64,000 nucleotides of DNA from NCBI GenBank assembly GCA_020852965.1, contig JADYZV010000031.1, positions 1 through 64,000 on the forward strand, in the 5' to 3' direction. A program made the position numbers and the translations under genes. Positions within the stretch are counted from its first letter, which is position 1, and every line of letters begins with the position of its first letter. This document shows, piece by piece, positions 1 through 64,000 of this stretch. The stretch comes from Pirellulaceae bacterium (GTDB taxonomy: Bacteria > Planctomycetota > Planctomycetia > Pirellulales > Pirellulaceae). The notes beneath the pieces were generated by a model. It saw nothing but the letters and a program-made list of their open reading frames with translations. It was not told the origin of the DNA and did no database searches.

Positions 1-121
1 AGACAAATTAGATTTCATTTTTTGGTCAAGTAGCAAGAAAAGTAAGAACTGAAGTAGGAATTCCTCCCTACGCGCCTGGCAGTGTCTCCCCCGCTGAAAT
101 TGGCAGTCTTTTCAGTCTCGG

Positions 122-661
122 TCACATGTATTTCAGAATACCGAGAATTGCGCGGTCTCGTAGGCCGACCACTGTCGTGGTGTCGATGCTTCGAAATAGC
201 TGTCGAGTCTGTTGAACGGTTATTTCCGGCGTCTTACCCTCGATAACTTCCAGCCGGTCGCCGCGAACCGAAAGTGCCGGATTCAGGACAATCACGTGTC
301 GGGTTACCAGTGCGTCGAAGAAATGCCTCAGGCCAGCCAAGTGAAGCTTCTTGGTCGTCGTCGCATAGTCGAGCTGGTCCAAGTAGCTCGCGACGTCCCT
401 GGGTGAGATTTGTGTCAACTCGCGTCCGAGCGCTTCACAATGTCTCATGAACTGCTTAACAGCCCGCTCGTAAGCTAGGCGAGTGTGGCGATTGCGGATC
501 TTGGCGAATATGAACTCTTCCCACGCAAACTGCGCCGCTGGCCCATGCTGGCCGAGCAACGCGGGCAAGCCGGGATCGACCGCCGCCAATTCCGGCAGCG
601 CCGCTGCGCCAATGGTTTCATCGGCCAGTAGTTCGGTCTGTTGAGCATTAGTGAGCTTCAA
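122..661 (-). pseudogene. Tyrosine recombinase, N-terminal fragment
   Basis: The 179-residue product has the SAM-like core-binding domain of phage-type integrases (about residues 45-130, with TRLAYERAVKQF and an HLAGLRHFFDALV-like helix). It then enters the catalytic domain (LFRSIDTTTVVGLRDRAILGILKYM) and stops. Catalytic Arg-Lys-His-Arg-Tyr residues are all missing. The sequence after the stop (positions 121 to 1) does not continue the domain in the same frame. A full XerC-like protein would be about 300 residues. It is probably a dead remnant of an older integration event, or was cut by a rearrangement at the window edge. Confidence 0.8.
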
Positions 662-893
662 TGGCTAATCTGGCAATTGCTGCACAATGCAGGATTTCAT
701 TCAACCACAAGGCATGTCGGCAATTGCCGATCCGGTGAGTTTTTGCTTCTTGAGTATTAATGCACCATAACGTCCTTTGTCGAGCATTAACTGGTCAGAG
801 CTTTTGCCGGGCGGAAAGGAGTCCTGCATGACTACTTCACGCTAATCATGTTATTCACTGCGGGAAACGTTTCGCACAAATACCGCGGCGCTT

Positions 894-1595
894 ATGGGGC
901 AATTGGCTAGAAGCATGTTTAAATGGATTCGAAGATGTTTCTTGGTGGCGCTAGTTGTTCTTAGCGTTCTTGGATTGCAGCGAATCTATGAAAAATCACT
1001 CGTTGAATACGGGATAAAGCAGCTGCTTGGCGTGGTCAGTCCTGGAGAATTTAGAGCATACATACTTGGTAGTCAGAAGGTAAACGAACATGCAACCTTG
1101 CAATTCCCAATGATCGTACAGGGCTTCTCAAGCAAAAGCGTGTGGCCTGTTAACAGCAAGATGACAATTCAAGGAGTGTATATCGCCAAGATCGGATTCG
1201 ACCTGTCGAAGCGTTTTCAATTGGACATTGATGCATGGGAGAAAAGCGTCAGCGTGAGATTGCCTGATCCCACAGTGTTATCGGTCGAGAGGCAAGATCT
1301 TTCGATTCTCGGTCACGACCAGTCGTTTCTGACTTCGATGTCACCAGAGGAATTGGTTGAATTCCAGAATGCGATGGATCGACATGCAAGGGCTTCCATT
1401 GAAACAAATGAAGTGGCGTTATTCGGAGCGATTGACAATTTGCAATCCGACATGCTGCGTTTCAGTTCTACCTACGGATACACAGTTAATCTTCAAGTCG
1501 ACGACGATCATGTGGAGAGGATAGGCAATTCGAGTAGGGGGATCGTAGTTGAGGGTGAACCCGAGAAGGATTTGTCTGACGGAACGCTCCGCTAG
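894..1595 (+). CDS. Hypothetical membrane-anchored protein
   Basis: This 233-residue protein starts with a basic segment and one hydrophobic helix (about residues 14-32, CFLVALVVLSVLGL), then a soluble region that would lie outside the cytoplasm. The C-terminal third is charged. No family was recognised. The start is not certain: the ATG at 909 would keep the helix. It stands alone between the integrase remnant and oppositely transcribed genes. Codon use looks ordinary and the frame is open throughout, so it is probably a real gene. Confidence 0.55.
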   Translation: MGQLARSMFKWIRRCFLVALVVLSVLGLQRIYEKSLVEYGIKQLLGVVSPGEFRAYILGSQKVNEHATLQFPMIVQGFSSKSVWPVNSKMTIQGVYIAKIGFDLSKRFQLDIDAWEKSVSVRLPDPTVLSVERQDLSILGHDQSFLTSMSPEELVEFQNAMDRHARASIETNEVALFGAIDNLQSDMLRFSSTYGYTVNLQVDDDHVERIGNSSRGIVVEGEPEKDLSDGTLR

Positions 1596-1606
1596 GAGGC
1601 TGACGT

Positions 1607-1656
1607 CCTCCAGCAGTCCAATTGAACCACAGCAACCTTCGGAATCGGCCTCTCTC
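1607..1656. repeat. Direct repeat copy 1 (about 50 bp)
   Basis: The stretch starting CCTCCAGCAGTCCAATTGAA recurs at 2277-2327 in the same orientation with only a few differences. The two copies bracket the small exported-protein gene at 1727-2071. Confidence 0.7.
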
Positions 1657-1726
1657 TTCTCTCCAGCGAACTAGCGTTGTTTGGTGAATCCTTTAGTTCT
1701 CACTGCTTTTGAAGTCTGGGAATTGT

Positions 1727-2071
1727 TTATTTGTCTCCTTTTAGGTCCTGTAGAGCTTCGATCTTGGCTACGCAGAGCTTTCGCTCCCCAGCGATTGCAC
1801 GGTATGCTTTCTCTGCTTGGATCAACCAAAAACCCAGTTGCTCCTCAGTTTCTGTCAATCGCCGACCGGTGGTGTCTTTGGTGAACTGATTCATTGCCTT
1901 GAGCACCTCGCTATGTCGAAACGCGATTTCGTCATCATCTAACTTTGGGAGTCGCTCCCAAACTGTGTTGATGTCTTCGTCGGCAACACTCGAAGGTTTC
2001 TCGTCGGCGAGCGCTATCATTGGAACGAACAGAACGAGACAGGCCCATTTAATCAGAGTAGATACTTTCAT
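1727..2071 (-). CDS. Small exported protein, paralogue of the one at 15981
   Basis: I chose the ATG at 2071 because it begins a typical signal peptide (MKVSTLIKWACLVLFVPM, then IALADE). Upstream in-frame starts would bury the signal. The mature protein is about 93 residues, helical and charged. It aligns with the product at 15981-16376: both carry a YPxFSDEQ/LPKLDDDE-like start, T-x-x-E-x-x-L-x-x-W-L and KA(Y/F)RxIxxER. Function is unknown. It is flanked by direct repeats at 1607 and 2277, so it may have moved as a unit. Confidence 0.6.
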   Translation of the reverse strand: MKVSTLIKWACLVLFVPMIALADEKPSSVADEDINTVWERLPKLDDDEIAFRHSEVLKAMNQFTKDTTGRRLTETEEQLGFWLIQAEKAYRAIAGERKLCVAKIEALQDLKGDK

Positions 2072-2276
2072 ATCGCCGTTTACCAGTGCGAGCCTCAATG
2101 TATTCGCGAGATGCGTGCGTGATTGCAGCATGTAACCTTGTCTAGCAAATTGTAAATGGCTCCCGCGGACAGGCTGCATCGCGTCAATGTTGAGATTTCC
2201 AGTCGGCCAATAGTTAGTCAAGCCAATAGCTGTGCATGATATACCGAGCAACTACTACGGCATTTGTGGTTTGAGG

Positions 2277-2327
2277 CCTCCAGCAGTCCAAGTGAACCAC
2301 AGAAAACCTTCGGTATCTGAATCTCTC
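2277..2327. repeat. Direct repeat copy 2 (about 50 bp)
   Basis: Second copy of the repeat at 1607-1656, starting CCTCCAGCAGTCCAAGTGAA. It lies upstream of the start of the small exported-protein gene. Confidence 0.7.
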
Positions 2328-2360
2328 AATTCAGTCGACGTAAGGAAGGCGAATCCTTGG

Positions 2361-2618
2361 TTATTCGCCCGGCTCGCTTGACGAGCCTGTTGCGTGTTCG
2401 AAGATCCAGCTGTGCGCTTGATCGACGACTTTCGCAACCAATGGAAGGTCATCCCTTCCAAACGAGTTAGAATCCTTCCACTGTTCTCCGTCCTTGTAGA
2501 GTCTGGAAACCGTTACGTTGTGCCTTGTGCCGTTCTGGGTGTCGTTCTCCCAGATAGCTGCCTTCACTCGACCTAGACGCACTTCGTGAACAGGTTTGGA
2601 CTTGGCTTTTGTAGCCAT
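2361..2618 (-). CDS. Small IW-motif element protein, copy 1
   Basis: The product is 85 residues. The ATG at 2618 has a good ribosome site, AAAGGAG, 8 bases upstream. It is closely related to the protein at 17872-18105: both read (P)VHE(V/I)R.G..KAAIW.N followed by RHNVTVSRLY and FGRDDLP..AKVVD.AHSWIF. A more distant third copy is the C-terminal half of the product at 13188-13634. No named family was recognised. It lies just downstream of the DUF932-like gene at 2665. The high conservation between copies suggests a selected function, perhaps DNA or protein binding. Confidence 0.7.
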   Translation of the reverse strand: MATKAKSKPVHEVRLGRVKAAIWENDTQNGTRHNVTVSRLYKDGEQWKDSNSFGRDDLPLVAKVVDQAHSWIFEHATGSSSEPGE

Positions 2619-2664
2619 CAAGACGCTCCTTTACCGAACGAGAAATGAAACAGACACAAGCCAA

Positions 2665-3690
2665 TTAGGCAGCAACAGCTAGCGAAAGCAGTTGACCAAT
2701 CTTGGCATCAAGTTCCACGCGGTCACCTGCGAGTACCACCCGCTGAGAAAGCCGCGTCAACGCATCAACGATTGAGAAGATAGTGAAAGCGCCGTGTTGC
2801 TCAGCGGATTCCAGCGCTTCTTTGATTAGGCCGCGGGGGAGGCCGTGCTTGGCAAGCTGCTTGCTGACTTCATCAGCGTCGCTGCCCAGAGTAGCGTGCA
2901 TGGCTTTTCGCATCACATCGACAAACCCGTCGCGCCGAGCATCGCGTTTGGCAACCAGCTGCTCGATGATCCGTCGGATCTCTCCAAGGCCGCTACGCAC
3001 GTTTGCCGTGTGTTTGCGCGTGAACTCCACGATTTCAGTCGCATCCCAGACAATATGGTTCTGGCAAATTCGCTGGAACCAGAAAGTCTGAATGCCAAGT
3101 GAGCGCCTGCCGACTTCGGAGTTCCAGAGAAAGAAGCCTGGCGCAAACGCTTCGCCGTCGATCTCCGCCCAGCCAGTGGGGTCAATCATGAAGGCGAACA
3201 TGTCCTGCTCACCGCAGTAGAGGCCAGTACTCTGCCCATCCATTGCGCGTTGTGGAGGCGAAAAATCCGAGCCGAACTCGCGAACCAGATCGAGTAACTC
3301 GATATTCCAAAGACGTGTATAGGCTACGCCGTGGATTGAGCGCACTTCATCTTCGCGCGTGAGGAACTGCAGCGGCTTTTCTGCGGCAGGCAGTGTTTCT
3401 TCAAACGCCCTGCTTGCCGTTTTCGGGCTCAAGCGATTGATCGTGTCTCGACTCACCCCGGCCATGCGGCAGAGTTGAGAGAAAGACCAGTCGTTGAGTC
3501 GAAGATCGGTTGCATCCTCAAGGCAAAGGGTCAGGTCATGCGTGAGCACCAGGTTCTCTGAGCGAACCCAGCGATCTTCGGATTGTTCACGGTCGGATTT
3601 GCAGCGACGATACAGCGCATCGAACGAATCGAAGCACTCATCAGGTGTTCTACGAAACAGCTCCTGATGTGCTCTGGTGAGCGTGGCCAT
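2665..3690 (-). CDS. DUF932-like plasmid/phage protein
   Basis: The ATG at 3690 has AGGAG 8 bases upstream and is preferred to the GTG at 3699. The 341-residue product resembles DUF932 proteins, which are common on plasmids and phages and have no proven function. It has an N-terminal LNDWSFSQLCRMAGVSRDTINRL helix-rich segment, a central region with TRLWNIELLDLVREF and an MFAFMIDPT strand, and a C-terminal helical tail. A second, divergent DUF932-type gene lies at 14347-15423. The gene is followed by the small IW-motif gene at 2361, probably in one transcript (46 bp apart). Confidence 0.65.
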   Translation of the reverse strand: MATLTRAHQELFRRTPDECFDSFDALYRRCKSDREQSEDRWVRSENLVLTHDLTLCLEDATDLRLNDWSFSQLCRMAGVSRDTINRLSPKTASRAFEETLPAAEKPLQFLTREDEVRSIHGVAYTRLWNIELLDLVREFGSDFSPPQRAMDGQSTGLYCGEQDMFAFMIDPTGWAEIDGEAFAPGFFLWNSEVGRRSLGIQTFWFQRICQNHIVWDATEIVEFTRKHTANVRSGLGEIRRIIEQLVAKRDARRDGFVDVMRKAMHATLGSDADEVSKQLAKHGLPRGLIKEALESAEQHGAFTIFSIVDALTRLSQRVVLAGDRVELDAKIGQLLSLAVAA

Positions 3691-4059
3691 GGCAGTCACT
3701 CCTGCTTCTAGGCGACAATGAAATTGTGCCTTCCCACGGTGGTTAGGCTGTGGGCAAACCCTTGCGAGTTCGTCCAGCGCCCAACCACGTAGTGAAACAA
3801 GAGAGCGAGTCTCAGACTTCGCGTCAGTAGATGAAAACCTGTACTTGGACCACCGGCCCCATGAGTGAGAGTCCCTGCTCAGTCATGTAGCCGTACAATT
3901 CATCTACCCCGATTGGTGAACTACACCGGCAATCGTACAGAAGCTTAACGGCAACTTCAACAGTTGCGTTCGTTGACTAAGCGACTAACCCGCAACCTAC
4001 ATACTGCACACCAATATTTTTCGCCGCTTACTAACGCAGTGGCTTCGTCGTCTTTCATC
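3691..4059. other. Intergenic, nothing recognised
   Basis: Upstream of the DUF932-like gene I see no convincing coding region, tRNA or strong inverted repeat. A promoter for the leftward genes should be here, but no clear one can be named. Confidence 0.4.
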
Positions 4060-4360
4060 CGTCGGGGCTCGCCCGCTGAGGCCTTCAGGCCCTTGGCCCC
4101 GCACGGTGAAAGTCGACGGAGCCTGCTTGAGGGCGACTCACCTATTCAATTGCAGGCAAGTGGCTTTGTTGTCGGATTCCCGACGGGCTTGTCACATTGT
4201 GAATTAGAGTGGCGAAGCCGTGTCGGTGATTGCAGCTTGCCTGCCGATGACCGACCGGCTGAGCCGCTACTACTGGCGAGTGACATGGTTCTGAACTCGA
4301 TTGGGTTCCAGAGAATTCAGCACGCACCGTCCAATCGAGTTCTGTACCATGTCACGGGCA
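4060..4360. other. Structured non-coding region
   Basis: Several nested or adjacent inverted repeats are present. They are GGGGC/GCCCC around an AGGCC TTCA GGCC hairpin (about 4064-4102); a 9-bp pair GCAGGCAAG (4152-4160) / CTTGCCTGC (4236-4244) enclosing GTCGG ATTC CCGAC (4171-4184); and a 25-bp imperfect inverted repeat at 4280-4304/4331-4355. A 140-codon open frame on the plus strand crosses this region but has no recognisable protein features. A structured RNA or a DNA-processing site fits better than a gene. Confidence 0.45.
4280..4355. repeat. 25-bp inverted repeat with 26-nt loop
   Basis: The left arm at 4280-4304 starts GTGACATGGT and ends CTCGATTGG. The right arm at 4331-4355 is its reverse complement with two mismatches in the middle. 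The loop is 4305-4330. It could be a cruciform, an origin-type hairpin or an RNA stem. Confidence 0.8.
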
Positions 4361-4486
4361 ACAGACTGTTGAGATCCGCAAGGTAGTGTGCGTCGAACTT
4401 GCCAGGGCTTAAGCCGCTCCCTGCAAACGCAAGCCAGGTTGCCGCCTGTGAGCTTGGCGGGCGTTCCCATGGGCTGCTCTTTGCGA

Positions 4487-4603
4487 TTTTCCAGAAAAGA
4501 GCCGTTTTCCGGCGCCAGAAAATGTGCCATAATTGGAAAATAGAGCGTGTTTTCCAAAAATCAGATACTTTCCGGTGCCGGAAAGCATCGAAAAACTGGA
4601 AAA
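4487..4603. promoter_or_regulatory. Phased TTTCC/GGAAA boxes upstream of the AbiE-like pair
   Basis: There are palindromic boxes at 4487-4498 (TTTTCCAGAAAA), 4505-4522 (TTTTCC...GAAAA), 4533-4557 (TTGGAAAA...TTTTCCAA) and 4568-4585 (CTTTCCGG TG CCGGAAAG), plus a half site GGAAAA at 4598-4603. Box centres are about 21, 31.5 and 31.5 bp apart, close to whole turns of B-DNA. This is what an operator array for a cooperative repressor looks like. The last box ends about 50 bp before the antitoxin start, where autoregulated type IV systems bind. Confidence 0.6.
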
Positions 4604-4638
4604 TACGACCATGCTTTTAGGGGGAATGAGAGGCCAGA

Positions 4639-5715
4639 ATGCTTACCGAAGCGGAAATACGACAGCGATTTATCGAGGGATACGAGTTCCCACCGCTAAA
4701 GATCTGCCTAGCGGAGGCGGATCGGTCACTTGGCAGAAATGCGGAAATCGACGCCATTCTAGCGGTAGAGTTAGAGGGCGAGAGCTTCGACTTCGCAGCT
4801 GAGTTCAAGTCACGGAGCATTCCAAAGGTCTTCGAGCAGGGTCTTGCACAGATCGCAAGCATTGCTGAGCGAGAACAAAAGTTACCAATGCTTGTCGTCC
4901 CATACCTGCGCGAAACTCAGTTGCAGGAACTGCAACAGCGACAACTAAGCGGAATTGATCTCTGTGGTAACGGCGTGGTTATCATTCCGGGAAAAGCCTT
5001 TGTATACCGTACCGGCGCAAAGAACCAGTTTCCCGATTCTACTCCGACAAAGTTTGCCTACCGAGGGGCGACTTCACAGGTCGCCAGAGTATTTCTCTGT
5101 CAGCGACAATTCGAGTCGCTAAAAGACATTGAAGAAAAGATGAACGAACGCGGCGGGAAAGTTGTCTTGTCGACCATCTCAAAGGCACTAAAGCGTTTAG
5201 AATCCGATGTAATCATCGATCGATCTGGAAACGCAATTCGCCTGCTGCAACCAGAAAAGCTGCTCGAATCACTGGCCAAAAGTTACGCTGCTCCCAAGAT
5301 CAGAAAACAAGTTTCACTGTCATTTAAGAACAACGAGAAGAACCTAAGCCGTGTGGCTAAGTTGACCGCAGGCCTGGGCGATAAACAAACAAGCGACCCG
5401 TCTTTTGTCCTGACTGGAAAATCATCGATCAGTCAGTACGCCGTGATGGGAAGGGAAGAGGTTGTAGAGGTGTACACAAGAAATCTCGATTTGCTCTTAA
5501 AACAGTTCGGGGATAGCGTTGAAAAAGGCTCTCGATTTGCCGATCTTATCCTATACGAAACGATTGAACCCACTGTCTTTTTCGATCGTCGATTGGTAGC
5601 TGGTGTTCCCTACGCCTCGCCGATTCAATCGTACTTGGAGTGTTCTGCTGGGGACAAGCGGGAGATTGAGGTCGCAGATCAAATCAAGACACGGATACTT
5701 AACAAACTGGACTAA
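4639..5715 (+). CDS. AbiEi-like antitoxin with PD-(D/E)XK-type N-terminal domain
   Basis: The 358-residue protein is the first gene of a type IV toxin-antitoxin-like pair. Residues 30-110 look like a restriction-endonuclease fold: D38 in AEIDAIL, then E55-x-K57 in FAAEFKS, then a helix SIPKVFEQGLAQI. Residues about 145-215 form a winged helix (SLKDIEEKMNERGG...STISKALKRLESD), suited to binding the phased boxes upstream. The C-terminal half matches the general layout of AbiEi antitoxins. The start at 4639 has a GAGAGG ribosome site. The assignment rests on gene order and the partner; exact subfamily is uncertain, and the nuclease-like residues may be active or only structural. Confidence 0.65.
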   Translation: MLTEAEIRQRFIEGYEFPPLKICLAEADRSLGRNAEIDAILAVELEGESFDFAAEFKSRSIPKVFEQGLAQIASIAEREQKLPMLVVPYLRETQLQELQQRQLSGIDLCGNGVVIIPGKAFVYRTGAKNQFPDSTPTKFAYRGATSQVARVFLCQRQFESLKDIEEKMNERGGKVVLSTISKALKRLESDVIIDRSGNAIRLLQPEKLLESLAKSYAAPKIRKQVSLSFKNNEKNLSRVAKLTAGLGDKQTSDPSFVLTGKSSISQYAVMGREEVVEVYTRNLDLLLKQFGDSVEKGSRFADLILYETIEPTVFFDRRLVAGVPYASPIQSYLECSAGDKREIEVADQIKTRILNKLD

Positions 5716-5736
5716 TCAGACGGGCAGCAGAACGGA

Positions 5737-6597
5737 ATGAGCAATGACCCTCTACTTACAACGCTACTGGATCTTGATCTCGCGATTAGTCCCGTCCAGA
5801 AACTGATCATCGGCGGTGGTTATGGTTTGTATTTGAAGCAGCGTCATATCCAGGATGATCCAAGCATTCAGACCTTTTTTAGCCTAGATAGGCTACCACT
5901 GGCGCGAACCACTGAAGACATTGATCTTATCCTACGCGCTGAAATAGTTACTGACTCACCAAGCATGCAGAAGATCCGAGAGGCGCTAGACTCTTTGGGG
6001 TTTGAAGTGGTGGAGACGGCCAAATTCACTCAGTTTGAGCGATTGATGGAAGTTGGAAGGGTGAAAATCGACTTGCTCGCAAGTCCCCTCGGCGAGTTCG
6101 GTAGCAAGGTACCGCGAGATCCTCGTCGGGTGAAACCGCGACCAAGCGTGAATCTGCATGCCAGCAAGTTAGAAGAAGCCGTTGCCGTAGAACGAGATCC
6201 TCTGCGAATTCCGCTTCGAGGGAGATTGTCTTCGGGAAATGAACACCAGTGCGAAGTGCTCATTCCACAAGCGTTTAGCTATCTGCTGATGAAGCTCTTT
6301 GCCTTTCGCGATCGACAAGCGGATGCGAACAAGAACCTTGGTCAACACCACGCGATTGATATTTACCGAATCGTCGGCCTGCTAACAAAGGACGAGGATG
6401 CCAACGTGCGCCAGCTGGCCAGTGAATTTGCAAATCATCAGCACGTACAGGAAGCTGCTCGCATCATACACCATGACTTTTTGCCCGCTGATGGTATTGG
6501 TCGATTGCGGCTAATGGAGCACCCGCTTTACAGTGATCAATTCGACCTAAAGAATTTTGCAAACGAGCTTGCCGCGCTCTTCGCTTCGGGGAAATAG
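5737..6597 (+). CDS. AbiEii-type nucleotidyltransferase toxin
   Basis: The 286-residue protein has nucleotidyltransferase hallmarks: GGGYGLYLKQRH (residues 26-37) and TTEDIDLIL (58-66), whose two acidic residues would hold the metal. The rest fits AbiEii/AbiGii toxins, including an EVLIPQAFSYLLMKLFAFRDR segment. In this family the toxin modifies cellular RNA, for example by adding nucleotides to tRNA acceptor ends, and is opposed by the AbiEi partner; such pairs often block phage or stabilise mobile elements. It begins 21 bp after the antitoxin gene and is surely co-transcribed. Confidence 0.8.
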   Translation: MSNDPLLTTLLDLDLAISPVQKLIIGGGYGLYLKQRHIQDDPSIQTFFSLDRLPLARTTEDIDLILRAEIVTDSPSMQKIREALDSLGFEVVETAKFTQFERLMEVGRVKIDLLASPLGEFGSKVPRDPRRVKPRPSVNLHASKLEEAVAVERDPLRIPLRGRLSSGNEHQCEVLIPQAFSYLLMKLFAFRDRQADANKNLGQHHAIDIYRIVGLLTKDEDANVRQLASEFANHQHVQEAARIIHHDFLPADGIGRLRLMEHPLYSDQFDLKNFANELAALFASGK

Positions 6598-6702
6598 CGG
6601 ATCAAGCCATTTCTCGCGGCTACGGCGACACTTTCCGTGGAACACTTGTTTTAGAATTTGCTTCAAGCTCGCAGATAGCGAACTTGCTACGAGCCAGCGC
6701 AT

Positions 6703-6735
6703 AAAAAAACCGCCTTATGTTTCACTGCCCGGCGG
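6703..6735 (-). terminator. Rho-independent terminator of the 12751-6816 operon
   Basis: Read on the minus strand, CCGCC and GGCGG pair around a 16-nt loop and are followed by seven T residues. It lies about 80 bp after the last gene of the leftward operon. Confidence 0.65.
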
Positions 6736-6815
6736 AATTGGGTCAGGCAACCTTATGTTTATACTCTCGGCGCGGGGGAGTGTAAGCTCTAGTGTACCGT
6801 CTCAACCGACGGGAT

Positions 6816-8117
6816 TCACGGGGCGAGCATCCCTTTTTCGACCATAATTTCTCCGTACTTGGATAAATACGACTGTACGGTGTTGAGCGTGTCCTTATCC
6901 GCGATCTTCCAGCCATAGTCACCGCCTGTTTCGCGCTCGATTGGCCCACGCGGTCTGTCGTTGGCGTTATTGGCGAAGTAGATGATCGACTCAAGCCCTG
7001 GTCTACCTGGCTGGAACATCCTGGTGCCACGCAGCGCACTCAGCGACACTGGCCCCTTGCCACTGTTGTTACCGCGAAGCTCATAGCCGTCGGAGATAAA
7101 CGCAGTGAGATAGTTTCGTATCTGCGGCAAGTCGCGATTAAACTCCGTTTCGAGTTTGGCTTTCGCAAGCGCAGCTTCCTTTTCGCGCAGTGCCGCATCC
7201 TGTCGCTGCTTTTCAGCTTTGGCATCCGCAACGATCTGCTCTGCCATTTTCTCACCGGCTAGCTTGGCTGCCTCTGCTTTAGCTGCCGCAAGTAATCGCT
7301 CGTTCTCAGCCTCCTGGGCGGCAAGTAACTTTGCAGCCTCAAGTTTGGCATCTTCTTTGGCTTTCGCCACAATTTCACTTCGCTGTTGCTCTTTGATCTC
7401 TTCCAAAGCCCCGATCGCATCGCCAAGCGATTGCTGGGTATTGATTGGCAGCGACTCTGCACTGCGAGCCAGCACATTGAGTTCACTAGAAACTCGATCG
7501 ATAAGCGTGCGAGACTGGATGATTTCGCTCTCAATCTGGCTAAGCGCTCCAAGAAGCGACTCACCAGGCGTGTAGCCGCTGATCTGTTGTTGAATTGCCT
7601 GCTGCGGGGCCTGCATCAGCCCGGAGAGTCGTGCGGAAAGCGTCTCGGCTTGCGTTTCGGGCGGAAGGGTAACGGCGAGTGCTGCCATCGCCTGCTCGAT
7701 TAGCTCGATGCTGGAGGCAATTCGTTTTCCTTCTTCAGATTCTAGAAGGCCATTTAATCGCGTGGCGAGCACAGTTCTTGCCTCACCAAGCTGTGTGATG
7801 TTTTGCCGAATGACTTCACCGCGCTCGAGAACGCCTAAAGCGTGGTTCGCTGAGACCGCCTGCTCTTGTTGTTCATAGACTTTAGCCGTCTTCATGTCGG
7901 CCATGGCAGACTCCAGGTTTGCCATTTGCGCAAGGAGCTGGGTGTTAAGCTCCGTTTGCTCTGCAAGCTGGCTATCTTTCTCAACCGAAAGCGTTTTTGC
8001 CCTGTAGTAGGTGTAGGCAGCAAAAAGCCCAATGCAGATAAAGCAGCCGATGGCCAGAATGCGGCGGAAGCTAAGCTGAGAATCGTCGTTTTGTGGATCG
8101 GTACTGCTCTGGCTCAT
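6816..8117 (-). CDS. Membrane-anchored coiled-coil protein of the transfer operon
   Basis: The 433-residue protein has one transmembrane helix near the N-terminus (about residues 20-41, RRILAIGCFICIGLFAAYTYY). A long helical region follows, with a strong Ala/Glu/Lys coiled coil at about 240-335 (EIVAKAKEDAKLEAAKLLAAQ and similar). The compact C-terminal domain contains LRGTRMFQPGRPG and GGDYGWKIADKDT. No family was recognised. It is the last gene of a leftward operon behind the TraD-like ATPase (35 bp gap), so a role in the coupling complex or cell-surface attachment is a reasonable inference. GAGG precedes the ATG. Confidence 0.6.
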   Translation of the reverse strand: MSQSSTDPQNDDSQLSFRRILAIGCFICIGLFAAYTYYRAKTLSVEKDSQLAEQTELNTQLLAQMANLESAMADMKTAKVYEQQEQAVSANHALGVLERGEVIRQNITQLGEARTVLATRLNGLLESEEGKRIASSIELIEQAMAALAVTLPPETQAETLSARLSGLMQAPQQAIQQQISGYTPGESLLGALSQIESEIIQSRTLIDRVSSELNVLARSAESLPINTQQSLGDAIGALEEIKEQQRSEIVAKAKEDAKLEAAKLLAAQEAENERLLAAAKAEAAKLAGEKMAEQIVADAKAEKQRQDAALREKEAALAKAKLETEFNRDLPQIRNYLTAFISDGYELRGNNSGKGPVSLSALRGTRMFQPGRPGLESIIYFANNANDRPRGPIERETGGDYGWKIADKDTLNTVQSYLSKYGEIMVEKGMLAP

Positions 8118-8152
8118 GCGAACCTCGGGAAACTGAATGGAAGAATGGTAGT

Positions 8153-11100
8153 TTACTCTGGTGGTTTCTTTGGTGGAGTCTTCGGCTGTTGTCGTCGACG
8201 CTCCTGCTCGGCGAAAAGCTTTTCTAAGCCTTCGACGCCGCTTGCTGACGGCTGCCCAGGTGGTTTATCGGGGGCAGGTTGTGCCTTTGCTTTTCGTTGT
8301 TTGGTGTTCTTGCGTGGAGTAAGTGGCGCTACTGCTGGATACTCTGCCAAAGCACTATGACGGGGGAGTTCGCGTGAAATGATTGCCCCTGGAACCTGGT
8401 CAGGCCAGGGGGAGGACTTTCGCGCCTCGTACTCCTGTTGCGAGATGTGATAGGTAGACCGCATGATAAAGGGCATTCCGCCAAACTGAGCGTATCCAGC
8501 TCCGCGGCGAACCTGCACAATGCTCTGCTCTGGCGCATCGGTTGCAAGAAGCAAGTCATTGATTCTTAGTCGAGGGGATACTGTTTCAGCGTGGGTGAGC
8601 CTAGCAATGGCTCCGGCCATAAACCCAACACCGCCAGCGTTTAACTGGAAGCTTCGTTGATGCTCCAGTAACTCGCCGGATGATTCGACAATTTCTTGCA
8701 AGTCCTGAGCATTGGAACAGGCAAAGACTTGCTTGAATCGCGTATTGGTTCGAACTGCTGGCGTGAGATCTACGCCAGCTCGTTTCAGGTCGAGCATAGA
8801 CTGGTTGGCAAGAATCAACCCAATTCGCATGCTTCGAGCAGTCTGCATGATCAGTTCCAGGTTATTGGCGATAATTCGCTGGAACTCATCGACGAAGACA
8901 AACACCTGCTTGCGGCTTTTCTCCGGCGTACATCGGGCCGAGCCCAAGAGCGAATACAGTGCGATACGGGCGATCTCCGCCGACGAGGTAGTTCCAAGTG
9001 AAGACGGCAGGTGCATGTAGACTACCTGCGGTGTGCGAAACACGTCAGAAAACTCCAAGGCGTCGCTTGTCACCTGCGGGGGATGGTTTTTGCTACCGGC
9101 TTCGATATTGAGAGCTTCAGTGGCCGCCAGACGTTGTGTGACTGAGATCAAGTGCGAGGCGTTTTTCTTGACCTCTTTGCTTATTCCATCAACGCGCGGG
9201 AGCAACCGCGCTAACTCAGCGAAGCTCTTAATCTCCGGATACTCCGTCAGAGTTCGGTAGAGGTACTCGGCGTTTGCATCTGAATAAAAACCTCGGCCAT
9301 AATCCGTGCCGTACTGTAGCCCCAGAGCAGCGGTGATGATGTCAGTCTTTTGGTACAGGGACAGGGCGCTGAAGTACTCTTGATTGAACGGATTAAACGC
9401 GTAAGTGCTTCGGTTGAGCTCATTCGTGAACCAGCGAAAGCGTTTTCCTGCTACTGCTGCATCAATCTGGCTACCGGCAAATAACGCCGTGTCGTCGCCT
9501 TTCATATCAAGCACCACGACCGAGCAATCGGGCTGGCGAATAATCTGATTCAGTAAGATCGAAATTCCGAGCGCAGTTTTTCCCGAGCCAGAATCCCCAA
9601 GGATGTGCGCGTGCTCGGTAAAAACCTTGATTGGAACCATTACCGGGGAGTTATCACTAGCGTTTGCCCCAAGTAAGAGGCTTTCCTTTTCAGTGTCGTT
9701 TCCCTGAGTCGACATCTCACTTACAAGCTGCTCCCAGTTTCCGAATGAGAGTAGCGAGTCTGGATGCGATTCGAGTTGCTGACGAAGGCTTGCCGTTATG
9801 CGAACAGTGTTTGCGTAGAAAAACGCCAGTGGGAGTCCAAAGGAGAAGGCGATAAGCACCAATTCGCGAGTGACAAAATAGTAGCCAGCAAGTACGAACA
9901 TGGCTCCCCAGCGCATGTTCTCGGCGCGAGTGGTGAACTGATCCGGTTGGGGAAGATCGATAAGCATCAAAAAGCCACCAATTGCGCTGGTGATCGAATT
10001 CCCTCGCCGCTGCGCCGGTTCTGGTTTGCTTACAAGCTCCTGCGATTTTTCAAACTGCTCTTTTAGCGTTGCCAGGTATGCAGCTCGCTGCGATTCCGGC
10101 ATCCGCTCCAGCGTCCGTTGTTGATATGGCTGCAACTGGAATTCCGGTTTCTGCTCCTCCACAGCAGGCTTAGGAGTCGAAGAGGGGTTTGAGCCAAAGG
10201 TAATTGGCTTTTTCTCGGGCAGCGGTTGGCTTGCTTCTTTTTTCTCTTCGGCCTTCTTGGAAGCCGCCGCATAGCGAAGCATTTCTCGAAGGCCGATCTG
10301 TTGGCTAAATAGCGGATTAAGCGTCGATGCCCAAAGCGAGATCAGGCCGATAAACATCCAGTTCCTGGCTTGTGTGCTTCCTGCAGGAGATTGGAACAAT
10401 CCAGGGGCACTGCGATCTTGGAGGTTGTAGCAGAACCAGTCGCGTAGCGACCTGCGAAATGCGGTAAGCGCCTGAGTAAATCCCAATAGCTTTCGCGCGT
10501 ACAAAAGCGCTGCAATCAGCTCAATTGCGACTGGTACTGCGAGCAGCACGCCAATAGTCGCAATCATGGCCCAGACTCGCAGCATGATTATCCCAATCGG
10601 CGGGTCTGGAATAAATGAGACATAGATCCACGGCATGCCAACGAGTGCGAGAAACCCGAGAAAGTAAAACTCGATTCCTCGCGACGTTTTTAGGCCATAG
10701 AACCTACTTGCCCAGTTCTTGCGAATCCTCTTTGCTCGCTGCCGTTCAAATGGGGCGGAAGTGCCAATAAGTAGCGACTGCGTCGCAAAACGGTCAGAGA
10801 CAATTGCCGTTAAGAGGCTTGCCATCACCAGCATTACCATCATCGAGCGCACTATCAGCGTAGCTGGCAACAGCAGCGGAAGTACAACGAGATACACCGC
10901 CCAATGCCAAGTCTTCCTGGGCCAGCCAATAAGCGTTACCACGATGATGCAGACGCCGACAAAGGCCAGTATTCCCCAAACATCGATTGCGATTCCGAGC
11001 GGTAGAAAATACTCAGGCACGCTGCGAATCAGGCAAAACACCACGGCAATGAACACCGTTCGACGGATCAGCCGCCACCTATCGCGTTTACTTGCATCGC

Positions 11101-11218
11101 GGGCAAGAAACTCCGTTTGAATGCCTTCCGTGGAGCCAAGCCGCTCATGCTGAATCGGATTCTCGATTGATTGTCGCAGATTCTCCCGCTGCGTCGGAAC
11201 ATGCCGGTCGTTTACCAT
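8153..11218 (-). CDS. TraD/VirD4-like conjugative coupling ATPase
   Basis: The 1021-residue protein carries several transmembrane segments in the first 240 residues (about 52-70, 80-98, 107-140, 184-202, 215-240) and another pair near 435-470. A P-loop ATPase follows, with Walker A GDSGSGKT (541-548) and Walker B VFVFVDEFQ (772-780), then SMRIGLILANQSMLDLKRAGV, typical of TraD/VirD4/TraG coupling proteins that feed DNA to a transfer channel. The C-terminus is Pro/Lys-rich. It is longer than the usual 600-750 residues because of the extra membrane domain and a Pro/Glu-rich linker (about 320-400). The start directly follows the stop of the preceding gene (TAGATG), implying coupled translation. 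Confidence 0.8.
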   Translation of the reverse strand: MVNDRHVPTQRENLRQSIENPIQHERLGSTEGIQTEFLARDASKRDRWRLIRRTVFIAVVFCLIRSVPEYFLPLGIAIDVWGILAFVGVCIIVVTLIGWPRKTWHWAVYLVVLPLLLPATLIVRSMMVMLVMASLLTAIVSDRFATQSLLIGTSAPFERQRAKRIRKNWASRFYGLKTSRGIEFYFLGFLALVGMPWIYVSFIPDPPIGIIMLRVWAMIATIGVLLAVPVAIELIAALLYARKLLGFTQALTAFRRSLRDWFCYNLQDRSAPGLFQSPAGSTQARNWMFIGLISLWASTLNPLFSQQIGLREMLRYAAASKKAEEKKEASQPLPEKKPITFGSNPSSTPKPAVEEQKPEFQLQPYQQRTLERMPESQRAAYLATLKEQFEKSQELVSKPEPAQRRGNSITSAIGGFLMLIDLPQPDQFTTRAENMRWGAMFVLAGYYFVTRELVLIAFSFGLPLAFFYANTVRITASLRQQLESHPDSLLSFGNWEQLVSEMSTQGNDTEKESLLLGANASDNSPVMVPIKVFTEHAHILGDSGSGKTALGISILLNQIIRQPDCSVVVLDMKGDDTALFAGSQIDAAVAGKRFRWFTNELNRSTYAFNPFNQEYFSALSLYQKTDIITAALGLQYGTDYGRGFYSDANAEYLYRTLTEYPEIKSFAELARLLPRVDGISKEVKKNASHLISVTQRLAATEALNIEAGSKNHPPQVTSDALEFSDVFRTPQVVYMHLPSSLGTTSSAEIARIALYSLLGSARCTPEKSRKQVFVFVDEFQRIIANNLELIMQTARSMRIGLILANQSMLDLKRAGVDLTPAVRTNTRFKQVFACSNAQDLQEIVESSGELLEHQRSFQLNAGGVGFMAGAIARLTHAETVSPRLRINDLLLATDAPEQSIVQVRRGAGYAQFGGMPFIMRSTYHISQQEYEARKSSPWPDQVPGAIISRELPRHSALAEYPAVAPLTPRKNTKQRKAKAQPAPDKPPGQPSASGVEGLEKLFAEQERRRQQPKTPPKKPPE

Positions 11219-12004
11219 CTATTCCTCTTCGCCGTTTTCAGTGGAAGGCAAAGAGTCGACTGGCAGGGAAGCCTCTTCTTGCGACTTGGGCATCAGTCGG
11301 GTGCTGTCGCGATTTATAAGCAGTGTCCCAAGCTCTGGCACGACTTCAACTCGGAATCGAACCGGCCAGGTGTGACGCAGAAGCGTATCCTCTAGATCCT
11401 GCGCTTTTGACTTGGTGGAAGTAATCAGCGTTATCATGAATCGCTGATGGGTGATGAGTTCTGAGAAGATTTGATTACTCGCAGCGGTTTCCAAATAGGC
11501 TCGGCATTTGCGAATCACATGGGCTGCCGGACCTCCCAAGTCAACCCGCATTTGAGACAGTGTTGGTGTGCCGGTCGTTTGATCGATGTAGAAGCTTGCC
11601 AGCTTGAGTTTCTTACCCGTAATTCTGCCGAAGTTTTCAAACATCTCTCGGACTAATAGTCGCTCGTGTAGCTCCTCCTGCGCGCAGCAGAAATAGAGCA
11701 TGCCCAGGTTCTCTGCCAACGATTGCGGCCCCATTGCCTTGGATTTGTTACCCGCGACATTAAAGATGCGCATCGCATTGGGGCCAAACACGAAATAGCT
11801 GCGTCCCAGCGGCAAATCGAATCGATTGAGAAAGCGGTGCTTAACCAGCCGAGAGGTGACTTTGGTTACGGCATTTGGCTCAGAGTCGCTGAAGAACAAT
11901 CGATGAAGTACATCGCGCGTGGTCAAACGATAGCGAGCAATGTGCTCTAGAATGTCAGAGTCTCTATCGCCGATGTTGGCATCGGTCTTTGCGGCTTTTG
12001 CCAT
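11219..12004 (-). CDS. Replication-relaxation-like winged-helix protein 1
   Basis: The 261-residue protein opens with RDSDILEHIARYRLTTRDVLHRLFF (about residues 13-37) and a second half-wing (KVTSRLVKHRFLNRF). This is the pattern of the replication-relaxation family found on plasmids and integrative elements, often next to coupling ATPases. The rest resembles the family's nuclease-like core but no catalytic motif is clear. It starts 3 bases after the stop of the upstream gene and its own stop touches the start of the ATPase gene, so the three genes form a tightly coupled unit. Role in replication or mobilisation is inferred. Confidence 0.6.
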   Translation of the reverse strand: MAKAAKTDANIGDRDSDILEHIARYRLTTRDVLHRLFFSDSEPNAVTKVTSRLVKHRFLNRFDLPLGRSYFVFGPNAMRIFNVAGNKSKAMGPQSLAENLGMLYFCCAQEELHERLLVREMFENFGRITGKKLKLASFYIDQTTGTPTLSQMRVDLGGPAAHVIRKCRAYLETAASNQIFSELITHQRFMITLITSTKSKAQDLEDTLLRHTWPVRFRVEVVPELGTLLINRDSTRLMPKSQEEASLPVDSLPSTENGEEE

Positions 12005-12007
12005 GTA

Positions 12008-12751
12008 TCACCAGAGTTCGTACGGCAGTGATCGCGACTCGCAATCTTGATGAAAGGCGAGCACACGGTCTTTGTTATAGGCACCGCCGAATTCAAGTAC
12101 GAGTGACGGAGTCGCACTAGGTGAGTCTGCAAGCACCGCATCAGGCAGCTTTTCGTGTTTTCTGTAGGGGGCAAGTAGGTCTTCGCCGATCCAGAGTCTT
12201 GCTTGCTCTGGTCGGCTGTGGCGCATCTGGAGATACATTTCTGTAACTCCCAAGTCGTGGCTCGCCTGAAGCTCTCGCTTTAGCCGTCCACTTGCGCGGC
12301 CACCAAAATGCTTGGCTGCTTTTGCCGTTGCGACAAAGCAGCGGCAAGCCCGCGCAGGCTCCTTCCAACGGCTTTGTAGCTTCCAGGCGACAGCTCCAGC
12401 ATCCGGTGTCGGGTCGCCTGGTGCCCAACAGAGAGTAGCCGCATCGAGACTATCAAGCGTCGAGGCGATTACCTGCTGTGAGACGAGAAACCCGGCATCG
12501 ACAAGCACCGCCATGCGACGACGGGCAGCCTCGGTTTTAGCTTTCGTCGTCGCCCAAAAATGCGTCCCAAGTTGCTCTAAGCTGATCGCTCGAACCTTGC
12601 AGCATAGTGCTTGAACGATTTCCGTATCGCGCTCGGTTAACTGCAATTGAAATGAGCTTATAAAACGTGAACTACTACCGGGAAAAACGACTACTCCATA
12701 GTAGTTACTCGACCAAGGTGTCGATAGATACTCTGAGCTAACACCTTGCAA
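12008..12751 (-). CDS. Replication-relaxation-like winged-helix protein 2
   Basis: The product of up to 247 residues contains LTERDTEIVQALCCKVRAISLEQLGTHFW, the same N-terminal winged-helix plan as its downstream partner. It ends with a compact domain containing PDAVLADSPSATPSLVLEFGG, which recalls the acidic core of replication-relaxation proteins. The only extended start is a TTG at 12751 with no good ribosome site; a TTG just before QLTERD (about 12646) is an alternative. It is the first gene of the leftward transfer operon and its upstream region is the hairpin array at 12869-13100. Confidence 0.5.
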   Translation of the reverse strand: MQGVSSEYLSTPWSSNYYGVVVFPGSSSRFISSFQLQLTERDTEIVQALCCKVRAISLEQLGTHFWATTKAKTEAARRRMAVLVDAGFLVSQQVIASTLDSLDAATLCWAPGDPTPDAGAVAWKLQSRWKEPARACRCFVATAKAAKHFGGRASGRLKRELQASHDLGVTEMYLQMRHSRPEQARLWIGEDLLAPYRKHEKLPDAVLADSPSATPSLVLEFGGAYNKDRVLAFHQDCESRSLPYELW

Positions 12752-12868
12752 GAATTTACCGGCGCTAACTCCTTACTGGCTTGTGGGTTAGGGAAACTGC
12801 TTGCGGCACCTCAAACGGCACTTGGCCCCCAGACCCGTGGTGCCACTGATTTCCCTCACCATAAAGTA

Positions 12869-13100
12869 CGCGTCGCCGCAGGCGACGCGCTCTGCCAGGC
12901 GTTCAGCCTGGCAGAGGCCGGAGCGTACAGCGGAGGCCTTTTTTGCCCGCACCCGGCCCTAGCCGGGAGTGGGCAGCAGCTCGCTCCCAAAGCGAGCTGC
13001 AAGCGGTCGTACAGACCGCTCAGCGTGCATCGGCCCCTAGGCCGATCACGCGCATGGCCGTTCAGGCCAAAAGCCGCGTCCAGCGGCGCGCGAAACGCGC
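12869..13100. repeat. Array of ten back-to-back hairpins
   Basis: Ten inverted repeats follow each other with almost no spacer. Stem spans and loops: 12869-12889 (loop GCA, 9 bp); 12890-12916 (GTTCA, 11 bp); 12916-12938 (GTACA, with a GGA/GGA internal loop); 12945-12974 (CCTA, 13 pairs with one G-T and one A-A); 12976-13000 (CCCAA, 10 bp); 13002-13020 (GTACA, 7 bp); 13023-13051 (CCTA, 12 bp with one bulge); 13055-13069 (GTTCA, 5 bp); 13073-13087 (GTCCA, 5 bp); 13086-13100 (CGAAA or AAA, 5 bp). A TTTTTT run sits at 12939-12944 after the third hairpin. Loop GTNCA occurs five times. No protein-like frame fits. It may be a structured RNA, an origin of transfer or replication, or a protein-binding array. 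Confidence 0.85.
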
Positions 13101-13143
13101 AGGCGTCACTAGGGAATTGACAGTCCATTGAAAACTAATCGTG

Positions 13144-13163
13144 TGCTGCCACTTCGCGGTGGC
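13144..13163. repeat. Isolated hairpin beside the array
   Basis: CTGCCAC and GTGGCAG pair around TTCGCG. It lies between the hairpin array and the 3' end of the leftward gene at 13188, so it may end that transcript, though it has no T-tract. Confidence 0.5.
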
Positions 13164-13187
13164 AGTTAGGTGACCAATTGCAAGCGA

Positions 13188-13634
13188 CTAAAACCAGAAT
13201 CGCTTCCAGCGCAATCGGCGTTCTGTTTTTCTGATCCACTGCCTTGCTTCAACTAGCCCACAGATTGCATCACTGAGGTGCTGCGAGTGAAACGATTTGC
13301 AATCTGCCTCGCCTTTGGTTGATGCACGGTGTCGCCTTTGATCGACACTCCAATAACGCTCTCCCATTGGGCTAGTATTTGCCCAGATGCGGGTAACTAC
13401 AAGGCCATGCTCGATGGTGTGCGCGGGTCGATTTTTTGGTCGTTGTGACTGCTGCGAAGATTTCACCTGCGCGGTAGCAAGTGCTTTGGTGATGTCTGTT
13501 AGTAGGATTCTATCGGGCTTCTCGTTTCTAGGTCGCATGGTCCCTTTCTTGTGTTCGTTGCGGTGGATAAAAAGCGGTGCATTGTCACTGCCTTTTCCTG
13601 GCGGTGCTCTAACCGTTTCAGAGTAAAGCTGCAT
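13188..13634 (-). CDS. IW-motif element protein, longer divergent copy
   Basis: The 148-residue protein has a basic N-terminal extension and a C-terminal half (about 77-145) that aligns with the small proteins at 2361 and 17872: RPAHTIEHGLVVTRIWANT, G-E-R-Y, then a C-terminal AxxWI. Identity is low but spacing of P-H, G, I-W-x-N, G-x-R and W-I is kept. The ATG at 13634 has GGAG 8 bases upstream and lies 2 bases after the preceding stop, arguing for coupled translation; the internal ATG at 13541 is possible. Function unknown. Confidence 0.55.
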   Translation of the reverse strand: MQLYSETVRAPPGKGSDNAPLFIHRNEHKKGTMRPRNEKPDRILLTDITKALATAQVKSSQQSQRPKNRPAHTIEHGLVVTRIWANTSPMGERYWSVDQRRHRASTKGEADCKSFHSQHLSDAICGLVEARQWIRKTERRLRWKRFWF

Positions 13635-13636
13635 GG

Positions 13637-13933
13637 CTAAAACTCCCCAGCAAGCTGCACCGTGGTTGCGCTGCGGTCGGCTTCGGTGACTATCTGCACG
13701 GTTTCACCACCGCAGACGGTGTAGCTAGAAAACACTCGATAGCCGTTTTGAATTGCGTCTAGGTTGCGGTGAATGTCTTCCTCACCGCATTCGCCCCAAT
13801 CGCAAGCGGCATGACGATTTAGAAGTTTGCCGATGTCGGCATCGGACAAACTGAGTTCCACGCCGCGGGTAACATAGATTTCACCGAGCGGGTAAATGCC
13901 GTGATGATGTGCCATGGGTTCTCTGGTCTGCAT
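13637..13933 (-). CDS. Plasmid-type small protein (DWGE...ITEADRS family)
   Basis: The product (about 98 residues from the ATG at 13933, which has GGGGAAA upstream; 92 from the ATG at 13915) contains YVTRGVELSLSDADIGKLLNRH, CDWGECGEEDIHRN, YRVFSSY and VTEADRSATTVQL. I recognise this pattern from small proteins common on proteobacterial plasmids and genomic islands, where the equivalent reads GDWGE...ITEADRS.TT.LLP. Their function is not known. It is coupled to the downstream gene at 13634. A 28-bp imperfect inverted repeat lies in its leader at 14013-14073. Confidence 0.7.
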   Translation of the reverse strand: MQTREPMAHHHGIYPLGEIYVTRGVELSLSDADIGKLLNRHAACDWGECGEEDIHRNLDAIQNGYRVFSSYTVCGGETVQIVTEADRSATTVQLAGEF

Positions 13934-14012
13934 GATGGTTTTCCCCGAGTTTGTGAGCCTGCAATTCTTTGAATGCTGGCCCTTTACGTTTCTCGCACCA
14001 GCCGAAGGCGAC

Positions 14013-14073
14013 ATGTTTTCGCCTCCAAGTGGCCTTTCGCATCTGTGTGAAGGTCACTTGGAGGTGAAAACAT
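14013..14073. repeat. Long imperfect inverted repeat (28-29 bp arms)
   Basis: Left arm 14013-14041 begins ATGTTTTCGCCTCCAAGTGG. Right arm 14046-14073 ends CCTCCA-type complement ...GGTGAAAACAT reversed. Only four bases separate the arms. Mismatches are few and some would be G-U pairs in RNA. It lies upstream of the plasmid-type gene. The remainder of 14074-14346 shows no gene. Confidence 0.8.
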
Positions 14074-14346
14074 AAGACACCTAGTAAACGTGAGCTGGAG
14101 CGTTCGGCGGAAGCAGTGGCGAAATGCATGGGCATGACAGGCCTTGCAGGACTGGCGTGACCTTGCTCGCCACGTCAGCGCCCAGAGAATGATCCAGTAC
14201 ACGTCCTTGTTGGCAGTGGTTCTTGGCGGCTTCTCGAAGCCAACAAACCATGGGCACTTACGTTTCAGCCCGCCCTAGCGCTAATGTTTCTACCTGCAAT
14301 TAAAATCCGAAGTGGCCAATTGTCCGGCCACTCCGGATAACTCTTC

Positions 14347-15423
14347 TTAGGCGTGAATGCCTTCTGAGATTTGCTTCCAATTTGCGTTGGAGAGAGTCAG
14401 AATCTGGCCGCCTAGCTGCTCAAGTTCGGTTGCTCGGTCGTAGTCTTCGTGCTCTTGACTCGATCGAGTAATCGCCTGCATCAGACCGTAGCGGCTCAGC
14501 TCTGCTTTTCCGTTGTGCCCGGCAAGCAGGTTTTTAAGAACCGTGTTTGACTCCAGCTCGTTGAGTCGAAACCGCTTTGTGGTGACCTCAACAACTTTGA
14601 ACGGGTCCGCTTTGATTGGTTCCGCTGCCGCGTCTTGCAAGCGATTAAGGTAGGCATCAAACCGCGGTTGCTTCAGTGTGGCTCTGAGCATATCGCGGAC
14701 TTTCAGCCAAAATGCGTGGTCATCCGCTCGCTGGGTATCTTCTGAGTAGTACGCTTGAGCGTTTTCAAGTTCGCCGATGTGCCGTCCTACGTGCTGACGG
14801 CGCAAGCTCGCATCAGGAACAATGGTGCCATTGGAGCAAACGAGAAAGTATAGAAGCGGCTCGATCTTGAGCGTTCCTAGTCCGATCTCGGAGTTACTTA
14901 GAACTATTCCCGCTTGGACCACATCGCCGGGGGTAACTTCCGCCTGAATCTTTGGCGTTACCGCTTTCAGGTAGAACTTGCGCGGGGTGATCTCAGCGCT
15001 GATAACTTGGAAGCCGTGATCCATCAGAATCGGCAAGGCGACATTTGCAAGCTCGTCGTTATCTAACACCCGATACCGATCGGAAAGTATCGCCCTTGCG
15101 CGGTTATCAAGCGTTCTGACTAGGAATTGCTTTTCACTGCGAATTAACCAAGTGGCTATGTTTTCTTCGAGCAAGTTCGGTGCTTCCTGCCGCATCCGAT
15201 CGTAGTACGGCTTCGGAATCTCCAACCGCTCTGCAAGTTGCTGGTGCCCGCTGGGAAGTAAGGTAAACTCCTCGCTATCGCTACCAAGCTCTAGGGTTAA
15301 TGTGGGTGCGTCTCCTTGGGCGCTAAACCGCAGTTGATTAGCGGGGGTGAGAAAATCCCGCTTCGCTTCTGACTGCCGCAATAGTTCGCCCAAAATGTTC
15401 TCCATTTCTCGTCCGGTTTTCAT
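14347..15423 (-). CDS. DUF932 plasmid/phage protein
   Basis: The 358-residue protein is a clear DUF932 member: an N-terminal strand-rich part (LRFSAQGDAPTLTLELGS, LPSGHQQLAERLEIPKPYYDRM), RAILSDRYRVLDNDELANVALP near residue 110, VQAGIVLSNSEIGLGTLKIEPLLYFLVCSNGTI in the middle, and a helical C-terminus. Such proteins are typical of plasmids and phages, sometimes near anti-restriction functions, but the activity is unproven. The ATG at 15423 follows GGAGAA. Its leader is the structured region at 15480-15720. Confidence 0.8.
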   Translation of the reverse strand: MKTGREMENILGELLRQSEAKRDFLTPANQLRFSAQGDAPTLTLELGSDSEEFTLLPSGHQQLAERLEIPKPYYDRMRQEAPNLLEENIATWLIRSEKQFLVRTLDNRARAILSDRYRVLDNDELANVALPILMDHGFQVISAEITPRKFYLKAVTPKIQAEVTPGDVVQAGIVLSNSEIGLGTLKIEPLLYFLVCSNGTIVPDASLRRQHVGRHIGELENAQAYYSEDTQRADDHAFWLKVRDMLRATLKQPRFDAYLNRLQDAAAEPIKADPFKVVEVTTKRFRLNELESNTVLKNLLAGHNGKAELSRYGLMQAITRSSQEHEDYDRATELEQLGGQILTLSNANWKQISEGIHA

Positions 15424-15479
15424 GTTGTGTATTCTCCGTGTGGTGAATGCCTCTGTTTTTCTCTCGAAGCATTCGGGTT

Positions 15480-15720
15480 CCGCCTAGCCGCATCGGCGGC
15501 GTGTTTTTTGCCTGCGATGCGAAGTTGATAAGGCCCGGCGGGGACGACTTCGCATCGCAGGTAAAAACAGGAGAAAAAGTAAACGCAATGCCGGTGCTGG
15601 CATCGGGCTCCGCCGGTGGGCGGTGGTGGAGGGGACAGGATTTTAAGAGCAGTCTAGGTGGAGAGCGCTAGCGGACCTTGACTGCTCTTAAAGCCTGTGA
15701 CGGAGGCGGGGCGGAGAACG
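15480..15720. other. Structured non-coding region upstream of the DUF932 gene
   Basis: A perfect 15-bp inverted repeat at 15511-15525/15547-15561 (CCTGCGATGCGAAGT) encloses a small CCC/GGG hairpin and is flanked by T and A runs that extend it. Next comes ATGCC/GGCAT at 15588-15603. Then a nested stem: CTCCGCC 15608-15614 with GGCGGAG 15710-15716, ACAGG 15635-15639 with CCTGT 15694-15698, and a 13-bp stem at 15642-15654/15680-15692 that continues through one mismatch into AGGT/ACCT. The rest of 15721-15980 is G-rich with no gene seen. Order and nesting suggest a folded RNA or an origin-like DNA element. Confidence 0.6.
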
Positions 15721-15980
15721 AGGACAGTGCCGGATGCGTCCAAACACGGTGGGCGAGCCGTCTAGGCGAGCAATGGGGGGAGGGCGCTGCCGCTACGGTT
15801 GAGCCCAGTCGCCTTAGCTTGAACAGTCACCCGCGTTAGGGATGTGTAGGGTGCGAAGCAGTCCTTGAAAAGGACCGGAGCGCAAGCGCAGCCTGGAGCA
15901 GCCCGGCCCGTAGGGCAACGCCCGATTCTGATAGCGATGAAAACAGTGAAAAAAGGACGCGAGCACCGCCCCCGACAGGC

Positions 15981-16376
15981 CTACTGAGTTGCAAGACTGG
16001 GGCAGGCTTCTATCGCCTTTTTGCGCTGCTCAGCAGCTATTGCCCGCTCAACTTTGATGACGCGAAACGCCTTCGCTGACAGTCGCAGCCAACGCAGCAG
16101 CTCGACCTCAGCGTCGGTGATGTCGCTACCTTTCTTGTTTAGCTCCACCATGTCGTTCTCTGCCCATTCGATCCGGTTGTCGACTTGCTCATCGCTAAAC
16201 TGCGGATAGAGCACAGAAGCCTCGTAATCGAATGCTTTTGGAGTAGTTTCATCATCAGCACTGACACTTGATTGATTCGCCAACAGTGTTACGGCAAAAA
16301 CCCAGGTTGAGAGACAAGACCTTACAAGGGTGGGCAATGCCAATGTTTGAATCGCTGACTTGCTGAAATACGACAT
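15981..16376 (-). CDS. Small exported protein, paralogue of the one at 1727
   Basis: The 131-residue protein has a signal peptide (hydrophobic segment about 18-36, cut probably after SSVSA) and a charged helical mature part. It shares T-D-A-E-x-x-L-L-x-W-L, KAFRVI and an ER pair with the product at 1727-2071. Function is unknown. It stands alone on the minus strand between a structured intergenic region and the divergent methylase gene. Confidence 0.6.
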   Translation of the reverse strand: MSYFSKSAIQTLALPTLVRSCLSTWVFAVTLLANQSSVSADDETTPKAFDYEASVLYPQFSDEQVDNRIEWAENDMVELNKKGSDITDAEVELLRWLRLSAKAFRVIKVERAIAAEQRKKAIEACPSLATQ

Positions 16377-16658
16377 CGTCTCTAACTCCGGTTGGTTTCT
16401 TTGGCATTTAGCAGAAACTGAAAAAGAGCGTAAGTCCCTAGCTCACGGTGTTTGGTGCGTAACCAAACTCTCAACTCAAGGTGTCATCCGAGCTTCACTG
16501 CAATCCTCTCGGACTTTCCAAACTCTGAGCGATTCTCACTCATTAAGTGAGGTGCCACTTGCCGTGCTTAATTCATGGGGATTTAGGCACAAGCTAGTAC
16601 CTTGCTATCACGTTTAACTCCGTTAGCTCGTTGCTTGGATTTTTCCTGGAGGTATGTG

Positions 16659-17894
16659 ATGGCAAGTTGGTTTTCGAAAAACGAACACGAAGAAGCGCCG
16701 CAAGTCGTGGCGGGGGAGTTGGTACTTGATAGCCCTAAAGAACCTGGGGCTGTGGATGATATTGAATCTGGCCCTAGTGAGCCGAATGACAATGAAGGAG
16801 CGACAGGCCTTTCCATTCCTGCCGATGCGACGGATTCAAGCAGCTCCCTGGCGCTGTTGAGCCAAGCGCATCGCGCGATCGCAGAGGCCCGTAGTTTGGA
16901 TGAGATCAAGGGAATCCGTGATAAAGCCGAGGCGGCCAGAAAATACGCCCAGGCTGCCGGCATGGGGCTTGAGATTCAGAACTATGCCGCGGAAGTAAAA
17001 CTCCGCGCGGAGCGCCGCGCTGGGCAACTCCTTGCCAAGCTCAAACTCCACGGTGGTGACCGCAGGAAAGCAACCGCCGATGAGCGGGTAACTTTGGATG
17101 AGATCGGCGTTACCAAAGATCAGTCCTCGCGTTGGCAGTTAACTGCTGCGGTACCTGAGAAAAGTTTCGAGCGCTACGTTTCAGAAACCAGGCAGGAACA
17201 GGGAGAAGTTACCACTGCTGGTCTGGTGCGGATTGCCAGAGAGATTCGAGCGAAGGAACGAAACCGCGCCAAGGCAAAGGCCCAGCCTGAGCCGGTGATT
17301 GATTTTAAGCAGGTGGATTCCCTAGACACGCTCTGCGAGGAGGGTAGGAGATTCGCCTGTGTCTACGCCGATCTGCCTTGGGTCTCAGATACCGCAGCGG
17401 AAGGCAGCGAAACTACTGGACTGGAGCATTTTCTGAATTCCATGAAGGAAATGCCTATTAAGAACCTCGTTGAAGACGCTGCTCATATTCATCTGTGGGC
17501 GACAAACGAAACGCTCTTTGCGGCAAAACAGGTGATGGAAGCCTGGGGCTTTGTTTTCAAAGCCTGCTTGCTGTGCTTGAGCGGCTTGGGAAAACAAGGC
17601 GAGTACTGGGTCGAGGCGCACGAATTCTTGCTCCTCGGTGTTCGCGGTGAGCTGCCGCTGATGGAGCGCACGATGAATAGCTTCATGCGCGTTGAGCGTG
17701 CACCTGATGGCTGCCCTGCAGAGCGGGTGAGAAAAATCATCGAGCGGGTAAGCCCTGGCCCCTACCTCGAACTCTTTGGCAGAACTCCAGCAAGTGGTTG
17801 GACGATCTACAGCAACTTCATCAAAGACGTTGCCAACGAAGAAGAGGCTGAGAAAGAGAAAGGGGGCGAGCATGGCGAAGCAGCCTGTGCATGA
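16659..17894 (+). CDS. MT-A70 family adenine methyltransferase with ParB-like N-terminal part
   Basis: The ATG at 16659 follows TGGAGGT and is preferred to an ATG 57 bases upstream. The 411-residue protein has an N-terminal helical region resembling ParB-like proteins (RAERRAGQLLAKLKLHGGDRR about 117-136, then LDEIGVTKDQSSRWQLTAAV). The methylase domain has DLPW (238-241), a variant of the DPPW catalytic motif, and ends in the usual GRTPASGWTIYSN. Members methylate adenine N6 in DNA and are common on phages and islands, probably guarding against restriction. The Pro-to-Leu change in the motif is tolerated in relatives but worth noting. Confidence 0.8.
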   Translation: MASWFSKNEHEEAPQVVAGELVLDSPKEPGAVDDIESGPSEPNDNEGATGLSIPADATDSSSSLALLSQAHRAIAEARSLDEIKGIRDKAEAARKYAQAAGMGLEIQNYAAEVKLRAERRAGQLLAKLKLHGGDRRKATADERVTLDEIGVTKDQSSRWQLTAAVPEKSFERYVSETRQEQGEVTTAGLVRIAREIRAKERNRAKAKAQPEPVIDFKQVDSLDTLCEEGRRFACVYADLPWVSDTAAEGSETTGLEHFLNSMKEMPIKNLVEDAAHIHLWATNETLFAAKQVMEAWGFVFKACLLCLSGLGKQGEYWVEAHEFLLLGVRGELPLMERTMNSFMRVERAPDGCPAERVRKIIERVSPGPYLELFGRTPASGWTIYSNFIKDVANEEEAEKEKGGEHGEAACA

Positions 17895-18105
17895 GATTCG
17901 CTTTGGACTTATCAAAGCCGCAATCTGGAAGAATCAAACTCGCTCTGGTGAGCGGCACAACGTGACAGTCAGCCGCTTGTACCGCAATGGCGACGTCTGG
18001 AAGGAATCAAGCCACTTTGGTCGCGATGATTTGCCGGTGCTGGCAAAGGTGGTTGATCTGGCCCATAGCTGGATTTTTATCCACGGTGGTTTGATCGAGG
18101 ATTAA
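17872..18105 (+). CDS. Small IW-motif element protein, copy 2
   Basis: The 77-residue product (MAKQPVHEIRFGLIKAAIWK...) overlaps the end of the methylase gene by 23 bp and is nearly collinear with the product at 2361-2618. Shared blocks are VHE.R.G..KAAIW.N, RHNVTVSRLY and FGRDDLP..AKVVD.AHSWIF. An open frame extends upstream to 17776, but the related copy starts here. No known family. Confidence 0.7.
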   Translation: MAKQPVHEIRFGLIKAAIWKNQTRSGERHNVTVSRLYRNGDVWKESSHFGRDDLPVLAKVVDLAHSWIFIHGGLIED

Positions 18106-18204
18106 GTAGAGCTGCATAACCCGTTAGCGTGAGGCAGGCGCAATCACTCTGCACCTGCCTCCAACTATTTCTGTATAGACTGTCTGCTCGAACTTGGTGA
18201 ATCC

Positions 18205-18417
18205 GTGCTTGCCCGTGAGGATAGCGAAAACTCGAAAGGCCTCGCACAAACCCAGCCGGAAGACATTCCGGCATGGGTGACCAAGGAACTAATCGAAAAA
18301 ACGATAGAAGTTTGGCAGCCGCAGTATTCAGATCCGTTGACCGTGGAAGACGCAACGTACATCATTTTAAATGTTGGTCGTCTCTTTGACTTGTTGACGC
18401 GGTCGACAGGGGAGTGA
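18205..18417 (+). CDS. Small conserved protein preceding the serine recombinase
   Basis: The 70-residue acidic protein contains IPAWVTKELIEKTIEVWQPQ and LTVEDATYIILNVGRLFDLL. It resembles small proteins seen next to serine recombinases in planctomycete elements, with no known activity. It begins 100 bp after the IW-motif gene and ends 30 bp before the recombinase, so it may help control or assist recombination. That is inference from position only. Confidence 0.6.
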   Translation: MLAREDSENSKGLAQTQPEDIPAWVTKELIEKTIEVWQPQYSDPLTVEDATYIILNVGRLFDLLTRSTGE

Positions 18418-18447
18418 CCGAACTCGCACTTGCGTGGCTTTCCAACC

Positions 18448-19938
18448 ATGAAACGCTTTGTCGCACTCGCACGCGTGAGCAGTCGCGAACAAGAGCGAGA
18501 AGGCTTCTCATTGGAGATCCAAGAGGATGCTCTCAAGGCGTATGCCTTGCGGGAAGGCGGCCAAATCGTCGAGCTGTTTCGCATTGCCGAGACAGCAAGT
18601 AAATCCGATGAGCGAAAGGCGTTTCGCGAGCTGGTGCGATACGCCAAGAAAAACGCTGCCAAACTCGATGGGCTCTTGTTTTACAAGTTAGACCGGGCGG
18701 CTAGAAACCTCTTTGATTACGTCGAGCTTGAACGCTTAGAATCCGAGTACGGCTTGCCGTTCATCTCCGTATCGCAGCCAACAGAAAGTAGCCCAGCGGG
18801 GCGAATGATGCGTCGGACGCTTGCAAACATGGCAAGCTTCTACACCGAGCAACAGTCAGTGGATGTCCGCGAAGGCATTTCCAGACGAGTGCAGGAAGGC
18901 TGGTTTGCTGGGAAAGCTCCCTATGGCTACCTGAATGTGCGTGTAAATGGCCGCAGCGTTGTGCAAATCGATCCTGAGGCGGCACCAAAGATCAGGCGAT
19001 TATTCCAACTTTTTGCCTACGAAAACCATACGCTGGATACGTTGGTGGAAGCGTTGAGTAGGGAAGGGTTTGAGTACCGGAAGTCGGCACGAAAGTTCCC
19101 GCGAAGTAAGCTTCATACCATCTTGAGAGACCGTTCCTATATCGGTGAAGTGCCATACTGCGGGAATTGGTACGCGGGAAAGCAGGAACCGATTATCGAT
19201 CGTGCGACCTGGAGCCGAGTGCAAAAGCTGCTTGGCGAAAAGGTCTATCACGCTTACGAACTGACCTACGCCGGTGGGCTCATTACTTGCGGGCACTGTG
19301 GGCACTTCATTACCGGGGAGCAAGTTCGCAAGAAGACCAAGGCGGGGGAGAACATCCACGTTTATTACCGCTGCTCAAAGTACCGCACTGAAGGCCACCC
19401 GAATGTTCGTCTTCGGGAGGCAGAAATCGATGAGCAGGTGCTGCGAGTGTTCGCGGCGATCCGCATCGATGATGATGCCCACCGCGAATGGTTTGCGATG
19501 GTGCTTAGGTCGCAAACCCGTGATAGCCAAGAGCAGTCAAAGAGCCAACGTGAGGATCTTCAGCGACAGTTGACCAAGGTGCTGGAGCAGCAGGATAGGC
19601 TACTTAACTTGCGAATCCTCGATGAGATCGACGCAGATACCTTCGCCGCAAAGAAGCAGGAGCTACGTGACCGCGAGTCAGAATTGAAGCTCGACATCGA
19701 GGTAGCAGACCGCTCGCATCACGAGATCGCCGATCTGGTGATGAAAGTGTTTGAACTCTCGCAAAGCCTTAGTGAGAAATGGCTTACGGCGGATTACGCC
19801 GAAAAGCGAAAGATCCTCGAAATCGTCTGTTTGAACCTTGAGTTAAACGACGCAAGTCTTTGCGTATCAATGAGAAAGCCCTTTGACGTACTCGCCAAAG
19901 GGCTATCTGTCCCATCAAGTCGGGCTGGCGGGATTTGA
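18448..19938 (+). CDS. Large serine recombinase (integrase of the element)
   Basis: The 496-residue protein starts with the resolvase domain (LARVSSREQEREGFSLEIQ, catalytic serine at residue 11 or 12; later DGLLFYKLDRAARN). A recombinase domain follows (about 165-260, including RSYIGEVPYCGNWY). Then comes a zinc-ribbon-like stretch (ITCGHCGHF...YYRCSKYRTEGHPN, last Cys not obvious) and a C-terminal coiled coil (about 350-430). These enzymes integrate elements unidirectionally at attP/attB. The final codons and the TGA stop at 19936-19938 lie within the tRNA-Pro gene, so the gene end belongs to the host attachment site. Confidence 0.9.
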   Translation: MKRFVALARVSSREQEREGFSLEIQEDALKAYALREGGQIVELFRIAETASKSDERKAFRELVRYAKKNAAKLDGLLFYKLDRAARNLFDYVELERLESEYGLPFISVSQPTESSPAGRMMRRTLANMASFYTEQQSVDVREGISRRVQEGWFAGKAPYGYLNVRVNGRSVVQIDPEAAPKIRRLFQLFAYENHTLDTLVEALSREGFEYRKSARKFPRSKLHTILRDRSYIGEVPYCGNWYAGKQEPIIDRATWSRVQKLLGEKVYHAYELTYAGGLITCGHCGHFITGEQVRKKTKAGENIHVYYRCSKYRTEGHPNVRLREAEIDEQVLRVFAAIRIDDDAHREWFAMVLRSQTRDSQEQSKSQREDLQRQLTKVLEQQDRLLNLRILDEIDADTFAAKKQELRDRESELKLDIEVADRSHHEIADLVMKVFELSQSLSEKWLTADYAEKRKILEIVCLNLELNDASLCVSMRKPFDVLAKGLSVPSSRAGGI

Positions 19939-19994
19939 ACCCACGACCTCTACCACCCCAAGGTAGCGCGCTAGCCAGGCTGCGCTACAGCCCG
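19920..19994 (-). tRNA. tRNA-Pro (GGG anticodon)
   Basis: Read on the minus strand: acceptor CGGGCTG, D-arm GCGC...GCGC, anticodon stem CTACC/GGTAG with loop TTGGGGT (anticodon GGG, proline), T-arm GTGGG TTCAAAT CCCGC, acceptor CAGCCCG, discriminator A at 19920. CCA is not encoded. The 3' half is overlapped by the end of the serine recombinase gene and is the likely attachment site. Confidence 0.95.
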
Positions 19995-20147
19995 AACTTA
20001 TCAATCGCAAAGTGTCCAACGCTCCAAACAAAGCATTCGACTGGGGACTCCACAACCGTGAACTAGATTCTAACTGCTGTTCCTGGCTAGGCAACGCCGG
20101 TTGAGGCTAAGTGACGGACAATTTGATGCTTAATGCGAAGTGGGGAG

Positions 20148-21032
20148 TCATCGCGAAGATGCGTGGGGACGCAGACCGGCTAAGCGGCGCAAGGTGGCTA
20201 GATTCTTGACATCCCACTCCAGACCACTCTCGGGGTCGGTCTCCTTGGGAGTCTCTAAATACATGGGCAAGCCCTTAAATGACGACGATCGTAAAAAACG
20301 ACGGAAGGCACCTTCGCCAATGTGGCCGAGTCCAATGTGTTCGTGGCGGTCGACGCGACTGCCACAGTCCTTCTTGCTATCGTTGACGTGAATGGCGGCA
20401 ATGCGATCAAGCACCGCATATTGATCGAGCTGCTGAGTCAGCTCCTTGAGTCCCTTGGCGGTGCGGAAGTCGTAGCCGGCAGCCAATGCGTGACAGGTGT
20501 CCCAGCAGATACCAACCTGGGGGCTGTCAATCTCAGCCAATAGCCAGCTAAGTTGTTCGATCTGCCATCCCAAACAACTCCCCTGACCGGCGGTGTTCTC
20601 GAGCAACAGCCGGCAACACTTGGGCTGGACGCGCTCGATGGCTGTCTGCACGGCTCGGGCTATGCGCTCGAGGCCTTCTTCGGGAGTGCTGGTGGTGTGA
20701 GCACCGGGGTGCATGACCAATCCGGCAATGTGCAGTTGCTCGCAGCGCTGCCATTCGACTACCAAGGCGTCGAGCGACTTCTCCCATAGCTCGTCGTCGG
20801 GGGATGCGCAGTTGAGCAAATAGGAACTGTGCGCTATGGGTTCGGCGAGCTGGTTGTCGTCGATGGATTGGATGAACTGCGCGCAATCACGGTCACTTAG
20901 CGGCTTGCACTGCCACTGATTGGCATTCTTGGTGAACACTTGAAGGCAATCACATCCGGCTGCTTGCGCTCGCTCGGCCGCCAAGTGCAAACCACCGGCG
21001 ATCGACATGTGGGCTCCAAAGCGATATGACAT
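20148..21032 (-). CDS. nfo: Endonuclease IV (AP endonuclease)
   Basis: The 294-residue protein cuts DNA at abasic sites in base-excision repair. All family signatures are present: MSYRFGAHMSIAGG at the start, HPGAHT, LENTAGQG, CWDTCHALAAGYD, HVNDSK and DRHEHIGLGHIG, which supply the three-zinc centre. The start at 21032 (MSYRFG) is chosen because homologues begin there, though an open frame extends 23 codons upstream. It is the first chromosomal gene after the tRNA and is transcribed toward it, behind the GYF-domain gene. Confidence 0.92.
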   Translation of the reverse strand: MSYRFGAHMSIAGGLHLAAERAQAAGCDCLQVFTKNANQWQCKPLSDRDCAQFIQSIDDNQLAEPIAHSSYLLNCASPDDELWEKSLDALVVEWQRCEQLHIAGLVMHPGAHTTSTPEEGLERIARAVQTAIERVQPKCCRLLLENTAGQGSCLGWQIEQLSWLLAEIDSPQVGICWDTCHALAAGYDFRTAKGLKELTQQLDQYAVLDRIAAIHVNDSKKDCGSRVDRHEHIGLGHIGEGAFRRFLRSSSFKGLPMYLETPKETDPESGLEWDVKNLATLRRLAGLRPHASSR

Positions 21033-21052
21033 TTTTGTGGCTTGCCTTTCTG

Positions 21053-21742
21053 CTAACCAACCATCCCTGCCAGCGCCCCAAGGAGCTGGAGTCCAAAGCA
21101 TAGCACGCCCAAAATCACTCCTGCTATCCCCAAATAATAGCCGACTTGAACGAGCCCCTTTGTGCTAGGGTCAGCCAAGCCAGCCTGAATGGCGTTCAAG
21201 GCGCTGTGCCCCATGATCCATGCGACAAGTCCAAATATCGGACAACAGAAGAACCCGAGTACCCCCATGATCAGGATGATGACACCTTGATCTCCCTTTG
21301 GATAATAGGGGCGGCTAGTCGTCGGATCGCTCGCTTGATAGGGATTGCCATGGTACGTTGTCTCGGCGAATGGATTTCCGGAACCATGCGGCATGGCGGG
21401 GCGGAAGATGTCGGCGGGTTGCCAATTGCCATATTGGCTTTGCCGCAACTGGTATCCAGGTCCAACGCGTCCTTCGTGAAACCAACGATCGAGCGTTGCT
21501 TGGTCGACGGGACCGTATTCCGAGCCATCGACGGCACGCATCCAATACTGGACTGCTTCGGGCGGAACGCCCTCGTCCGCAGTGTAGGTCGATGGATAGC
21601 CAATGCCGCTTGACGGAGTATCGCCCTTGGATGGGATCGTATAAACCTGCCCGCAAGCAGGACAACGAGCTCGCTTGCCAGCATTCTCGTCAGCAACAGA
21701 AAGAGTTTTTCCACAGCCGGTACAAATTGATTCGATAGCCAT
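21053..21742 (-). CDS. Zinc-ribbon, GYF-like and DUF4190 membrane protein
   Basis: The 229-residue protein begins with a zinc ribbon (CTGCGKTLSVADENAGKRARCPACG, residues 8-32). A GYF_2-like domain follows (about 85-130, YWMRAVDGSEYGPVDQATLDRWFHEGRV...YGNWQPA). It ends with a DUF4190-type pair of membrane helices (about 150-228). This domain string is common in planctomycetes; function is unknown, possibly binding proline-rich partners at the membrane. It lies 3 bp from the FhcD gene upstream and 20 bp before nfo. Confidence 0.75.
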   Translation of the reverse strand: MAIESICTGCGKTLSVADENAGKRARCPACGQVYTIPSKGDTPSSGIGYPSTYTADEGVPPEAVQYWMRAVDGSEYGPVDQATLDRWFHEGRVGPGYQLRQSQYGNWQPADIFRPAMPHGSGNPFAETTYHGNPYQASDPTTSRPYYPKGDQGVIILIMGVLGFFCCPIFGLVAWIMGHSALNAIQAGLADPSTKGLVQVGYYLGIAGVILGVLCFGLQLLGALAGMVG

Positions 21743-21745
21743 CCG

Positions 21746-22678
21746 TCATTGAGCTCCCTGTCTCTCGGGGCGCAGATAGATAAAACTCTTGCCAAGCCGC
21801 CCGCCATAATTACCGGCTGTAATCCGCACCAAACCGGGCGCTGACAGGGCGGCGTCGATAGCCGTGTAGGTGGCCTGGGCTACGGCGTCGAGGCTACTAC
21901 CATTGATGACGATCTCCATGATCGATGCAACCCCCTCGGGAACCCGAGACTGTGCGCCGAGCTTGTCTTTAAGCGTTGGGCAGTATTCGGCAAAGGTGCT
22001 GGCGATCATAAAACTGTAGCGACTACCCGCTTTGGACGCGCTGGCGGCCACTCCACCGGGAAAGGTCAGAACGCAGTCGTCGACTTGATTGACTGCCGCC
22101 GCCGCACGCTCGGCTGCGTCAATCGAGGCAGCTTCGCTAGTCGCCATAAACCAAAGGTTGCCCCCCATGACTCCGTCGCTAAAGCCAAACCGCCGCGTCA
22201 AATAGAACTCGCCACCCATAGTCGGCACGACCCAACCCTTGGTTCCGTAGCGCACGTCGCGAAACTGATGGCCGTCGCCAAAGAAGGCAACCTTGCGGCC
22301 GAGCTTGAAGTACTCAGGGCTATCGATTCGATTGAAGCAGCGAGCTGTCGGGCAGGTTAGCACATTCTGGCTGATCCTAGCCAGTAGCACTCGTTCCAAG
22401 TGCACCAGCCGATCTTTACGGAAACGCGGTACGTGTACTTGAATGATCGCTCCCATTCTCCCGTCCGGCGTCTTTTGGCCTGCGGTCACTCCATCCAGTA
22501 CTCGCGAAACACCCGCCTCGGAATCGCACAGGATGGTACTGCTGGCATGGCCGGTAACCGCATGGCAACAATGGTCGAGCCAAGTGCGATCGCGGGCCGT
22601 GACCAGGAATTCAGCATAAATACTGCGAAAACCTTCCGCATACGTATCTTCGACCAATGTGTCACGATCTTGGGGCAT
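21746..22678 (-). CDS. fhcD: Formylmethanofuran:tetrahydromethanopterin formyltransferase
   Basis: The 310-residue protein transfers the formyl group between tetrahydromethanopterin and (methano)furan-type carriers. It keeps the Ftr signature blocks: VEDTYAEGF near the N-terminus, TPDGRMGAII, FFGDGHQ, GGEFYLTR, GVMGGNLWFM, FPGGVAASASKAGS and EIVINGSSL...PGLVRITAGNYGGRLGKS. Bacterial versions are found in methylotrophs and planctomycetes, where they serve formaldehyde oxidation or detoxification. No other genes of the pathway are adjacent, but a folate C1 enzyme gene lies upstream at 22800. A heptamer repeat lies directly upstream of its start. Confidence 0.88.
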   Translation of the reverse strand: MPQDRDTLVEDTYAEGFRSIYAEFLVTARDRTWLDHCCHAVTGHASSTILCDSEAGVSRVLDGVTAGQKTPDGRMGAIIQVHVPRFRKDRLVHLERVLLARISQNVLTCPTARCFNRIDSPEYFKLGRKVAFFGDGHQFRDVRYGTKGWVVPTMGGEFYLTRRFGFSDGVMGGNLWFMATSEAASIDAAERAAAAVNQVDDCVLTFPGGVAASASKAGSRYSFMIASTFAEYCPTLKDKLGAQSRVPEGVASIMEIVINGSSLDAVAQATYTAIDAALSAPGLVRITAGNYGGRLGKSFIYLRPERQGAQ

Positions 22679-22688
22679 GGGAGAAAAG

Positions 22689-22720
22689 TTCTTGGTGCTT
22701 GGTGCTTGGTGCTTGGTTTG
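22689..22720. repeat. Heptamer tandem repeat (TGCTTGG)
   Basis: TTCTTGG is followed by three TGCTTGG units and a partial one. It lies within 15 bp upstream of the fhcD start and is the reverse-complement counterpart of the array at 26865-26910. Confidence 0.8.
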
Positions 22721-22799
22721 TTTTGGGCGAGGTTACGTGTCGCTGACGTACACCGTACCAAACGGACTCGTTGCCTGGCGGACTATGATGAATTGGCTG

Positions 22800-23408
22800 T
22801 TAGCGACCGCGACCGATGTAGGTGGAGCTTTCGGTTACGACTTTGTCCATGTAGATATCGTGCGGCTCGCAGGGAATTTCTGGGAACATCTGCGATTCGA
22901 AAGCGAGTGCAATGAGGGGAGCGTCGGGTCGTGCGTGTTCGAGCAATTTGTCGTAGTAGCCCTTGCCGTGTCCGGTACGTCCTCCTTGGCGATCAAAGGC
23001 AACGCCGGGAACCATGACCAAATCCAAGTCGGTGGGCTGCAAGCGTTTGGAGGCGACATCGCGCAGTTCCTTGCGCGGTTCGAGGATTTTGTACATGCCC
23101 ACATCGAGCTCCTCCATCGACTCCAGATAGAACAACTCCAACTCACCCTCCACGCAGTAGGGAATCACAATGCGTTTGCCGCTGGCAATGGCGGCGGGAA
23201 GCGCTTGCCGCGTGCGGACTTCGTCGCGCACGTCGGCATAGAACATCACCGTCTGCGCACTGTGGTATTCGGGGAGTGCCATGAAGCGATCGGTGATGGC
23301 CGCACTAACCTCATCTTTGTTGGCTTGTGCGCGTCGATTGTCATGAGCGGCTTGGCGAATGGCTTGTTTCTTGGCTGCCGTGTCGGTGCCCGATTGCGAT
23401 GCAGTCAT
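22800..23408 (-). CDS. 5-formyltetrahydrofolate cyclo-ligase
   Basis: The 202-residue protein converts 5-formyltetrahydrofolate to 5,10-methenyltetrahydrofolate using ATP. Family features are the basic N-terminal helix region, IVIPYCVEGELELFYL, DLVMVPGVAFDRQGGRTGHGKGYYDKLL (with the RxGxGxGYYD ATP/phosphate loop at about 150-160) and a C-terminal PHDIYMDKVVTE. It is transcribed in the same direction as fhcD, 120 bp upstream, so both may act in one-carbon balance. Confidence 0.9.
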   Translation of the reverse strand: MTASQSGTDTAAKKQAIRQAAHDNRRAQANKDEVSAAITDRFMALPEYHSAQTVMFYADVRDEVRTRQALPAAIASGKRIVIPYCVEGELELFYLESMEELDVGMYKILEPRKELRDVASKRLQPTDLDLVMVPGVAFDRQGGRTGHGKGYYDKLLEHARPDAPLIALAFESQMFPEIPCEPHDIYMDKVVTESSTYIGRGR

Positions 23409-23612
23409 GCTAAAAATGACGGTCCTGTAAGAAAGACGAAACGTTAAATAGTTGAAGCACTAGTGTAGCACTTGCGGGGCGTCTAGTCAGGCGACAAGTG
23501 TCAGCGCCTCGGCAATTTCTTAGGCCGCAAACCCGTGGTGACGATGCGGTAAATTGTTCGGGAATCCCGTGCAGCGAACAACTCGATTGAGAACCACCGT
23601 CGCGCGAAATGC

Positions 23613-23653
23613 AAAAAAAACAACAGGCCAGGAATTAATTCCGACCTGTTGTT
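23613..23653 (-). terminator. Rho-independent terminator of the RRM gene
   Basis: On the minus strand an AACAACAGG...CCTGTTGTT stem with an inner GGAATTAATTCC palindrome is followed by eight T residues. It lies about 40 bp after the RRM gene stop. Confidence 0.85.
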
Positions 23654-23693
23654 GCATACTAAAATCAACCATCACCGATTATCAGCGAGCTGA

Positions 23694-24041
23694 CTACCAG
23701 CGATCGCGACCTCCGCCGCCACCGCCACCGCCACCGCGACCACCACGTCCGCCGCCGCCGCCACCGTAGCCACCGCCGCCACCCGAACGCTCTTCGCGTG
23801 GACGGGCTTCATTGACCTGAAGACTGCGACCGTCATGATCTTGTCCATTTAAACCGTCAATAGCCGCATTGGCTTCTTGATCGGAAGACATCTCGACAAA
23901 TCCGAATCCCTTGCTGCGGCCCGTTTCGCGATCTTCGATCACTTGCGCGCTGACAACACTGCCGAATTGCGAGAACAACTGCTCGAGCTGTGCGGAGCGC
24001 ACGTTGTAGCTGAGGTTACCGCAGTACAGTTTCTTACCCAT
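23694..24041 (-). CDS. RRM RNA-binding protein with glycine-rich tail
   Basis: The ATG at 24041 has GGAG 8 bases upstream. The 115-residue product has one RNA recognition motif: RNP2 KLYCGNL (about 3-9) and RNP1 KGFGFVEM (about 44-51). A Gly/Arg tail runs from about 88 to the end (GGGGGYGGGGGG type), like cyanobacterial Rbp and plant glycine-rich proteins, which are often cold-induced RNA chaperones. A cold-shock protein gene lies 700 bp upstream on the same strand. The gene ends at a strong terminator. Confidence 0.9.
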   Translation of the reverse strand: MGKKLYCGNLSYNVRSAQLEQLFSQFGSVVSAQVIEDRETGRSKGFGFVEMSSDQEANAAIDGLNGQDHDGRSLQVNEARPREERSGGGGGYGGGGGGRGGRGGGGGGGGGRDRW

Positions 24042-24270
24042 TACCAAAACTCCAGAACCGTCCCGTCATTATCAAAATCAAAATTGGCAGCACACCGGGA
24101 CCAAGTCATTACTGCCAACATTTTTCAAGAGCGCACCCTTTTTAACGATAGGGGCACTCGTCTCTCATTTGCGTCAGTTGAGGCCACGGCTGTACGTGGT
24201 CCTCGATACCTTGACGTCTTCTAACTCAATATCAACTCATTCCAACGCGAGCCTACACAGCGAGCGACTC

Positions 24271-24618
24271 TCAATTTAACTCGTTCATTGCATTGAAACC
24301 GGAACGCGTTAGTGAGTAGCTCCCTTTGAAGTCCTCGGGGATCAGCAATCCGGCAGCGGTGAGACGGTCGAGCGACCGCTTCATCGAGCCAATATCTGTA
24401 TTATTTAGGCACAGCATCCGCCCAGGTGTCATCAGATATTTCCGAAAGACCGCCAGGATGTTTACTTCGCCCGCCGAAAGTTGCAGCGGACTGCCGGCCA
24501 CCGAAACCGTAGCGGGAACACCTTCAATCGGAGCTGCTCCCGGAGCACCCTTCTTCGAGCCGGCTAGCGATGCCGAGCTCTTGGTTTTTTGGCCGGTAGA
24601 CTTTCGATTTTGGACCAT
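24271..24618 (-). CDS. Hypothetical winged-helix-like protein
   Basis: I prefer the ATG at 24618 (MVQNRKSTGQ...), giving 115 residues; an open frame extends to 24705. The N-terminal 35 residues are basic and low in complexity. The C-terminal 70 residues (LSAGEVNILAVFRKYLMTPGRMLCLNN, SMKRSLDRLTAAGLLIPED, YSLTRSGFNAMNEL) have the helix-turn-helix plus wing pattern of small MarR- or PadR-like DNA-binding domains. It sits between the RRM and cold-shock genes. Function not known. Confidence 0.55.
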   Translation of the reverse strand: MVQNRKSTGQKTKSSASLAGSKKGAPGAAPIEGVPATVSVAGSPLQLSAGEVNILAVFRKYLMTPGRMLCLNNTDIGSMKRSLDRLTAAGLLIPEDFKGSYSLTRSGFNAMNELN

Positions 24619-24743
24619 GATACCCCCTCCGGCGCGTAGATGCACTACTGCGCGAAAAGCCGAGTGTTGGAACCGACGCGAAACAGCTTCGAAAAACATT
24701 CCCATCGCTTGTATCGAACCGAATAAACCAAGTGCGGGACGAA

Positions 24744-24959
24744 TTATTCGTCGCCTGCGCCACCGACGAGCGTCACAGCTTCCGCGCGCGGGCCCTTGGG
24801 GCCGCGACCTTCACTGAATTCGACTTCTTGTCCTTCGCGTAGCGACTCGAACTGAGTCCCTTGGACGGCCGAGTGGTGGAAGAACAATTCACCGCGATCT
24901 GTCTTGATAAAGCCAAAACCCTTATCGGAAACCAGCTTCTTAATCGTACCTTGCGCCAT
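24744..24959 (-). CDS. Cold-shock domain protein
   Basis: The 71-residue protein is a single cold-shock domain: GTIKKLVSDKGFGFIKTD (RNP1, residues 4-21), ELFFHHSAV (RNP2) and GQEVEFSEGRGPKGPRAE. The ATG at 24959 has AGGAG with ideal spacing. It binds single-stranded RNA or DNA and prevents RNA misfolding. Family members are often regulated by a long 5' leader; the leader here (24960 upward) is not obviously structured. Confidence 0.95.
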   Translation of the reverse strand: MAQGTIKKLVSDKGFGFIKTDRGELFFHHSAVQGTQFESLREGQEVEFSEGRGPKGPRAEAVTLVGGAGDE

Positions 24960-25261
24960 ATAGCTTCTCCTGAGTAGAATTGCACGATTGGGAACGTCGT
25001 GCTGTAAAATCAACCCCAGCCGAGGTGCCGCGGCTAGTCGCGGAAGCGAAAAGAAGAGGCGCGTCAAATCCTGAATTGATTGGAACCGTTGCTAATCATA
25101 TCAGACCAGCCGCAACAAAGCTAGCCCTGTAGAAATCTAAGCCCTTATCGGCTCGCGGGTGTGAGTTGGCCCACTCGGCCGCTACTTACGGAAAAGCTCA
25201 CCTGGAAAGCGAGTGAGACATCGAAGTGGTGCCTTGGGCCAGACCTGCTTCCAGCGTGAAA

Positions 25262-25585
25262 CTATTTCTTGCGATCCAGCACCCGCTGGAGGATCGACAT
25301 CCACGTCTGGTTGAGTCGAAGGGTAACGTTTTGCACGCTACGCTCTTCGGTCGGCTCGAAGTCGATTTCAAAACCGGCGGTGATCAAGGCATCGTTGGGG
25401 GACTTACCCGCCTGGCAGGCCTTCCAGAATCGCACGCTGTGCAAGGTGCTCTCGGCTTTGGTGGTGGCCGTCTCCGTGGCGATCGACTGTACCGAGCGTG
25501 TTACTTGAGGTTCCAAGCCAGTCATCATCTCTTGACGCAAGCGATCGGCCCAGTTTTTCCAGCGAACTTTTTCTTGAACTGACAT
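25262..25585 (-). CDS. Hypothetical protein
   Basis: The 107-residue soluble protein is mixed in charge, with helical segments WKNWADRLRQEMMTGLEPQV and QNVTLRLNQTWMSILQRVLDRK. I recognise no family. It is a reliable open frame with biased codon use, between two other small minus-strand genes. Confidence 0.5.
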   Translation of the reverse strand: MSVQEKVRWKNWADRLRQEMMTGLEPQVTRSVQSIATETATTKAESTLHSVRFWKACQAGKSPNDALITAGFEIDFEPTEERSVQNVTLRLNQTWMSILQRVLDRKK

Positions 25586-25701
25586 CTTCCAACTTTCAAA
25601 TGGGCCAGGCGTCTCGACGCTAGCCGATGGCTAGACGCCCCGACGCTCGAATACCGTCCGCGAACGAATTGGCGAGCTAACGCCTGTCGCTCTACGGCAA
25701 C

Positions 25702-25890
25702 CTACTCACCATCCGTGGCAATGCCGATCAGTTCTTCGTGAACGGAAAACCACGCATGATCTACTAATCCTACCACCTGCTGCTGGCTGAGCTGCATTTG
25801 GTCAGCCAATTGCTGTACCGACTGCGGCCCTGAGGCGAAAATATGATCCCAAATGTCAGCCCGCAATTGCTCATGTTCTTCAACGTTCAT
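25702..25890 (-). CDS. Small helix-turn-helix-like protein
   Basis: The 62-residue product has QSVQQLADQMQLSQQQVVGLVDHAWF, a helix-turn-helix pattern, followed by a short C-terminus (ELIGIATDGE). It may be a small DNA-binding protein or a free-standing winged helix. It lies 116 bp upstream of the gene at 25585 and in the same direction. Low certainty. Confidence 0.5.
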   Translation of the reverse strand: MNVEEHEQLRADIWDHIFASGPQSVQQLADQMQLSQQQVVGLVDHAWFSVHEELIGIATDGE

Positions 25891-26290
25891 AGGACTGACT
25901 GGCTTAAGCGGAGTTGAGCAACGTTCATGAGCAATTCGGTCATGGCGAGAATAGGATTATCGCGCCAATAGGCGGGCCGAGCTCGGCTTTTAAAAAGTAC
26001 CAAAGCCATGTACGTAAATCTGCATTAATATTGGCTCTGCATCACAAGGCTACAGAGAGCTGCATTCGTCGTGCGGCACTAGCCTAAAGGGTAGCTTCTT
26101 GCCCCACCTCCGGTCAACTCGTAAACGCTCTCCAGCCCCGATTAAGTGGGATAAACTGAGCAAACTCCGGATTCAGCATCAGTCGCTGCTGGCGGACACC
26201 GCGCCAAACTCCGCTGGACCTACTCCGATTGCTGGCTATTTGCTAACCTGCTAGAAATCCCTACTCCAACTTCCCCGCCGAGCACGATAC
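25891..26290. other. Divergent intergenic region, nothing recognised
   Basis: This 400-bp gap separates leftward and rightward genes and must hold promoters for both. I see no clear repeat, RNA gene or operator. Confidence 0.4.
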
Positions 26291-26812
26291 ATGAGCCAAG
26301 TCAACTTAAACGATTACATTCGCGACATCCCCGATTTCCCCAAGCCCGGGATCTTGTTCAAGGACATCACGCCGCTGCTTACGTCTCCGCTTGCTTTCGA
26401 CGCGGCCATCAGTCGCTTTGCCGAACAATATCGCCATCAGCGCATCGATAGTATTGTCGCCGCGGAGGCGCGCGGTTTCATCTTTGGTGCTCCGCTTGCC
26501 CTGAGATTGCAAGCCGCCTTCGTGCCGGTACGCAAGCCCGGCAAGCTCCCCTTCTCGACTCATAGCCATGCCTATGACCTCGAATACGGCAGAGACACGC
26601 TCGAGATTCACTCCGACGCTCTGCAAGCCGGCCAACGCGTGCTCGTGATCGATGACCTGCTAGCCACCGGCGGCACCGTCGAGGCCTGCAACCAGTTGTT
26701 AAGCAATTTTTCGGTCGAGATCGTCGGTTTCGCTTTCGTAATTCACTTGAAAGCCCTCGAAGGCGAGAAGAAACTCGCCCCCCACTCGGTCTTCAGCCTG
26801 CTCGAGTTTTAA
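26291..26812 (+). CDS. apt: Adenine phosphoribosyltransferase
   Basis: The 173-residue protein salvages adenine to AMP with PRPP. It has IRDIPDFPKPGILFKDITPLL at the start, AAEARGFIFG, VRKPGKLP and the PRPP-binding motif VLVIDDLLATGGT (about 116-128). Length and motif order are standard. It is the first gene of a rightward group, followed by a heptamer repeat. Confidence 0.95.
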   Translation: MSQVNLNDYIRDIPDFPKPGILFKDITPLLTSPLAFDAAISRFAEQYRHQRIDSIVAAEARGFIFGAPLALRLQAAFVPVRKPGKLPFSTHSHAYDLEYGRDTLEIHSDALQAGQRVLVIDDLLATGGTVEACNQLLSNFSVEIVGFAFVIHLKALEGEKKLAPHSVFSLLEF

Positions 26813-26864
26813 TTATTCGAATTGTGAATCGATCCTGCTCTGCGGCTGGTCTCGCTGGCAACCA

Positions 26865-26910
26865 CCAAGAACCAAGAACCAAGAACCAAGAACCAAGAAC
26901 CAAGAACCAA
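26865..26910. repeat. Heptamer tandem repeat (CCAAGAA)
   Basis: Six complete CCAAGAA units and a partial seventh lie between apt and the sigma-factor gene. The reverse complement of the unit, TTCTTGG, is found at the start of the array at 22689. Confidence 0.9.
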
Positions 26911-27017
26911 CCCTAGCAAGACTCGACCTTGTTGGGAGAGAAAATGCTTTACAGGGGAAGTTGAAAAAGCTACACTAAACAGAACTCGCCACCAGTCCTT
27001 TCGGGGAGCCGCCCCCC

Positions 27018-27641
27018 ATGACGCCACCCGATAACCTGCTGCGGTCGACGATCGAGCGCGCCCTTGGCAAGGATCGCGATGCGCTTGAGGAGCTGTTGCT
27101 GCTGCGGTACGATTGGCTACGCGATGTGGCCTATCGGGCAATCCCCGCGTCGATTCGCGAGCGGATTTCGGTAGATGAAGTGATTCAAGACACCTTTGTC
27201 CATGTACTGCGTGGCTTTGACGAGTTTACGCCGCAGGGTGGGGAGCCTAGCCTTTTCTATTGGCTCAAGACGATCACGCAGAACACGGCCAAAGATGCAA
27301 TGCGCAAACAGTCTCGATCGCGCGAAGCGGCCATGACGGATTACACGTCGGCACGTAACCGTGATAGCGTATCGCAGTTGATTAGTTCGTTGGCGGTTGC
27401 CACCGATCCACGGGCCAGCGTCGTCGCCTGCGGTCAGGAGATGTCCCAAGCCTTTCATATCGCCTTGGCCAACCTCGACCCCAGATACAAGCAGGTGCTA
27501 GAACTACTCTATTTTGACCAATTGACAGTCGACCAGACCGCCGCTCGGCTCGAGACTACCCCGGCTGCCGTGCGAGGATTGCGACAACGCGCCCGAGAGA
27601 AAATCCGTGAGGCGATGGTCCGATTGTCCCATTTTGTCTAA
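27018..27641 (+). CDS. ECF-type RNA polymerase sigma factor
   Basis: The 207-residue protein has sigma region 2 (LRDVAYRAIPASIRERISVDEVIQDTFVHVLRGFDEF, about 34-72) and region 4 (LDPRYKQVLELLYFDQLTVDQTAARLETTPAAVRGLRQRAREKIREAM, about 155-202). It falls in the ECF class; planctomycetes have very many, often linked to protein kinases rather than anti-sigma factors. The downstream FHA-domain gene (210 bp away) supports phosphorylation-linked control, as FHA domains read phosphothreonine. Confidence 0.88.
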   Translation: MTPPDNLLRSTIERALGKDRDALEELLLLRYDWLRDVAYRAIPASIRERISVDEVIQDTFVHVLRGFDEFTPQGGEPSLFYWLKTITQNTAKDAMRKQSRSREAAMTDYTSARNRDSVSQLISSLAVATDPRASVVACGQEMSQAFHIALANLDPRYKQVLELLYFDQLTVDQTAARLETTPAAVRGLRQRAREKIREAMVRLSHFV

Positions 27642-27851
27642 GCTAGAAACCAGTACATTTCACTGCGGCGCGGAGTAAACTGGTGGTTCGCCCGAGTTGT
27701 TTCTGTGCGTCTCATTGTTTCCAGGCGGCGTTTCTTGGCTGTTGAAAAAAGAATTTCCACGACGCAAGGCGAGTGAATTGGCAGGGACCTTCGACCCACG
27801 TTACGGGCTGGGGAATTGCTGGTATACGACCGCCACGAGAGTTGATCGACC

Positions 27852-28976
27852 GTGCATAATACGAAACTAGAATCTGAAGCCCAAGCCTGCAAGATTGCGG
27901 TCGAGGTAAGTCAACGCCGTCGCGCTGGAGAGATCGTTACGGACGAGCAGATTCTGCGCGACCACCCCAATCTGCATGGGCCACTATTAGAGCAATTGAC
28001 GCGACTCAATCAGCTCGAAACCGCCCGCTCGCGTGCTGGGCACGAAAGCGGCCAGGGACTAACCGATCCAGAGAGCCCGCCAAGCGCGACGGCGATCTCC
28101 GACGACGTCCGCACGGTCGACCTGCCGTTCGAAGACGATCCAAGCGATTCGACCGATCAACTGCGCATCACCTTGAAGGAGCCCAGCGGAGAAGTTCCCA
28201 TTAAATCAACGATGATGTTGGAGGACCCGCTCGAATCCGATACTTCGACAATTTCCTCGACGGAGACCGATTCGACGAATCCCGCAGAGCCGGCGGTGCC
28301 CTGCTATCGCCCTTCGGTCCGGGCCCCGATGGGTGTCGTCAAGCTCTTTCACGACGGCCAGCAAACCTACACTCCCTATCCCGTGATGGCCGATCGCTTT
28401 CGAATTGGTCGCGTCGACGGTGACCTGATCGTTCCGCACGATTTCTGGATGTCCGGTCGCCACGCGGAGATTCAACGTCGCAAGCGCGGCGATCAGTACT
28501 ATTGGTATTTGGTCGACCTCGGCAGCACCAACGGCACGTTTGTCCAAGTCGACTTTGCGGTGTTGCGTCACCAGGACGAGGTCTTCTTGGGACAGGAACG
28601 CTATCGCTTTACATTGCAGGACCAGCGGGCGGGGCTGATGCACGTCACTACACGGTCGGGAGAGCAATGGTGGATTGACGGGCCGACTGCATTGATTGGC
28701 AGCCAGCTTCCCCATGGCCAGCCGTGTGGCCTGTCGAGCTTTGCCAGCGATCCCTATTTGGAGCCGCTTCACGCCAAGCTCCAGCGCGAGCCCGACGGCA
28801 CTTGGACGATTCGCGACAATCGCTCACGCAATGGTGTCTGGTTCCGTATCAAGGAAGTCGAAATTCCGCCCAACGCCGAGTTTCAGCTCGGCGAACAACG
28901 CTTTGGCTTCTGGGCCAACGACGATCATCCAGTCCGCGAGGCCAATTTGCACGTTGCGTCGAAAAAGCCAAGCTGA
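27852..28976 (+). CDS. Protein with two FHA domains
   Basis: The 374-residue protein starts at a GTG. The N-terminal segment (about 10-58, ACKIAVEVSQRRRAGEIVTDEQILRDHPNL) resembles the leader segments of planctomycete Ser/Thr kinases. The first FHA domain is at about 165-258 (FRIGRVDGDL, SGRHAEIQRR, LVDLGSTNGTFV). The second, divergent one is at about 275-362 (LEPLHAKLQRE, IRDNRSRNGVWF). A Ser/Thr/Asp-rich linker joins them and could be phosphorylated. It should bind phosphothreonine partners, perhaps linked with the sigma factor upstream. Confidence 0.85.
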   Translation: MHNTKLESEAQACKIAVEVSQRRRAGEIVTDEQILRDHPNLHGPLLEQLTRLNQLETARSRAGHESGQGLTDPESPPSATAISDDVRTVDLPFEDDPSDSTDQLRITLKEPSGEVPIKSTMMLEDPLESDTSTISSTETDSTNPAEPAVPCYRPSVRAPMGVVKLFHDGQQTYTPYPVMADRFRIGRVDGDLIVPHDFWMSGRHAEIQRRKRGDQYYWYLVDLGSTNGTFVQVDFAVLRHQDEVFLGQERYRFTLQDQRAGLMHVTTRSGEQWWIDGPTALIGSQLPHGQPCGLSSFASDPYLEPLHAKLQREPDGTWTIRDNRSRNGVWFRIKEVEIPPNAEFQLGEQRFGFWANDDHPVREANLHVASKKPS

Positions 28977-29138
28977 GATATTGAGCATTTAATGGCGCTG
29001 GGCGAGAAAATGAAACTCAGACTCAATGAGCACGCGGGGGCAAGAGTGCTCGATATGTGCTGATCCTTGGCGGTAGCCTATACTGAGTGGACAGTCGCTG
29101 ATTTTGCACAGACCAATTTTTGCAAAGGCATTTATCGC

Positions 29139-31160
29139 GTGTGGACTATTCGACGAAAAGAACTCACTAATCTTGGGTTGGCGGCTGCTATTTGGCTCGC
29201 TGCTATGCCTGTTGCCATTTGCCAAGCCCAAAACTTGTCGTTTACCCTTCCTGGCGACGACGGTGAGTCGATCACGGTCCAGGCTTCCGGGGATAACGTC
29301 GGAACGTCAGCCACGGCCGTCTGTTTTTTAGGGACCGAGTGCCCGATGGCACGGGGCTACGCCGCTCAGCTCAATGCGCTGCATTCGGAGTTTTCGCCGC
29401 GTGGTGTGCGCATCGTAGGTGTGATGAGCAATCGTCAAGATTCGCAGGAAGATATCGCTAGCTACGTCAGCCAACTACACATCAATTTCCCAATCGTCCG
29501 CGATGATCAGAATCAAGTGGCTGATCGCTACGGTGCTCAGCGGACGCCCGAAGTGTTCTTGCTCGACGCTCAGCTCAAACTGCGTTATCACGGCCGCATC
29601 GACGATCAACTTGCTCCGGGCGTTGCGCGGGCTGCTGCCAGTCGTCAGGACCTGCGTATTGCCATCGAAGAGCTACTGTCGGGCAAGCCGATTTCGATTC
29701 CGGCTACCAACGCCTTGGGGTGTATTATCGGCCGAGTGCCTCACGTGGAGACGATTGACCAAGTCGCCAACTCGACAACTTATACCAACCAGGTAGCCCG
29801 GGTGCTACAACAGCACTGCGTTGAATGCCATCGGTCGGGCGAGATTGGACCCTTTGCTATGGATCGCTATGAAGAAGTCGTGGGCTGGGCTGAGACGATG
29901 ATGGAAACCGTTGAGCAGGGGAGGATGCCTCCATGGCACGCCGACCCGCAATTCGGTTCGTTTGCCAATGCGCGTAACATGCCGGAAGAGGACAAGCAGA
30001 TCTTGCGTGATTGGATCGATGGTGGCCTGCAGCGGGGTGATGATGCCGACCTGCCTGCCCCTCTCGAATTCACGGATGGTTGGAACATGCCCCGTACGCC
30101 CGACTTGGAGATCGGCATGCGTGCGCGTCCCTTTGTGGTCCCCAAGGATGGCGTGGTCGAGTATCAATACTTCGTGGCTGATCCTGGACTAACCGAGGAC
30201 ACTTGGGTAACGGCCGCTCAAGTCATTCCTGGCAAGCGTTCCGTGGTGCATCATGCGATCGTTTTCGTGCGCCCCCCCGATGACTCTGAGTTTTCAGGTA
30301 TCGGCTGGTTAACTGCATATGTTCCTGGGCAGCGCGTGCATGAATTGCCGAGCGGGTACGCTCGCAAGATTCCTGCCGGCTCGAAGCTTGTCTTTCAAAT
30401 GCACTACACTCCCAATGGGGTCGAGCAGTCGGATGTGACACGCGTGGGCTTGCTCACCTGCGACGCCAGCCAAGTCAAGCAGGAGGTGTTCACGTTGATG
30501 GCCATTGACCAGGAGTTTGAGATACCTCCTGGCGTCGAAAACTATTCCGTTCGAGCCAGCACGCGATGGCTTCCCGCTGGTGCCGAACTATTGGCCATCA
30601 CGCCGCACATGCACTTTCGTGGCAAATCGTTTCGCCTATTCGGTGCCGTTGGGGAAAGTGAAATGCTGCTACATGTTCCAAACTATGATTTCAATTGGCA
30701 GCATACCTATCAATTGCAGCAGCCACTGCCTCTGGATGCCTTCGAGTCGGGTTTGCAGTTTGAAGCAGTTTTCGATAATTCGACCCACAATCCCTTCAAT
30801 CCCGACCCGACTCAAATCGTCACCTGGGGGGATCAGTCATGGGAGGAGATGGCCGTTGCCTTCTTTGAAGTGGCCAGACCACGCCAAGCCCACGAATCGT
30901 CGCGCCGCGCCAGCACTCAAGGTGCGCAAGGTATTGACCTAACGGAGCAGCAACGCGCGGCGAAGCGCAAAGCGGACATCGAAGGCTACATCCAATTGGT
31001 GTTCGCCGAACTCGACCGCAATGGAGACGGGCAGATTCACAAGTCGGAAGCGGACATTGTCGTGCGCCGCTTGCACTTTGATCTTTGGGACGCGGACGAT
31101 GACCAGGTTGCATCCGCCGCTGAAGTTCGCCAAACTGCCGAAAAGCTATTCTCTCACTAA
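29139..31160 (+). CDS. Exported redoxin / cytochrome-like / Cu monooxygenase-like / EF-hand fusion
   Basis: The GTG at 29139 (AAAGG upstream) starts a signal peptide (RRKELTNLGLAAAIWLAAM...QA); a GTG/ATG-like frame extends to 29067. About 673 residues. Domains in order: a thioredoxin-like redoxin (CFLGTECPMARGYAAQL, then FPIVRDDQNQVADRYG); a c-type heme-like motif CVECH in QQHCVECHRSGEIGPFAMDRY; MPPWHADP; a long copper type II monooxygenase-like region (VVHHAIVFVRPP, FQMHYTPNG, ITPHMHFRGKSF); and a C-terminal EF-hand (DRNGDGQIHKSEAD). The same layout is seen in other planctomycetes, but the substrate is unknown. It is followed 10 bp later by the MMPL transporter. Confidence 0.75.
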   Translation: MWTIRRKELTNLGLAAAIWLAAMPVAICQAQNLSFTLPGDDGESITVQASGDNVGTSATAVCFLGTECPMARGYAAQLNALHSEFSPRGVRIVGVMSNRQDSQEDIASYVSQLHINFPIVRDDQNQVADRYGAQRTPEVFLLDAQLKLRYHGRIDDQLAPGVARAAASRQDLRIAIEELLSGKPISIPATNALGCIIGRVPHVETIDQVANSTTYTNQVARVLQQHCVECHRSGEIGPFAMDRYEEVVGWAETMMETVEQGRMPPWHADPQFGSFANARNMPEEDKQILRDWIDGGLQRGDDADLPAPLEFTDGWNMPRTPDLEIGMRARPFVVPKDGVVEYQYFVADPGLTEDTWVTAAQVIPGKRSVVHHAIVFVRPPDDSEFSGIGWLTAYVPGQRVHELPSGYARKIPAGSKLVFQMHYTPNGVEQSDVTRVGLLTCDASQVKQEVFTLMAIDQEFEIPPGVENYSVRASTRWLPAGAELLAITPHMHFRGKSFRLFGAVGESEMLLHVPNYDFNWQHTYQLQQPLPLDAFESGLQFEAVFDNSTHNPFNPDPTQIVTWGDQSWEEMAVAFFEVARPRQAHESSRRASTQGAQGIDLTEQQRAAKRKADIEGYIQLVFAELDRNGDGQIHKSEADIVVRRLHFDLWDADDDQVASAAEVRQTAEKLFSH

Positions 31161-31170
31161 ACCTGCCTGA

Positions 31171-33462
31171 ATGTCTCCTCTCTCAACTCGACTCGCTGCT
31201 TGGAGCGTCCGCCACCGCGGATTGGTTTGGTGCTTGCTGCTGACCCTATCAGCATTCGCTCTGCTTGGACACTTTGACCCACGACTAGTCACGTACTGGT
31301 TCCGCCAGGTTGCCAACGACACCAGTTCCGATAGGTATACGGCCGGCACTTCGAAAACAGATAGCGCCTCTGAGCCCACGTCGAAGGTGCAGCCGATCAA
31401 TCTCTCCGCGTCCGACGCGGTGCTGGTGATCGAATCTCCGGACATCTTCACGCCGCGAGGCACGGAGGCATTGCGGAGAGTTGCGGAGAGGATCGAGGAG
31501 CTGCCGCAGGTGCGGCGCATCTTGTGGATGGATCGCATTCCGATGCTCAACATCTTCGGGCTGAGCGAACCGCTTCTTCCGAAATCGACCGCTTCCGAGG
31601 CAAGATTTGAAGCGGCGCGCGAAAAAGCGATGAAGCATCCGTTGGTGGCTGGACAATTGCTCAGCGACGATGGCCGCACGACGTTGATGCTCATTACCTT
31701 TGATGACTTCTACCTGTTTACCGATGCAGCCGCCACCAGCGAGTTGCGGCAGGCGGCGGAAGAGGCGGTCCGCGAGTTTCCCGATGGTGACTTTCGATTT
31801 CGCGTTACCGGACGCATACCGGCGGTCCTGTCTGCCATAGCGTCGCACGAAGCCAATCAGTGGAAATATCAATTGATCGGCTATGGTGTGATCTTCATCA
31901 TGACGCTGATTTTGTTTCGTGGCCTGCGGGCTGTGATTATTGTGGCGTTGGCGCCGGCGCTAGGTGTTTTTTGGACCACCGGTATCATCCGCTTTTTTGA
32001 TTACAACAATCCACTGGTCGACGTCATTCTGCCCGTACTCGTGAGCCTGGTGGGGCTCACCGATGGTGTTCACTTGATGGTGCAAATCCGAAAGCTGCGA
32101 GCGGCGGGGATGTCGCGCAACGCGGCTGCCGAAGAGGGACTAAAGCAAGTCGGCGTGGCTTGTTTTTTGACGTCGCTCACCACGGCGGTCGGCTTCGGAT
32201 CGCTGATGATGGCGAACAGCCAGTGGGTCCAGGAATTTGGTTGGTGCAGCACGATTGGTGTCGTGCTGAGTTTCCTTGCCGTCGTGACCGTGATACCACT
32301 TGCTAGTTCGTCCTGGTTGGGCAACGCGGTGCATGTTGGTCATCAACACGGTTTGATCGATCGTCATTTGGAACGGATTGGCGGTGTGATTTCGTGGGTG
32401 TTGCGTTATCGCGTCCCCATAGCCGCAGTCTCCGTCGTTAGCACGATAGCCCTCATGTCCGTTGGGCTAACGCTCAAGCCCGATCAACGCGAGACCGACG
32501 GATTACCGCTTCAAGCCGAATCGACACAGGCGATGTTGCACGTAGATAAAGCCTTTGGTGGCCTGGAATTCTCCTCGGTCGATATCCAGTGGAACGAAGA
32601 TGTCGATCCAACGTCGCCAGAGATACTGAAAGTGATCATGCAAGTCGACGATGCGTTACACAGCGAGCCATTGATAGGACATCCACTGTCGATGCGAAAT
32701 TTGATCGACGCTCAGCCAGGCAGTGGTCCGCCGGAGGAGCGCATGAGTCTTATGGAATTGCTCCCGCCACAACTCAAACGAGCATTTTTTAAGCCCGACC
32801 GACGACAAGCCAACATTTCGTTTCGTGTGCAAGATCTAGGCATCGCCACCTATGGTCCCGTCTTTGAACGTATCGCGGAGCAATTGCGAGCGATTGAAGT
32901 CGAGCACCCCAACTTTACATTGAAATTGGATGGAAGGGCGGTCTGGCGTTGGCGCAATCTATATCAAATCGTAGTCGATTTAGCCAGCAGCCTCGGTTCC
33001 GCTGCCGTAATCATCTTGGTGATTTTGACGGTCGTCTATCGCTCCGTACGCCTGGGGTTGATTTCCATCATCCCCAATTTGTTTCCTCTGGCGCTTACGG
33101 CAGCCTATCTAGTGTTTGCTGGCTACAATTTGGAAATTGTCATGGTCTGCAATTTCACCGTCTGCTTGGGAATTGCAGTCGACGATACAATTCACTTTCT
33201 GACGCGTTTTCGCGAGGAGCGAGTGCATTGCGATAACGATGAAGAAGCCATACGCCGCGCGTTCACTGGAGTCGGGACGGCGCTGATTATGACTACAGCC
33301 GTATTGGTAGCTGGCTTTTCCATTGTCACTCTCAGCGACTCGCGCGATCACCGTATCTTTGCCACGATGGGTGCCATCACCATCGCCGCCGCCCTGTTCT
33401 GTGATTTGATATTCTTGCCGGCTTTGTTGAGTCTGTTTGGATCATCGAAGAGGTCGAAGTAA
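31171..33462 (+). CDS. RND/MMPL-family membrane transporter
   Basis: The 763-residue protein has the RND half-repeat plan twice: a first helix near residues 12-28, an external domain, helices at about 230-400 (including LVSLVGLTDGVHLMVQIRKLR), a second helix and external domain (about 410-600), and a final bundle with VCLGIAVDDTIHFLTRFREE. This class includes hopanoid, lipid and mycolate exporters driven by proton motive force. It is almost certainly co-transcribed with the preceding fusion protein (10 bp gap), so the two may work on one substrate. Confidence 0.85.
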   Translation: MSPLSTRLAAWSVRHRGLVWCLLLTLSAFALLGHFDPRLVTYWFRQVANDTSSDRYTAGTSKTDSASEPTSKVQPINLSASDAVLVIESPDIFTPRGTEALRRVAERIEELPQVRRILWMDRIPMLNIFGLSEPLLPKSTASEARFEAAREKAMKHPLVAGQLLSDDGRTTLMLITFDDFYLFTDAAATSELRQAAEEAVREFPDGDFRFRVTGRIPAVLSAIASHEANQWKYQLIGYGVIFIMTLILFRGLRAVIIVALAPALGVFWTTGIIRFFDYNNPLVDVILPVLVSLVGLTDGVHLMVQIRKLRAAGMSRNAAAEEGLKQVGVACFLTSLTTAVGFGSLMMANSQWVQEFGWCSTIGVVLSFLAVVTVIPLASSSWLGNAVHVGHQHGLIDRHLERIGGVISWVLRYRVPIAAVSVVSTIALMSVGLTLKPDQRETDGLPLQAESTQAMLHVDKAFGGLEFSSVDIQWNEDVDPTSPEILKVIMQVDDALHSEPLIGHPLSMRNLIDAQPGSGPPEERMSLMELLPPQLKRAFFKPDRRQANISFRVQDLGIATYGPVFERIAEQLRAIEVEHPNFTLKLDGRAVWRWRNLYQIVVDLASSLGSAAVIILVILTVVYRSVRLGLISIIPNLFPLALTAAYLVFAGYNLEIVMVCNFTVCLGIAVDDTIHFLTRFREERVHCDNDEEAIRRAFTGVGTALIMTTAVLVAGFSIVTLSDSRDHRIFATMGAITIAAALFCDLIFLPALLSLFGSSKRSK

Positions 33463-33468
33463 ACTGGT

Positions 33469-34014
33469 CTACTTAACCGCGAAGCGCGGCCGCGCAGGTA
33501 TTGTACTGTGGTTCGTCGTCGCAGCCGCTAGTTGGCATTCTTGCAAATGTGCCAAGAGGATACTTGAGCGAAAGATGATTTCCGGCGGCATTATGTGACT
33601 AGTTCGCAGGTTAGCACTCTCGATTCTGGCATAGGGTTCGATCCGTTCCGCCAGACTAAACTTAGGGTTCAATTGCCGTGACGTACCTTCCAACATCTCC
33701 AACACTTTTAACAACATGCTGATCTTGGATGGCAACACAATTTGATGATCGCGGATGACTTGAATGATCCCTGACAAGCATCCGCTGATGTCAAATTCGT
33801 CGAGTGATTGCCCCATGTAGTCAGCCCAAAAGTCTTCGATAGACTCAAGTAAAACCTGTTCGTCAGAATCGGGCGGGACATCGCCGAGTCGGATCGTCAC
33901 TTCAGCAATTGTTGCGGAGCCTTGACCCGCGGCCGCGATCAGCACTTGCTCTAAATCCTCGCGCAGCGAGTCATCGACTCGACCGACCATGCTGCAGTCC
34001 AACACGCCGATCAC
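33469..34014 (-). pseudogene. UbiB/AarF-like kinase, C-terminal fragment
   Basis: The 181-residue frame begins inside a UbiB/ABC1 kinase motif (GVLDCSMVGRVDDSLREDLEQVLIAAAGQG; family GLIDFGMVGRL...). It continues with the C-terminal helical region of that family. A stop lies 8 codons upstream of the GTG and no N-terminal kinase lobe is found in 34015-34386. Full proteins are about 450-550 residues. The DFG-equivalent reads DCS, a further sign of decay. It is a truncated remnant. Confidence 0.7.
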
Positions 34015-34386
34015 GTGAACGTCATGCTCGAATAATTAACAGCAGTTGCTGCGTTAGAACAATATTTCGGACAGGGCTCGAAGCCACTCGCCAATTTATC
34101 CGCCAGTCCCGATGGGATTGTGCTCCAGTGCGCACCCGTGCAGTTACGGACACTAATTTGGCCACTTTTGAATGAAAGACGAACGTCCGTCGGGCGAAGT
34201 ACTTGCCTACCTTCAGCGGTCCGATAAGCGTTCACATCTCGGGCTGATTGGAGTTTCGTACGCAGTTTGCCATCAAATTACGGACAAGGGGGTTGGGCGG
34301 CGACGAGTCCTTTACTGGGCGCTTCGAAATCAATTGGGAGGTCAAGTTCGTTGGTCCCCATGCCAATACTATTCCGTCATAGAAAA
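34015..34386. other. Decayed intergenic stretch
   Basis: No gene or strong repeat was recognised between the UbiB fragment and pcm. No remnant of the missing kinase N-terminus is readable in any frame I examined. Confidence 0.4.
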
Positions 34387-35052
34387 TCAAACTTCATCTT
34401 TCCATCCGGACAGTCCTACCAACGGCACGAACCGTACACAGGCGAGTTTCTCCTGCTTGATTTCACCGTCGGCATGCTTCGTTGCGCGGATCAAGATTTG
34501 CATCTCGCGTTGGTCCCCCACAGGCATTACCAAACGCCCGCCGATTTTCAGTTGGTCAACCAACGGTTGCGGTAATTCCGGACCACCAGCAGCGACGATG
34601 ATCGCATCGTACGGAGCCTCTCTGAGCCATCCTTGGGTACCGTCGCCACGGATGACGTTGACGTTGTTGTAGCCCAATTTGTGCAGCCGCGTCTGGGCAC
34701 TGTCGGCAAGCGATTGAAAACGTTCGACGGTGACGACTTCGTCTGCGATTTCAGCCAGGATTGCGGCAGCGTAACCCGACCCTGTACCGACTTCGAGCAC
34801 ACGATCGGTTGGCTTGAGCTGCAATGCCTCCGTCATCAACGCGACGATGTAGGGCTGAGATATCGTTTGCTGGCTTCCAATCGGTAATGGCGTGTCATCG
34901 TAGGCGCGATCTTTCAATTCGATCGACACGAATGCCTCGCGCGGCACAGCCGAAAATGCGTCCAAGACCACAGGGTCGCGAATGCCGCTTTTCCGGAGTT
35001 GCATGAGCATGCGTTTTCGCTGTTTTGCAAATCGGTCGCTGGTCGACTTCAT
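34387..35052 (-). CDS. pcm: Protein-L-isoaspartate O-methyltransferase
   Basis: The 221-residue enzyme repairs isoaspartyl damage using S-adenosylmethionine. Motifs: PREAFVSIELKDRAYDDTPLPIGSQQTISQPYIVALM (substrate side), VLEVGTGSGYAAAILA (SAM-binding motif I, about 86-101), VTVERF (post-I) and YDAIIVAAGGPELP. GGGAG precedes the ATG. It is grouped with a universal stress protein, which fits a long-term survival role. Confidence 0.92.
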   Translation of the reverse strand: MKSTSDRFAKQRKRMLMQLRKSGIRDPVVLDAFSAVPREAFVSIELKDRAYDDTPLPIGSQQTISQPYIVALMTEALQLKPTDRVLEVGTGSGYAAAILAEIADEVVTVERFQSLADSAQTRLHKLGYNNVNVIRGDGTQGWLREAPYDAIIVAAGGPELPQPLVDQLKIGGRLVMPVGDQREMQILIRATKHADGEIKQEKLACVRFVPLVGLSGWKDEV

Positions 35053-35249
35053 GAACTGATCTCCCTGTTTTTACGAAGCCGTGCAGTGACCGTCTTGCCG
35101 AGGCAGGAACGGATCGATTGGCTATCGATGCCAACTCTCGACTCAAGGTGTAACATGACGACGCTTTCGCCATGATTGTGTATCTCCATGACCCCAATAG
35201 ACTGGTACCGAAATTGCGCCACAGAGGCGCGTCGTCTTGACAGACGATG

Positions 35250-36125
35250 TTACTCGACCGTAGCTACTTCTCGGGTAATCCAAACCGAGCACCCAGCGTG
35301 GCGGAGGACGTACCGAGAGACGCTGCCCAATAGAAACCGGCTGAGCAATCCACGCCCTGTGTCACCCATCAGAACCAGATCGGTGTCGTGCTGTTGGGCA
35401 AATTTGACTAAACCGCTCCCCGGCGTCAGGGCGTCAATGACATGCGGCGTCACGCGCTCGGAAATTTGGTGTAGCTCGTTTGAGGCGGCTTGGACCTTCG
35501 GTAACAGTTGCTGCTTGATCTCCTCGATGTCGACTACAATAGGAATCTCAGCATATAGCTCGGGGCGAGCTGCGACTTGAACGACGTCGATTTGCGTTTG
35601 ACGGCTCCATAGGAACTTCGCGAGTTGTTGAGCTGCGCGGTGAGCCGCTTGGGAGTCGTCGAATGCCCAGCAAATGCGAGGGCCATGTTGGCTCAGCTCC
35701 ATCGGTCGCACGATCAATACCGAACAATGCGCGTGCGTGGCTACAAAATCGCTGGTGCTCCCCAGCAGTAGGCGATCGAGTGTCGAATGGCCGACCGCGC
35801 CCAAAACCACCAATTCGATGTTTCTCGACTTCGCTTGCTCGATGATTGTCTTGCCAACCTGTCCTTTGAGAAACACGCACTCGACGCCCACATCGGCACC
35901 TGAGAACATCTCTTGAATGTGCTCAAAGACCTTGCTCGCTCGCGCACGTTCCGCAGCTAGACTCCGCTCCATCCACTCGACGACTTCCTGCGACCCATAG
36001 GCCTCCCATGCGTAGCTTACGAACAAGACCGTGAGTTCGAGCGGTTCCTTGTGTGGCAGACGTGCCAACAACTCCGCCGCCTCTGTCGCATGTTTGGAAC
36101 CGTCGGTCGCCAAGAGAATCTTCAT
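35250..36125 (-). CDS. Tandem universal stress protein
   Basis: The ATG at 36125 has AAGGAG 7 bases upstream; an open frame further upstream is not coding for this domain. The 291-residue product has two UspA domains. The first is at 1-145 (MKILLATDGSKHATEAAELL, VVLGAVGHSTLDRLLLGSTSDFVATHAHCSVLIVR) and the second at about 155-288 (VLMGDTGRGLLSRFLLGSVSRYVLRHAGCSVWI). The G-x9-G(S/T) ATP-binding loop is clear in both, with its start varying. It is preceded 20 bp upstream by a short membrane-peptide gene, probably in one transcript. Confidence 0.88.
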   Translation of the reverse strand: MKILLATDGSKHATEAAELLARLPHKEPLELTVLFVSYAWEAYGSQEVVEWMERSLAAERARASKVFEHIQEMFSGADVGVECVFLKGQVGKTIIEQAKSRNIELVVLGAVGHSTLDRLLLGSTSDFVATHAHCSVLIVRPMELSQHGPRICWAFDDSQAAHRAAQQLAKFLWSRQTQIDVVQVAARPELYAEIPIVVDIEEIKQQLLPKVQAASNELHQISERVTPHVIDALTPGSGLVKFAQQHDTDLVLMGDTGRGLLSRFLLGSVSRYVLRHAGCSVWITREVATVE

Positions 36126-36145
36126 GGTGAACTCCTTGATTGAAA

Positions 36146-36256
36146 TTAGCCGTACAGACGCCGAGCGATGAGCAGCACGATGACGATAGCAAGTACACCA
36201 ACAGCTAGCCACCACAGCGATTGCGGAGCTCTCAAAGATTTCTTCATGCCAGTCAT
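36146..36256 (-). CDS. 36-residue single-span membrane protein
   Basis: ATG at 36256 follows GGAGGAGACGCG, a strong ribosome site. The product begins MTGMKKSLRAPQSLWWLAVG, continues VLAIVIVLLIARRLYG and stops at TAA 36146-36148. It has a basic N-terminus, a transmembrane helix of about 18 residues and a basic end. It lies 20 bp ahead of the universal stress protein gene. Too short for family assignment, but ribosome site, hydrophobic span and clean termination make it likely to be made. Confidence 0.55.
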   Translation of the reverse strand: MTGMKKSLRAPQSLWWLAVGVLAIVIVLLIARRLYG

Positions 36257-36602
36257 CGCGTCTCCTCCGTTTCGTTATCTGCAATCTAACGCAACTTACA
36301 TCCAATGCAACTAGCGGACCAACCAATCTGTCGACGAGCAACGTACAATGTCTGTAGGAAGTTTGGTGCAAGTTTTTTAAAGCTGATAACCTGCGAAGTT
36401 GAGGCTATGGTTGGTACGCCGATTGCAGATGTCATAGCAGATGTTCCTGTAACGAAACTGGTGGGCTAGTCGCACGCGTCTTTCGGACAGTGCACAGGAC
36501 CGCTTACGGGAGCAGTCGTTCAGCACCTACTCCGGCGCTCTGGAAATGGCGCACTTGAAATTGTCGCATGACCGAACAGTGTTTCTACGAGGGGAGTTTG
36601 CA
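36257..36602. other. Divergent intergenic region, nothing recognised
   Basis: Region between the leftward stress genes and the rightward PAC2 fragment. It should contain promoters in both directions; none can be named with confidence. Confidence 0.4.
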
Positions 36603-36794
36603 ATGTCGAGTTCGATTAAGCTTAGAGACCCCTGGTTGGTCGCAGTGTGGCCTGGGATGGGACATGTTGCTCTAAGCGCGGGATTTTACCTATTGGCGAA
36701 ACTCGGCATGCATCAGCTTTCTGAGCTATCGGCCACTGAACTGTTCGACGTGGACCATATCGACGTCAAACCCGGTTCTCAAAGAAATAGTTGA
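36603..36794 (+). pseudogene. PAC2-family protein, N-terminal fragment
   Basis: ATG at 36603 follows GGGGAG. The 63-residue product reads LRDPWLVAVWPGMGHVALSAGFYLLAKLG, then ATELFDVDHIDVKPG. This matches the start of PAC2 (proteasome-assembly-chaperone-like) family proteins, which are about 250-300 residues. It ends at a TGA two bases before a dispersed palindromic repeat, and no C-terminal part is present. The gene is broken, although expression signals persist. Confidence 0.65.
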
Positions 36795-36795
36795 G

Positions 36796-36928
36796 CTAGT
36801 GCTTCGACCACATTTAATATTGCGGGTAGTGGACGAGGTCCGCGTTCCGTTTGCATCGTTGACCGTTTGGGACTCGTAAGCTCGTCCACTACGACCGACC
36901 TTAAAATCAAAAATGGTGGAAGCACTAG
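36796..36928 (-). repeat. Dispersed CTAG-ended palindromic repeat, copy 1
   Basis: Copy in reverse orientation. It begins and ends with CTAG. Inside are TAGTGGACGAG and CTCGTCCACTA arms and an AGTGCTTC/GAAGCACT terminal pair. CTAG at 36925-36928 provides the stop codon of the AsmA-like gene. Related copies are at 43072-43221 and 58411-58565. Confidence 0.85.
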
Positions 36929-39900
36929 TTTTTCTGCGTTGCGGCTGCCGCCGCAGCGGCAGAAATCAATCGACGACTTACATTTTGCAATACCGCTCGT
37001 CCCAGCGTCGGACCGACTTGCGGTTGAATGATGGGGCGACTAGGCGATCCGCCAATATGAAGATAGACGGTTCGATTGCGGATCAAGTCATTGAGTTCAC
37101 CGAGCAGAGCTAACTGCGGTAGGACAACCATCATCAGTTTTCGACTGGCACGCTGCGCGATTTGCTGTTCGATGCTGTCGCCCGTGCTGACCAGTGCATT
37201 GATATCTAAACCTCCGCTTGTCAAACTTGCGCTACCATCGCCGATGAGCGAAAAGGCATCGCTGCTCAGCGCTACGCCCTCGATATTCAATTGGCCTTGG
37301 CCAATGATCGCATTCAAACGACCTGAATTAATGTCGGTCGACCCCAATTGAAACACGGGTAACAGCCGGCCAATATCGGAGAGGATCGGCACGCTCTGCG
37401 CATCACTGTCTTGGAAGTCGATCTGCAAGGGGCCAGATAGTGCGCTGAGTTTTGATACGTCGTCTGATCGAAGGCTGGCTTGAGCGTCGAAAGTTCCGGT
37501 GCCGATGATGTGTTCGAAGCCCAGTGCTCGGCTAAGTTGATCTATTCTACCGTTGCCGATTTCAACCGTACTGGACAATTCGTAGCGAGAATCGCCGTGC
37601 AAGTGTGCTTCGCCAGCGAGCACGCCACCCAAAGCTTTACCGCGTATGCCACGCGCGAAGAGTTCATGGAAACGGCCATTGCGAGAGAATAGGATATGAA
37701 GCTGACTACGCAAGTCCTGAATGGGCAGCTTCATCACGAAGGCATCCCGCAATCGTGCCGCTCCGCTTAGTGAGATCTCATCCCCTATGAGTGCTCGTCC
37801 CGTATAGCTGAAGCGACCTTCAAACTGATCCGCTTTGTCTGGCGCGACCCAAGCCGCCATTGCCGGAACCTGTAGTTGCGCGGCCCCGAAGCGCAAGTCT
37901 CCAGCTAGTCTACCAGACTCACTTGTCTGCAAACTACCTACAATTTCGATCCGCCCACCGGCGATACCACCTGAGAGTTGCTTGATCTGCAGGTCACCCT
38001 CCTCAAAAACCACAACCCCCTCTAGATGTTGCGCTAAGGAACGCCGCTCAAAGTAGAAACTGGGAATGTCAACCATCGCCTCGATGGTCGGTGTTGCGCC
38101 AAGACCAGAGGTTGCGTTCAACTTCAAATTCGCAACCCCAGCATACCGAGCTCCCATGCGTGGGCCAAAGAACAATGACATCAGTCGATCCAGCTGGATG
38201 GCTTGCAGTGTGCCATTCAATTCAATCTTAGCACCGTTGGAATTGACAGTGGCAGTCGACGCGGACCGCCTCATGCCAGGGCCATTTAGCAACGATTCCA
38301 ATTGCCCCGACGGGAGTTCCAGCTTTGCATCCAAATCGCCTCCCAATAGACCTCCATCGAGTTGAAGAGAGAGCTGCTCCGGCCTGAAATTTCCGTTGAA
38401 ATCAAGTTCAGCTAGTGGGACTTCGCCAAACCTCAGCTCGCGCACTTGTCCATCGAGCTGGCCTGTCCAATTGGTAACCCACGAAGAAGTGGCCGCCGAT
38501 TTCTGAAAACGCGCTTCACCTTGCACTCGTCCCGACAATCCCTGCAAATATCGAGGAGCAAAGGCAGTGACATAAGGAGCTACGTCAAGCTCTGACACGC
38601 GCAGATTCAACAAGTGCTCTCCCTGTGCGTTGCGTCGAATCAGTGCCGAGCCGACCACGCGTTCTTGTCCCGTAGATCTCCGCCCCTTAGATTCAGCTTG
38701 ACCTTCACTTCGGTCTTGATGGCTGACCAAGCGAAAACGCTCGAGTCGAAAGGCATCGGGCCGGATGTTGAGTAGGCCGTCTTCCAAAGTGAATGTGTGG
38801 TCTGCCAGCGAACCACTCAGACGGTCAAACGCCACGCTCCCCGACGTGGGCCAAAAGTCTTTTGGCTTATCGAGCACACTTTGAATCCTCGCTGCGAACT
38901 TAAACCGACCGCTGGCAGCGATGGGGACCGACGCGAATTTCGGCCCCAATGGTTCAGCCAATGCCAGCCGTGTCCGATAGTCATTTAGCTCACCCGTTAC
39001 GCAATAGCTCGACAACTGCACTGCCAAACTAGTCTCATCGGCGGGCCGCTCCAATTCGCCTGTCGCGTGCAGCGAAAAGGTGCTTTGAGCGTCGCGCAAT
39101 TGAAATTGAAGTTGGCGCTCTGCGTGTGCTTTCGAACCGGACAAGTAGACATCGCCGACCGCGCTGCCGGCCACCGTGAGCTCACGTATGCGCAGCCGCA
39201 ACTGGCCGCTCCAATCGAGTGGCTTCTGTTGTCTATCAAGCTGCAAGCGCAGTTGCCCGTCAGCAGTACCACTGAAAAGGCCACGTGTAGAGACAGGAAT
39301 TGCCGTGGATTGAAGACGACTTAGATCCATGTGGATGATGTTTAAGTCCGCGCGTGATGGTAACTCTTGTCCGATTCTAGCCAAGTGGTTCCATGCAATT
39401 TGTCCATTCACTAATCCATCAGCCAAACGAGCCGATTTAAGGTTGATCGAGAGTCCCAGCGGAGCTCCGTCGGTGATTTGCAGTCCGGCCAATAGCTCGA
39501 CATCGTCGAGCGTTTCGCCTGCGACCACTATCTGCCGACTGCGAAGTGCAGCATTGACCTCCTCGAATCCCTGAGCACCGCTGCCGGAGACTTGTCCCGA
39601 GAGCGACGCGATCCCCTCGATTGCTTGGCCGTCTATTGGCAAGTTTCGGAACGACGAACGCAGCATTGCCAAATCGACGCGTTCGGAAGTGAAGGAGGCG
39701 GCATAGGGTAGTCGGGCATCGCGTAGCGTACCCGATTCGCCTCGTGCGATTTCACCCTGCGCGTCGATTCGTAGCGATTGCTCTGCAATCACACATTGCG
39801 CTCCAGCGATACTCCAGCGGCCAGCGTCGAGCTCTACTGGGCAGGTAAGGTTTAGCTGAGGAAAATCCGCTACGTCGGTCAACTCGATACCGGCGATATC

Positions 39901-40557
39901 TAGCTCGCCATGCAAGTTCCAAGAGGCGATGTCGTCGACCGCTCCCAATGGGACATCGCCTCTTAGGGTTAGCTTGCCCGAGAGATTGGTGATTGCGATA
40001 TCGAGATCGAAAGCGTTCAAAAGCGGTTGCATTTGGACTTGAGAAAAGCTTCCGTCGATTTTGAAAGTTTGCGGTGTGGCAAGCGGCAATTGGGCGACCA
40101 AGCTCGCCTGGCCGATCGACTTATCGCTACCCTTCTTCGCAACACTTCCCGAGAGGCGTCCTACATACCATACACCTTCGGCATAACCAAATCGTAAGCG
40201 AGCTTGCTCCAGAGTCCACGACTCGATGAGCAACTGGGGCGATTCGACCTCACCTTCCAAGCGATAATTGGCCACGTCAAACCAACCGCTAGCGCTACGT
40301 TGAGCCCAAATCCAGCCAGAGACATTGCCAGAAAACTTTGCCGGCAACTCATATCCAAACCACTTCAGCCATCCTTCAAGCTTACTTACGTCAACTTCGT
40401 TAAAATTGTAGTTGTAGGCTCGCTCGGTAGGGAGTGTGTCGCGAGCGACCACACCGGCAGGCCACGCACCAGCTTCCAGCGTTTCTTGCCCGAGGGCTGA
40501 ACGCTGAACGAGCAGCGGCAGCAGTAACAAGCTGGCTAGTAGGTAAACTCGACGCAT
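36925..40557 (-). CDS. Large AsmA-like envelope protein 1
   Basis: The ATG at 40557 starts a signal peptide (MRRVYLLASLLLLPLLVQRSALGQ). The 1210-residue product is a long series of beta-rich repeats (IDGSFSQVQMQPLL, LSGKLTLRGDVPLG, IELNGTLQAIQLDRL, VDIPSFYFERRSL) typical of AsmA/TamB/DUF3971 proteins. These form hydrophobic grooves that carry lipids between membranes. The C-terminal part (LNAIIGQGQLNIEGVALSSDAFSLIGDGSASL...LDINALVS) matches the AsmA C-terminal domain. The last codons end at a TAG made by the repeat at 36796-36928. A second such protein is encoded at 43357. Confidence 0.75.
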   Translation of the reverse strand: MRRVYLLASLLLLPLLVQRSALGQETLEAGAWPAGVVARDTLPTERAYNYNFNEVDVSKLEGWLKWFGYELPAKFSGNVSGWIWAQRSASGWFDVANYRLEGEVESPQLLIESWTLEQARLRFGYAEGVWYVGRLSGSVAKKGSDKSIGQASLVAQLPLATPQTFKIDGSFSQVQMQPLLNAFDLDIAITNLSGKLTLRGDVPLGAVDDIASWNLHGELDIAGIELTDVADFPQLNLTCPVELDAGRWSIAGAQCVIAEQSLRIDAQGEIARGESGTLRDARLPYAASFTSERVDLAMLRSSFRNLPIDGQAIEGIASLSGQVSGSGAQGFEEVNAALRSRQIVVAGETLDDVELLAGLQITDGAPLGLSINLKSARLADGLVNGQIAWNHLARIGQELPSRADLNIIHMDLSRLQSTAIPVSTRGLFSGTADGQLRLQLDRQQKPLDWSGQLRLRIRELTVAGSAVGDVYLSGSKAHAERQLQFQLRDAQSTFSLHATGELERPADETSLAVQLSSYCVTGELNDYRTRLALAEPLGPKFASVPIAASGRFKFAARIQSVLDKPKDFWPTSGSVAFDRLSGSLADHTFTLEDGLLNIRPDAFRLERFRLVSHQDRSEGQAESKGRRSTGQERVVGSALIRRNAQGEHLLNLRVSELDVAPYVTAFAPRYLQGLSGRVQGEARFQKSAATSSWVTNWTGQLDGQVRELRFGEVPLAELDFNGNFRPEQLSLQLDGGLLGGDLDAKLELPSGQLESLLNGPGMRRSASTATVNSNGAKIELNGTLQAIQLDRLMSLFFGPRMGARYAGVANLKLNATSGLGATPTIEAMVDIPSFYFERRSLAQHLEGVVVFEEGDLQIKQLSGGIAGGRIEIVGSLQTSESGRLAGDLRFGAAQLQVPAMAAWVAPDKADQFEGRFSYTGRALIGDEISLSGAARLRDAFVMKLPIQDLRSQLHILFSRNGRFHELFARGIRGKALGGVLAGEAHLHGDSRYELSSTVEIGNGRIDQLSRALGFEHIIGTGTFDAQASLRSDDVSKLSALSGPLQIDFQDSDAQSVPILSDIGRLLPVFQLGSTDINSGRLNAIIGQGQLNIEGVALSSDAFSLIGDGSASLTSGGLDINALVSTGDSIEQQIAQRASRKLMMVVLPQLALLGELNDLIRNRTVYLHIGGSPSRPIIQPQVGPTLGRAVLQNVSRRLISAAAAAAATQKN

Positions 40558-40747
40558 ACCACGCAATTGAATCCACAATACAAAAAATGGGGACCACGCG
40601 TCGAAGGCTGACGCTTGACTTAATAGTGGGCCTATAGCAACTTTTGTCAAAGCAGCTACTGCGCCGTTGGCAAACTCTAGCGATCGTAGAGGAACTACCT
40701 TAGCCGGTAATGAGGCTTAGTTTGATCGTAATAGGCAACCGATCTGT

Positions 40748-41941
40748 ATGCTATCTGCCGTTCGTACCGTCAATGACGCATTTGAAACAATGGTTCACTC
40801 TGCGCGACTGCCAATCATGTCAAATATACCCTTTCAACATATTGCCGCTCTCAAATTACTGATAGTCATGTGTTGCGCCTGGTGCGGAGGTTGTAGCACG
40901 CTTGGGTTGACTTTATGGCCATCGCAGTTGCCAATTCTATCGACGGCCAAGAAATATGCGGCGCAGAGTCCGATGCCAGGTGGCCTGAACCATGAATTCT
41001 CCAAACAAACGGTTCCCGACTATTTTGTGGAGCCGGGCGATCGCTTGTTGATCGAACCAATAGAGCTCGATTCGAAGTTCCATGCCGTAGGTGATCAAGA
41101 GGTGAAAGTCGACGGTTCAGTCGATTTGGGGCGTTTTGGGCGCATCCGGGTGGCGGGTATGACTGTCGAAGCGATCGAAGTAGCGGTAGCCGATCAAATA
41201 GCAGTCATCGCTGGTGAGCGAGAAGCGGTGAATGTGCAGTTGATCGAAGCCAACGCATCCCAGGTCTACGTGTTGGGTGCGGTGGGATCACCCGGCACCT
41301 ATGCGCTCGACGGACATGAAACCGTACTCGACGCGATTTTGAAAGCGGGTGGGTTGACGTCCAAAGCTTCACCATGCGATATCATGATGGTGCGTCCAAC
41401 CAATCCGTGCGACCGTCGTGTCGTGCAGCGAATCTGCTTCCGGCAGATCACTCAGCTCGGTGATGTCAGTACGAACTATCAACTGCAGCCAGGCGACCGC
41501 ATTGTGGTAGGAGAACGCACGCTGTTTGAAGAGTTAGCCTTTTGGAAGCAAGCTCGCTCGTGCCCCTGCTGCGATCGTCAGCGCGGGGTGCAATGCCATC
41601 CCACGACCGAGAATTACGCGAATCGATTTGTGCATTGGTTGGCACCGTTTCCGAATCCAATATCCAATCGGACCGAGGACGCCACCGAGAATGACGAGTC
41701 GATGTCAGTTCCCAATGCGGATCCACCGCGAGGGACAGGCTCATCCGATGCGCCCAAACCGCCGCAGCGGCAGACACCCCAGGAGACTCCTGACGACGAC
41801 AAAGACTTCTTTTTGCCCGCCGAGCCCCCTTCGGCTACCGATAGCAGCCGCTTGAATCGCACGCATACACCAACGCGGCAATCGGCTGGCTTGCCATTAG
41901 GCTTGCCTGCCAGCTCCCCTGCCAGCTTGCCTGGCAGGTAG
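40748..41941 (+). CDS. Polysaccharide export lipoprotein (SLBB/Wza type)
   Basis: The product is up to 397 residues; ATGs at 40748, 40790 and 40817 are all possible. A lipobox-like CCAWCGGCS follows a hydrophobic stretch, so it is probably a lipoprotein. The export domain has VEPGDRLLIEPIE, VKVDGSVDLGRFGRIRVAGMTVEAIE and an SLBB domain (VYVLGAVGSPGTYALDGHETVLDAILKAGGLTSKA, then LQPGDRIVVGE). Such proteins export capsule or exopolysaccharide. The C-terminus is Pro-rich and its final residues (LPASSPASLPGR) are encoded by a hairpin repeat that continues downstream. No glycosyltransferases are adjacent. Confidence 0.8.
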   Translation: MLSAVRTVNDAFETMVHSARLPIMSNIPFQHIAALKLLIVMCCAWCGGCSTLGLTLWPSQLPILSTAKKYAAQSPMPGGLNHEFSKQTVPDYFVEPGDRLLIEPIELDSKFHAVGDQEVKVDGSVDLGRFGRIRVAGMTVEAIEVAVADQIAVIAGEREAVNVQLIEANASQVYVLGAVGSPGTYALDGHETVLDAILKAGGLTSKASPCDIMMVRPTNPCDRRVVQRICFRQITQLGDVSTNYQLQPGDRIVVGERTLFEELAFWKQARSCPCCDRQRGVQCHPTTENYANRFVHWLAPFPNPISNRTEDATENDESMSVPNADPPRGTGSSDAPKPPQRQTPQETPDDDKDFFLPAEPPSATDSSRLNRTHTPTRQSAGLPLGLPASSPASLPGR

Positions 41942-42078
41942 CGAAGTTTTGCACTTAGATCGGTGCGTAGCAAGTCGCGCGGCAGCTCCCCTGCCAGCTT
42001 GTCTGGCAGGGGAGCGAAGTTTTGGCAATAGACGGTGCGTAGTAAACTGTGCCGTTTCCCGCCGCGATCGCGGCGGGA
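41907..42078. repeat. 73-bp tandem duplication with hairpins at a gene end
   Basis: Two units 73 bp apart share GCAGCTCCCCTGCCAGCTTG, CTGGCAGG, GCGAAGTTTTG and CGGTGCGTAG. Hairpins: 41918-41938 (8 bp, loop CTTGC), 41986-42014 (12 bp perfect, loop CTTGT) and 42057-42078 (TCCCGCCGC GATC GCGGCGGGA). The first unit runs into the end of the export lipoprotein gene. They may act as terminators or transcript stabilisers. Confidence 0.8.
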
Positions 42079-42146
42079 GAGGGTGCGTGCGCTCACTCGC
42101 ATGCTAGGATCAAAACGGATTCACCAACGAGCAAGCTCGCTGGTGT

Positions 42147-43037
42147 CTAATTCTCAACGCGCTCTGCGCCAGGCTCAGGAGTGGCCGCGCGGGTCGAAAG
42201 ACTGCTCGTAAACTCGGCACCGAACAGAATGCTAATCGAAGAGTAGTAGACCCATAGAAGGATAACGACGAGCGAGGCGGCGGCGGAACCGAGCTGTTCG
42301 GCTGGGTTGGAGGCACTCAGGTACACAAACAGTGCGAGCCGGCCGGTGGTGAAAATAATAACTGTCAACAATCCTCCTGCCGCAGCATCGCGCCATGGGA
42401 CGATCGCATCTGGCATAAACCGCAACACGAAGGTAAAGAAGGCCCAGGTCATGGCAAAACTCACCACTTGATTGATCCAGAACGGTGCCAATTCGCCTAG
42501 ACCAGCCGTGCTTGCAGCATACTGACTCAATAGCGTCAATATGGTACTAACGACAAACGAAACCAATAAGAGGAAGCCGAAACCAAGAATCATCGCGAGA
42601 GAAAACAAACGCTTCAAAATGAATTGTCGAGCCAGTGGGCCAGCGGCCGGTTTGACTCGCCATACGCGATTTAGGGCCGATTGGAGGGCTGCCACCAAAC
42701 CGGTTGCCCCGATCACTACGCCCGCTAGGCTCAGGATTGATTTCCACCATGTGCCAGCTTGTTGTTTTGTGTTTTCCAGAATGCTGGCCACTTCTGCGGC
42801 AGCAGCCTGATTGCCAATCAAATTAGCCGCTTGCTGCTGCACGAATTGTTGGGCTTGCTCCTGAGCTCGAGACTCTTCAAAGGCTAGCGACATACCTGAC
42901 GAAACGACCGTCACCAATAGAAATAGAAGTGGCGGCATAGCGAACAATGTATAGTAGGCCAACGAAGCGGCCAGTGTCATACATTCGTCTTCTATGAATC
43001 GCCCCCAGGCTCTTTTTAAACTTTTCCAAATCGCCAA
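42147..43037 (-). CDS. YihY/BrkB-family inner-membrane protein
   Basis: The 296-residue protein starts AIWKSLKRAWGRFIEDECMTLAASLAYYTLFAMPPLL, the signature of the YihY/virulence-factor BrkB family. It has six or so membrane helices, with an AVVIGATGLVAALQSALNRVW-like segment and an IVPWRDAAAGGLLTVIIF motif. The family was once called ribonuclease BN, wrongly; transport or lipid-related roles are suspected. The gene ends near the hairpins at 41907-42078. Confidence 0.88.
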   Translation of the reverse strand: MAIWKSLKRAWGRFIEDECMTLAASLAYYTLFAMPPLLFLLVTVVSSGMSLAFEESRAQEQAQQFVQQQAANLIGNQAAAAEVASILENTKQQAGTWWKSILSLAGVVIGATGLVAALQSALNRVWRVKPAAGPLARQFILKRLFSLAMILGFGFLLLVSFVVSTILTLLSQYAASTAGLGELAPFWINQVVSFAMTWAFFTFVLRFMPDAIVPWRDAAAGGLLTVIIFTTGRLALFVYLSASNPAEQLGSAAASLVVILLWVYYSSISILFGAEFTSSLSTRAATPEPGAERVEN

Positions 43038-43071
43038 TGCTTCGACTCGTTAGGGAATTGTGAAGAAATAT

Positions 43072-43221
43072 CGAGTGCTTCAACCATTTTTAATTTTAGG
43101 GTTGGTCGTAGTGGACGAGGTTATGAGTCCCCAACGTATTACGAGTCCCTGGCATATGCCGAATCAAACGGACTCGTAACCTCGCCCACTACCCTAAATC
43201 TAAATGTGGACAGACCGCTAG
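43072..43221 (+). repeat. Dispersed CTAG-ended palindromic repeat, copy 2
   Basis: Starts CGAGTGCTTCAACCATTTTT (left CTAG changed to CGAG) and ends at CTAG 43218-43221. Inner arms GTAGTGGACGAGG and CGGACTCGTAACCTCG...CCACTACC. It fills most of the 43038-43356 gap. Confidence 0.85.
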
Positions 43222-43356
43222 GCAGCAGGTAGCGACTAGTCGCTATCTGAACGCAAGCAAAAGACGTGCCACTACAATTGGTTCGAAGTAGCAGGCATGC
43301 ACCGTGTGCCGTTGCCAATGCAACCAGGATTTTCAGGTTGCTGGGTATTGCCCCTG

Positions 43357-46300
43357 CTACTTGGGCGCGATGGGAGGAGTGGCTGGAGTGGCAAGCGGGG
43401 GTGGTTGACCGAAGAGTTTACCGAGTCCCTTAGACAACTGTTGTTGGATTAACCCCGTGGCTGCCCCTTGCACCGCTTGGCGGCTAAACTGCCGCAAGCC
43501 ATCGGCGTCCATTTGCGGCTGCTTGATGGTCCCACGTACTGGAAAGTTTAGCGATTGTCCACGCATGCCAGCCAGCAAAGGACTCTTTTCGATCCAATCG
43601 TCGGGGATGGGCATGGTGGCCAGCATATCGAGCTGTCCATCGACCGTGACGGAGCCCGAGGTGGAAATGTTAGCGTCTCCCACTTTCACATTCACATTGC
43701 GGTGCGTGACGCGACCATCGGCCATTTTGAAATCGATCTGTTGCTCCGGCATGTTCATCCATACCGACTGCGCACTAACAGCCTGGGTGAAATCTTTCTT
43801 GCGAATGGCATCGACTTGCTTGACCAGCGAGATGACTTGGTTCGACAACGGACCGGGACCAACGGTAACGTTGTGCATGATCAGTTGCCCGGCCACGGTT
43901 TGGCGCTTTGGATCGGCCGGAGTCAGACGCGCATCATCGAGCCTCAAACTCATTTTTCCGTCGATGCTGGTAGCTTCAGCTAGCAAAGGGGCGACGAACT
44001 TCAACCAGCCTTGGCACATTTCAGGAGTTATCTCGACATTCTCGAGCACGGTCATGGGCTTTTGCACAATGACCAAATCGGTAGCGGTCAAGTCACTCGT
44101 CACGTCCCAACGCAGCTTGCCACCACTGACCGCGAACTCGGCCGCAGTGGCCAATCGCCCCGCGTCGATCGTCACAGGTACATCGGCCTTGCCAAGCTGG
44201 ATACCTGCCACGCGCGCTTGCTCCCAGCCAAGTCGCGTGACCGCCTTCAGCCCTGCGAGCGACGAGGCGTTGGGGTCGATGGAACTGGTCCAAGTCACAT
44301 CGATGGGAACCGTTTGTTGTCCGACCAGTTGCACCTGGTCGCCCGTCATCGGAGCAAGTTTGGTCGACAACGCGACCGAGTCGTAAATCGCTTGTCCCTT
44401 CATGGCGATCGATTGCTGCGTGCCCGTCGGGCGATAGGCCACATTGCCAGCAAAGTTCATCCATGGCAATTGGATTTGCAGATTCTCAATATTGGCGTCA
44501 CCGGAGGCTGCAATCCAAGTGCCTGCGATGGTCGCGTTTAGCTTCTGCTCTTCCCAGAGTGGTACGGGGGTGGTAGCCGTTGGAGCTTTGCTAAGCAGAA
44601 CAATACTTTCACCGGTTGCGTTGATGTTAAACGCGGCAGCCTGTGATGAGAACTGCCAAGCCAACTGTCCCTTTAAATGACCACTAGCGCTGTACTGCGT
44701 GGCGGGAGGAGGAGCATTCGCACCGGGTGGTAGCACCGCGACAGGCGTGCTGCTCGCCGCTTGCACATTCTGCAGGATGCGGTCGAGGTCCACCAAGAAC
44801 ATCGCTTGCCCCACACGACTACCACTTCCATCAGGGTTGGCCGAGTCGCGTGCGCCGAGCGAAAACGAAGTCGCCTGGATTTCCAATTTCTCGACCTCTA
44901 ACTTCAATAGATCGTTGGTGTCGACACGTCCTTTGAAGCTTCCCACCATCTGGGGTTCCGCCAGGCTGAATTGTGGACTCGAGAATTCAAGCGGTTGACT
45001 CCGCCAGTTGGCTTCGAGCACCTCGACATGCGACAGATCGATGCGTCCGCCGACAGCGACACTGATATTGCCAGCGACCTTGACGTCGGGTGGTTCGCTC
45101 AACCACATCGAGGCGCGACGTTTCCAGTTCGCCAAGTCTCCTACCAGATTGAAGGTAAAAGCGGCCGGTGGTAGGGGGGGCTGGCCCGCGTTGGCTTCCA
45201 CCAATGACAACGGCTCTTGCAGATCGATGGTGAGTTGTTCGTCACGCGATTTGAGCGTCAACTGGGCGCGTTCGATCCATTGGGGCGCTCCGCCGGCCAG
45301 TTGGGCGGTCGCACTAAATTGTCCATCCCATGCGGGTTCTTGAATCTGTCCTCCACTGGTAGAGGCAATGACCATAGGAGAGGTCTTGAGGGTACCGGAA
45401 GCCTGCAAGCTGTTTTCGCTGGTCATCTGCCAAGTGGCATTGAGATTGGCATTGCCGGTCATCGTGCTGACGGGAAGTTCGATGTACTCGCTGGCACGTT
45501 TCTGCAACAGATCTAAATCGACATTGCCAGCCAATTGCCCCGCTTCGATCGTTCCCCCGGCGGTCAAATTGCAAAATTCGGCCGAAGCGATGACACCGAC
45601 CTGTAGACCTGCCGCACCACGATTGGCGGTGAGGTCGACCTTCAATGGGTCGTTCCAGCTAATCTGCTGCCCCGAGGCAACCGCTTGCAGCCCACTCAGC
45701 TCCAAGCTCGCGCGGCTGCTCGGACTGCCTTGGGGATCGAGCTGTTGCGTGATCGCAAACTGAGCCTGGCCGGCCATTAAACGCGTGTCATTGCGCAGCG
45801 GCAATAGTGTCTGGGCCGCTTGGGCAAGTTTGGGCAAGTCAATGGAACCGCGCGCGTCGATGACGCTTCCAATGAGGAACGGATTCTGCATGGTCGGTAC
45901 CTCGATCGGCCAAGGGATGGTCGCCGCCGCGCTGGCTTGCGCGAAATCGCAGCTCAACTGCGCCCCCTCAACTTTCAAAAGCGCATCGGATAGTGCTGCA
46001 CGTCCTGAAGCGGAGATGAACTCGAGGTGTGCGGGGTTGGTCCCAACCAACTCGGGGGCCACGATTTGCAGTCCTCTCGATTCGATTTGCTGCACATCGA
46101 AGCTCCAGCGTTCCGCATCCATCACGCTGCCCGACAGCGTAGCGCTGATACGGCCACGCAGTTCATCGATAGGAACGTCGGGCAGGCGCGCGTGGACCAC
46201 ATGCCAAAAATCAACGGGCAACGAATCCAGCTTGGCCCTAAGTTCAAACGTCTGACTTCCCGCGGCTTGTTGAACATTAGCCGCAATCGTTCCTCGGCTA

Positions 46301-46986
46301 TCTGCGACGGTCCCCGATATGTCAGCTACAGTCGCTTGCATCTCGATCGGCCCGATGACTTGGCCGGCCGTTGGCAACACTACGTGCAACCTCGGCATGG
46401 CGACAACCCACTGCTCAGGACGGTTGTGTTGCATTAGCAGAAACTTGGAATCAAGCACTTCAATGGTGCCCGTCGGTAGGGGCGCGCTACTAGCCTCTAC
46501 GTCGGTGGGCGTGTCGGTGGCATATTGATCGAGGATTGGCTGGAGAGCCTGTTCCAGGTTGGTGGTTCCGTCTGCAGCCGAGATGGCGGCTTCCACACCG
46601 CTGACACGAATCGTTCCCAAGTCGCTCGAAGTGCGAATCCACGACCAGATCCCCTTCTCGGTCTCGACCTGCGCAATTTTGACGAGCAATCGACCATCGC
46701 CGTCGAAAAGTTGCAGTCCGGTCGCAGTGATCGGAGTGAACCAACCAGCTTGCACTCCATCCAATTCAACTCTCAGTGGAGCAATACCCGCAAAACGTGC
46801 GATCAGCGGCACTAGGATTGAACGGCGCGCAACGATCGTAGGTAATAGCACCACCAGCAACATGGCCGCCAAGACAGCGAAGCCCAAAAAGTACTTCCGT
46901 CTTCCACGCCGTTTTTCACGTGGTCTGGATGCTGCGTATGTCGCATATTCGGGGTCCGAGTCGCTGCGGTAGTTTCTGCGTGCCAT
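43357..46986 (-). CDS. Large AsmA-like envelope protein 2
   Basis: The 1209-residue protein has a basic N-terminus, a transmembrane anchor (about 32-54, YFLGFAVLAAMLLVVLLPTIV) and an AsmA-type opening (LRVELDGVQAGWFTPITATGLQLFDGDG). Long beta-repeat tracts follow. The C-terminal AsmA-like part has GKMSLRLDDARLTPAD, VTVGPGPLSNQVISLV and DGRVTHRNVNVKVGDANISTSGSVTVDGQLDMLATMPIP. It then ends in a Pro-rich tail. It probably bridges inner and outer membranes in lipid traffic. It shares its length and design, but little sequence, with the protein at 36925. Confidence 0.78.
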   Translation of the reverse strand: MARRNYRSDSDPEYATYAASRPREKRRGRRKYFLGFAVLAAMLLVVLLPTIVARRSILVPLIARFAGIAPLRVELDGVQAGWFTPITATGLQLFDGDGRLLVKIAQVETEKGIWSWIRTSSDLGTIRVSGVEAAISAADGTTNLEQALQPILDQYATDTPTDVEASSAPLPTGTIEVLDSKFLLMQHNRPEQWVVAMPRLHVVLPTAGQVIGPIEMQATVADISGTVADSRGTIAANVQQAAGSQTFELRAKLDSLPVDFWHVVHARLPDVPIDELRGRISATLSGSVMDAERWSFDVQQIESRGLQIVAPELVGTNPAHLEFISASGRAALSDALLKVEGAQLSCDFAQASAAATIPWPIEVPTMQNPFLIGSVIDARGSIDLPKLAQAAQTLLPLRNDTRLMAGQAQFAITQQLDPQGSPSSRASLELSGLQAVASGQQISWNDPLKVDLTANRGAAGLQVGVIASAEFCNLTAGGTIEAGQLAGNVDLDLLQKRASEYIELPVSTMTGNANLNATWQMTSENSLQASGTLKTSPMVIASTSGGQIQEPAWDGQFSATAQLAGGAPQWIERAQLTLKSRDEQLTIDLQEPLSLVEANAGQPPLPPAAFTFNLVGDLANWKRRASMWLSEPPDVKVAGNISVAVGGRIDLSHVEVLEANWRSQPLEFSSPQFSLAEPQMVGSFKGRVDTNDLLKLEVEKLEIQATSFSLGARDSANPDGSGSRVGQAMFLVDLDRILQNVQAASSTPVAVLPPGANAPPPATQYSASGHLKGQLAWQFSSQAAAFNINATGESIVLLSKAPTATTPVPLWEEQKLNATIAGTWIAASGDANIENLQIQLPWMNFAGNVAYRPTGTQQSIAMKGQAIYDSVALSTKLAPMTGDQVQLVGQQTVPIDVTWTSSIDPNASSLAGLKAVTRLGWEQARVAGIQLGKADVPVTIDAGRLATAAEFAVSGGKLRWDVTSDLTATDLVIVQKPMTVLENVEITPEMCQGWLKFVAPLLAEATSIDGKMSLRLDDARLTPADPKRQTVAGQLIMHNVTVGPGPLSNQVISLVKQVDAIRKKDFTQAVSAQSVWMNMPEQQIDFKMADGRVTHRNVNVKVGDANISTSGSVTVDGQLDMLATMPIPDDWIEKSPLLAGMRGQSLNFPVRGTIKQPQMDADGLRQFSRQAVQGAATGLIQQQLSKGLGKLFGQPPPLATPATPPIAPK

Positions 46987-47093
46987 GAGCCGGAGACTCC
47001 AATGTTCATAATTGAAAGACTAACCGCCTTCGATTCTTGCAGGCCGAGCCCATCGACGCCATATCGATTGCGGCAGAAACCAGGCAAACGTGG

Positions 47094-47130
47094 CTCGGTG
47101 GTCCCCCACCGAGAGTCATGTTTGGGGGAC
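47094..47130. promoter_or_regulatory. Two mutually exclusive hairpins
   Basis: CTCGGTGG/CCACCGAG (47094-47101 with 47106-47113, loop TCCC) and GTCCCCCA/TGGGGGAC (47101-47108 with 47123-47130) share the middle segment, so only one can form at a time. It lies 100 bp upstream of the gene at 47232. A relative of the first hairpin is at 61857-61876. Confidence 0.55.
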
Positions 47131-47231
47131 CAACATGCTACGTTCGACGTTGGTGACTAGCGTGCTTCCGAGAGATTGGCCTTGCCGAGAACACTGGTGA
47201 CAGCTATTCCCTTTAAGTCACAGCCGGCAGC

Positions 47232-47828
47232 ATGGCTACTTTTATCAACCGACCTGAGCGGGCAGCGATGCAGGACTACTCCATTTCAAAATCTACGCGG
47301 CGCTGTGCGATTAGCGGCCGAAGTTTAGAACCGGGCGAGTGCTACTTCTCCATGATCGTGGCCGAAGGGGATGAGGTAGCCCGAGTTGACGTTGCGGCCA
47401 GTGACTGGCAAGGCCCCAACGAAGCGGCCATAGGTTGGTGGCGAAATAAGATGCCATCGGCGGCGGCACGCAAACTGCGCCCGGCCCCCAACGCAGTACT
47501 GCTCGATACGCTCTGCGATTTGCTGGAGCGTCCGAACAAGTCGGAGCTGGCCTATTTGCTAGCTCTGCTGCTGGTACGCCGCCGCGTGTTGCAGGAGGAG
47601 CAGAACTTTTCACAAGCCGAGATGGAATCGCGCGAGTCCAGCTCGATGAGCGATGCGAATGGCTCGCAACACGGTGATGCCCCAATGGAGGCTGCGCCAG
47701 AACAGCTTTGGAAGCTGGTTAGCTCGGTCGATGGGCGTGAGTTGAATGTGCCAGTAGCTGCTCCAACGACAGAGTCAATACAAACACTGCAGGCCGAGTT
47801 GCAAACGCTGCTGTTCACCGATCAATGA
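47232..47828 (+). CDS. Conserved planctomycete-type hypothetical protein
   Basis: The product is 198 residues from 47232 or 185 from the ATG at 47271; neither has a strong ribosome site. It contains CAISGRSLEPGECYFSMIVAEGDEVARVD, DWQGPNEAAIGWWRNKMP and LDTLCDLLERPNKSELAYLLALLLVRRRVL. I associate this pattern with an uncharacterised family frequent in planctomycetes; the CAISGR start may hold a metal. It overlaps the next gene by 4 bp (ATGA), so the two are translationally coupled. Confidence 0.65.
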   Translation: MATFINRPERAAMQDYSISKSTRRCAISGRSLEPGECYFSMIVAEGDEVARVDVAASDWQGPNEAAIGWWRNKMPSAAARKLRPAPNAVLLDTLCDLLERPNKSELAYLLALLLVRRRVLQEEQNFSQAEMESRESSSMSDANGSQHGDAPMEAAPEQLWKLVSSVDGRELNVPVAAPTTESIQTLQAELQTLLFTDQ

Positions 47829-48919
47829 ACTCAGAAGTATCCGTGATAAAACGTTTGGCCGGGAGTCAATTCATTACAAACCCACGCACAACGACCGAAA
47901 TCAGTAGCCAATCGTGCAGAGCCAGCACTGGTTGGATGCCACGTCATGCGGCAGCTTGGGGCTGCTTGTCGATTGTTTCAATTTTGTTCGTATCCGGTGG
48001 AGCGACTTGTGCGCGCAAACGCATGGTACCTGACTTTGCCCCGCCAGTGGTTTTTAACGCGACGCCGTCACTGGAGGAATTGACAGAACGCATTAATCGT
48101 AGTCTGGCGGTCCAGCAACTCGAATCCAATTCGATTACGATCACCAGCCCCGAGATGTCGGCCAAGCTGGCCGGCAGTTTGGCTTGGGAGCGCCCACACA
48201 ACTTCAGTTTGCAAGCCTACCCAGGGACGCGTCTTCTTGGCTTAGCCTTTGCCGCGGGCAGCAATGCGGACATGTTTTGGTTGCAGCAACAGATGGGTGG
48301 CCCCCCCACGCTGTATTATGCCAAGCACAATGATTTTGAAAATCAAGCCGGGCCACGGAGCCGGCTTCCCGTATCGCCGCTATGGCTGCGCGAAGCATTG
48401 GGAGTCGTTGAGCTCGATCCGTCCATGCAACACAACGGCCCCACGCTGCGTCCGGATGGCAAGCTCGAAATCGAAACCTTCATTCCCCCCCCCATTCCGA
48501 CATCACCGCGCGGTCCCTATCGTCGTGTGCTAGTACTCAGCCCCGGTTCGGCAACGATCGAACAAACGCTGTTGTACAACGACGTCGGGAAATTGGTAGC
48601 GATCGCCCAGCAAAGCGAGCACGAATACAATGCGGAGCTCGATTGGAGCTGGCCGCATAAGGTCAAAATTCAACTGCAACCCGACGATGGACCTATGCTG
48701 GCATTCACGGTGGACATCGAATACTACATGATCAATCAAGGGACTACCAAAGATCCATCCACATTTACTCCGCCCGATCCAGCGGGTCTGACGATTCGCA
48801 ATTTAGCTCCCGGACCGGGAATGGCTCAAGCAGCGGGGCCTGCACCTCCGCTATATACCCAGGCGGCTCCCCCATCGAACCAGCAGGGAACGCTTACCGG
48901 ATACCGCTTGGTGCGATAA
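47825..48919 (+). CDS. Hypothetical exported protein coupled to 47232
   Basis: The 364-residue product has a long basic N-terminus and a hydrophobic segment (about 40-57, HAAAWGCLSIVSILFVSGGATCAR) that could be a lipoprotein signal with Cys near 58. The mature part is beta-rich and resembles LolA/outer-membrane-lipoprotein-sorting-like folds in layout (TPSLEELTERINRSLAVQQLESNSITI, then FSLQAYPGTRLLGLAFAAGSNADMFWL). That likeness is weak. The C-terminus is Pro/Gln-rich. It may pair with the preceding gene in envelope work. Confidence 0.6.
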   Translation: MNSEVSVIKRLAGSQFITNPRTTTEISSQSCRASTGWMPRHAAAWGCLSIVSILFVSGGATCARKRMVPDFAPPVVFNATPSLEELTERINRSLAVQQLESNSITITSPEMSAKLAGSLAWERPHNFSLQAYPGTRLLGLAFAAGSNADMFWLQQQMGGPPTLYYAKHNDFENQAGPRSRLPVSPLWLREALGVVELDPSMQHNGPTLRPDGKLEIETFIPPPIPTSPRGPYRRVLVLSPGSATIEQTLLYNDVGKLVAIAQQSEHEYNAELDWSWPHKVKIQLQPDDGPMLAFTVDIEYYMINQGTTKDPSTFTPPDPAGLTIRNLAPGPGMAQAAGPAPPLYTQAAPPSNQQGTLTGYRLVR

Positions 48920-48922
48920 ACG

Positions 48923-50218
48923 CTAGAAGTATCGAACCAGGCTGCCGAGCAACCAATGCGCCGATGCGGAGGTGGTAGAGTTGTCGAAGTCGCCACCGAC
49001 AAAACTACTCGTACCCACCTGCCGATCTGAACCGAACATGTATTGATAGCCAAGATCAGCGCCATAGTTGCTCGTTCGCCAACCATAGCCGCATGAGAGT
49101 GAATGCTCGACTACTGCCTGAATAAATGGCGTAAGCGTTGCATCTGGGATCACGTTTGGGTGATACACATAGCCAGTTCGCAAGATGTGACGTTCATTGA
49201 GCTGATGCTGTAATCCTAGGCGTACTGCGACACTATCGTGCCAACGCATTGGGAATTGTTCGGGGAACGAGTTACCCAAGACGGCCTTGAATACAGGATT
49301 CGATGGATTGCTGAGCAGCATGTTGTAGTCCCGTTTCGCCTTGGACCACTGTGTCCACAGCACGTCCGTGGATACGGTCGTTTGTGGTTGTAGTTTATGC
49401 GAGATTCCCAAGCCGAGAATACTCGGCCACTGCGTCTCAATATCCAGATCAAAGGATGACTCACCCATGCCTGGTATCAGCAGGCGAGCGGAGCCATCTG
49501 ACTTGATGTGCGTCTCGGCTTGAAAGGAAGCTCCCAGTACAGTATCGGGTGTCAGCAGATATTGGCTTCCGACCGACCAGCTCAAACCCGCCCCCGTTCC
49601 CTGCAGGTCCAAGAGGGTGGGTGTACCTCGGAAGGGTGACGGATACTGGGTAAAGTATGGACCTTCGAGTTCGGTATGGCTGATGGCAACTCCCAGTGTT
49701 GCTCCCACGGATAAACGCGGGGTAAGCGACACAGAGAGGCTGGGCAGGACGCGCATGAGGGCAGCGAACGATTTGTAATTCTGAGGACCTACGAAAGGAG
49801 CAGGGCCATTCAGCTCATATTGGCTCGATACACCTGCCTGTGAGAATGCCCCCAGCCCCCAGGCGTATATTCCGTCCGACGACCTGCGGATAACGGAAAG
49901 TTGTCCCATGGGGAACGGGTTATTGGACGCGCTGACTCGCGGATTGTCGGGATCGCTGTAGGTCAAATCGGGAAAAAAGATATCGGTTCCCAATTCGGCA
50001 AGCCCATTGCCGGGAACGTTTACCAATGCGCCAGGATTATCGAGGATAACATTTCCATTGTCTGCGAAACCGAGATTGGTTCCGCCCCGGCCTGTTGAAA
50101 TAGCTCCTATTCCATCGCGTAGAATTCCATCTGCCAGGGCTGGGCTTCCCCAAGAAATGAGCAACCCCAATGAAACCCATGCTGGCCCGAGCCGACTGGC
50201 AAATGACAACTTATTCAT
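48923..50218 (-). CDS. FadL/OmpP1/TodX-family outer-membrane protein
   Basis: The 431-residue product has a signal peptide ending near GSPALA. It then has the FadL opening (DGIGAISTGRGGTNLGFADNGNVILDNPGALVNVPGNGL), where the N-A-G/N-P-G-type hatch motif is visible. It continues with alternating beta strands to an aromatic C-terminus (LLGSLVRYF), as outer-membrane barrels need. Family members move fatty acids or hydrocarbons across the outer membrane. It is convergent with the gene at 47825 (3 bp apart) and lies next to the lipid synthase genes, perhaps handling their product. Confidence 0.85.
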   Translation of the reverse strand: MNKLSFASRLGPAWVSLGLLISWGSPALADGILRDGIGAISTGRGGTNLGFADNGNVILDNPGALVNVPGNGLAELGTDIFFPDLTYSDPDNPRVSASNNPFPMGQLSVIRRSSDGIYAWGLGAFSQAGVSSQYELNGPAPFVGPQNYKSFAALMRVLPSLSVSLTPRLSVGATLGVAISHTELEGPYFTQYPSPFRGTPTLLDLQGTGAGLSWSVGSQYLLTPDTVLGASFQAETHIKSDGSARLLIPGMGESSFDLDIETQWPSILGLGISHKLQPQTTVSTDVLWTQWSKAKRDYNMLLSNPSNPVFKAVLGNSFPEQFPMRWHDSVAVRLGLQHQLNERHILRTGYVYHPNVIPDATLTPFIQAVVEHSLSCGYGWRTSNYGADLGYQYMFGSDRQVGTSSFVGGDFDNSTTSASAHWLLGSLVRYF

Positions 50219-50436
50219 ATCGTTCCCTCGGCTCTACTTCCAGCGGAAAATTCATATGGAAGATGTTGCGCTCCCCGAATGACTATCGACGAGGGAATAG
50301 TGTTTCGTGCATTGGGTCCAGGTATTTGTGGGCGTTTGATTATCAGAGTTCGAGAAGATATCTTGATAAAGTAAAATGGAGCACCCACAAGCTGTTGCAA
50401 TGCTGCTATAGCGTGGCTCGAAGCATGCTGACTAAC

Positions 50437-53400
50437 TTAGGCAATACATGTCGCCAACGCATTCTCGATGACCAATTGCAATCGGCCGTTTTGATCGAAA
50501 ACATCCGTTCGGTCCCACCGCACGTCTCGATTTTCGGATCTAGGCGTGGTCGAGCGGATTTCCCATACTGACGACGACGTCGAAAAGGGGCTTGACCTGA
50601 GAGGTAAGGACATCCGCCCGATTCTGATGGGTACGAAAACTTCGCTGGCGCGCGAAGGGGTGTACATGGCTCCGACGCGCCAAGCTGCATCCAGCAGCAA
50701 CGCGGGAATGTTCTCATGGAAAGTTTGCACAGGACTCGATTTCACCTTGGCAGAACGACCGTTTACGCTCAGTTCGATGTCACTCAAGCAGTCGAATGGC
50801 CCACTCAGCACTACCGGTTTGCTTGGATCGCAATAGGGATCTCGCACAGCTTGGCCTCTCGTGGAATTAGCTTGAACGCCAAACTCGATGGGTGTAGAGG
50901 AGACTTGGCCAATCTCCCAAGAGAGTATTGCCGACGCGCAGATGCGGTCCCTTGCGAGTGTAACTCCAGAGGGGTGTAGCACATCCGAAATCATCCACAC
51001 GGCGACCGAGTTGCCGCACTCTTGAGCGACAACGCGCACATTCGACTCTTGATTATTGGAAAGGCGCACAAACTTGGAGAACGTCAGATCTTCGACGATG
51101 ACAATCGAATCCTCAGCAGCAATTGGTGCCAACTTCCTACCCGCCCCAACCAGCAGGTCGAGTATCCACGCACCGGGCAAGGTTGGAACGTTGCGAACCT
51201 TATGATTGGGTAGGCAAGGGATGTTCGATAGCCTGATATTCACTTCAATCGCTCGCCCCGAGGTCATGCTGGGTGAATACGGAATGGTTCGGACACCGTA
51301 CTCGACGTGCTCTGCTTCGGAAATTGGCACATGGATCGCCGATCGCGTATGCCCCGAGCATACTTCGCGGAATAGCCGCTGGCCAAGCTCTGGAATCACT
51401 CCCGAGAGCCGTCGCTTTTTCGCCAATGCTTGATATTCAGTTCCTCGCGTCATACCAATACCATCCCAGGCGAGCCAAGCCATACTTGTCCAGCCTGTCC
51501 CTCCAGCGGCTTCTGTCAAGCTGCACAGTCGATCGAGCGTTTCGTTGGCGGCGCCATAGTCGTGTTGCCCGTCGTTCCCAAAAATGCTGTAGGCGGATGT
51601 CAGGATGTGTGAGGCTAGCCTTTGTCCGGTTTGCGAATAGTAGGCGCCTACGAAGTTCTGTAGTCCTAGCACTTTGGTGGAAAACACTTCGCGGAAGTCA
51701 GCCAAACTGCGGTCTTCCAAGCGCTTCGATTTCTGCACCCCGGCCCCGTACAGCAGCAGATCAATTTTCCCAAAACGTGAAACAATGTTTTCAACGGTGG
51801 TGGCAAGCTGTTCTGTGTCGGTCACGTCGGCGACCATATACTCTACGCGGCCACCGCGTGAAGCGAGTTGTTGGATGGTCTGATATGCCTCCCACCGTCC
51901 GCGGGATGCATCAAAATTCTTCCTCATCTCAATTGCACTGCGCTTTGCATTCTCCCGCATAAAGCGAGCGTAATATGCTTGCTCAACTTCCGCAGAGTCG
52001 AAGTTTTCAGGGCCAGCTTCGAGCGGGCTGCGTCCAATGGCGATAGCCGTACATTGAGCGTCGCATAGCAGGGAATCCAGCATTACCGCCGTTACTCCTT
52101 TCGCCCCACCGACCGCGACTACAATGGAGTTAGCATTCAACTTCACTTGTGGAGGCGCAGCTAAATCGACTGGTGCAGGTCGCAGTCTGCGCACGAGCCG
52201 GAATTCTGGTCCGAACACCAATTCCGGCTCGCGATCGGCCTGCAACCGCTCCGCATTGAGACGTCGCAGGGCGGTGGCAAGATCAAGACCTTGGGTGCAA
52301 ATAGTGCCGTTTCGAGTGGCTGGAAATTCGCGAGAAATTGATTTCAGTAGGCCAGCGATAGGACCTGAGCAAGGATGCGTCTGCCCGTTCCAGGCACCCA
52401 GGAGCACTCCCCACATTTCAACACCGCCCGACTTGAGACGCGCAATTTCCTGTTTCGCAATTAGGAACAGCAACTCGCAAAGGCGGTTGTCACGCGCGAC
52501 TTCGGCGAGCGTTTCTTGGAGGTCCCACGAAATCGCTTCGTCCATTACCGTGATAACATCGACGGCTGAATGGCAGAGTTTCTCTACGGCAGAGGCCAGC
52601 GATTGTTCATCGAGCCTATCGATGGCAATTTGCTTGGACTGGCCACTTGCGGACACTATATTTAGGGTCGAGTCACCGACCAGGGCTATGGTCGATTGCT
52701 CAGCAATCTCTGGCAGCGCTGAACGAAGTTCCGCCAGACGAGCGAAGCCCGCCTTAACGACTATCAACATGTGCTTGGCAGGCTGGGTCCCGCTAGGTGG
52801 GCCGGCGACCGGCTTTTCGACCCAGACCGGAACTTGGATCTCGCAATCGCCTCCGTCCGCAGCGCTGCGCGGCGAGGCCGACGATAAGCCGGATGTCATC
52901 GAGCGCTGTGGGCGGGAAGGGCCAGCAGTCATTGGCGGCTTCGCTACCTCGTCTTTTGCCGAAGTCAAAGAGGTCGTGTTAGACTTCTTATCCAACGCGT
53001 CTTGCAGGGCTTGGAATTGCTCGTAGGGCCTCATGACCACTCGACTGGATGCGAGCGCAACTTCATTGGGACGAAAGACTTCATCCACGCCGCAAATGAC
53101 GCGAAGCCCGCAGGCTTGAGCATAGCCACGTGTGGTTACTGCATAGGCGGCGGCGAATTCGCAGCCGTGGTGGTCGATGGGATCGACGTGATCGATGGCA
53201 TTGTCGACCAGGTGGCTGGTCTGAGTATCGATGGCTGCGACAATTACCATCTTGGTTCCCGCTTTGTCTCCGCTTCCCAGTAGCAGTGCAGCCGCGGTAA
53301 ATGCTGCCTCGAGCGAATCCGCACCCGCGTCCACGACAAAGTTCGGACCATTCAAGTTCAGCAGCAATGCCGCGCGACCGGCAGCCACATTGGGCATCAT

Positions 53401-56400
53401 GCACTGCAGCGTATAGGCACCTGAGGGGCGCGCTTTGCTATGGGCTGCATCCAGGCGATCCAACAGGTGCTCGTTACCTTGGAGAACTCGGCGCATTCTC
53501 TCGGTCATGATTCGAAATGTCGCTTCGACAGCACGTTCTGTCTTGCCGCTCATGGCCAGCAATAGACTGGTTTCTCGTCGCATCGCCTCATCAAACTGCG
53601 GGACTTGTTGCAACACTTGTTCGGAAACGATGACCGCCAAATTCTGGCTGATGTCCATATCATCCGCTAGCTGAGGAAGGATGATGAACTTCTTGGGAGG
53701 CTTAACCTGGTCGCGCTCAAAACGAGCCGAACCTCTCGGGCGTTCGGCATGGTAGGCAACGAATACTAGTTCGCCTTCATCGCCAACGATTTCCGGAAAC
53801 GACGGTTTGACAGGTTTGGATTTCGATCTATGAGCGTCGTAGCGCTCGAGCACCACGTGCGCATTGGCTCCGCCGAAGCCAAATCCATCGATGGCAATTC
53901 GTGCCTTGCGCGGCGGCAACGCGATCGGTTTTGTCGAAACCGTGAGCGTTCCGCTTGAATCGAGTAACGCGTTTGACGGCTGGCGAAACGTGGCCTGTGA
54001 GGGAAACAGTCCGTTTCGCAGGTACTCGCAGACCGCAATCACGGAGGCCGTTCCTGCCGCCCATCCTGCATGCCCCAGCAATCCCTTGAGGCTATGTATC
54101 GGGATTGGGTCAGCCTGTTTCGCAGCGAAGAAGCTTCGCAACGTTACCAGCTCGGTGGCGTCTCCCACGGGGGTCGACGTGCCATGTGCTTCGATCGCTA
54201 CAATGGAGGCTGGGTCGATTCCATAGTTGGCGTAGCAGCGTTCTAGGGAAAGCAATTGGCCCTTCGATTGTGGGACGTTCGCCGAGGGGCTTCTGCCGTC
54301 GCTGGAAAGCCCTGCGCCGGCAATCACAGCGCTGACGGGCAATTCGAATCGTTCGGCGTCCTCGACTCGTCGAAGTGTCACCAGTGCAGCACCTTCGGAA
54401 AAGACTACGCCATCGGCATGAGCGTCAAACGGGCGGCAGCCCGTGGATGTGGTCCCGCGAAACTGGGAGAAAAGGCAACTATTTCCCGGTCCAGGGCAGA
54501 AGAAGCCCCCTGCAATCACAGCGTCTGCTTGGTTGGATTCCAGCGCCTGCATGCCCAGGGCTAGGCTATACAATGAGGAAGCGCAGGCGGCGTCGACCAG
54601 CGTGACCTTTAGGCCGGGGCCGACGATCCGATCTAAAACCTCCTGCACCGCGCTATGTGGACTGTGAAATGCCGAACGAGCCGTGTGCATTTTCCTATCC
54701 ACCTCGGGGTCGCACGGATCGATGCCAGCATGCAACAGCGATGCGACCTCGTCCTGATCCTCGAAACCATCCGCCGTCGACCCAAGCAGACACGTTACTC
54801 GTTCCGCTCCCTGAAGCGACGCAATACAGGGCGCCAAGGCTATGCACAGCAATTTCTGTGTTCGAGTGAATCTGTGAAAAGTGTCCGGGTCCACTCCATT
54901 GGGAACCGAAATATCGCCGTCGCGTATGCGACCAAATAAGTGCGAATTCGATCGATCTGGCGTAAGCTCAGCCGAATAGAAATCGTCGGACCAAAAGGAA
55001 TCAAATTCCCGCTGGTCAACGATCCCAATCCGCTGTTCGGTGATAGCCGAAAACAAGTCTTCCGGCGAGCTCACTCCGCCCGGCAGAATGCAACCTTGCC
55101 CAACGATGGCGATTTGCGAGACCGCGGCCTTGGGAGTGGCCGAATCGATGGGGGCTTTATCCGGATACCTACCAATCTCGGGTATATCCGATGTGGTCGC
55201 GTGCGCGAGTTCAGCGGCCGTCGGGGTGGTTTGTGATTGTGACGTTAGTCGTTGCGACCCCACGCATTGGACGTCGACGTTTTCCCCTCCGGCTTTGGAA
55301 ATCAATCGCGCTAGCACCCCCGAAGATCCGCAGTCAACGAAGCTGGTAACGCCTACCCTGCGCAATTCGGTGATGGCACTTTGTAGATCGAATGGCAGGG
55401 TTAACTGACTTGCAAGCAGCTCGGGGATATCATCGGTTGCGTTGATCAGACGCTGACTGATGGGAGAGTAGACGGCAAGCGAAGGGGCACGCAGTTGAAG
55501 ACAGCGCAACTCTTTCAGCCACTTGGATGCAACAGCGCGCAGTTGAGGATGGTGGAACGACGTCGGGCTGTCGATGCTCGTAGCGCCGATCTGCATGGAT
55601 TGTAGGTGCCCCTTCAGCCGGCTAAGCTGTTCGGTTGGCCCCGACATGACCAGTTGGGAATTGTGATTGCGCCCAGCGAAAACCACCTGATCCAAGCCAA
55701 GTAAATCCGCTTCGATTGCTACCGTGTTTCGATCACAGGATACAATCAGTAGCCCGGCGTTGGCCGGTGCTAATTCATCCACAGCCTGCATGCGCGTACA
55801 TACGATGCGAACACCAGTCGCCAAGTCAAAACAACCGCCTACTCCAAACGCGGCGATCTCACCGAAGCTATGCCCCAGCAAGATTTTCGGAGCGTGACCT
55901 TGCGCTCGCCAAAGATTCGCTCCCAATACATTCTGCAGGTGGATTGCTACTTGGCCAAAAGCCGGCGTCGATTTCGCAGCGCTCTTGCACTGTTGTTCCG
56001 AGCCGCTGAAAAGTCTGTCTGCATCTCCGCCAAGCAGCGTTGCGGTTATCTCCCGGCACTTGTTAAGTTCTTTTTGAGCCGCGGAGCTGGAGTCAGCGTA
56101 GGCTCTGATTCGTTCGCAGAAAAGCTGGGCGTCCAACGTAGCTTGGCCGCCGAAGACCCACGCCTCAGACTTTGGGATTGGGGTAACTGACGGCTCCGCA
56201 TCGTCGGCTTGGAGCGTTTTGGCTTGATGCGTGTTGACCACCTCTATAGGCCGATCAGCAAGAGCAACCAGTTGAGGATGTGGGTAGCGTTGTGAAAGAA
56301 ATTGGCGGCACGTTTCTCGCTCCATTTCTCCGAACAGCATTTCGGTTCGGCTACCACCAGCAAGAATGCGATCGCGAAATGACTCTTGCGCAAGGGGCTC

Positions 56401-56820
56401 TGCAATATCTCGCATGGCATGCATTGCCTGCTGTAGGGGTACAGGCATGGGGATCGGCGTTTGGGTGTTGGTACTGGCACAAACCAATGTCTGGAATCCA
56501 GCACAAACCGCCTGCCCTTGCTGCCCCAGCACACGATAGCAAAATCTAGCGCTGGCTTGTCCCCATTCCTCGAGGGAAAGAAGAATGGCCAGACGATCAC
56601 CTAGCTTGGCGGGGCTGAGATTGCGGGCGTAGGCGTCGACGGTCAGTAGGTGGACGCTATCAAGGGCTTCCCGAACGCCGGGAACGTCGAAGATCCGCTC
56701 CCCGAATAGAAACGATTCTCGCGATGCGCATTGAAGTTTGAAGGAAGTCAGGAAATGATGACTTCCATAGGCCATCGTATCGTCAAAATGGATCGTGTAC
56801 TCAGTTACAAAATACGCCAT
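50437..56820 (-). CDS. Multidomain Pfa-like lipid/polyketide synthase
   Basis: The 2127-residue enzyme has, in order: a hot-dog thioesterase-like domain (1-125, TIHFDDTMAYGSHHFLTSF); an acyltransferase (220-520, GHSFGE at 316-321); a ketosynthase (568-995, Cys746 in DAACAS, His879 in EAHGTST, His917 in KGLLGHAGWA); a second KS-like domain lacking the active Cys (1010-1270, DAGADS at 1164-1169), like a chain-length factor; a ketoreductase (about 1560-1830, VGGAKGV, SAYSIFGNDGQHDYGAAN); and a dehydratase-type hot-dog domain (about 1855-2127, LPNHKVRNVPTLPG, His1873). It has no ACP; that is supplied by the upstream gene. It resembles secondary-lipid Pfa-type synthases. Product unknown. Confidence 0.82.
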   Translation of the reverse strand: MAYFVTEYTIHFDDTMAYGSHHFLTSFKLQCASRESFLFGERIFDVPGVREALDSVHLLTVDAYARNLSPAKLGDRLAILLSLEEWGQASARFCYRVLGQQGQAVCAGFQTLVCASTNTQTPIPMPVPLQQAMHAMRDIAEPLAQESFRDRILAGGSRTEMLFGEMERETCRQFLSQRYPHPQLVALADRPIEVVNTHQAKTLQADDAEPSVTPIPKSEAWVFGGQATLDAQLFCERIRAYADSSSAAQKELNKCREITATLLGGDADRLFSGSEQQCKSAAKSTPAFGQVAIHLQNVLGANLWRAQGHAPKILLGHSFGEIAAFGVGGCFDLATGVRIVCTRMQAVDELAPANAGLLIVSCDRNTVAIEADLLGLDQVVFAGRNHNSQLVMSGPTEQLSRLKGHLQSMQIGATSIDSPTSFHHPQLRAVASKWLKELRCLQLRAPSLAVYSPISQRLINATDDIPELLASQLTLPFDLQSAITELRRVGVTSFVDCGSSGVLARLISKAGGENVDVQCVGSQRLTSQSQTTPTAAELAHATTSDIPEIGRYPDKAPIDSATPKAAVSQIAIVGQGCILPGGVSSPEDLFSAITEQRIGIVDQREFDSFWSDDFYSAELTPDRSNSHLFGRIRDGDISVPNGVDPDTFHRFTRTQKLLCIALAPCIASLQGAERVTCLLGSTADGFEDQDEVASLLHAGIDPCDPEVDRKMHTARSAFHSPHSAVQEVLDRIVGPGLKVTLVDAACASSLYSLALGMQALESNQADAVIAGGFFCPGPGNSCLFSQFRGTTSTGCRPFDAHADGVVFSEGAALVTLRRVEDAERFELPVSAVIAGAGLSSDGRSPSANVPQSKGQLLSLERCYANYGIDPASIVAIEAHGTSTPVGDATELVTLRSFFAAKQADPIPIHSLKGLLGHAGWAAGTASVIAVCEYLRNGLFPSQATFRQPSNALLDSSGTLTVSTKPIALPPRKARIAIDGFGFGGANAHVVLERYDAHRSKSKPVKPSFPEIVGDEGELVFVAYHAERPRGSARFERDQVKPPKKFIILPQLADDMDISQNLAVIVSEQVLQQVPQFDEAMRRETSLLLAMSGKTERAVEATFRIMTERMRRVLQGNEHLLDRLDAAHSKARPSGAYTLQCMMPNVAAGRAALLLNLNGPNFVVDAGADSLEAAFTAAALLLGSGDKAGTKMVIVAAIDTQTSHLVDNAIDHVDPIDHHGCEFAAAYAVTTRGYAQACGLRVICGVDEVFRPNEVALASSRVVMRPYEQFQALQDALDKKSNTTSLTSAKDEVAKPPMTAGPSRPQRSMTSGLSSASPRSAADGGDCEIQVPVWVEKPVAGPPSGTQPAKHMLIVVKAGFARLAELRSALPEIAEQSTIALVGDSTLNIVSASGQSKQIAIDRLDEQSLASAVEKLCHSAVDVITVMDEAISWDLQETLAEVARDNRLCELLFLIAKQEIARLKSGGVEMWGVLLGAWNGQTHPCSGPIAGLLKSISREFPATRNGTICTQGLDLATALRRLNAERLQADREPELVFGPEFRLVRRLRPAPVDLAAPPQVKLNANSIVVAVGGAKGVTAVMLDSLLCDAQCTAIAIGRSPLEAGPENFDSAEVEQAYYARFMRENAKRSAIEMRKNFDASRGRWEAYQTIQQLASRGGRVEYMVADVTDTEQLATTVENIVSRFGKIDLLLYGAGVQKSKRLEDRSLADFREVFSTKVLGLQNFVGAYYSQTGQRLASHILTSAYSIFGNDGQHDYGAANETLDRLCSLTEAAGGTGWTSMAWLAWDGIGMTRGTEYQALAKKRRLSGVIPELGQRLFREVCSGHTRSAIHVPISEAEHVEYGVRTIPYSPSMTSGRAIEVNIRLSNIPCLPNHKVRNVPTLPGAWILDLLVGAGRKLAPIAAEDSIVIVEDLTFSKFVRLSNNQESNVRVVAQECGNSVAVWMISDVLHPSGVTLARDRICASAILSWEIGQVSSTPIEFGVQANSTRGQAVRDPYCDPSKPVVLSGPFDCLSDIELSVNGRSAKVKSSPVQTFHENIPALLLDAAWRVGAMYTPSRASEVFVPIRIGRMSLPLRSSPFSTSSSVWEIRSTTPRSENRDVRWDRTDVFDQNGRLQLVIENALATCIA

Positions 56821-56856
56821 CGTGTGCTCCTAAAACGTTATCCACCAATGGGTACA

Positions 56857-58080
56857 TTAAACCGTTGTTGGCTGCAAAACGCGTCGCGCATGGGCACGAC
56901 TGGAACGCCCGTCCGCAACCGCTGAAAAGCCATGGTCGACCATCCACACCGAACCGTTGATGCCACTCGCCTCGTCACTTACGAGGAAGCCGATTGCATT
57001 GGCGAGGTCCATCGGGCTGCAGAGCTTGCCATCGGGTGTAAACGATTCCCAGTGCCGCTGCGTCACCTCCGCAGCAGAGAATTTCGAGAGCAAGTCGCCG
57101 TAGACCGGCCCTCCAGCTACGCAATTGACGCGAATTCCGAACTGTCCGAGTTCACAAGCAAGGTAGCGTGTCATGCTTTCAACGGCAGCTTTGACAACTC
57201 CCTGGCTCCCCAAGCCGCTGATATAACGCGTAGCTCCCACTGCGGACAGCGTTACAATCGAACTTCTACCTGATCGCATGAGATGAGACGCCCTCATAGC
57301 GCATTGATGATGCCCTGTTACGTTGGTACGAAAGGCGCGCTCCCAATCTTCGGCAGTCAGTTCCATAAACGGTCCAATGCGCCCGTCCGACGCATTGCAC
57401 ACCAGGATGTCGAGCTCCCCAAACTGCTCTACGATCTGATTGAAAATGCGGTCTACGTGAACCGGATTAGCAATGGACCCCCAAATGTGAGTCGCCTCGC
57501 CACCCTGAGCTCGAATCTCTGCAGCCGTTTGTTCTCCCAGCTCTCGGGAGTGAAACGAGTTGACAATCACGTGAGCACCACGCGATGAGAGTAGTCGAAC
57601 GATGTTGCGGCCAACGCCACGACCAGAACCGGTCACTAGAGCGACGCGTCCTTCGAGGGGCCTGCTGGAGCCGGAGCGGGAGCGAGCCCGACTGTCGTTG
57701 CTTGGACTATCGCTCAGGAAGTGCGGTGGCACCAATGGACTCTGGCTCGTGCTCAAGGTTTCGCTAAACATCTGGCTGCCGTCAGGCGGTGAGTCGTAGC
57801 GGGTGAAGTTCGCGCTGACTTCCTCCTCCATCGGGCTGCGATTCAAAAGGCTGTCAATCCAATTCACCACTTGGCCGATCGTACGAATGGACGGGTCACG
57901 GACTTCCGCAGTTAGGTCAAGTGAAAACTCTTCGCCAAGCGCCAGCACAATCTCCAGGTTCTTAACGGAATCGATTCCCAGATCATTCTCCAGATCCGCG
58001 TCGACCGTCAGCAGCTCTTCTGGGTATCGCGTTACGTTGGAAATTTGCTCGACTACCCGCCTCAGTGTTCCACAAATCAT
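56857..58080 (-). CDS. Acyl carrier protein fused to SDR reductase-like domain
   Basis: The 407-residue protein has an ACP at 1-82 (DLENDLGIDSVKNLEI, phosphopantetheine Ser38), a linker rich in Ser/Pro (83-142), and a short-chain dehydrogenase domain (143-395, VTGSGRGVGRN, CNASDGRIGPF, NVTGHHQCAM). The ACP motif LGIDSVK matches Pfa-type carriers. In the SDR part Ser279 and Lys297 are in place but the Tyr expected 4 or 7 residues before the Lys is Gln293 or Leu290, so normal reductase chemistry is doubtful. It lies 36 bp upstream of the synthase gene and is surely its partner. Confidence 0.82.
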   Translation of the reverse strand: MICGTLRRVVEQISNVTRYPEELLTVDADLENDLGIDSVKNLEIVLALGEEFSLDLTAEVRDPSIRTIGQVVNWIDSLLNRSPMEEEVSANFTRYDSPPDGSQMFSETLSTSQSPLVPPHFLSDSPSNDSRARSRSGSSRPLEGRVALVTGSGRGVGRNIVRLLSSRGAHVIVNSFHSRELGEQTAAEIRAQGGEATHIWGSIANPVHVDRIFNQIVEQFGELDILVCNASDGRIGPFMELTAEDWERAFRTNVTGHHQCAMRASHLMRSGRSSIVTLSAVGATRYISGLGSQGVVKAAVESMTRYLACELGQFGIRVNCVAGGPVYGDLLSKFSAAEVTQRHWESFTPDGKLCSPMDLANAIGFLVSDEASGINGSVWMVDHGFSAVADGRSSRAHARRVLQPTTV

Positions 58081-58410
58081 CGATTTTCACCCTATTCCTT
58101 TGAAATCAGTGGGGCTGCCGAATCGGCTTACCTCGCTCGCAGGTGCTGCGAACTGGAACTAACGAGCCACCTATTCAAAGCAATGTAAAGCACCGACATG
58201 CAAAGGCGGCGCATATTCGACGGAGATTTCACGACTACTTAAAGTTGCACGAGTGTGGTAACTGTCAGCAAATCGTTCACAGTCAAGTCCTCTTTAGCGG
58301 CTTCTCTAGTCGCAGCGGCAAGTTAAGATAGCGTCCTGCCAATGGGGAGATCGGATTACCGCATTAGAATAGGAATCGGTCGTACTAGCGGTGCTGGACC
58401 AGCGAGTCAA
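58081..58410. other. Upstream region of the synthase operon, nothing recognised
   Basis: This stretch must contain the promoter of the ACP-SDR and synthase genes. No clear operator, repeat or RNA gene was seen before the palindromic repeat at 58411. Confidence 0.4.
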
Positions 58411-58565
58411 CTAGCGCTTCAACCATTTTTGATTCTAGGGTTGGTCGTAGTGGACGTGGCCCGCGAGTCCCAAACGGTCGGCGACTTAAACGGACTCGTA
58501 ACCTCGTCCACTACCTTCAATTGAAACGTCCACTACCTTCAATTGAAACGTGGACAGTGCACTAG
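58411..58565 (+). repeat. Dispersed CTAG-ended palindromic repeat, copy 3
   Basis: Begins CTAGCGCTTCAACCATTTTT and ends GTGCACTAG. Inner arms GTAGTGGACG and CTCGTCCACTACC, with CGAGTCC/GGACTCG inside. A 22-bp piece (GTCCACTACCTTCAATTGAA...) is duplicated in tandem at about 58509-58552. Terminal CTAG at 58562-58565 gives the stop codon of the GGDEF/EAL gene. Confidence 0.88.
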
Positions 58566-60472
58566 GCTGAAATGGTAGCAAGCTGCAGACGCGGGGCAGG
58601 AAAGAATTGGCGGACTTCCTCTGGTGAGACCGGCGGGCTGAGGTAATATCCTTGGTACTGACCGCAATCATGCGATTTCAGAAACCGAAGATGATCCTCG
58701 GTCTCTACTCCCTCAGCGATAACCTTTAGATCGAGAGACTTGGCTAGCACGATAATACTTGAGGCGATGACACCATCGTCTGTTTCAGGGATATCTTTGA
58801 TAAATGCCCTGTCGATTTTGAGTCTGTCGATCGGAAACTGTCGAAGGTACGCGAGCGAAGAATAGCCGGTGCCGAAATCGTCCACGCTAATGCTGGCTCC
58901 GAGCATCTTGAGTTGACGGAGCTTAAATGTGGTCGATTTGACATCCTCTATAAGCAATCCCTCGGTTATTTCAAAATCAAGTTTCGAAGCGTCTACGTCA
59001 AACTCTCGAATGGGCTCGGCGATGCTATCGCAAAAATCGGGGTCTGCGAATTGAACGGCACTGACGTTGATCGATATTTCGATATCGTAGCCCTCGCTAT
59101 TCCAAGCGGCCAGTTGCCGACATGCTTCGCGAATGATCCATTTGCTGACGGGAACGATTTCACGGTTCTTTTCGAGGATATGAATGAAACGAAATGGAGG
59201 GATGACCTCGGCGTTGTGCCGCCATCGCAACAGGGCCTCAACTCCAAAGACTTCACCACTTTCCAAATCGACTTGTGGCTGATAGACCAGAAAGAACTCA
59301 TCCTTCTCCAATGCTCGCGAGAGCTTTTCCTGTACCGTTCGGTACTCGACCAAGCGGTCGGTCATCTCGCGTTGATAGATGGAGAAACCAAGTTGGTTTT
59401 CTTTGGCATGGAACATTGCAGTATCCGCAAATGCCAATAGTTCCATGTCCGACGTCGCATGCGCCGGGAAGAGCGAATATCCAACGCTTGTACCCAATTG
59501 AAAATTATCGTCTGTGAGGTGGTAGCGCTGGGTGAGAACGGTGCAGACGCTCTTAGCAATCAGATCCGCCTCACTCTCTTCTCGAACGTTTGGATAGATG
59601 ATGCAGAATTCATCGCCACCTAAGCGTGCCACTGTAGCGCATTGGCCAAATTCGGCTTGGAGTCGAGTTCCGATCTCGACCAGGGTCTGATCGCCTACTA
59701 GATGCCCAAGAGTGTCGTTGATCTCCTTGAAGCCATCCATGTCGATCATGAACAGCGCAAACCCGCGAGATTTAGCTTGTGCGGCCTCAACGGCTTCCTT
59801 CAAACTTAGATGAAATCGGAATCGATTGGCCAATCCAGTCAAGGAGTCCGTATTCGCCAATTCCATCAATCGATCGCTCTCTACTTTCAGATTCTCGCTA
59901 AGCTTGATTAGAGATGTGGTACGTTGGCGATAGTACTCCTCGCCTTGTTGACAACAAAAGTAGATGCAACCAGCCACTCCGGTCACGAGCAACAATTCGT
60001 CCAGCTTGGAAGTGCTCATCAAATCGTAAAAGCCGTGCGAGTTGAGTGAGAAAGCCAAAAACGCAAGCAAACTGATGATGAACCATGCCAGCGCTGCGCG
60101 CACTCCGAAGAGTTGAGACGATACCAAAATGGCAACTGGGTAGAACAACATCGTTCCGGCCATCGCTTCGTCGCTTAGAGAGACCGCCAGCAGTCCCACT
60201 GCGCTCACCGCTAGGTGCATATTCATAATGCTGCGGAAATCGTTGAGTCTTCTACAGGCTACAATTAGTACGAATATGACGACCGATTCGATAAGACAGA
60301 TTTGCGTGGCAGTCTCATAACCACGATAAAAAAGAAGCCCGGCAAAGAGTAGCCAAGTCAACCATATGACCGTTACAAATCGCCATACACGCTGAGCCCG
60401 CAACTGATTTGGATCAGATGACTCGACGAACATCTTTGCGTTCGATTGTGGGTTTCTATTGAACTTGATCAT
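58562..60472 (-). CDS. Membrane GGDEF/EAL cyclic-di-GMP protein
   Basis: The 636-residue protein has five or six transmembrane helices in residues 30-175. A GGDEF domain follows (NTDSLTGLANRFRFH 207-221, GGDEF intact at 285-289), then an EAL domain (EALLRW at 412-417, DDFGTGYSSLAYLRQFPIDRLKID, later VIAEGVET and GCGQYQGYYLS-like end). It could make and degrade cyclic-di-GMP, setting attachment or exopolysaccharide output. The export lipoprotein at 40748 could be a target, though that link is only inferred. Its TAG stop comes from the repeat. Confidence 0.92.
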   Translation of the reverse strand: MIKFNRNPQSNAKMFVESSDPNQLRAQRVWRFVTVIWLTWLLFAGLLFYRGYETATQICLIESVVIFVLIVACRRLNDFRSIMNMHLAVSAVGLLAVSLSDEAMAGTMLFYPVAILVSSQLFGVRAALAWFIISLLAFLAFSLNSHGFYDLMSTSKLDELLLVTGVAGCIYFCCQQGEEYYRQRTTSLIKLSENLKVESDRLMELANTDSLTGLANRFRFHLSLKEAVEAAQAKSRGFALFMIDMDGFKEINDTLGHLVGDQTLVEIGTRLQAEFGQCATVARLGGDEFCIIYPNVREESEADLIAKSVCTVLTQRYHLTDDNFQLGTSVGYSLFPAHATSDMELLAFADTAMFHAKENQLGFSIYQREMTDRLVEYRTVQEKLSRALEKDEFFLVYQPQVDLESGEVFGVEALLRWRHNAEVIPPFRFIHILEKNREIVPVSKWIIREACRQLAAWNSEGYDIEISINVSAVQFADPDFCDSIAEPIREFDVDASKLDFEITEGLLIEDVKSTTFKLRQLKMLGASISVDDFGTGYSSLAYLRQFPIDRLKIDRAFIKDIPETDDGVIASSIIVLAKSLDLKVIAEGVETEDHLRFLKSHDCGQYQGYYLSPPVSPEEVRQFFPAPRLQLATISA

Positions 60473-60900
60473 TTCGATGGTCCGCAGACAGCAAATACCA
60501 TAGCCTGCAATAATCTAGGTCACGATTAACTGAATTGAATGTAAGAAATCGAGTTTCGCGGGAAAGTCAGGATTGCGATGCTCTTCAGTTTGCGTAGCTT
60601 GTATTCGAAATTTGCGGCTGAGTGGACCTAACACGAAACTTCGGATTGGTGGGATTCTGCGGCTTGCCTACTCTCTGCCAGTTTATGGGTCCACCGGTGC
60701 GGGCTTTTTGCTCCACTGCCTAATTCGGGTTAATCCCGGATTAACCAAAGATGGGAACCAACGTGCCGCCAAGTTGGCTCGCTTCGATAGCGAATCGAAC
60801 CAATTGGTCTTGCCATCGCTACCGGTGACAGGCTACGCTCGGCGCAGAATGTCTGCTTCCACGTTTCCATTGCTTGCTTTAGCTAAAAAATGTCTCAGCC
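60473..60900. other. Divergent intergenic region with a 19-bp palindrome
   Basis: Lies between the leftward cyclic-di-GMP gene and the rightward OmpA-like gene. Apart from the palindrome at 60728-60746 nothing was recognised. Confidence 0.5.
60728..60746. promoter_or_regulatory. Perfect 19-bp palindrome, possible operator
   Basis: GGTTAATCC C GGATTAACC, perfect 9-bp arms around one base, about 155 bp before the OmpA-like gene start. The shape fits a dimeric regulator site. Confidence 0.5.
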
Positions 60901-61851
60901 GTGAAGCCAACGCCCACAGCCCTCAACAGCCTCGACTCAGCTCGCCAGCGTGCGCGCCTGCTAGTGGTGCTCGTCGTTGCGTGCGCAGGTGGGTTGTTGG
61001 GGAGCAGCGGAGGTTGCAATCGCAATCCGTATCTGCCCAGTGGCCAAACGTGGCCGGGGGCAGCCGGTCAAATGCCGGCAGCGGGAGCGATGCCCGGCTA
61101 TGCGGCAGGCCAAACTCCACTGGCTGGCCCAGCATCGGTATTTGCTGGCCAGCAAACCACCCCTCAACTGATGGAATATCAGCGGCGAGTGCAACAGCTC
61201 GACGACAATAATCGGCAGCTCACCACTCAACTGGCTCAAGCTCAACAGCAACAACAAGCCTTTCGCGAGCGCGGCGACTTGTTAGCGAAACAACTGCAAG
61301 ATGCCACTGCACAGAACAAACAATTGCTGGCTGCGTCCCAGCAGATTGCCAGCCAGGCACAAGGCATGCAAGCCTCGATGAGCATGCGAGGCGGTGCGCG
61401 TTTAACGGCCAACAACTCCGTCGCCAACTCGGCCGTCGGCCTTCAAGTCGCTGGGGCGGAAGTCGTTCCCGAGGGTGATTTGATTCGCATTCGAATTTCC
61501 GCCGATCAATTGTTTGCTCCAGGAACGGCTCAGCTCAATCCGGCCGGTGCGACGGTGCTCGATCAAATTGCCAACGCGCTCATTCGGCAATACTCTCGGC
61601 AGCGCGTTGGTGTCGAGGGCCATACCGATGCTTCGCAGCCCTACGGTGGCTCATTTGGAACTCCCTATCAATTGGCGGGTGGCCAAGCTCAAGCTGTCAT
61701 GGACCAATTGGTGCGTCGCAATGGAATTCCCATGCAGCAGCTATTCGTCGTTGCGCATGGTCCCAACCATCCATTGGCCGACAATCAATCCCCTGCTGGC
61801 CGCGCCGAAAACCGGCGCATTGAAATCGTCATCTACCCTGAGACATTTTAG
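60901..61851 (+). CDS. OmpA-like peptidoglycan-associated lipoprotein
   Basis: The 316-residue protein starts at GTG. Hydrophobic segment (about 19-33) and a lipobox-like SSGGC near residue 38 suggest a lipoprotein. A Pro/Ala/Gly-rich linker is followed by a coiled coil (about 95-160, RRVQQLDDNNRQLTTQLAQAQ). The OmpA C-terminal domain is at about 190-313 (ISADQLFAPGTAQLNPAGATVLDQIANAL, GVEGHTDA, GRAENRRIEIVI), which grips peptidoglycan. It would tether the outer membrane to the wall. Confidence 0.85.
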   Translation: MKPTPTALNSLDSARQRARLLVVLVVACAGGLLGSSGGCNRNPYLPSGQTWPGAAGQMPAAGAMPGYAAGQTPLAGPASVFAGQQTTPQLMEYQRRVQQLDDNNRQLTTQLAQAQQQQQAFRERGDLLAKQLQDATAQNKQLLAASQQIASQAQGMQASMSMRGGARLTANNSVANSAVGLQVAGAEVVPEGDLIRIRISADQLFAPGTAQLNPAGATVLDQIANALIRQYSRQRVGVEGHTDASQPYGGSFGTPYQLAGGQAQAVMDQLVRRNGIPMQQLFVVAHGPNHPLADNQSPAGRAENRRIEIVIYPETF

Positions 61852-61856
61852 AGTAG

Positions 61857-61876
61857 CACGGCGGTCCCCCGCTGTG
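61857..61876. repeat. GGTCCCCC hairpin, relative of 47094
   Basis: CACGGCGG/CCGCTGTG around loop TCCC, with one G-T pair. It starts 6 bp after the OmpA-like gene stop, and shares the GG-TCCC-CC core with the hairpin at 47094-47113. It may be a weak terminator. The stretch 61877-62075 has no gene. Confidence 0.6.
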
Positions 61877-62075
61877 ATTGGCCCACATAGTAGCACGCTC
61901 GCATAAATTTCGACACTATTCGCTCAGCGCCACTAGGCCCCTCTGTGTTTAAATTGCCTATCTAGTGAACCGAGCAACGAGGATGCGGCTCGTTTCGCTG
62001 TTGAAACACAGAGACACAAAGTTCACAGAGAGGCAATCCAGAATAGAGTGGACTTGGTGAGCATCAACGAGCCGC

Positions 62076-62261
62076 TCAGTCTTTTGCCACGTCGTCATCG
62101 TTCGGATCGTCGTCGTTCGAATCGTCATCTACCACCACCGCTTCTGCAACCGGCTCGGGGGCATTCTTGCGTTCTTCGCGCTTAGCTCGCTTCTCTTGAG
62201 CCTTGAATCGTTTTTCCATTTCACGCTGGCGTTTGGCAAAGGTATTTTGATTTTTGGCGAT
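62076..62261 (-). CDS. Small basic/acidic protein apparently starting at ATC
   Basis: The 61-residue frame reads (ATC)AKNQNTFAKRQREMEKRFKA, continues with QEKRAKREERKNAPEP, and ends in an Asp/Asn-rich tail before TGA at 62076-62078. I recall related small proteins beginning MAKNQNTF.KR.RE, which puts the start exactly at the ATC codon (62259-62261). ACGGAGC lies 7 bases upstream, an ideal ribosome site. The next in-frame ATG (62219) would lose the conserved start. Role unknown. It lies 100 bp upstream of the helicase gene end, so it follows the helicase in the same direction. Confidence 0.6.
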   Translation of the reverse strand: MAKNQNTFAKRQREMEKRFKAQEKRAKREERKNAPEPVAEAVVVDDDSNDDDPNDDDVAKD

Positions 62262-62360
62262 GGTAAAGCTCCGTCAGAGGATGTGATTAAGTAGATGGAT
62301 CGACCGATTGGGAGCCAACGCCCCCAATGGCTTATAGAACTCGGCTCAGTCCAGTGAATT

Positions 62361-63884
62361 CTACCGAGAGCGAGGCGAGCTACTCGACAGCCGGCGCACC
62401 TTGCGTTGTAGTGGCCGTTTGGCGCGCGGCTGGGCGGATGTGGAATCATTGAGAGAACTTGCAAATGAACTGGGCGTCGCACCGCTGGTCGCCATCGCGG
62501 CTGGTTTTCGCGGGAGTGGGGACGGCTTTTGTGAATCACTGGAGCGCTGCTCTCGCCCTTCGCGATCGTGCGCGCTAGTGCGGCTTGATCTATTCGAGCC
62601 CGAGCGCTGCGACGCGGCTTGGCCACTGCGAGGGCTTGAACTGCGTGCGCTATTCTGGCTGCGAGCATGGGAACGCGAACTGCCCTGGTTCGTCGATTGC
62701 CCAGACGCTTGGCCGGGCGAACCACGTCTGCGGCGCTCTGGTGGTGCAGGTCGAGGAGCGACTTGCCCAGGTGCCAGTGGGATCTTCTTACCGATCAGTA
62801 GTTCGATCTCACGCAGTTCTCCCATCTCTGCCGCCGAACAGAACGAGAGGGCGATTCCATCCGCACCGGCTCGACCGGTTCGCCCAATGCGATGCACATA
62901 GCTCTCGGCATCGACGGGCATGTCGTAGTTGACCACATGAGTAATCCCGTCGATATCAATACCGCGCGCGGCGATATCGGTAGCGACGAGCACCTGTACT
63001 TCACGGCTTTTGAAGGCATCGAGCGCGCGTTGCCGTGCGCTCTGGGATTTATTGCCGTGAATGACGGCGGCTCGCAGGCCACCCCGTGACAGGCGTTCGG
63101 CCAGCATGTTGGCACCGCGCTTGGTCTTAGCGAACACGATCGCGCGGTCCGCCTCGGGGGTTCCCAGGATCTTCTGAAGCAACGATAGTTTGCTTGCCTT
63201 TTCGACGAAGAACAACTGTTGTGCGATACGCTCGACGCTCGATTGCTTAGGCGTCACATTGACATTGACGGGATCGCGAAGCAACTGCTGAGCCAACTCC
63301 ATGATCTTGGGTGGCATCGTCGCTGAGAAGAACAGCGATTGCCGCTGCTCAGGCAACTGACTGATAATGCGTTTCAAGGCAGGCATAAAGCCCATGTCGA
63401 GCATCCGATCTGCCTCGTCGAGCACAAAGACCTCCAGTCGATCGAGTTCGATGTGGCCTTGGTCCATCAAGTCGAGCAGTCGTCCAGGGGTAGCGACCAA
63501 GATGTGCGCCCCGCGATTGAGTGCGCGCACCTGATTGCCCTGGCTGACCCCGCCGTAAACCAGCACGCTGCGCAGTCGAAGGTGGCGTCCATAGGTAGTA
63601 AAGCTTTCTTCGATCTGAATGGCTAGCTCGCGGGTCGGTGCTAGCACCAGCACCAGGGGTTGATTCGGGGGGGCCTTGCGTGATTTTTCCGCTAGACGGT
63701 TGAGGATGGGGAGCGCGAAGGCAGCCGTCTTGCCAGTTCCAGTTTGAGCGCAGCCCAGCACGTCGCGTCCGTCCATCGCAGCGGGAATCGTTTGAGCTTG
63801 AATCGGCGTGGGGGTCGTATAGCGTTCTTCGCTGAGCGCACGCTGTACGGCGGGAAGTAAATCGAGTTCTTCAAAAGTCTTCAA
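62361..63884 (-). CDS. DEAD-box RNA helicase (RhlE-like)
   Basis: The 507-residue protein has all helicase motifs: Q motif (FEELDLLPAVQRAL...YTTPTPIQAQTIP), AQTGTGKTAAF (I), PTRELAIQ (Ia), TPGRLLDLM (Ib), VLDEADRMLDMGF (II), SATMP (III), IVFAKTKRG (IV), ATDIAARGIDIDGITHVVNYDMP (V) and HRIGRTGRAG (VI). After about residue 375 comes an Arg/Ser-rich tail (GQASGQSTNQGSSRSHARSQ...) that should add RNA binding. RhlE-type enzymes act in ribosome assembly and RNA decay and often support growth in the cold. Confidence 0.92.
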   Translation of the reverse strand: MKTFEELDLLPAVQRALSEERYTTPTPIQAQTIPAAMDGRDVLGCAQTGTGKTAAFALPILNRLAEKSRKAPPNQPLVLVLAPTRELAIQIEESFTTYGRHLRLRSVLVYGGVSQGNQVRALNRGAHILVATPGRLLDLMDQGHIELDRLEVFVLDEADRMLDMGFMPALKRIISQLPEQRQSLFFSATMPPKIMELAQQLLRDPVNVNVTPKQSSVERIAQQLFFVEKASKLSLLQKILGTPEADRAIVFAKTKRGANMLAERLSRGGLRAAVIHGNKSQSARQRALDAFKSREVQVLVATDIAARGIDIDGITHVVNYDMPVDAESYVHRIGRTGRAGADGIALSFCSAAEMGELREIELLIGKKIPLAPGQVAPRPAPPERRRRGSPGQASGQSTNQGSSRSHARSQNSARSSSPRSGQAASQRSGSNRSSRTSAHDREGREQRSSDSQKPSPLPRKPAAMATSGATPSSFASSLNDSTSAQPRAKRPLQRKVRRLSSSSPRSR

Positions 63885-64000
63885 GTGATGTTTCCTTAAA
63901 ATCGTTGTAAACCGTGAATCGTGGGCGGGCTTAATTTGCCCGAAACTTTTAGTAGTGGTTGTGTCGCTTATGTTGGCTAGCCCGCAACGCGTGTGTTACG

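Follow-up and report, generated by a model that had tools for sequence, protein, structure and literature searches.

The stretch of DNA analysed here (64,000 nucleotides of a Pirellulaceae contig, hereafter the window) carries, at positions 12869-13100, ten hairpins that lie side by side over 232 bases (H1 to H10, Table 1) in a planctomycete mobile element. This array belongs to a new conserved family of nucleic-acid structures of planctomycete mobile elements. We observe in this family a structure and its conservation, covariation in the stems, repeated motifs, a folded strand and a place beside a TraD-like operon. Our preferred explanation, held tentatively and at somewhat less than an even chance, is that the array is a strand-specific folded single-stranded DNA (ssDNA) site in the transfer or replication region of planctomycete integrative elements, with repeated hairpins on which a protein would dock.

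In the window, the minimum-energy fold of the plus strand with DNA parameters is ten separate hairpins in a row. As the initial annotation (made from the sequence alone) had suggested, both strands of 12860-13110 were folded, and each beat 200 of 200 dinucleotide shuffles, the plus strand more strongly (z of -11.4 with RNA parameters and -11.0 with DNA parameters) than the minus strand (-8.0 and -9.2). When the window was scanned in steps of 20 bases for perfect stems (5 bp or longer, loops of 3-6), the array held eight non-overlapping hairpins, against a maximum of five in any other 232-nt stretch. The ten end-to-end hairpins of that annotation are thereby confirmed, and its loop set is exactly the one present: GTTCA twice, GTACA twice, GTCCA once and CCTA twice. 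H3 is the hairpin whose text is most conserved, and in the window it is directly followed by six T. The H4 of the window is atypical for the family, its bulged C being paired and an A.A mismatch adjoining.

Table 1. Coordinates of the array hairpins and of the neighbouring features of the element in the window.
Feature	Position	Strand	Description
K3, TraD/TrwB-like coupling-type ATPase	8153..11218	-	TraD/TrwB domains
K2, second small protein of operon	11219..12004	-	beside K5 in relatives; no Pfam match
K5, replication-relaxation-like protein	12008..12751	-	first operon gene; true start probably further in
Inverted repeat CAAGGTGT-N19-ACACCTTG	12714..12748		between operon start and array
H1	12869..12889	+	9-bp hairpin, loop GCA; differs among arrays
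H2	12890..12916	+	type A, 11 bp, loop GTTCA
H3	12916..12938	+	GGCC-GGA-GC-[GTACA]-GC-GGA-GGCC; symmetric purine internal loop
H4	12944..12975	+	type B position, loop CCTA; A.A mismatch in place of A-T, bulged C paired
H5	12976..13000	+	10-bp hairpin, loop CCCAA
H6	13002..13020	+	type A, 7 bp, loop GTACA
H7	13023..13051	+	type B, bulged C13028, upper stem 7 bp, loop CCTA
H8	13055..13069	+	type A, 5 bp, loop GTTCA
H9	13073..13087	+	type A, 5 bp, loop GTCCA
H10	13088..13100	+	5-bp hairpin, loop AAA; outside modelled core
Serine recombinase of element	18430..19938	+	end overlaps tRNA-Pro (19919-19994)

Using a number of different searches, we found 31 further arrays, which makes 32 in all, planctomycete wherever the affiliation could be told. 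The genome of the window has a second copy (G000:C3, 72% identity), and a DNA search of 147 relatives added G007, G011 and two copies in tandem in G050 (G050:C1:90840-91239, 264 bp start to start). The initial annotation had proposed a covariance model from related elements; such a model (R1), built on H4-H9, returned 13 arrays in 10 of 197 relatives. A 21-letter pattern taken from H3 matched 61 stretches of an 84,980-species collection and 2 of IMG/VR (another scan of IMG/VR gave 0 matches, and neither of the two was model-positive). Nineteen of these 63 stretches were model-positive and held 20 arrays; 15 of the 19 were attributed to planctomycetes, and at least one C[GTNCA]G hairpin lay near the pattern in 18 of the 19, versus 0 of the 44 model-negative stretches. 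A second model (R2), searched in 392 genomes of the phylum and 241 of the family, found arrays in 3 and 15 of them respectively, six being new (26 to 32). The searches lose some arrays, as the one in G110, missed by the R1 search, illustrates. K23_9 (CP036526) and TBK1r (CP036432) are among the bearers, one locus (L068) has two arrays 1.17 kb apart, and the array cores are 64-81% GC.

The order and loop types of the hairpins recur across these arrays in outline: type A, H3, type B, H5, type A, type B, and then more type A-like hairpins. Type A is a stem closing on C[GTNCA]G, and type B has a CCNA-like loop with a single bulged base six or seven pairs beneath it; others carry purine mismatches. 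Distinct hairpins over the 32 arrays number 48 of type A (loops GTTCA in 29, GTCCA in 10, GTACA in 6, GTGCA in 2 and GTTCAA in 1) and 48 of type B (CCCA in 31, CCTA in 7 and ten others). By the rules used, 31 of 32 arrays have one or more type A hairpins and all 32 have one or more stems whose 5' side carries a single bulge; counted per array, 42 of 64 CCNR-loop stems have this bulge and 22 do not. The bulged base is C in 32 of the 33 distinct single-5'-bulge stems, whose upper stem has 7 bp in 27 cases and 6 bp in the remaining 6. In this order, H3 has a GGA/GGA internal loop around GC[GTNCA]GC. Of the 24 aligned arrays that have sequence at H5, 17 show tandem G.A/A.G pairs there and the other 7 ordinary pairs.

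The shape and the loops of the hairpins are kept in relatives, and the letters are not. In an unfitted MAFFT alignment of six sequences (A1, 50 pairs), both sides change in 17 of the 50 pairs (31 cells), a value that none of 500 shuffles reached, and sliding the partner by one column lowers pairing from 82.5% to 35.0-37.5%. One measure, the further pair types, was not above shuffles in A1 (451 of 500 shuffles scored as high). Pairing in helix 4 (H7) is low there, at 61.8% of cells, because G050 and G007 are misaligned. In a model-fitted alignment of 26 arrays (A3), which by its construction leans toward structure, both sides change in 45 of 50 pairs (269 cells) and every measure is above all shuffles. 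Conserved secondary structure with covariation support, one mark of a structured non-coding RNA, is thus present. The window does have a 124-aa open frame spanning the array, as a coding stretch would. When open frames were counted in the 26 arrays with the H3 motif (the six arrays without it being dropped), the best of the six frames was open in 15 of 26, and the hairpin spacing is not in threes; we therefore rejected a protein-coding stretch. That the array is chance GC-rich sequence, repeat debris or a coding stretch has a next to negligible probability, because there are 31 homologues, covariation and no kept frame. The initial annotation had taken structure and loops, and not the DNA text, to be under selection, so that one should find neither homologues without compensation or loop pattern nor a conserved protein frame. 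The relatives bear this out: the 31 further arrays have compensated stems and kept loops, and no frame is kept by the open-frame test.

The array was also said to adjoin a replication-relaxation/TraD-like operon, and the domain searches agree. Seven of the 10 members of the K5 alignment have a PF13814 match at E up to 1 (best 5.5e-8), the member of the window being without one, and TraD/TrwB domains are found in the operon. Profile searches of the PDB with K5 and with K7 (the putative initiator of relatives) gave only E above 0.4, K7 had no Pfam, NCBIfam or PHROGs match, and an AlphaFold model of K5 alone, with a mean pLDDT of 32.6, was set aside. As many as 25 of 32 arrays share a contig with a TraD-like gene, the kind of link to a coupling protein that is expected of an oriT; in 24 of the 25 the array is on the strand opposite to this gene and some 1 to 15 kb upstream of it, and the rule held in 6 of 6 arrays found after it was noted. 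The exception is G000:C3, where the array is downstream of TraD and on the same strand; the G011 array shares its neighbours. The one TraD-like gene found in L065 is not on the array contig, though this is 64 kb long, but on another, and the arrays of G007, G047, L081 and the two of L068 are on short contigs or at a contig end. By genome, a TraD-like gene is present in 9 of the 10 array bearers of the R1 search versus 26 of 147 overall, in 8 of 9 of a second set (K23_9 having been counted before) and in 6 of 6 of a third (one being the L065 genome again); 17 of the 26 TraD-positive genomes had no array in the R1 search, G110 being a miss of R1. The inverted repeat between operon and array (Table 1) is a candidate operator or nick site. 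We rejected it as a universal part of array loci, its exact inner form being present in 3 of 30 loci and a one-arm motif in 11 of 24.

In many relatives, the TraD operon is followed by protein-kinase genes, which surround a gene weakly matching Dna2, then by the array and, often, by ParB, ParA and the putative initiator. In L104 (3454-4479) and its relatives, this Dna2 match (E 0.039) comes with Cys motifs that appear Cas4-like by eye, and the gene is between two protein-kinase genes adjoining the array. The serine recombinase was found again in relatives. Among the proteins scanned, which represent part of the elements, we recognised neither a relaxase nor type IV secretion genes. In 1-14000 the tRNA end has no exact repeat longer than 11 bases that could have marked a left attachment site. 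The window also contains an AbiEi/AbiEii-like type IV toxin-antitoxin pair (4639-6597, with AbiEii above and AbiEi below the curated cut-off), two DUF932-like genes (2665-3699, below the curated cut-off, and 14347-15423), an MT-A70-type methyltransferase gene (16602-17894) with homologues (cluster K12) near arrays in several relatives and, beyond tRNA-Pro, a formylmethanofuran-tetrahydromethanopterin formyltransferase gene (21746-22678). In other loci, genes for a copper-type ATPase, a multicopper oxidase and outer-membrane efflux are beside the array-bearing element of TBK1r (L161, 464-9308), and one array-bearing contig has an Rfam group II intron match (L082, 645-769).

We next consider the strand. 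Counted outward from the type A and B loops on the plus strand of the 32 arrays, 838 stem positions comprise 820 Watson-Crick pairs, 9 G.T, 0 A.C and 9 others. With a single G.T pair among the ten hairpins of the window (12949/12970, in H4), the tolerance of G-T pairs that the initial annotation had also invoked turns out to be a weak argument. No type A or B hairpin was found on the other strand of the 32 arrays, where the tandem GA of H5 would read as TC mismatches. Because G.T but no A.C occurs near the loops and the purine mismatches are on the plus strand, we take the plus strand to be the one that folds. The whole of A3 shows no such asymmetry (27 G.T versus 20 A.C, p 0.38); 17 of these A.C cells fall in H7 and H8, where the alignment is poor, and in our judgement the missing asymmetry is due to these misaligned cells.

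The orientation of the arrays bears on two further explanations. That 24 of 25 arrays are upstream of the operon, and that an operator-like inverted repeat is found between the two in some loci, would fit a leader, terminator or operator of the TraD-like operon with hairpins acting on the minus-strand mRNA. However, the minus strand has no type A or B hairpins and A.C pairs are absent from the loop-anchored count, while the distance to TraD and the downstream position in G000:C3 are unexpected as well, and we consider this explanation very improbable. Somewhat less improbable, but still unlikely, is a double-stranded site, namely a cruciform-forming replication origin or partition site of a plasmid-like element. 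ParB and ParA families do match next to arrays, with the putative initiator on the far side in relatives, and in five loci 168-170 nt separate the end of the ParB gene from the start of the core. Yet the stretches examined around the arrays of the window, G050 and G000:C3 have no homologue of those Par genes, and features confined to one strand would be unexpected for a cruciform, where both strands matter.

The main rival of an ssDNA site is a new non-coding RNA of about 230 nt, transcribed from the plus strand, that would hold several copies of one RNA-binding protein or regulate the element; we regard this as a real possibility, of roughly one-third weight. Covariation and the one-strand G.T, GA and loop features are as expected of RNA, as is the fold with RNA parameters, and longest-ORF maps place the array mostly between genes in relatives. 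Against an RNA, the array is antisense within a run of minus-strand genes in several relatives, and the six T after H3 in the window would put a terminator-like layout inside the array. A linear scan of 12500-13700 found 0 sigma-70-like promoters, though 0.4 would be expected by chance and the sigma-70 consensus was the only one used. Searched with Rfam 15, neither the array of the window nor that of 14 other stretches matched a family above the curated cut-off, and at a lax setting matches were at chance level (best E 0.19). Finally, wobble pairs are few. H4-H6, the trio that aligns best and that we chose for this count, have 10 among 610 standard pairs, versus 21 among 195 for two RNase P RNAs from planctomycetes. 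When the same flanking rule was applied to both, the values were 5 of 179 for RNase P and 9 of 829 for the arrays (p 0.085, not significant, with related sequences that are not independent), so that part of the wobble difference comes from the way of counting. Fewer wobble pairs than in the RNase P of the clade are thus suggestive of DNA, and this comparison weakens them as a proof. Since wobble is apparently rarer than in RNase P and no plus-strand promoter was found, we favour ssDNA over RNA, a choice made by inference. The initial annotation had offered an RNA, an ssDNA origin and a protein scaffold without choosing; we lean toward ssDNA.

We found no description of such an array in Rfam or in the literature searched at the level of titles and abstract openings, and blastn of 12860-13110 against 72,556 plasmid and 50,697 phage records returned nothing at E 0.01. 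Some known systems nevertheless share parts of its design. CsrB/RsmZ-type protein-sponge RNAs have many hairpins with one loop motif, as does the array, which differs from them in its loops, in the lack of an Rfam match and in having two hairpin types in fixed order. The MS2 operator and the iron-responsive element have an unpaired base at a fixed pair count below a defined loop; the type B bulge is likewise at a set distance below its loop, but a bulged C, 7 bp and a CCNA loop are another combination. Like an oriT, the array has a coupling-type ATPase in its vicinity and, in some loci, an inverted repeat close by; unlike an oriT, its locus has no recognised relaxase and its nick site is a candidate only, and to our knowledge an oriT has far fewer hairpins. 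Terminal palindromes of linear replicons sit at replicon ends, and the G068 array, at 7.34 Mb of a 7.95-Mb contig, does not. Closer in size is sso1 of the integrative conjugative element ICEBs1, which is described as an orientation-specific ssDNA sequence of about 200 bp with three stem-loops, similar to plasmid sso sequences (PMC4595007). Both are several stem-loops on an integrative element, and the array, too, may act as ssDNA. Unlike sso1, the array has ten hairpins of repeated types, other partner genes and no match in the plasmid collection. An sso starts second-strand synthesis from stem-loops of one strand, and the structure of the arrays is likewise confined to one strand. An sso also depends on ssDNA made through a relaxase or Rep nickase; among the scanned proteins there is no known relaxase, and a replication-relaxation-like protein is present. 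Frpo and ssi are described as folded ssDNA promoters in the transfer region of conjugative elements that mimic -35 and -10 boxes (PMC11541004, PMC7736820). The array would resemble them as a putative folded ssDNA in a transfer region, and differs from them in its GC-rich cores and in that no such hexamers were found. The linear scan, with 0 sigma-70-like sites, speaks against a promoter of this type.

Returning to the folded ssDNA site that we prefer, one possible mechanism would be that the element, when it transfers or replicates, exposes its plus strand, which folds into a fixed row of hairpins. The C[GTNCA]G stems and the bulged-C/CCNA stems could then be several docking sites for a protein of the element, the adjacent replication-relaxation-like proteins being the first candidates, and the docked protein may position the transfer ATPase or start the complementary strand. 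In this mechanism DNA as the molecule, its exposure and the protein partner are what we infer. Several findings count against it: the scanned proteins include no recognised relaxase or type IV secretion genes, the arrays of G000:C3, G011 and L065 depart from the usual placement, most TraD-positive genomes had no array in the R1 search, and neither the whole of A3 nor the rule-matched wobble count gives a clear difference. A bolder proposal, and a rather doubtful one, is that the arrays represent a new class of transfer or replication site, an ssDNA scaffold with two repeated protein-binding types (C[GTNCA]G and bulged-C/CCNA) and purine-mismatch hairpins, read by replication-relaxation-like proteins in elements where no known relaxase was recognised.

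In conclusion, our results describe a deeply conserved structure family, without a match in Rfam 15, that is tied to elements with a TraD-like ATPase and no recognised relaxase. If the array is an RNA, it would be a new RNA family with two repeated hairpins that resemble protein sites. A folded ssDNA site, if that is what the array is, would offer a way to learn how these elements handle their DNA and what replication-relaxation proteins bind.
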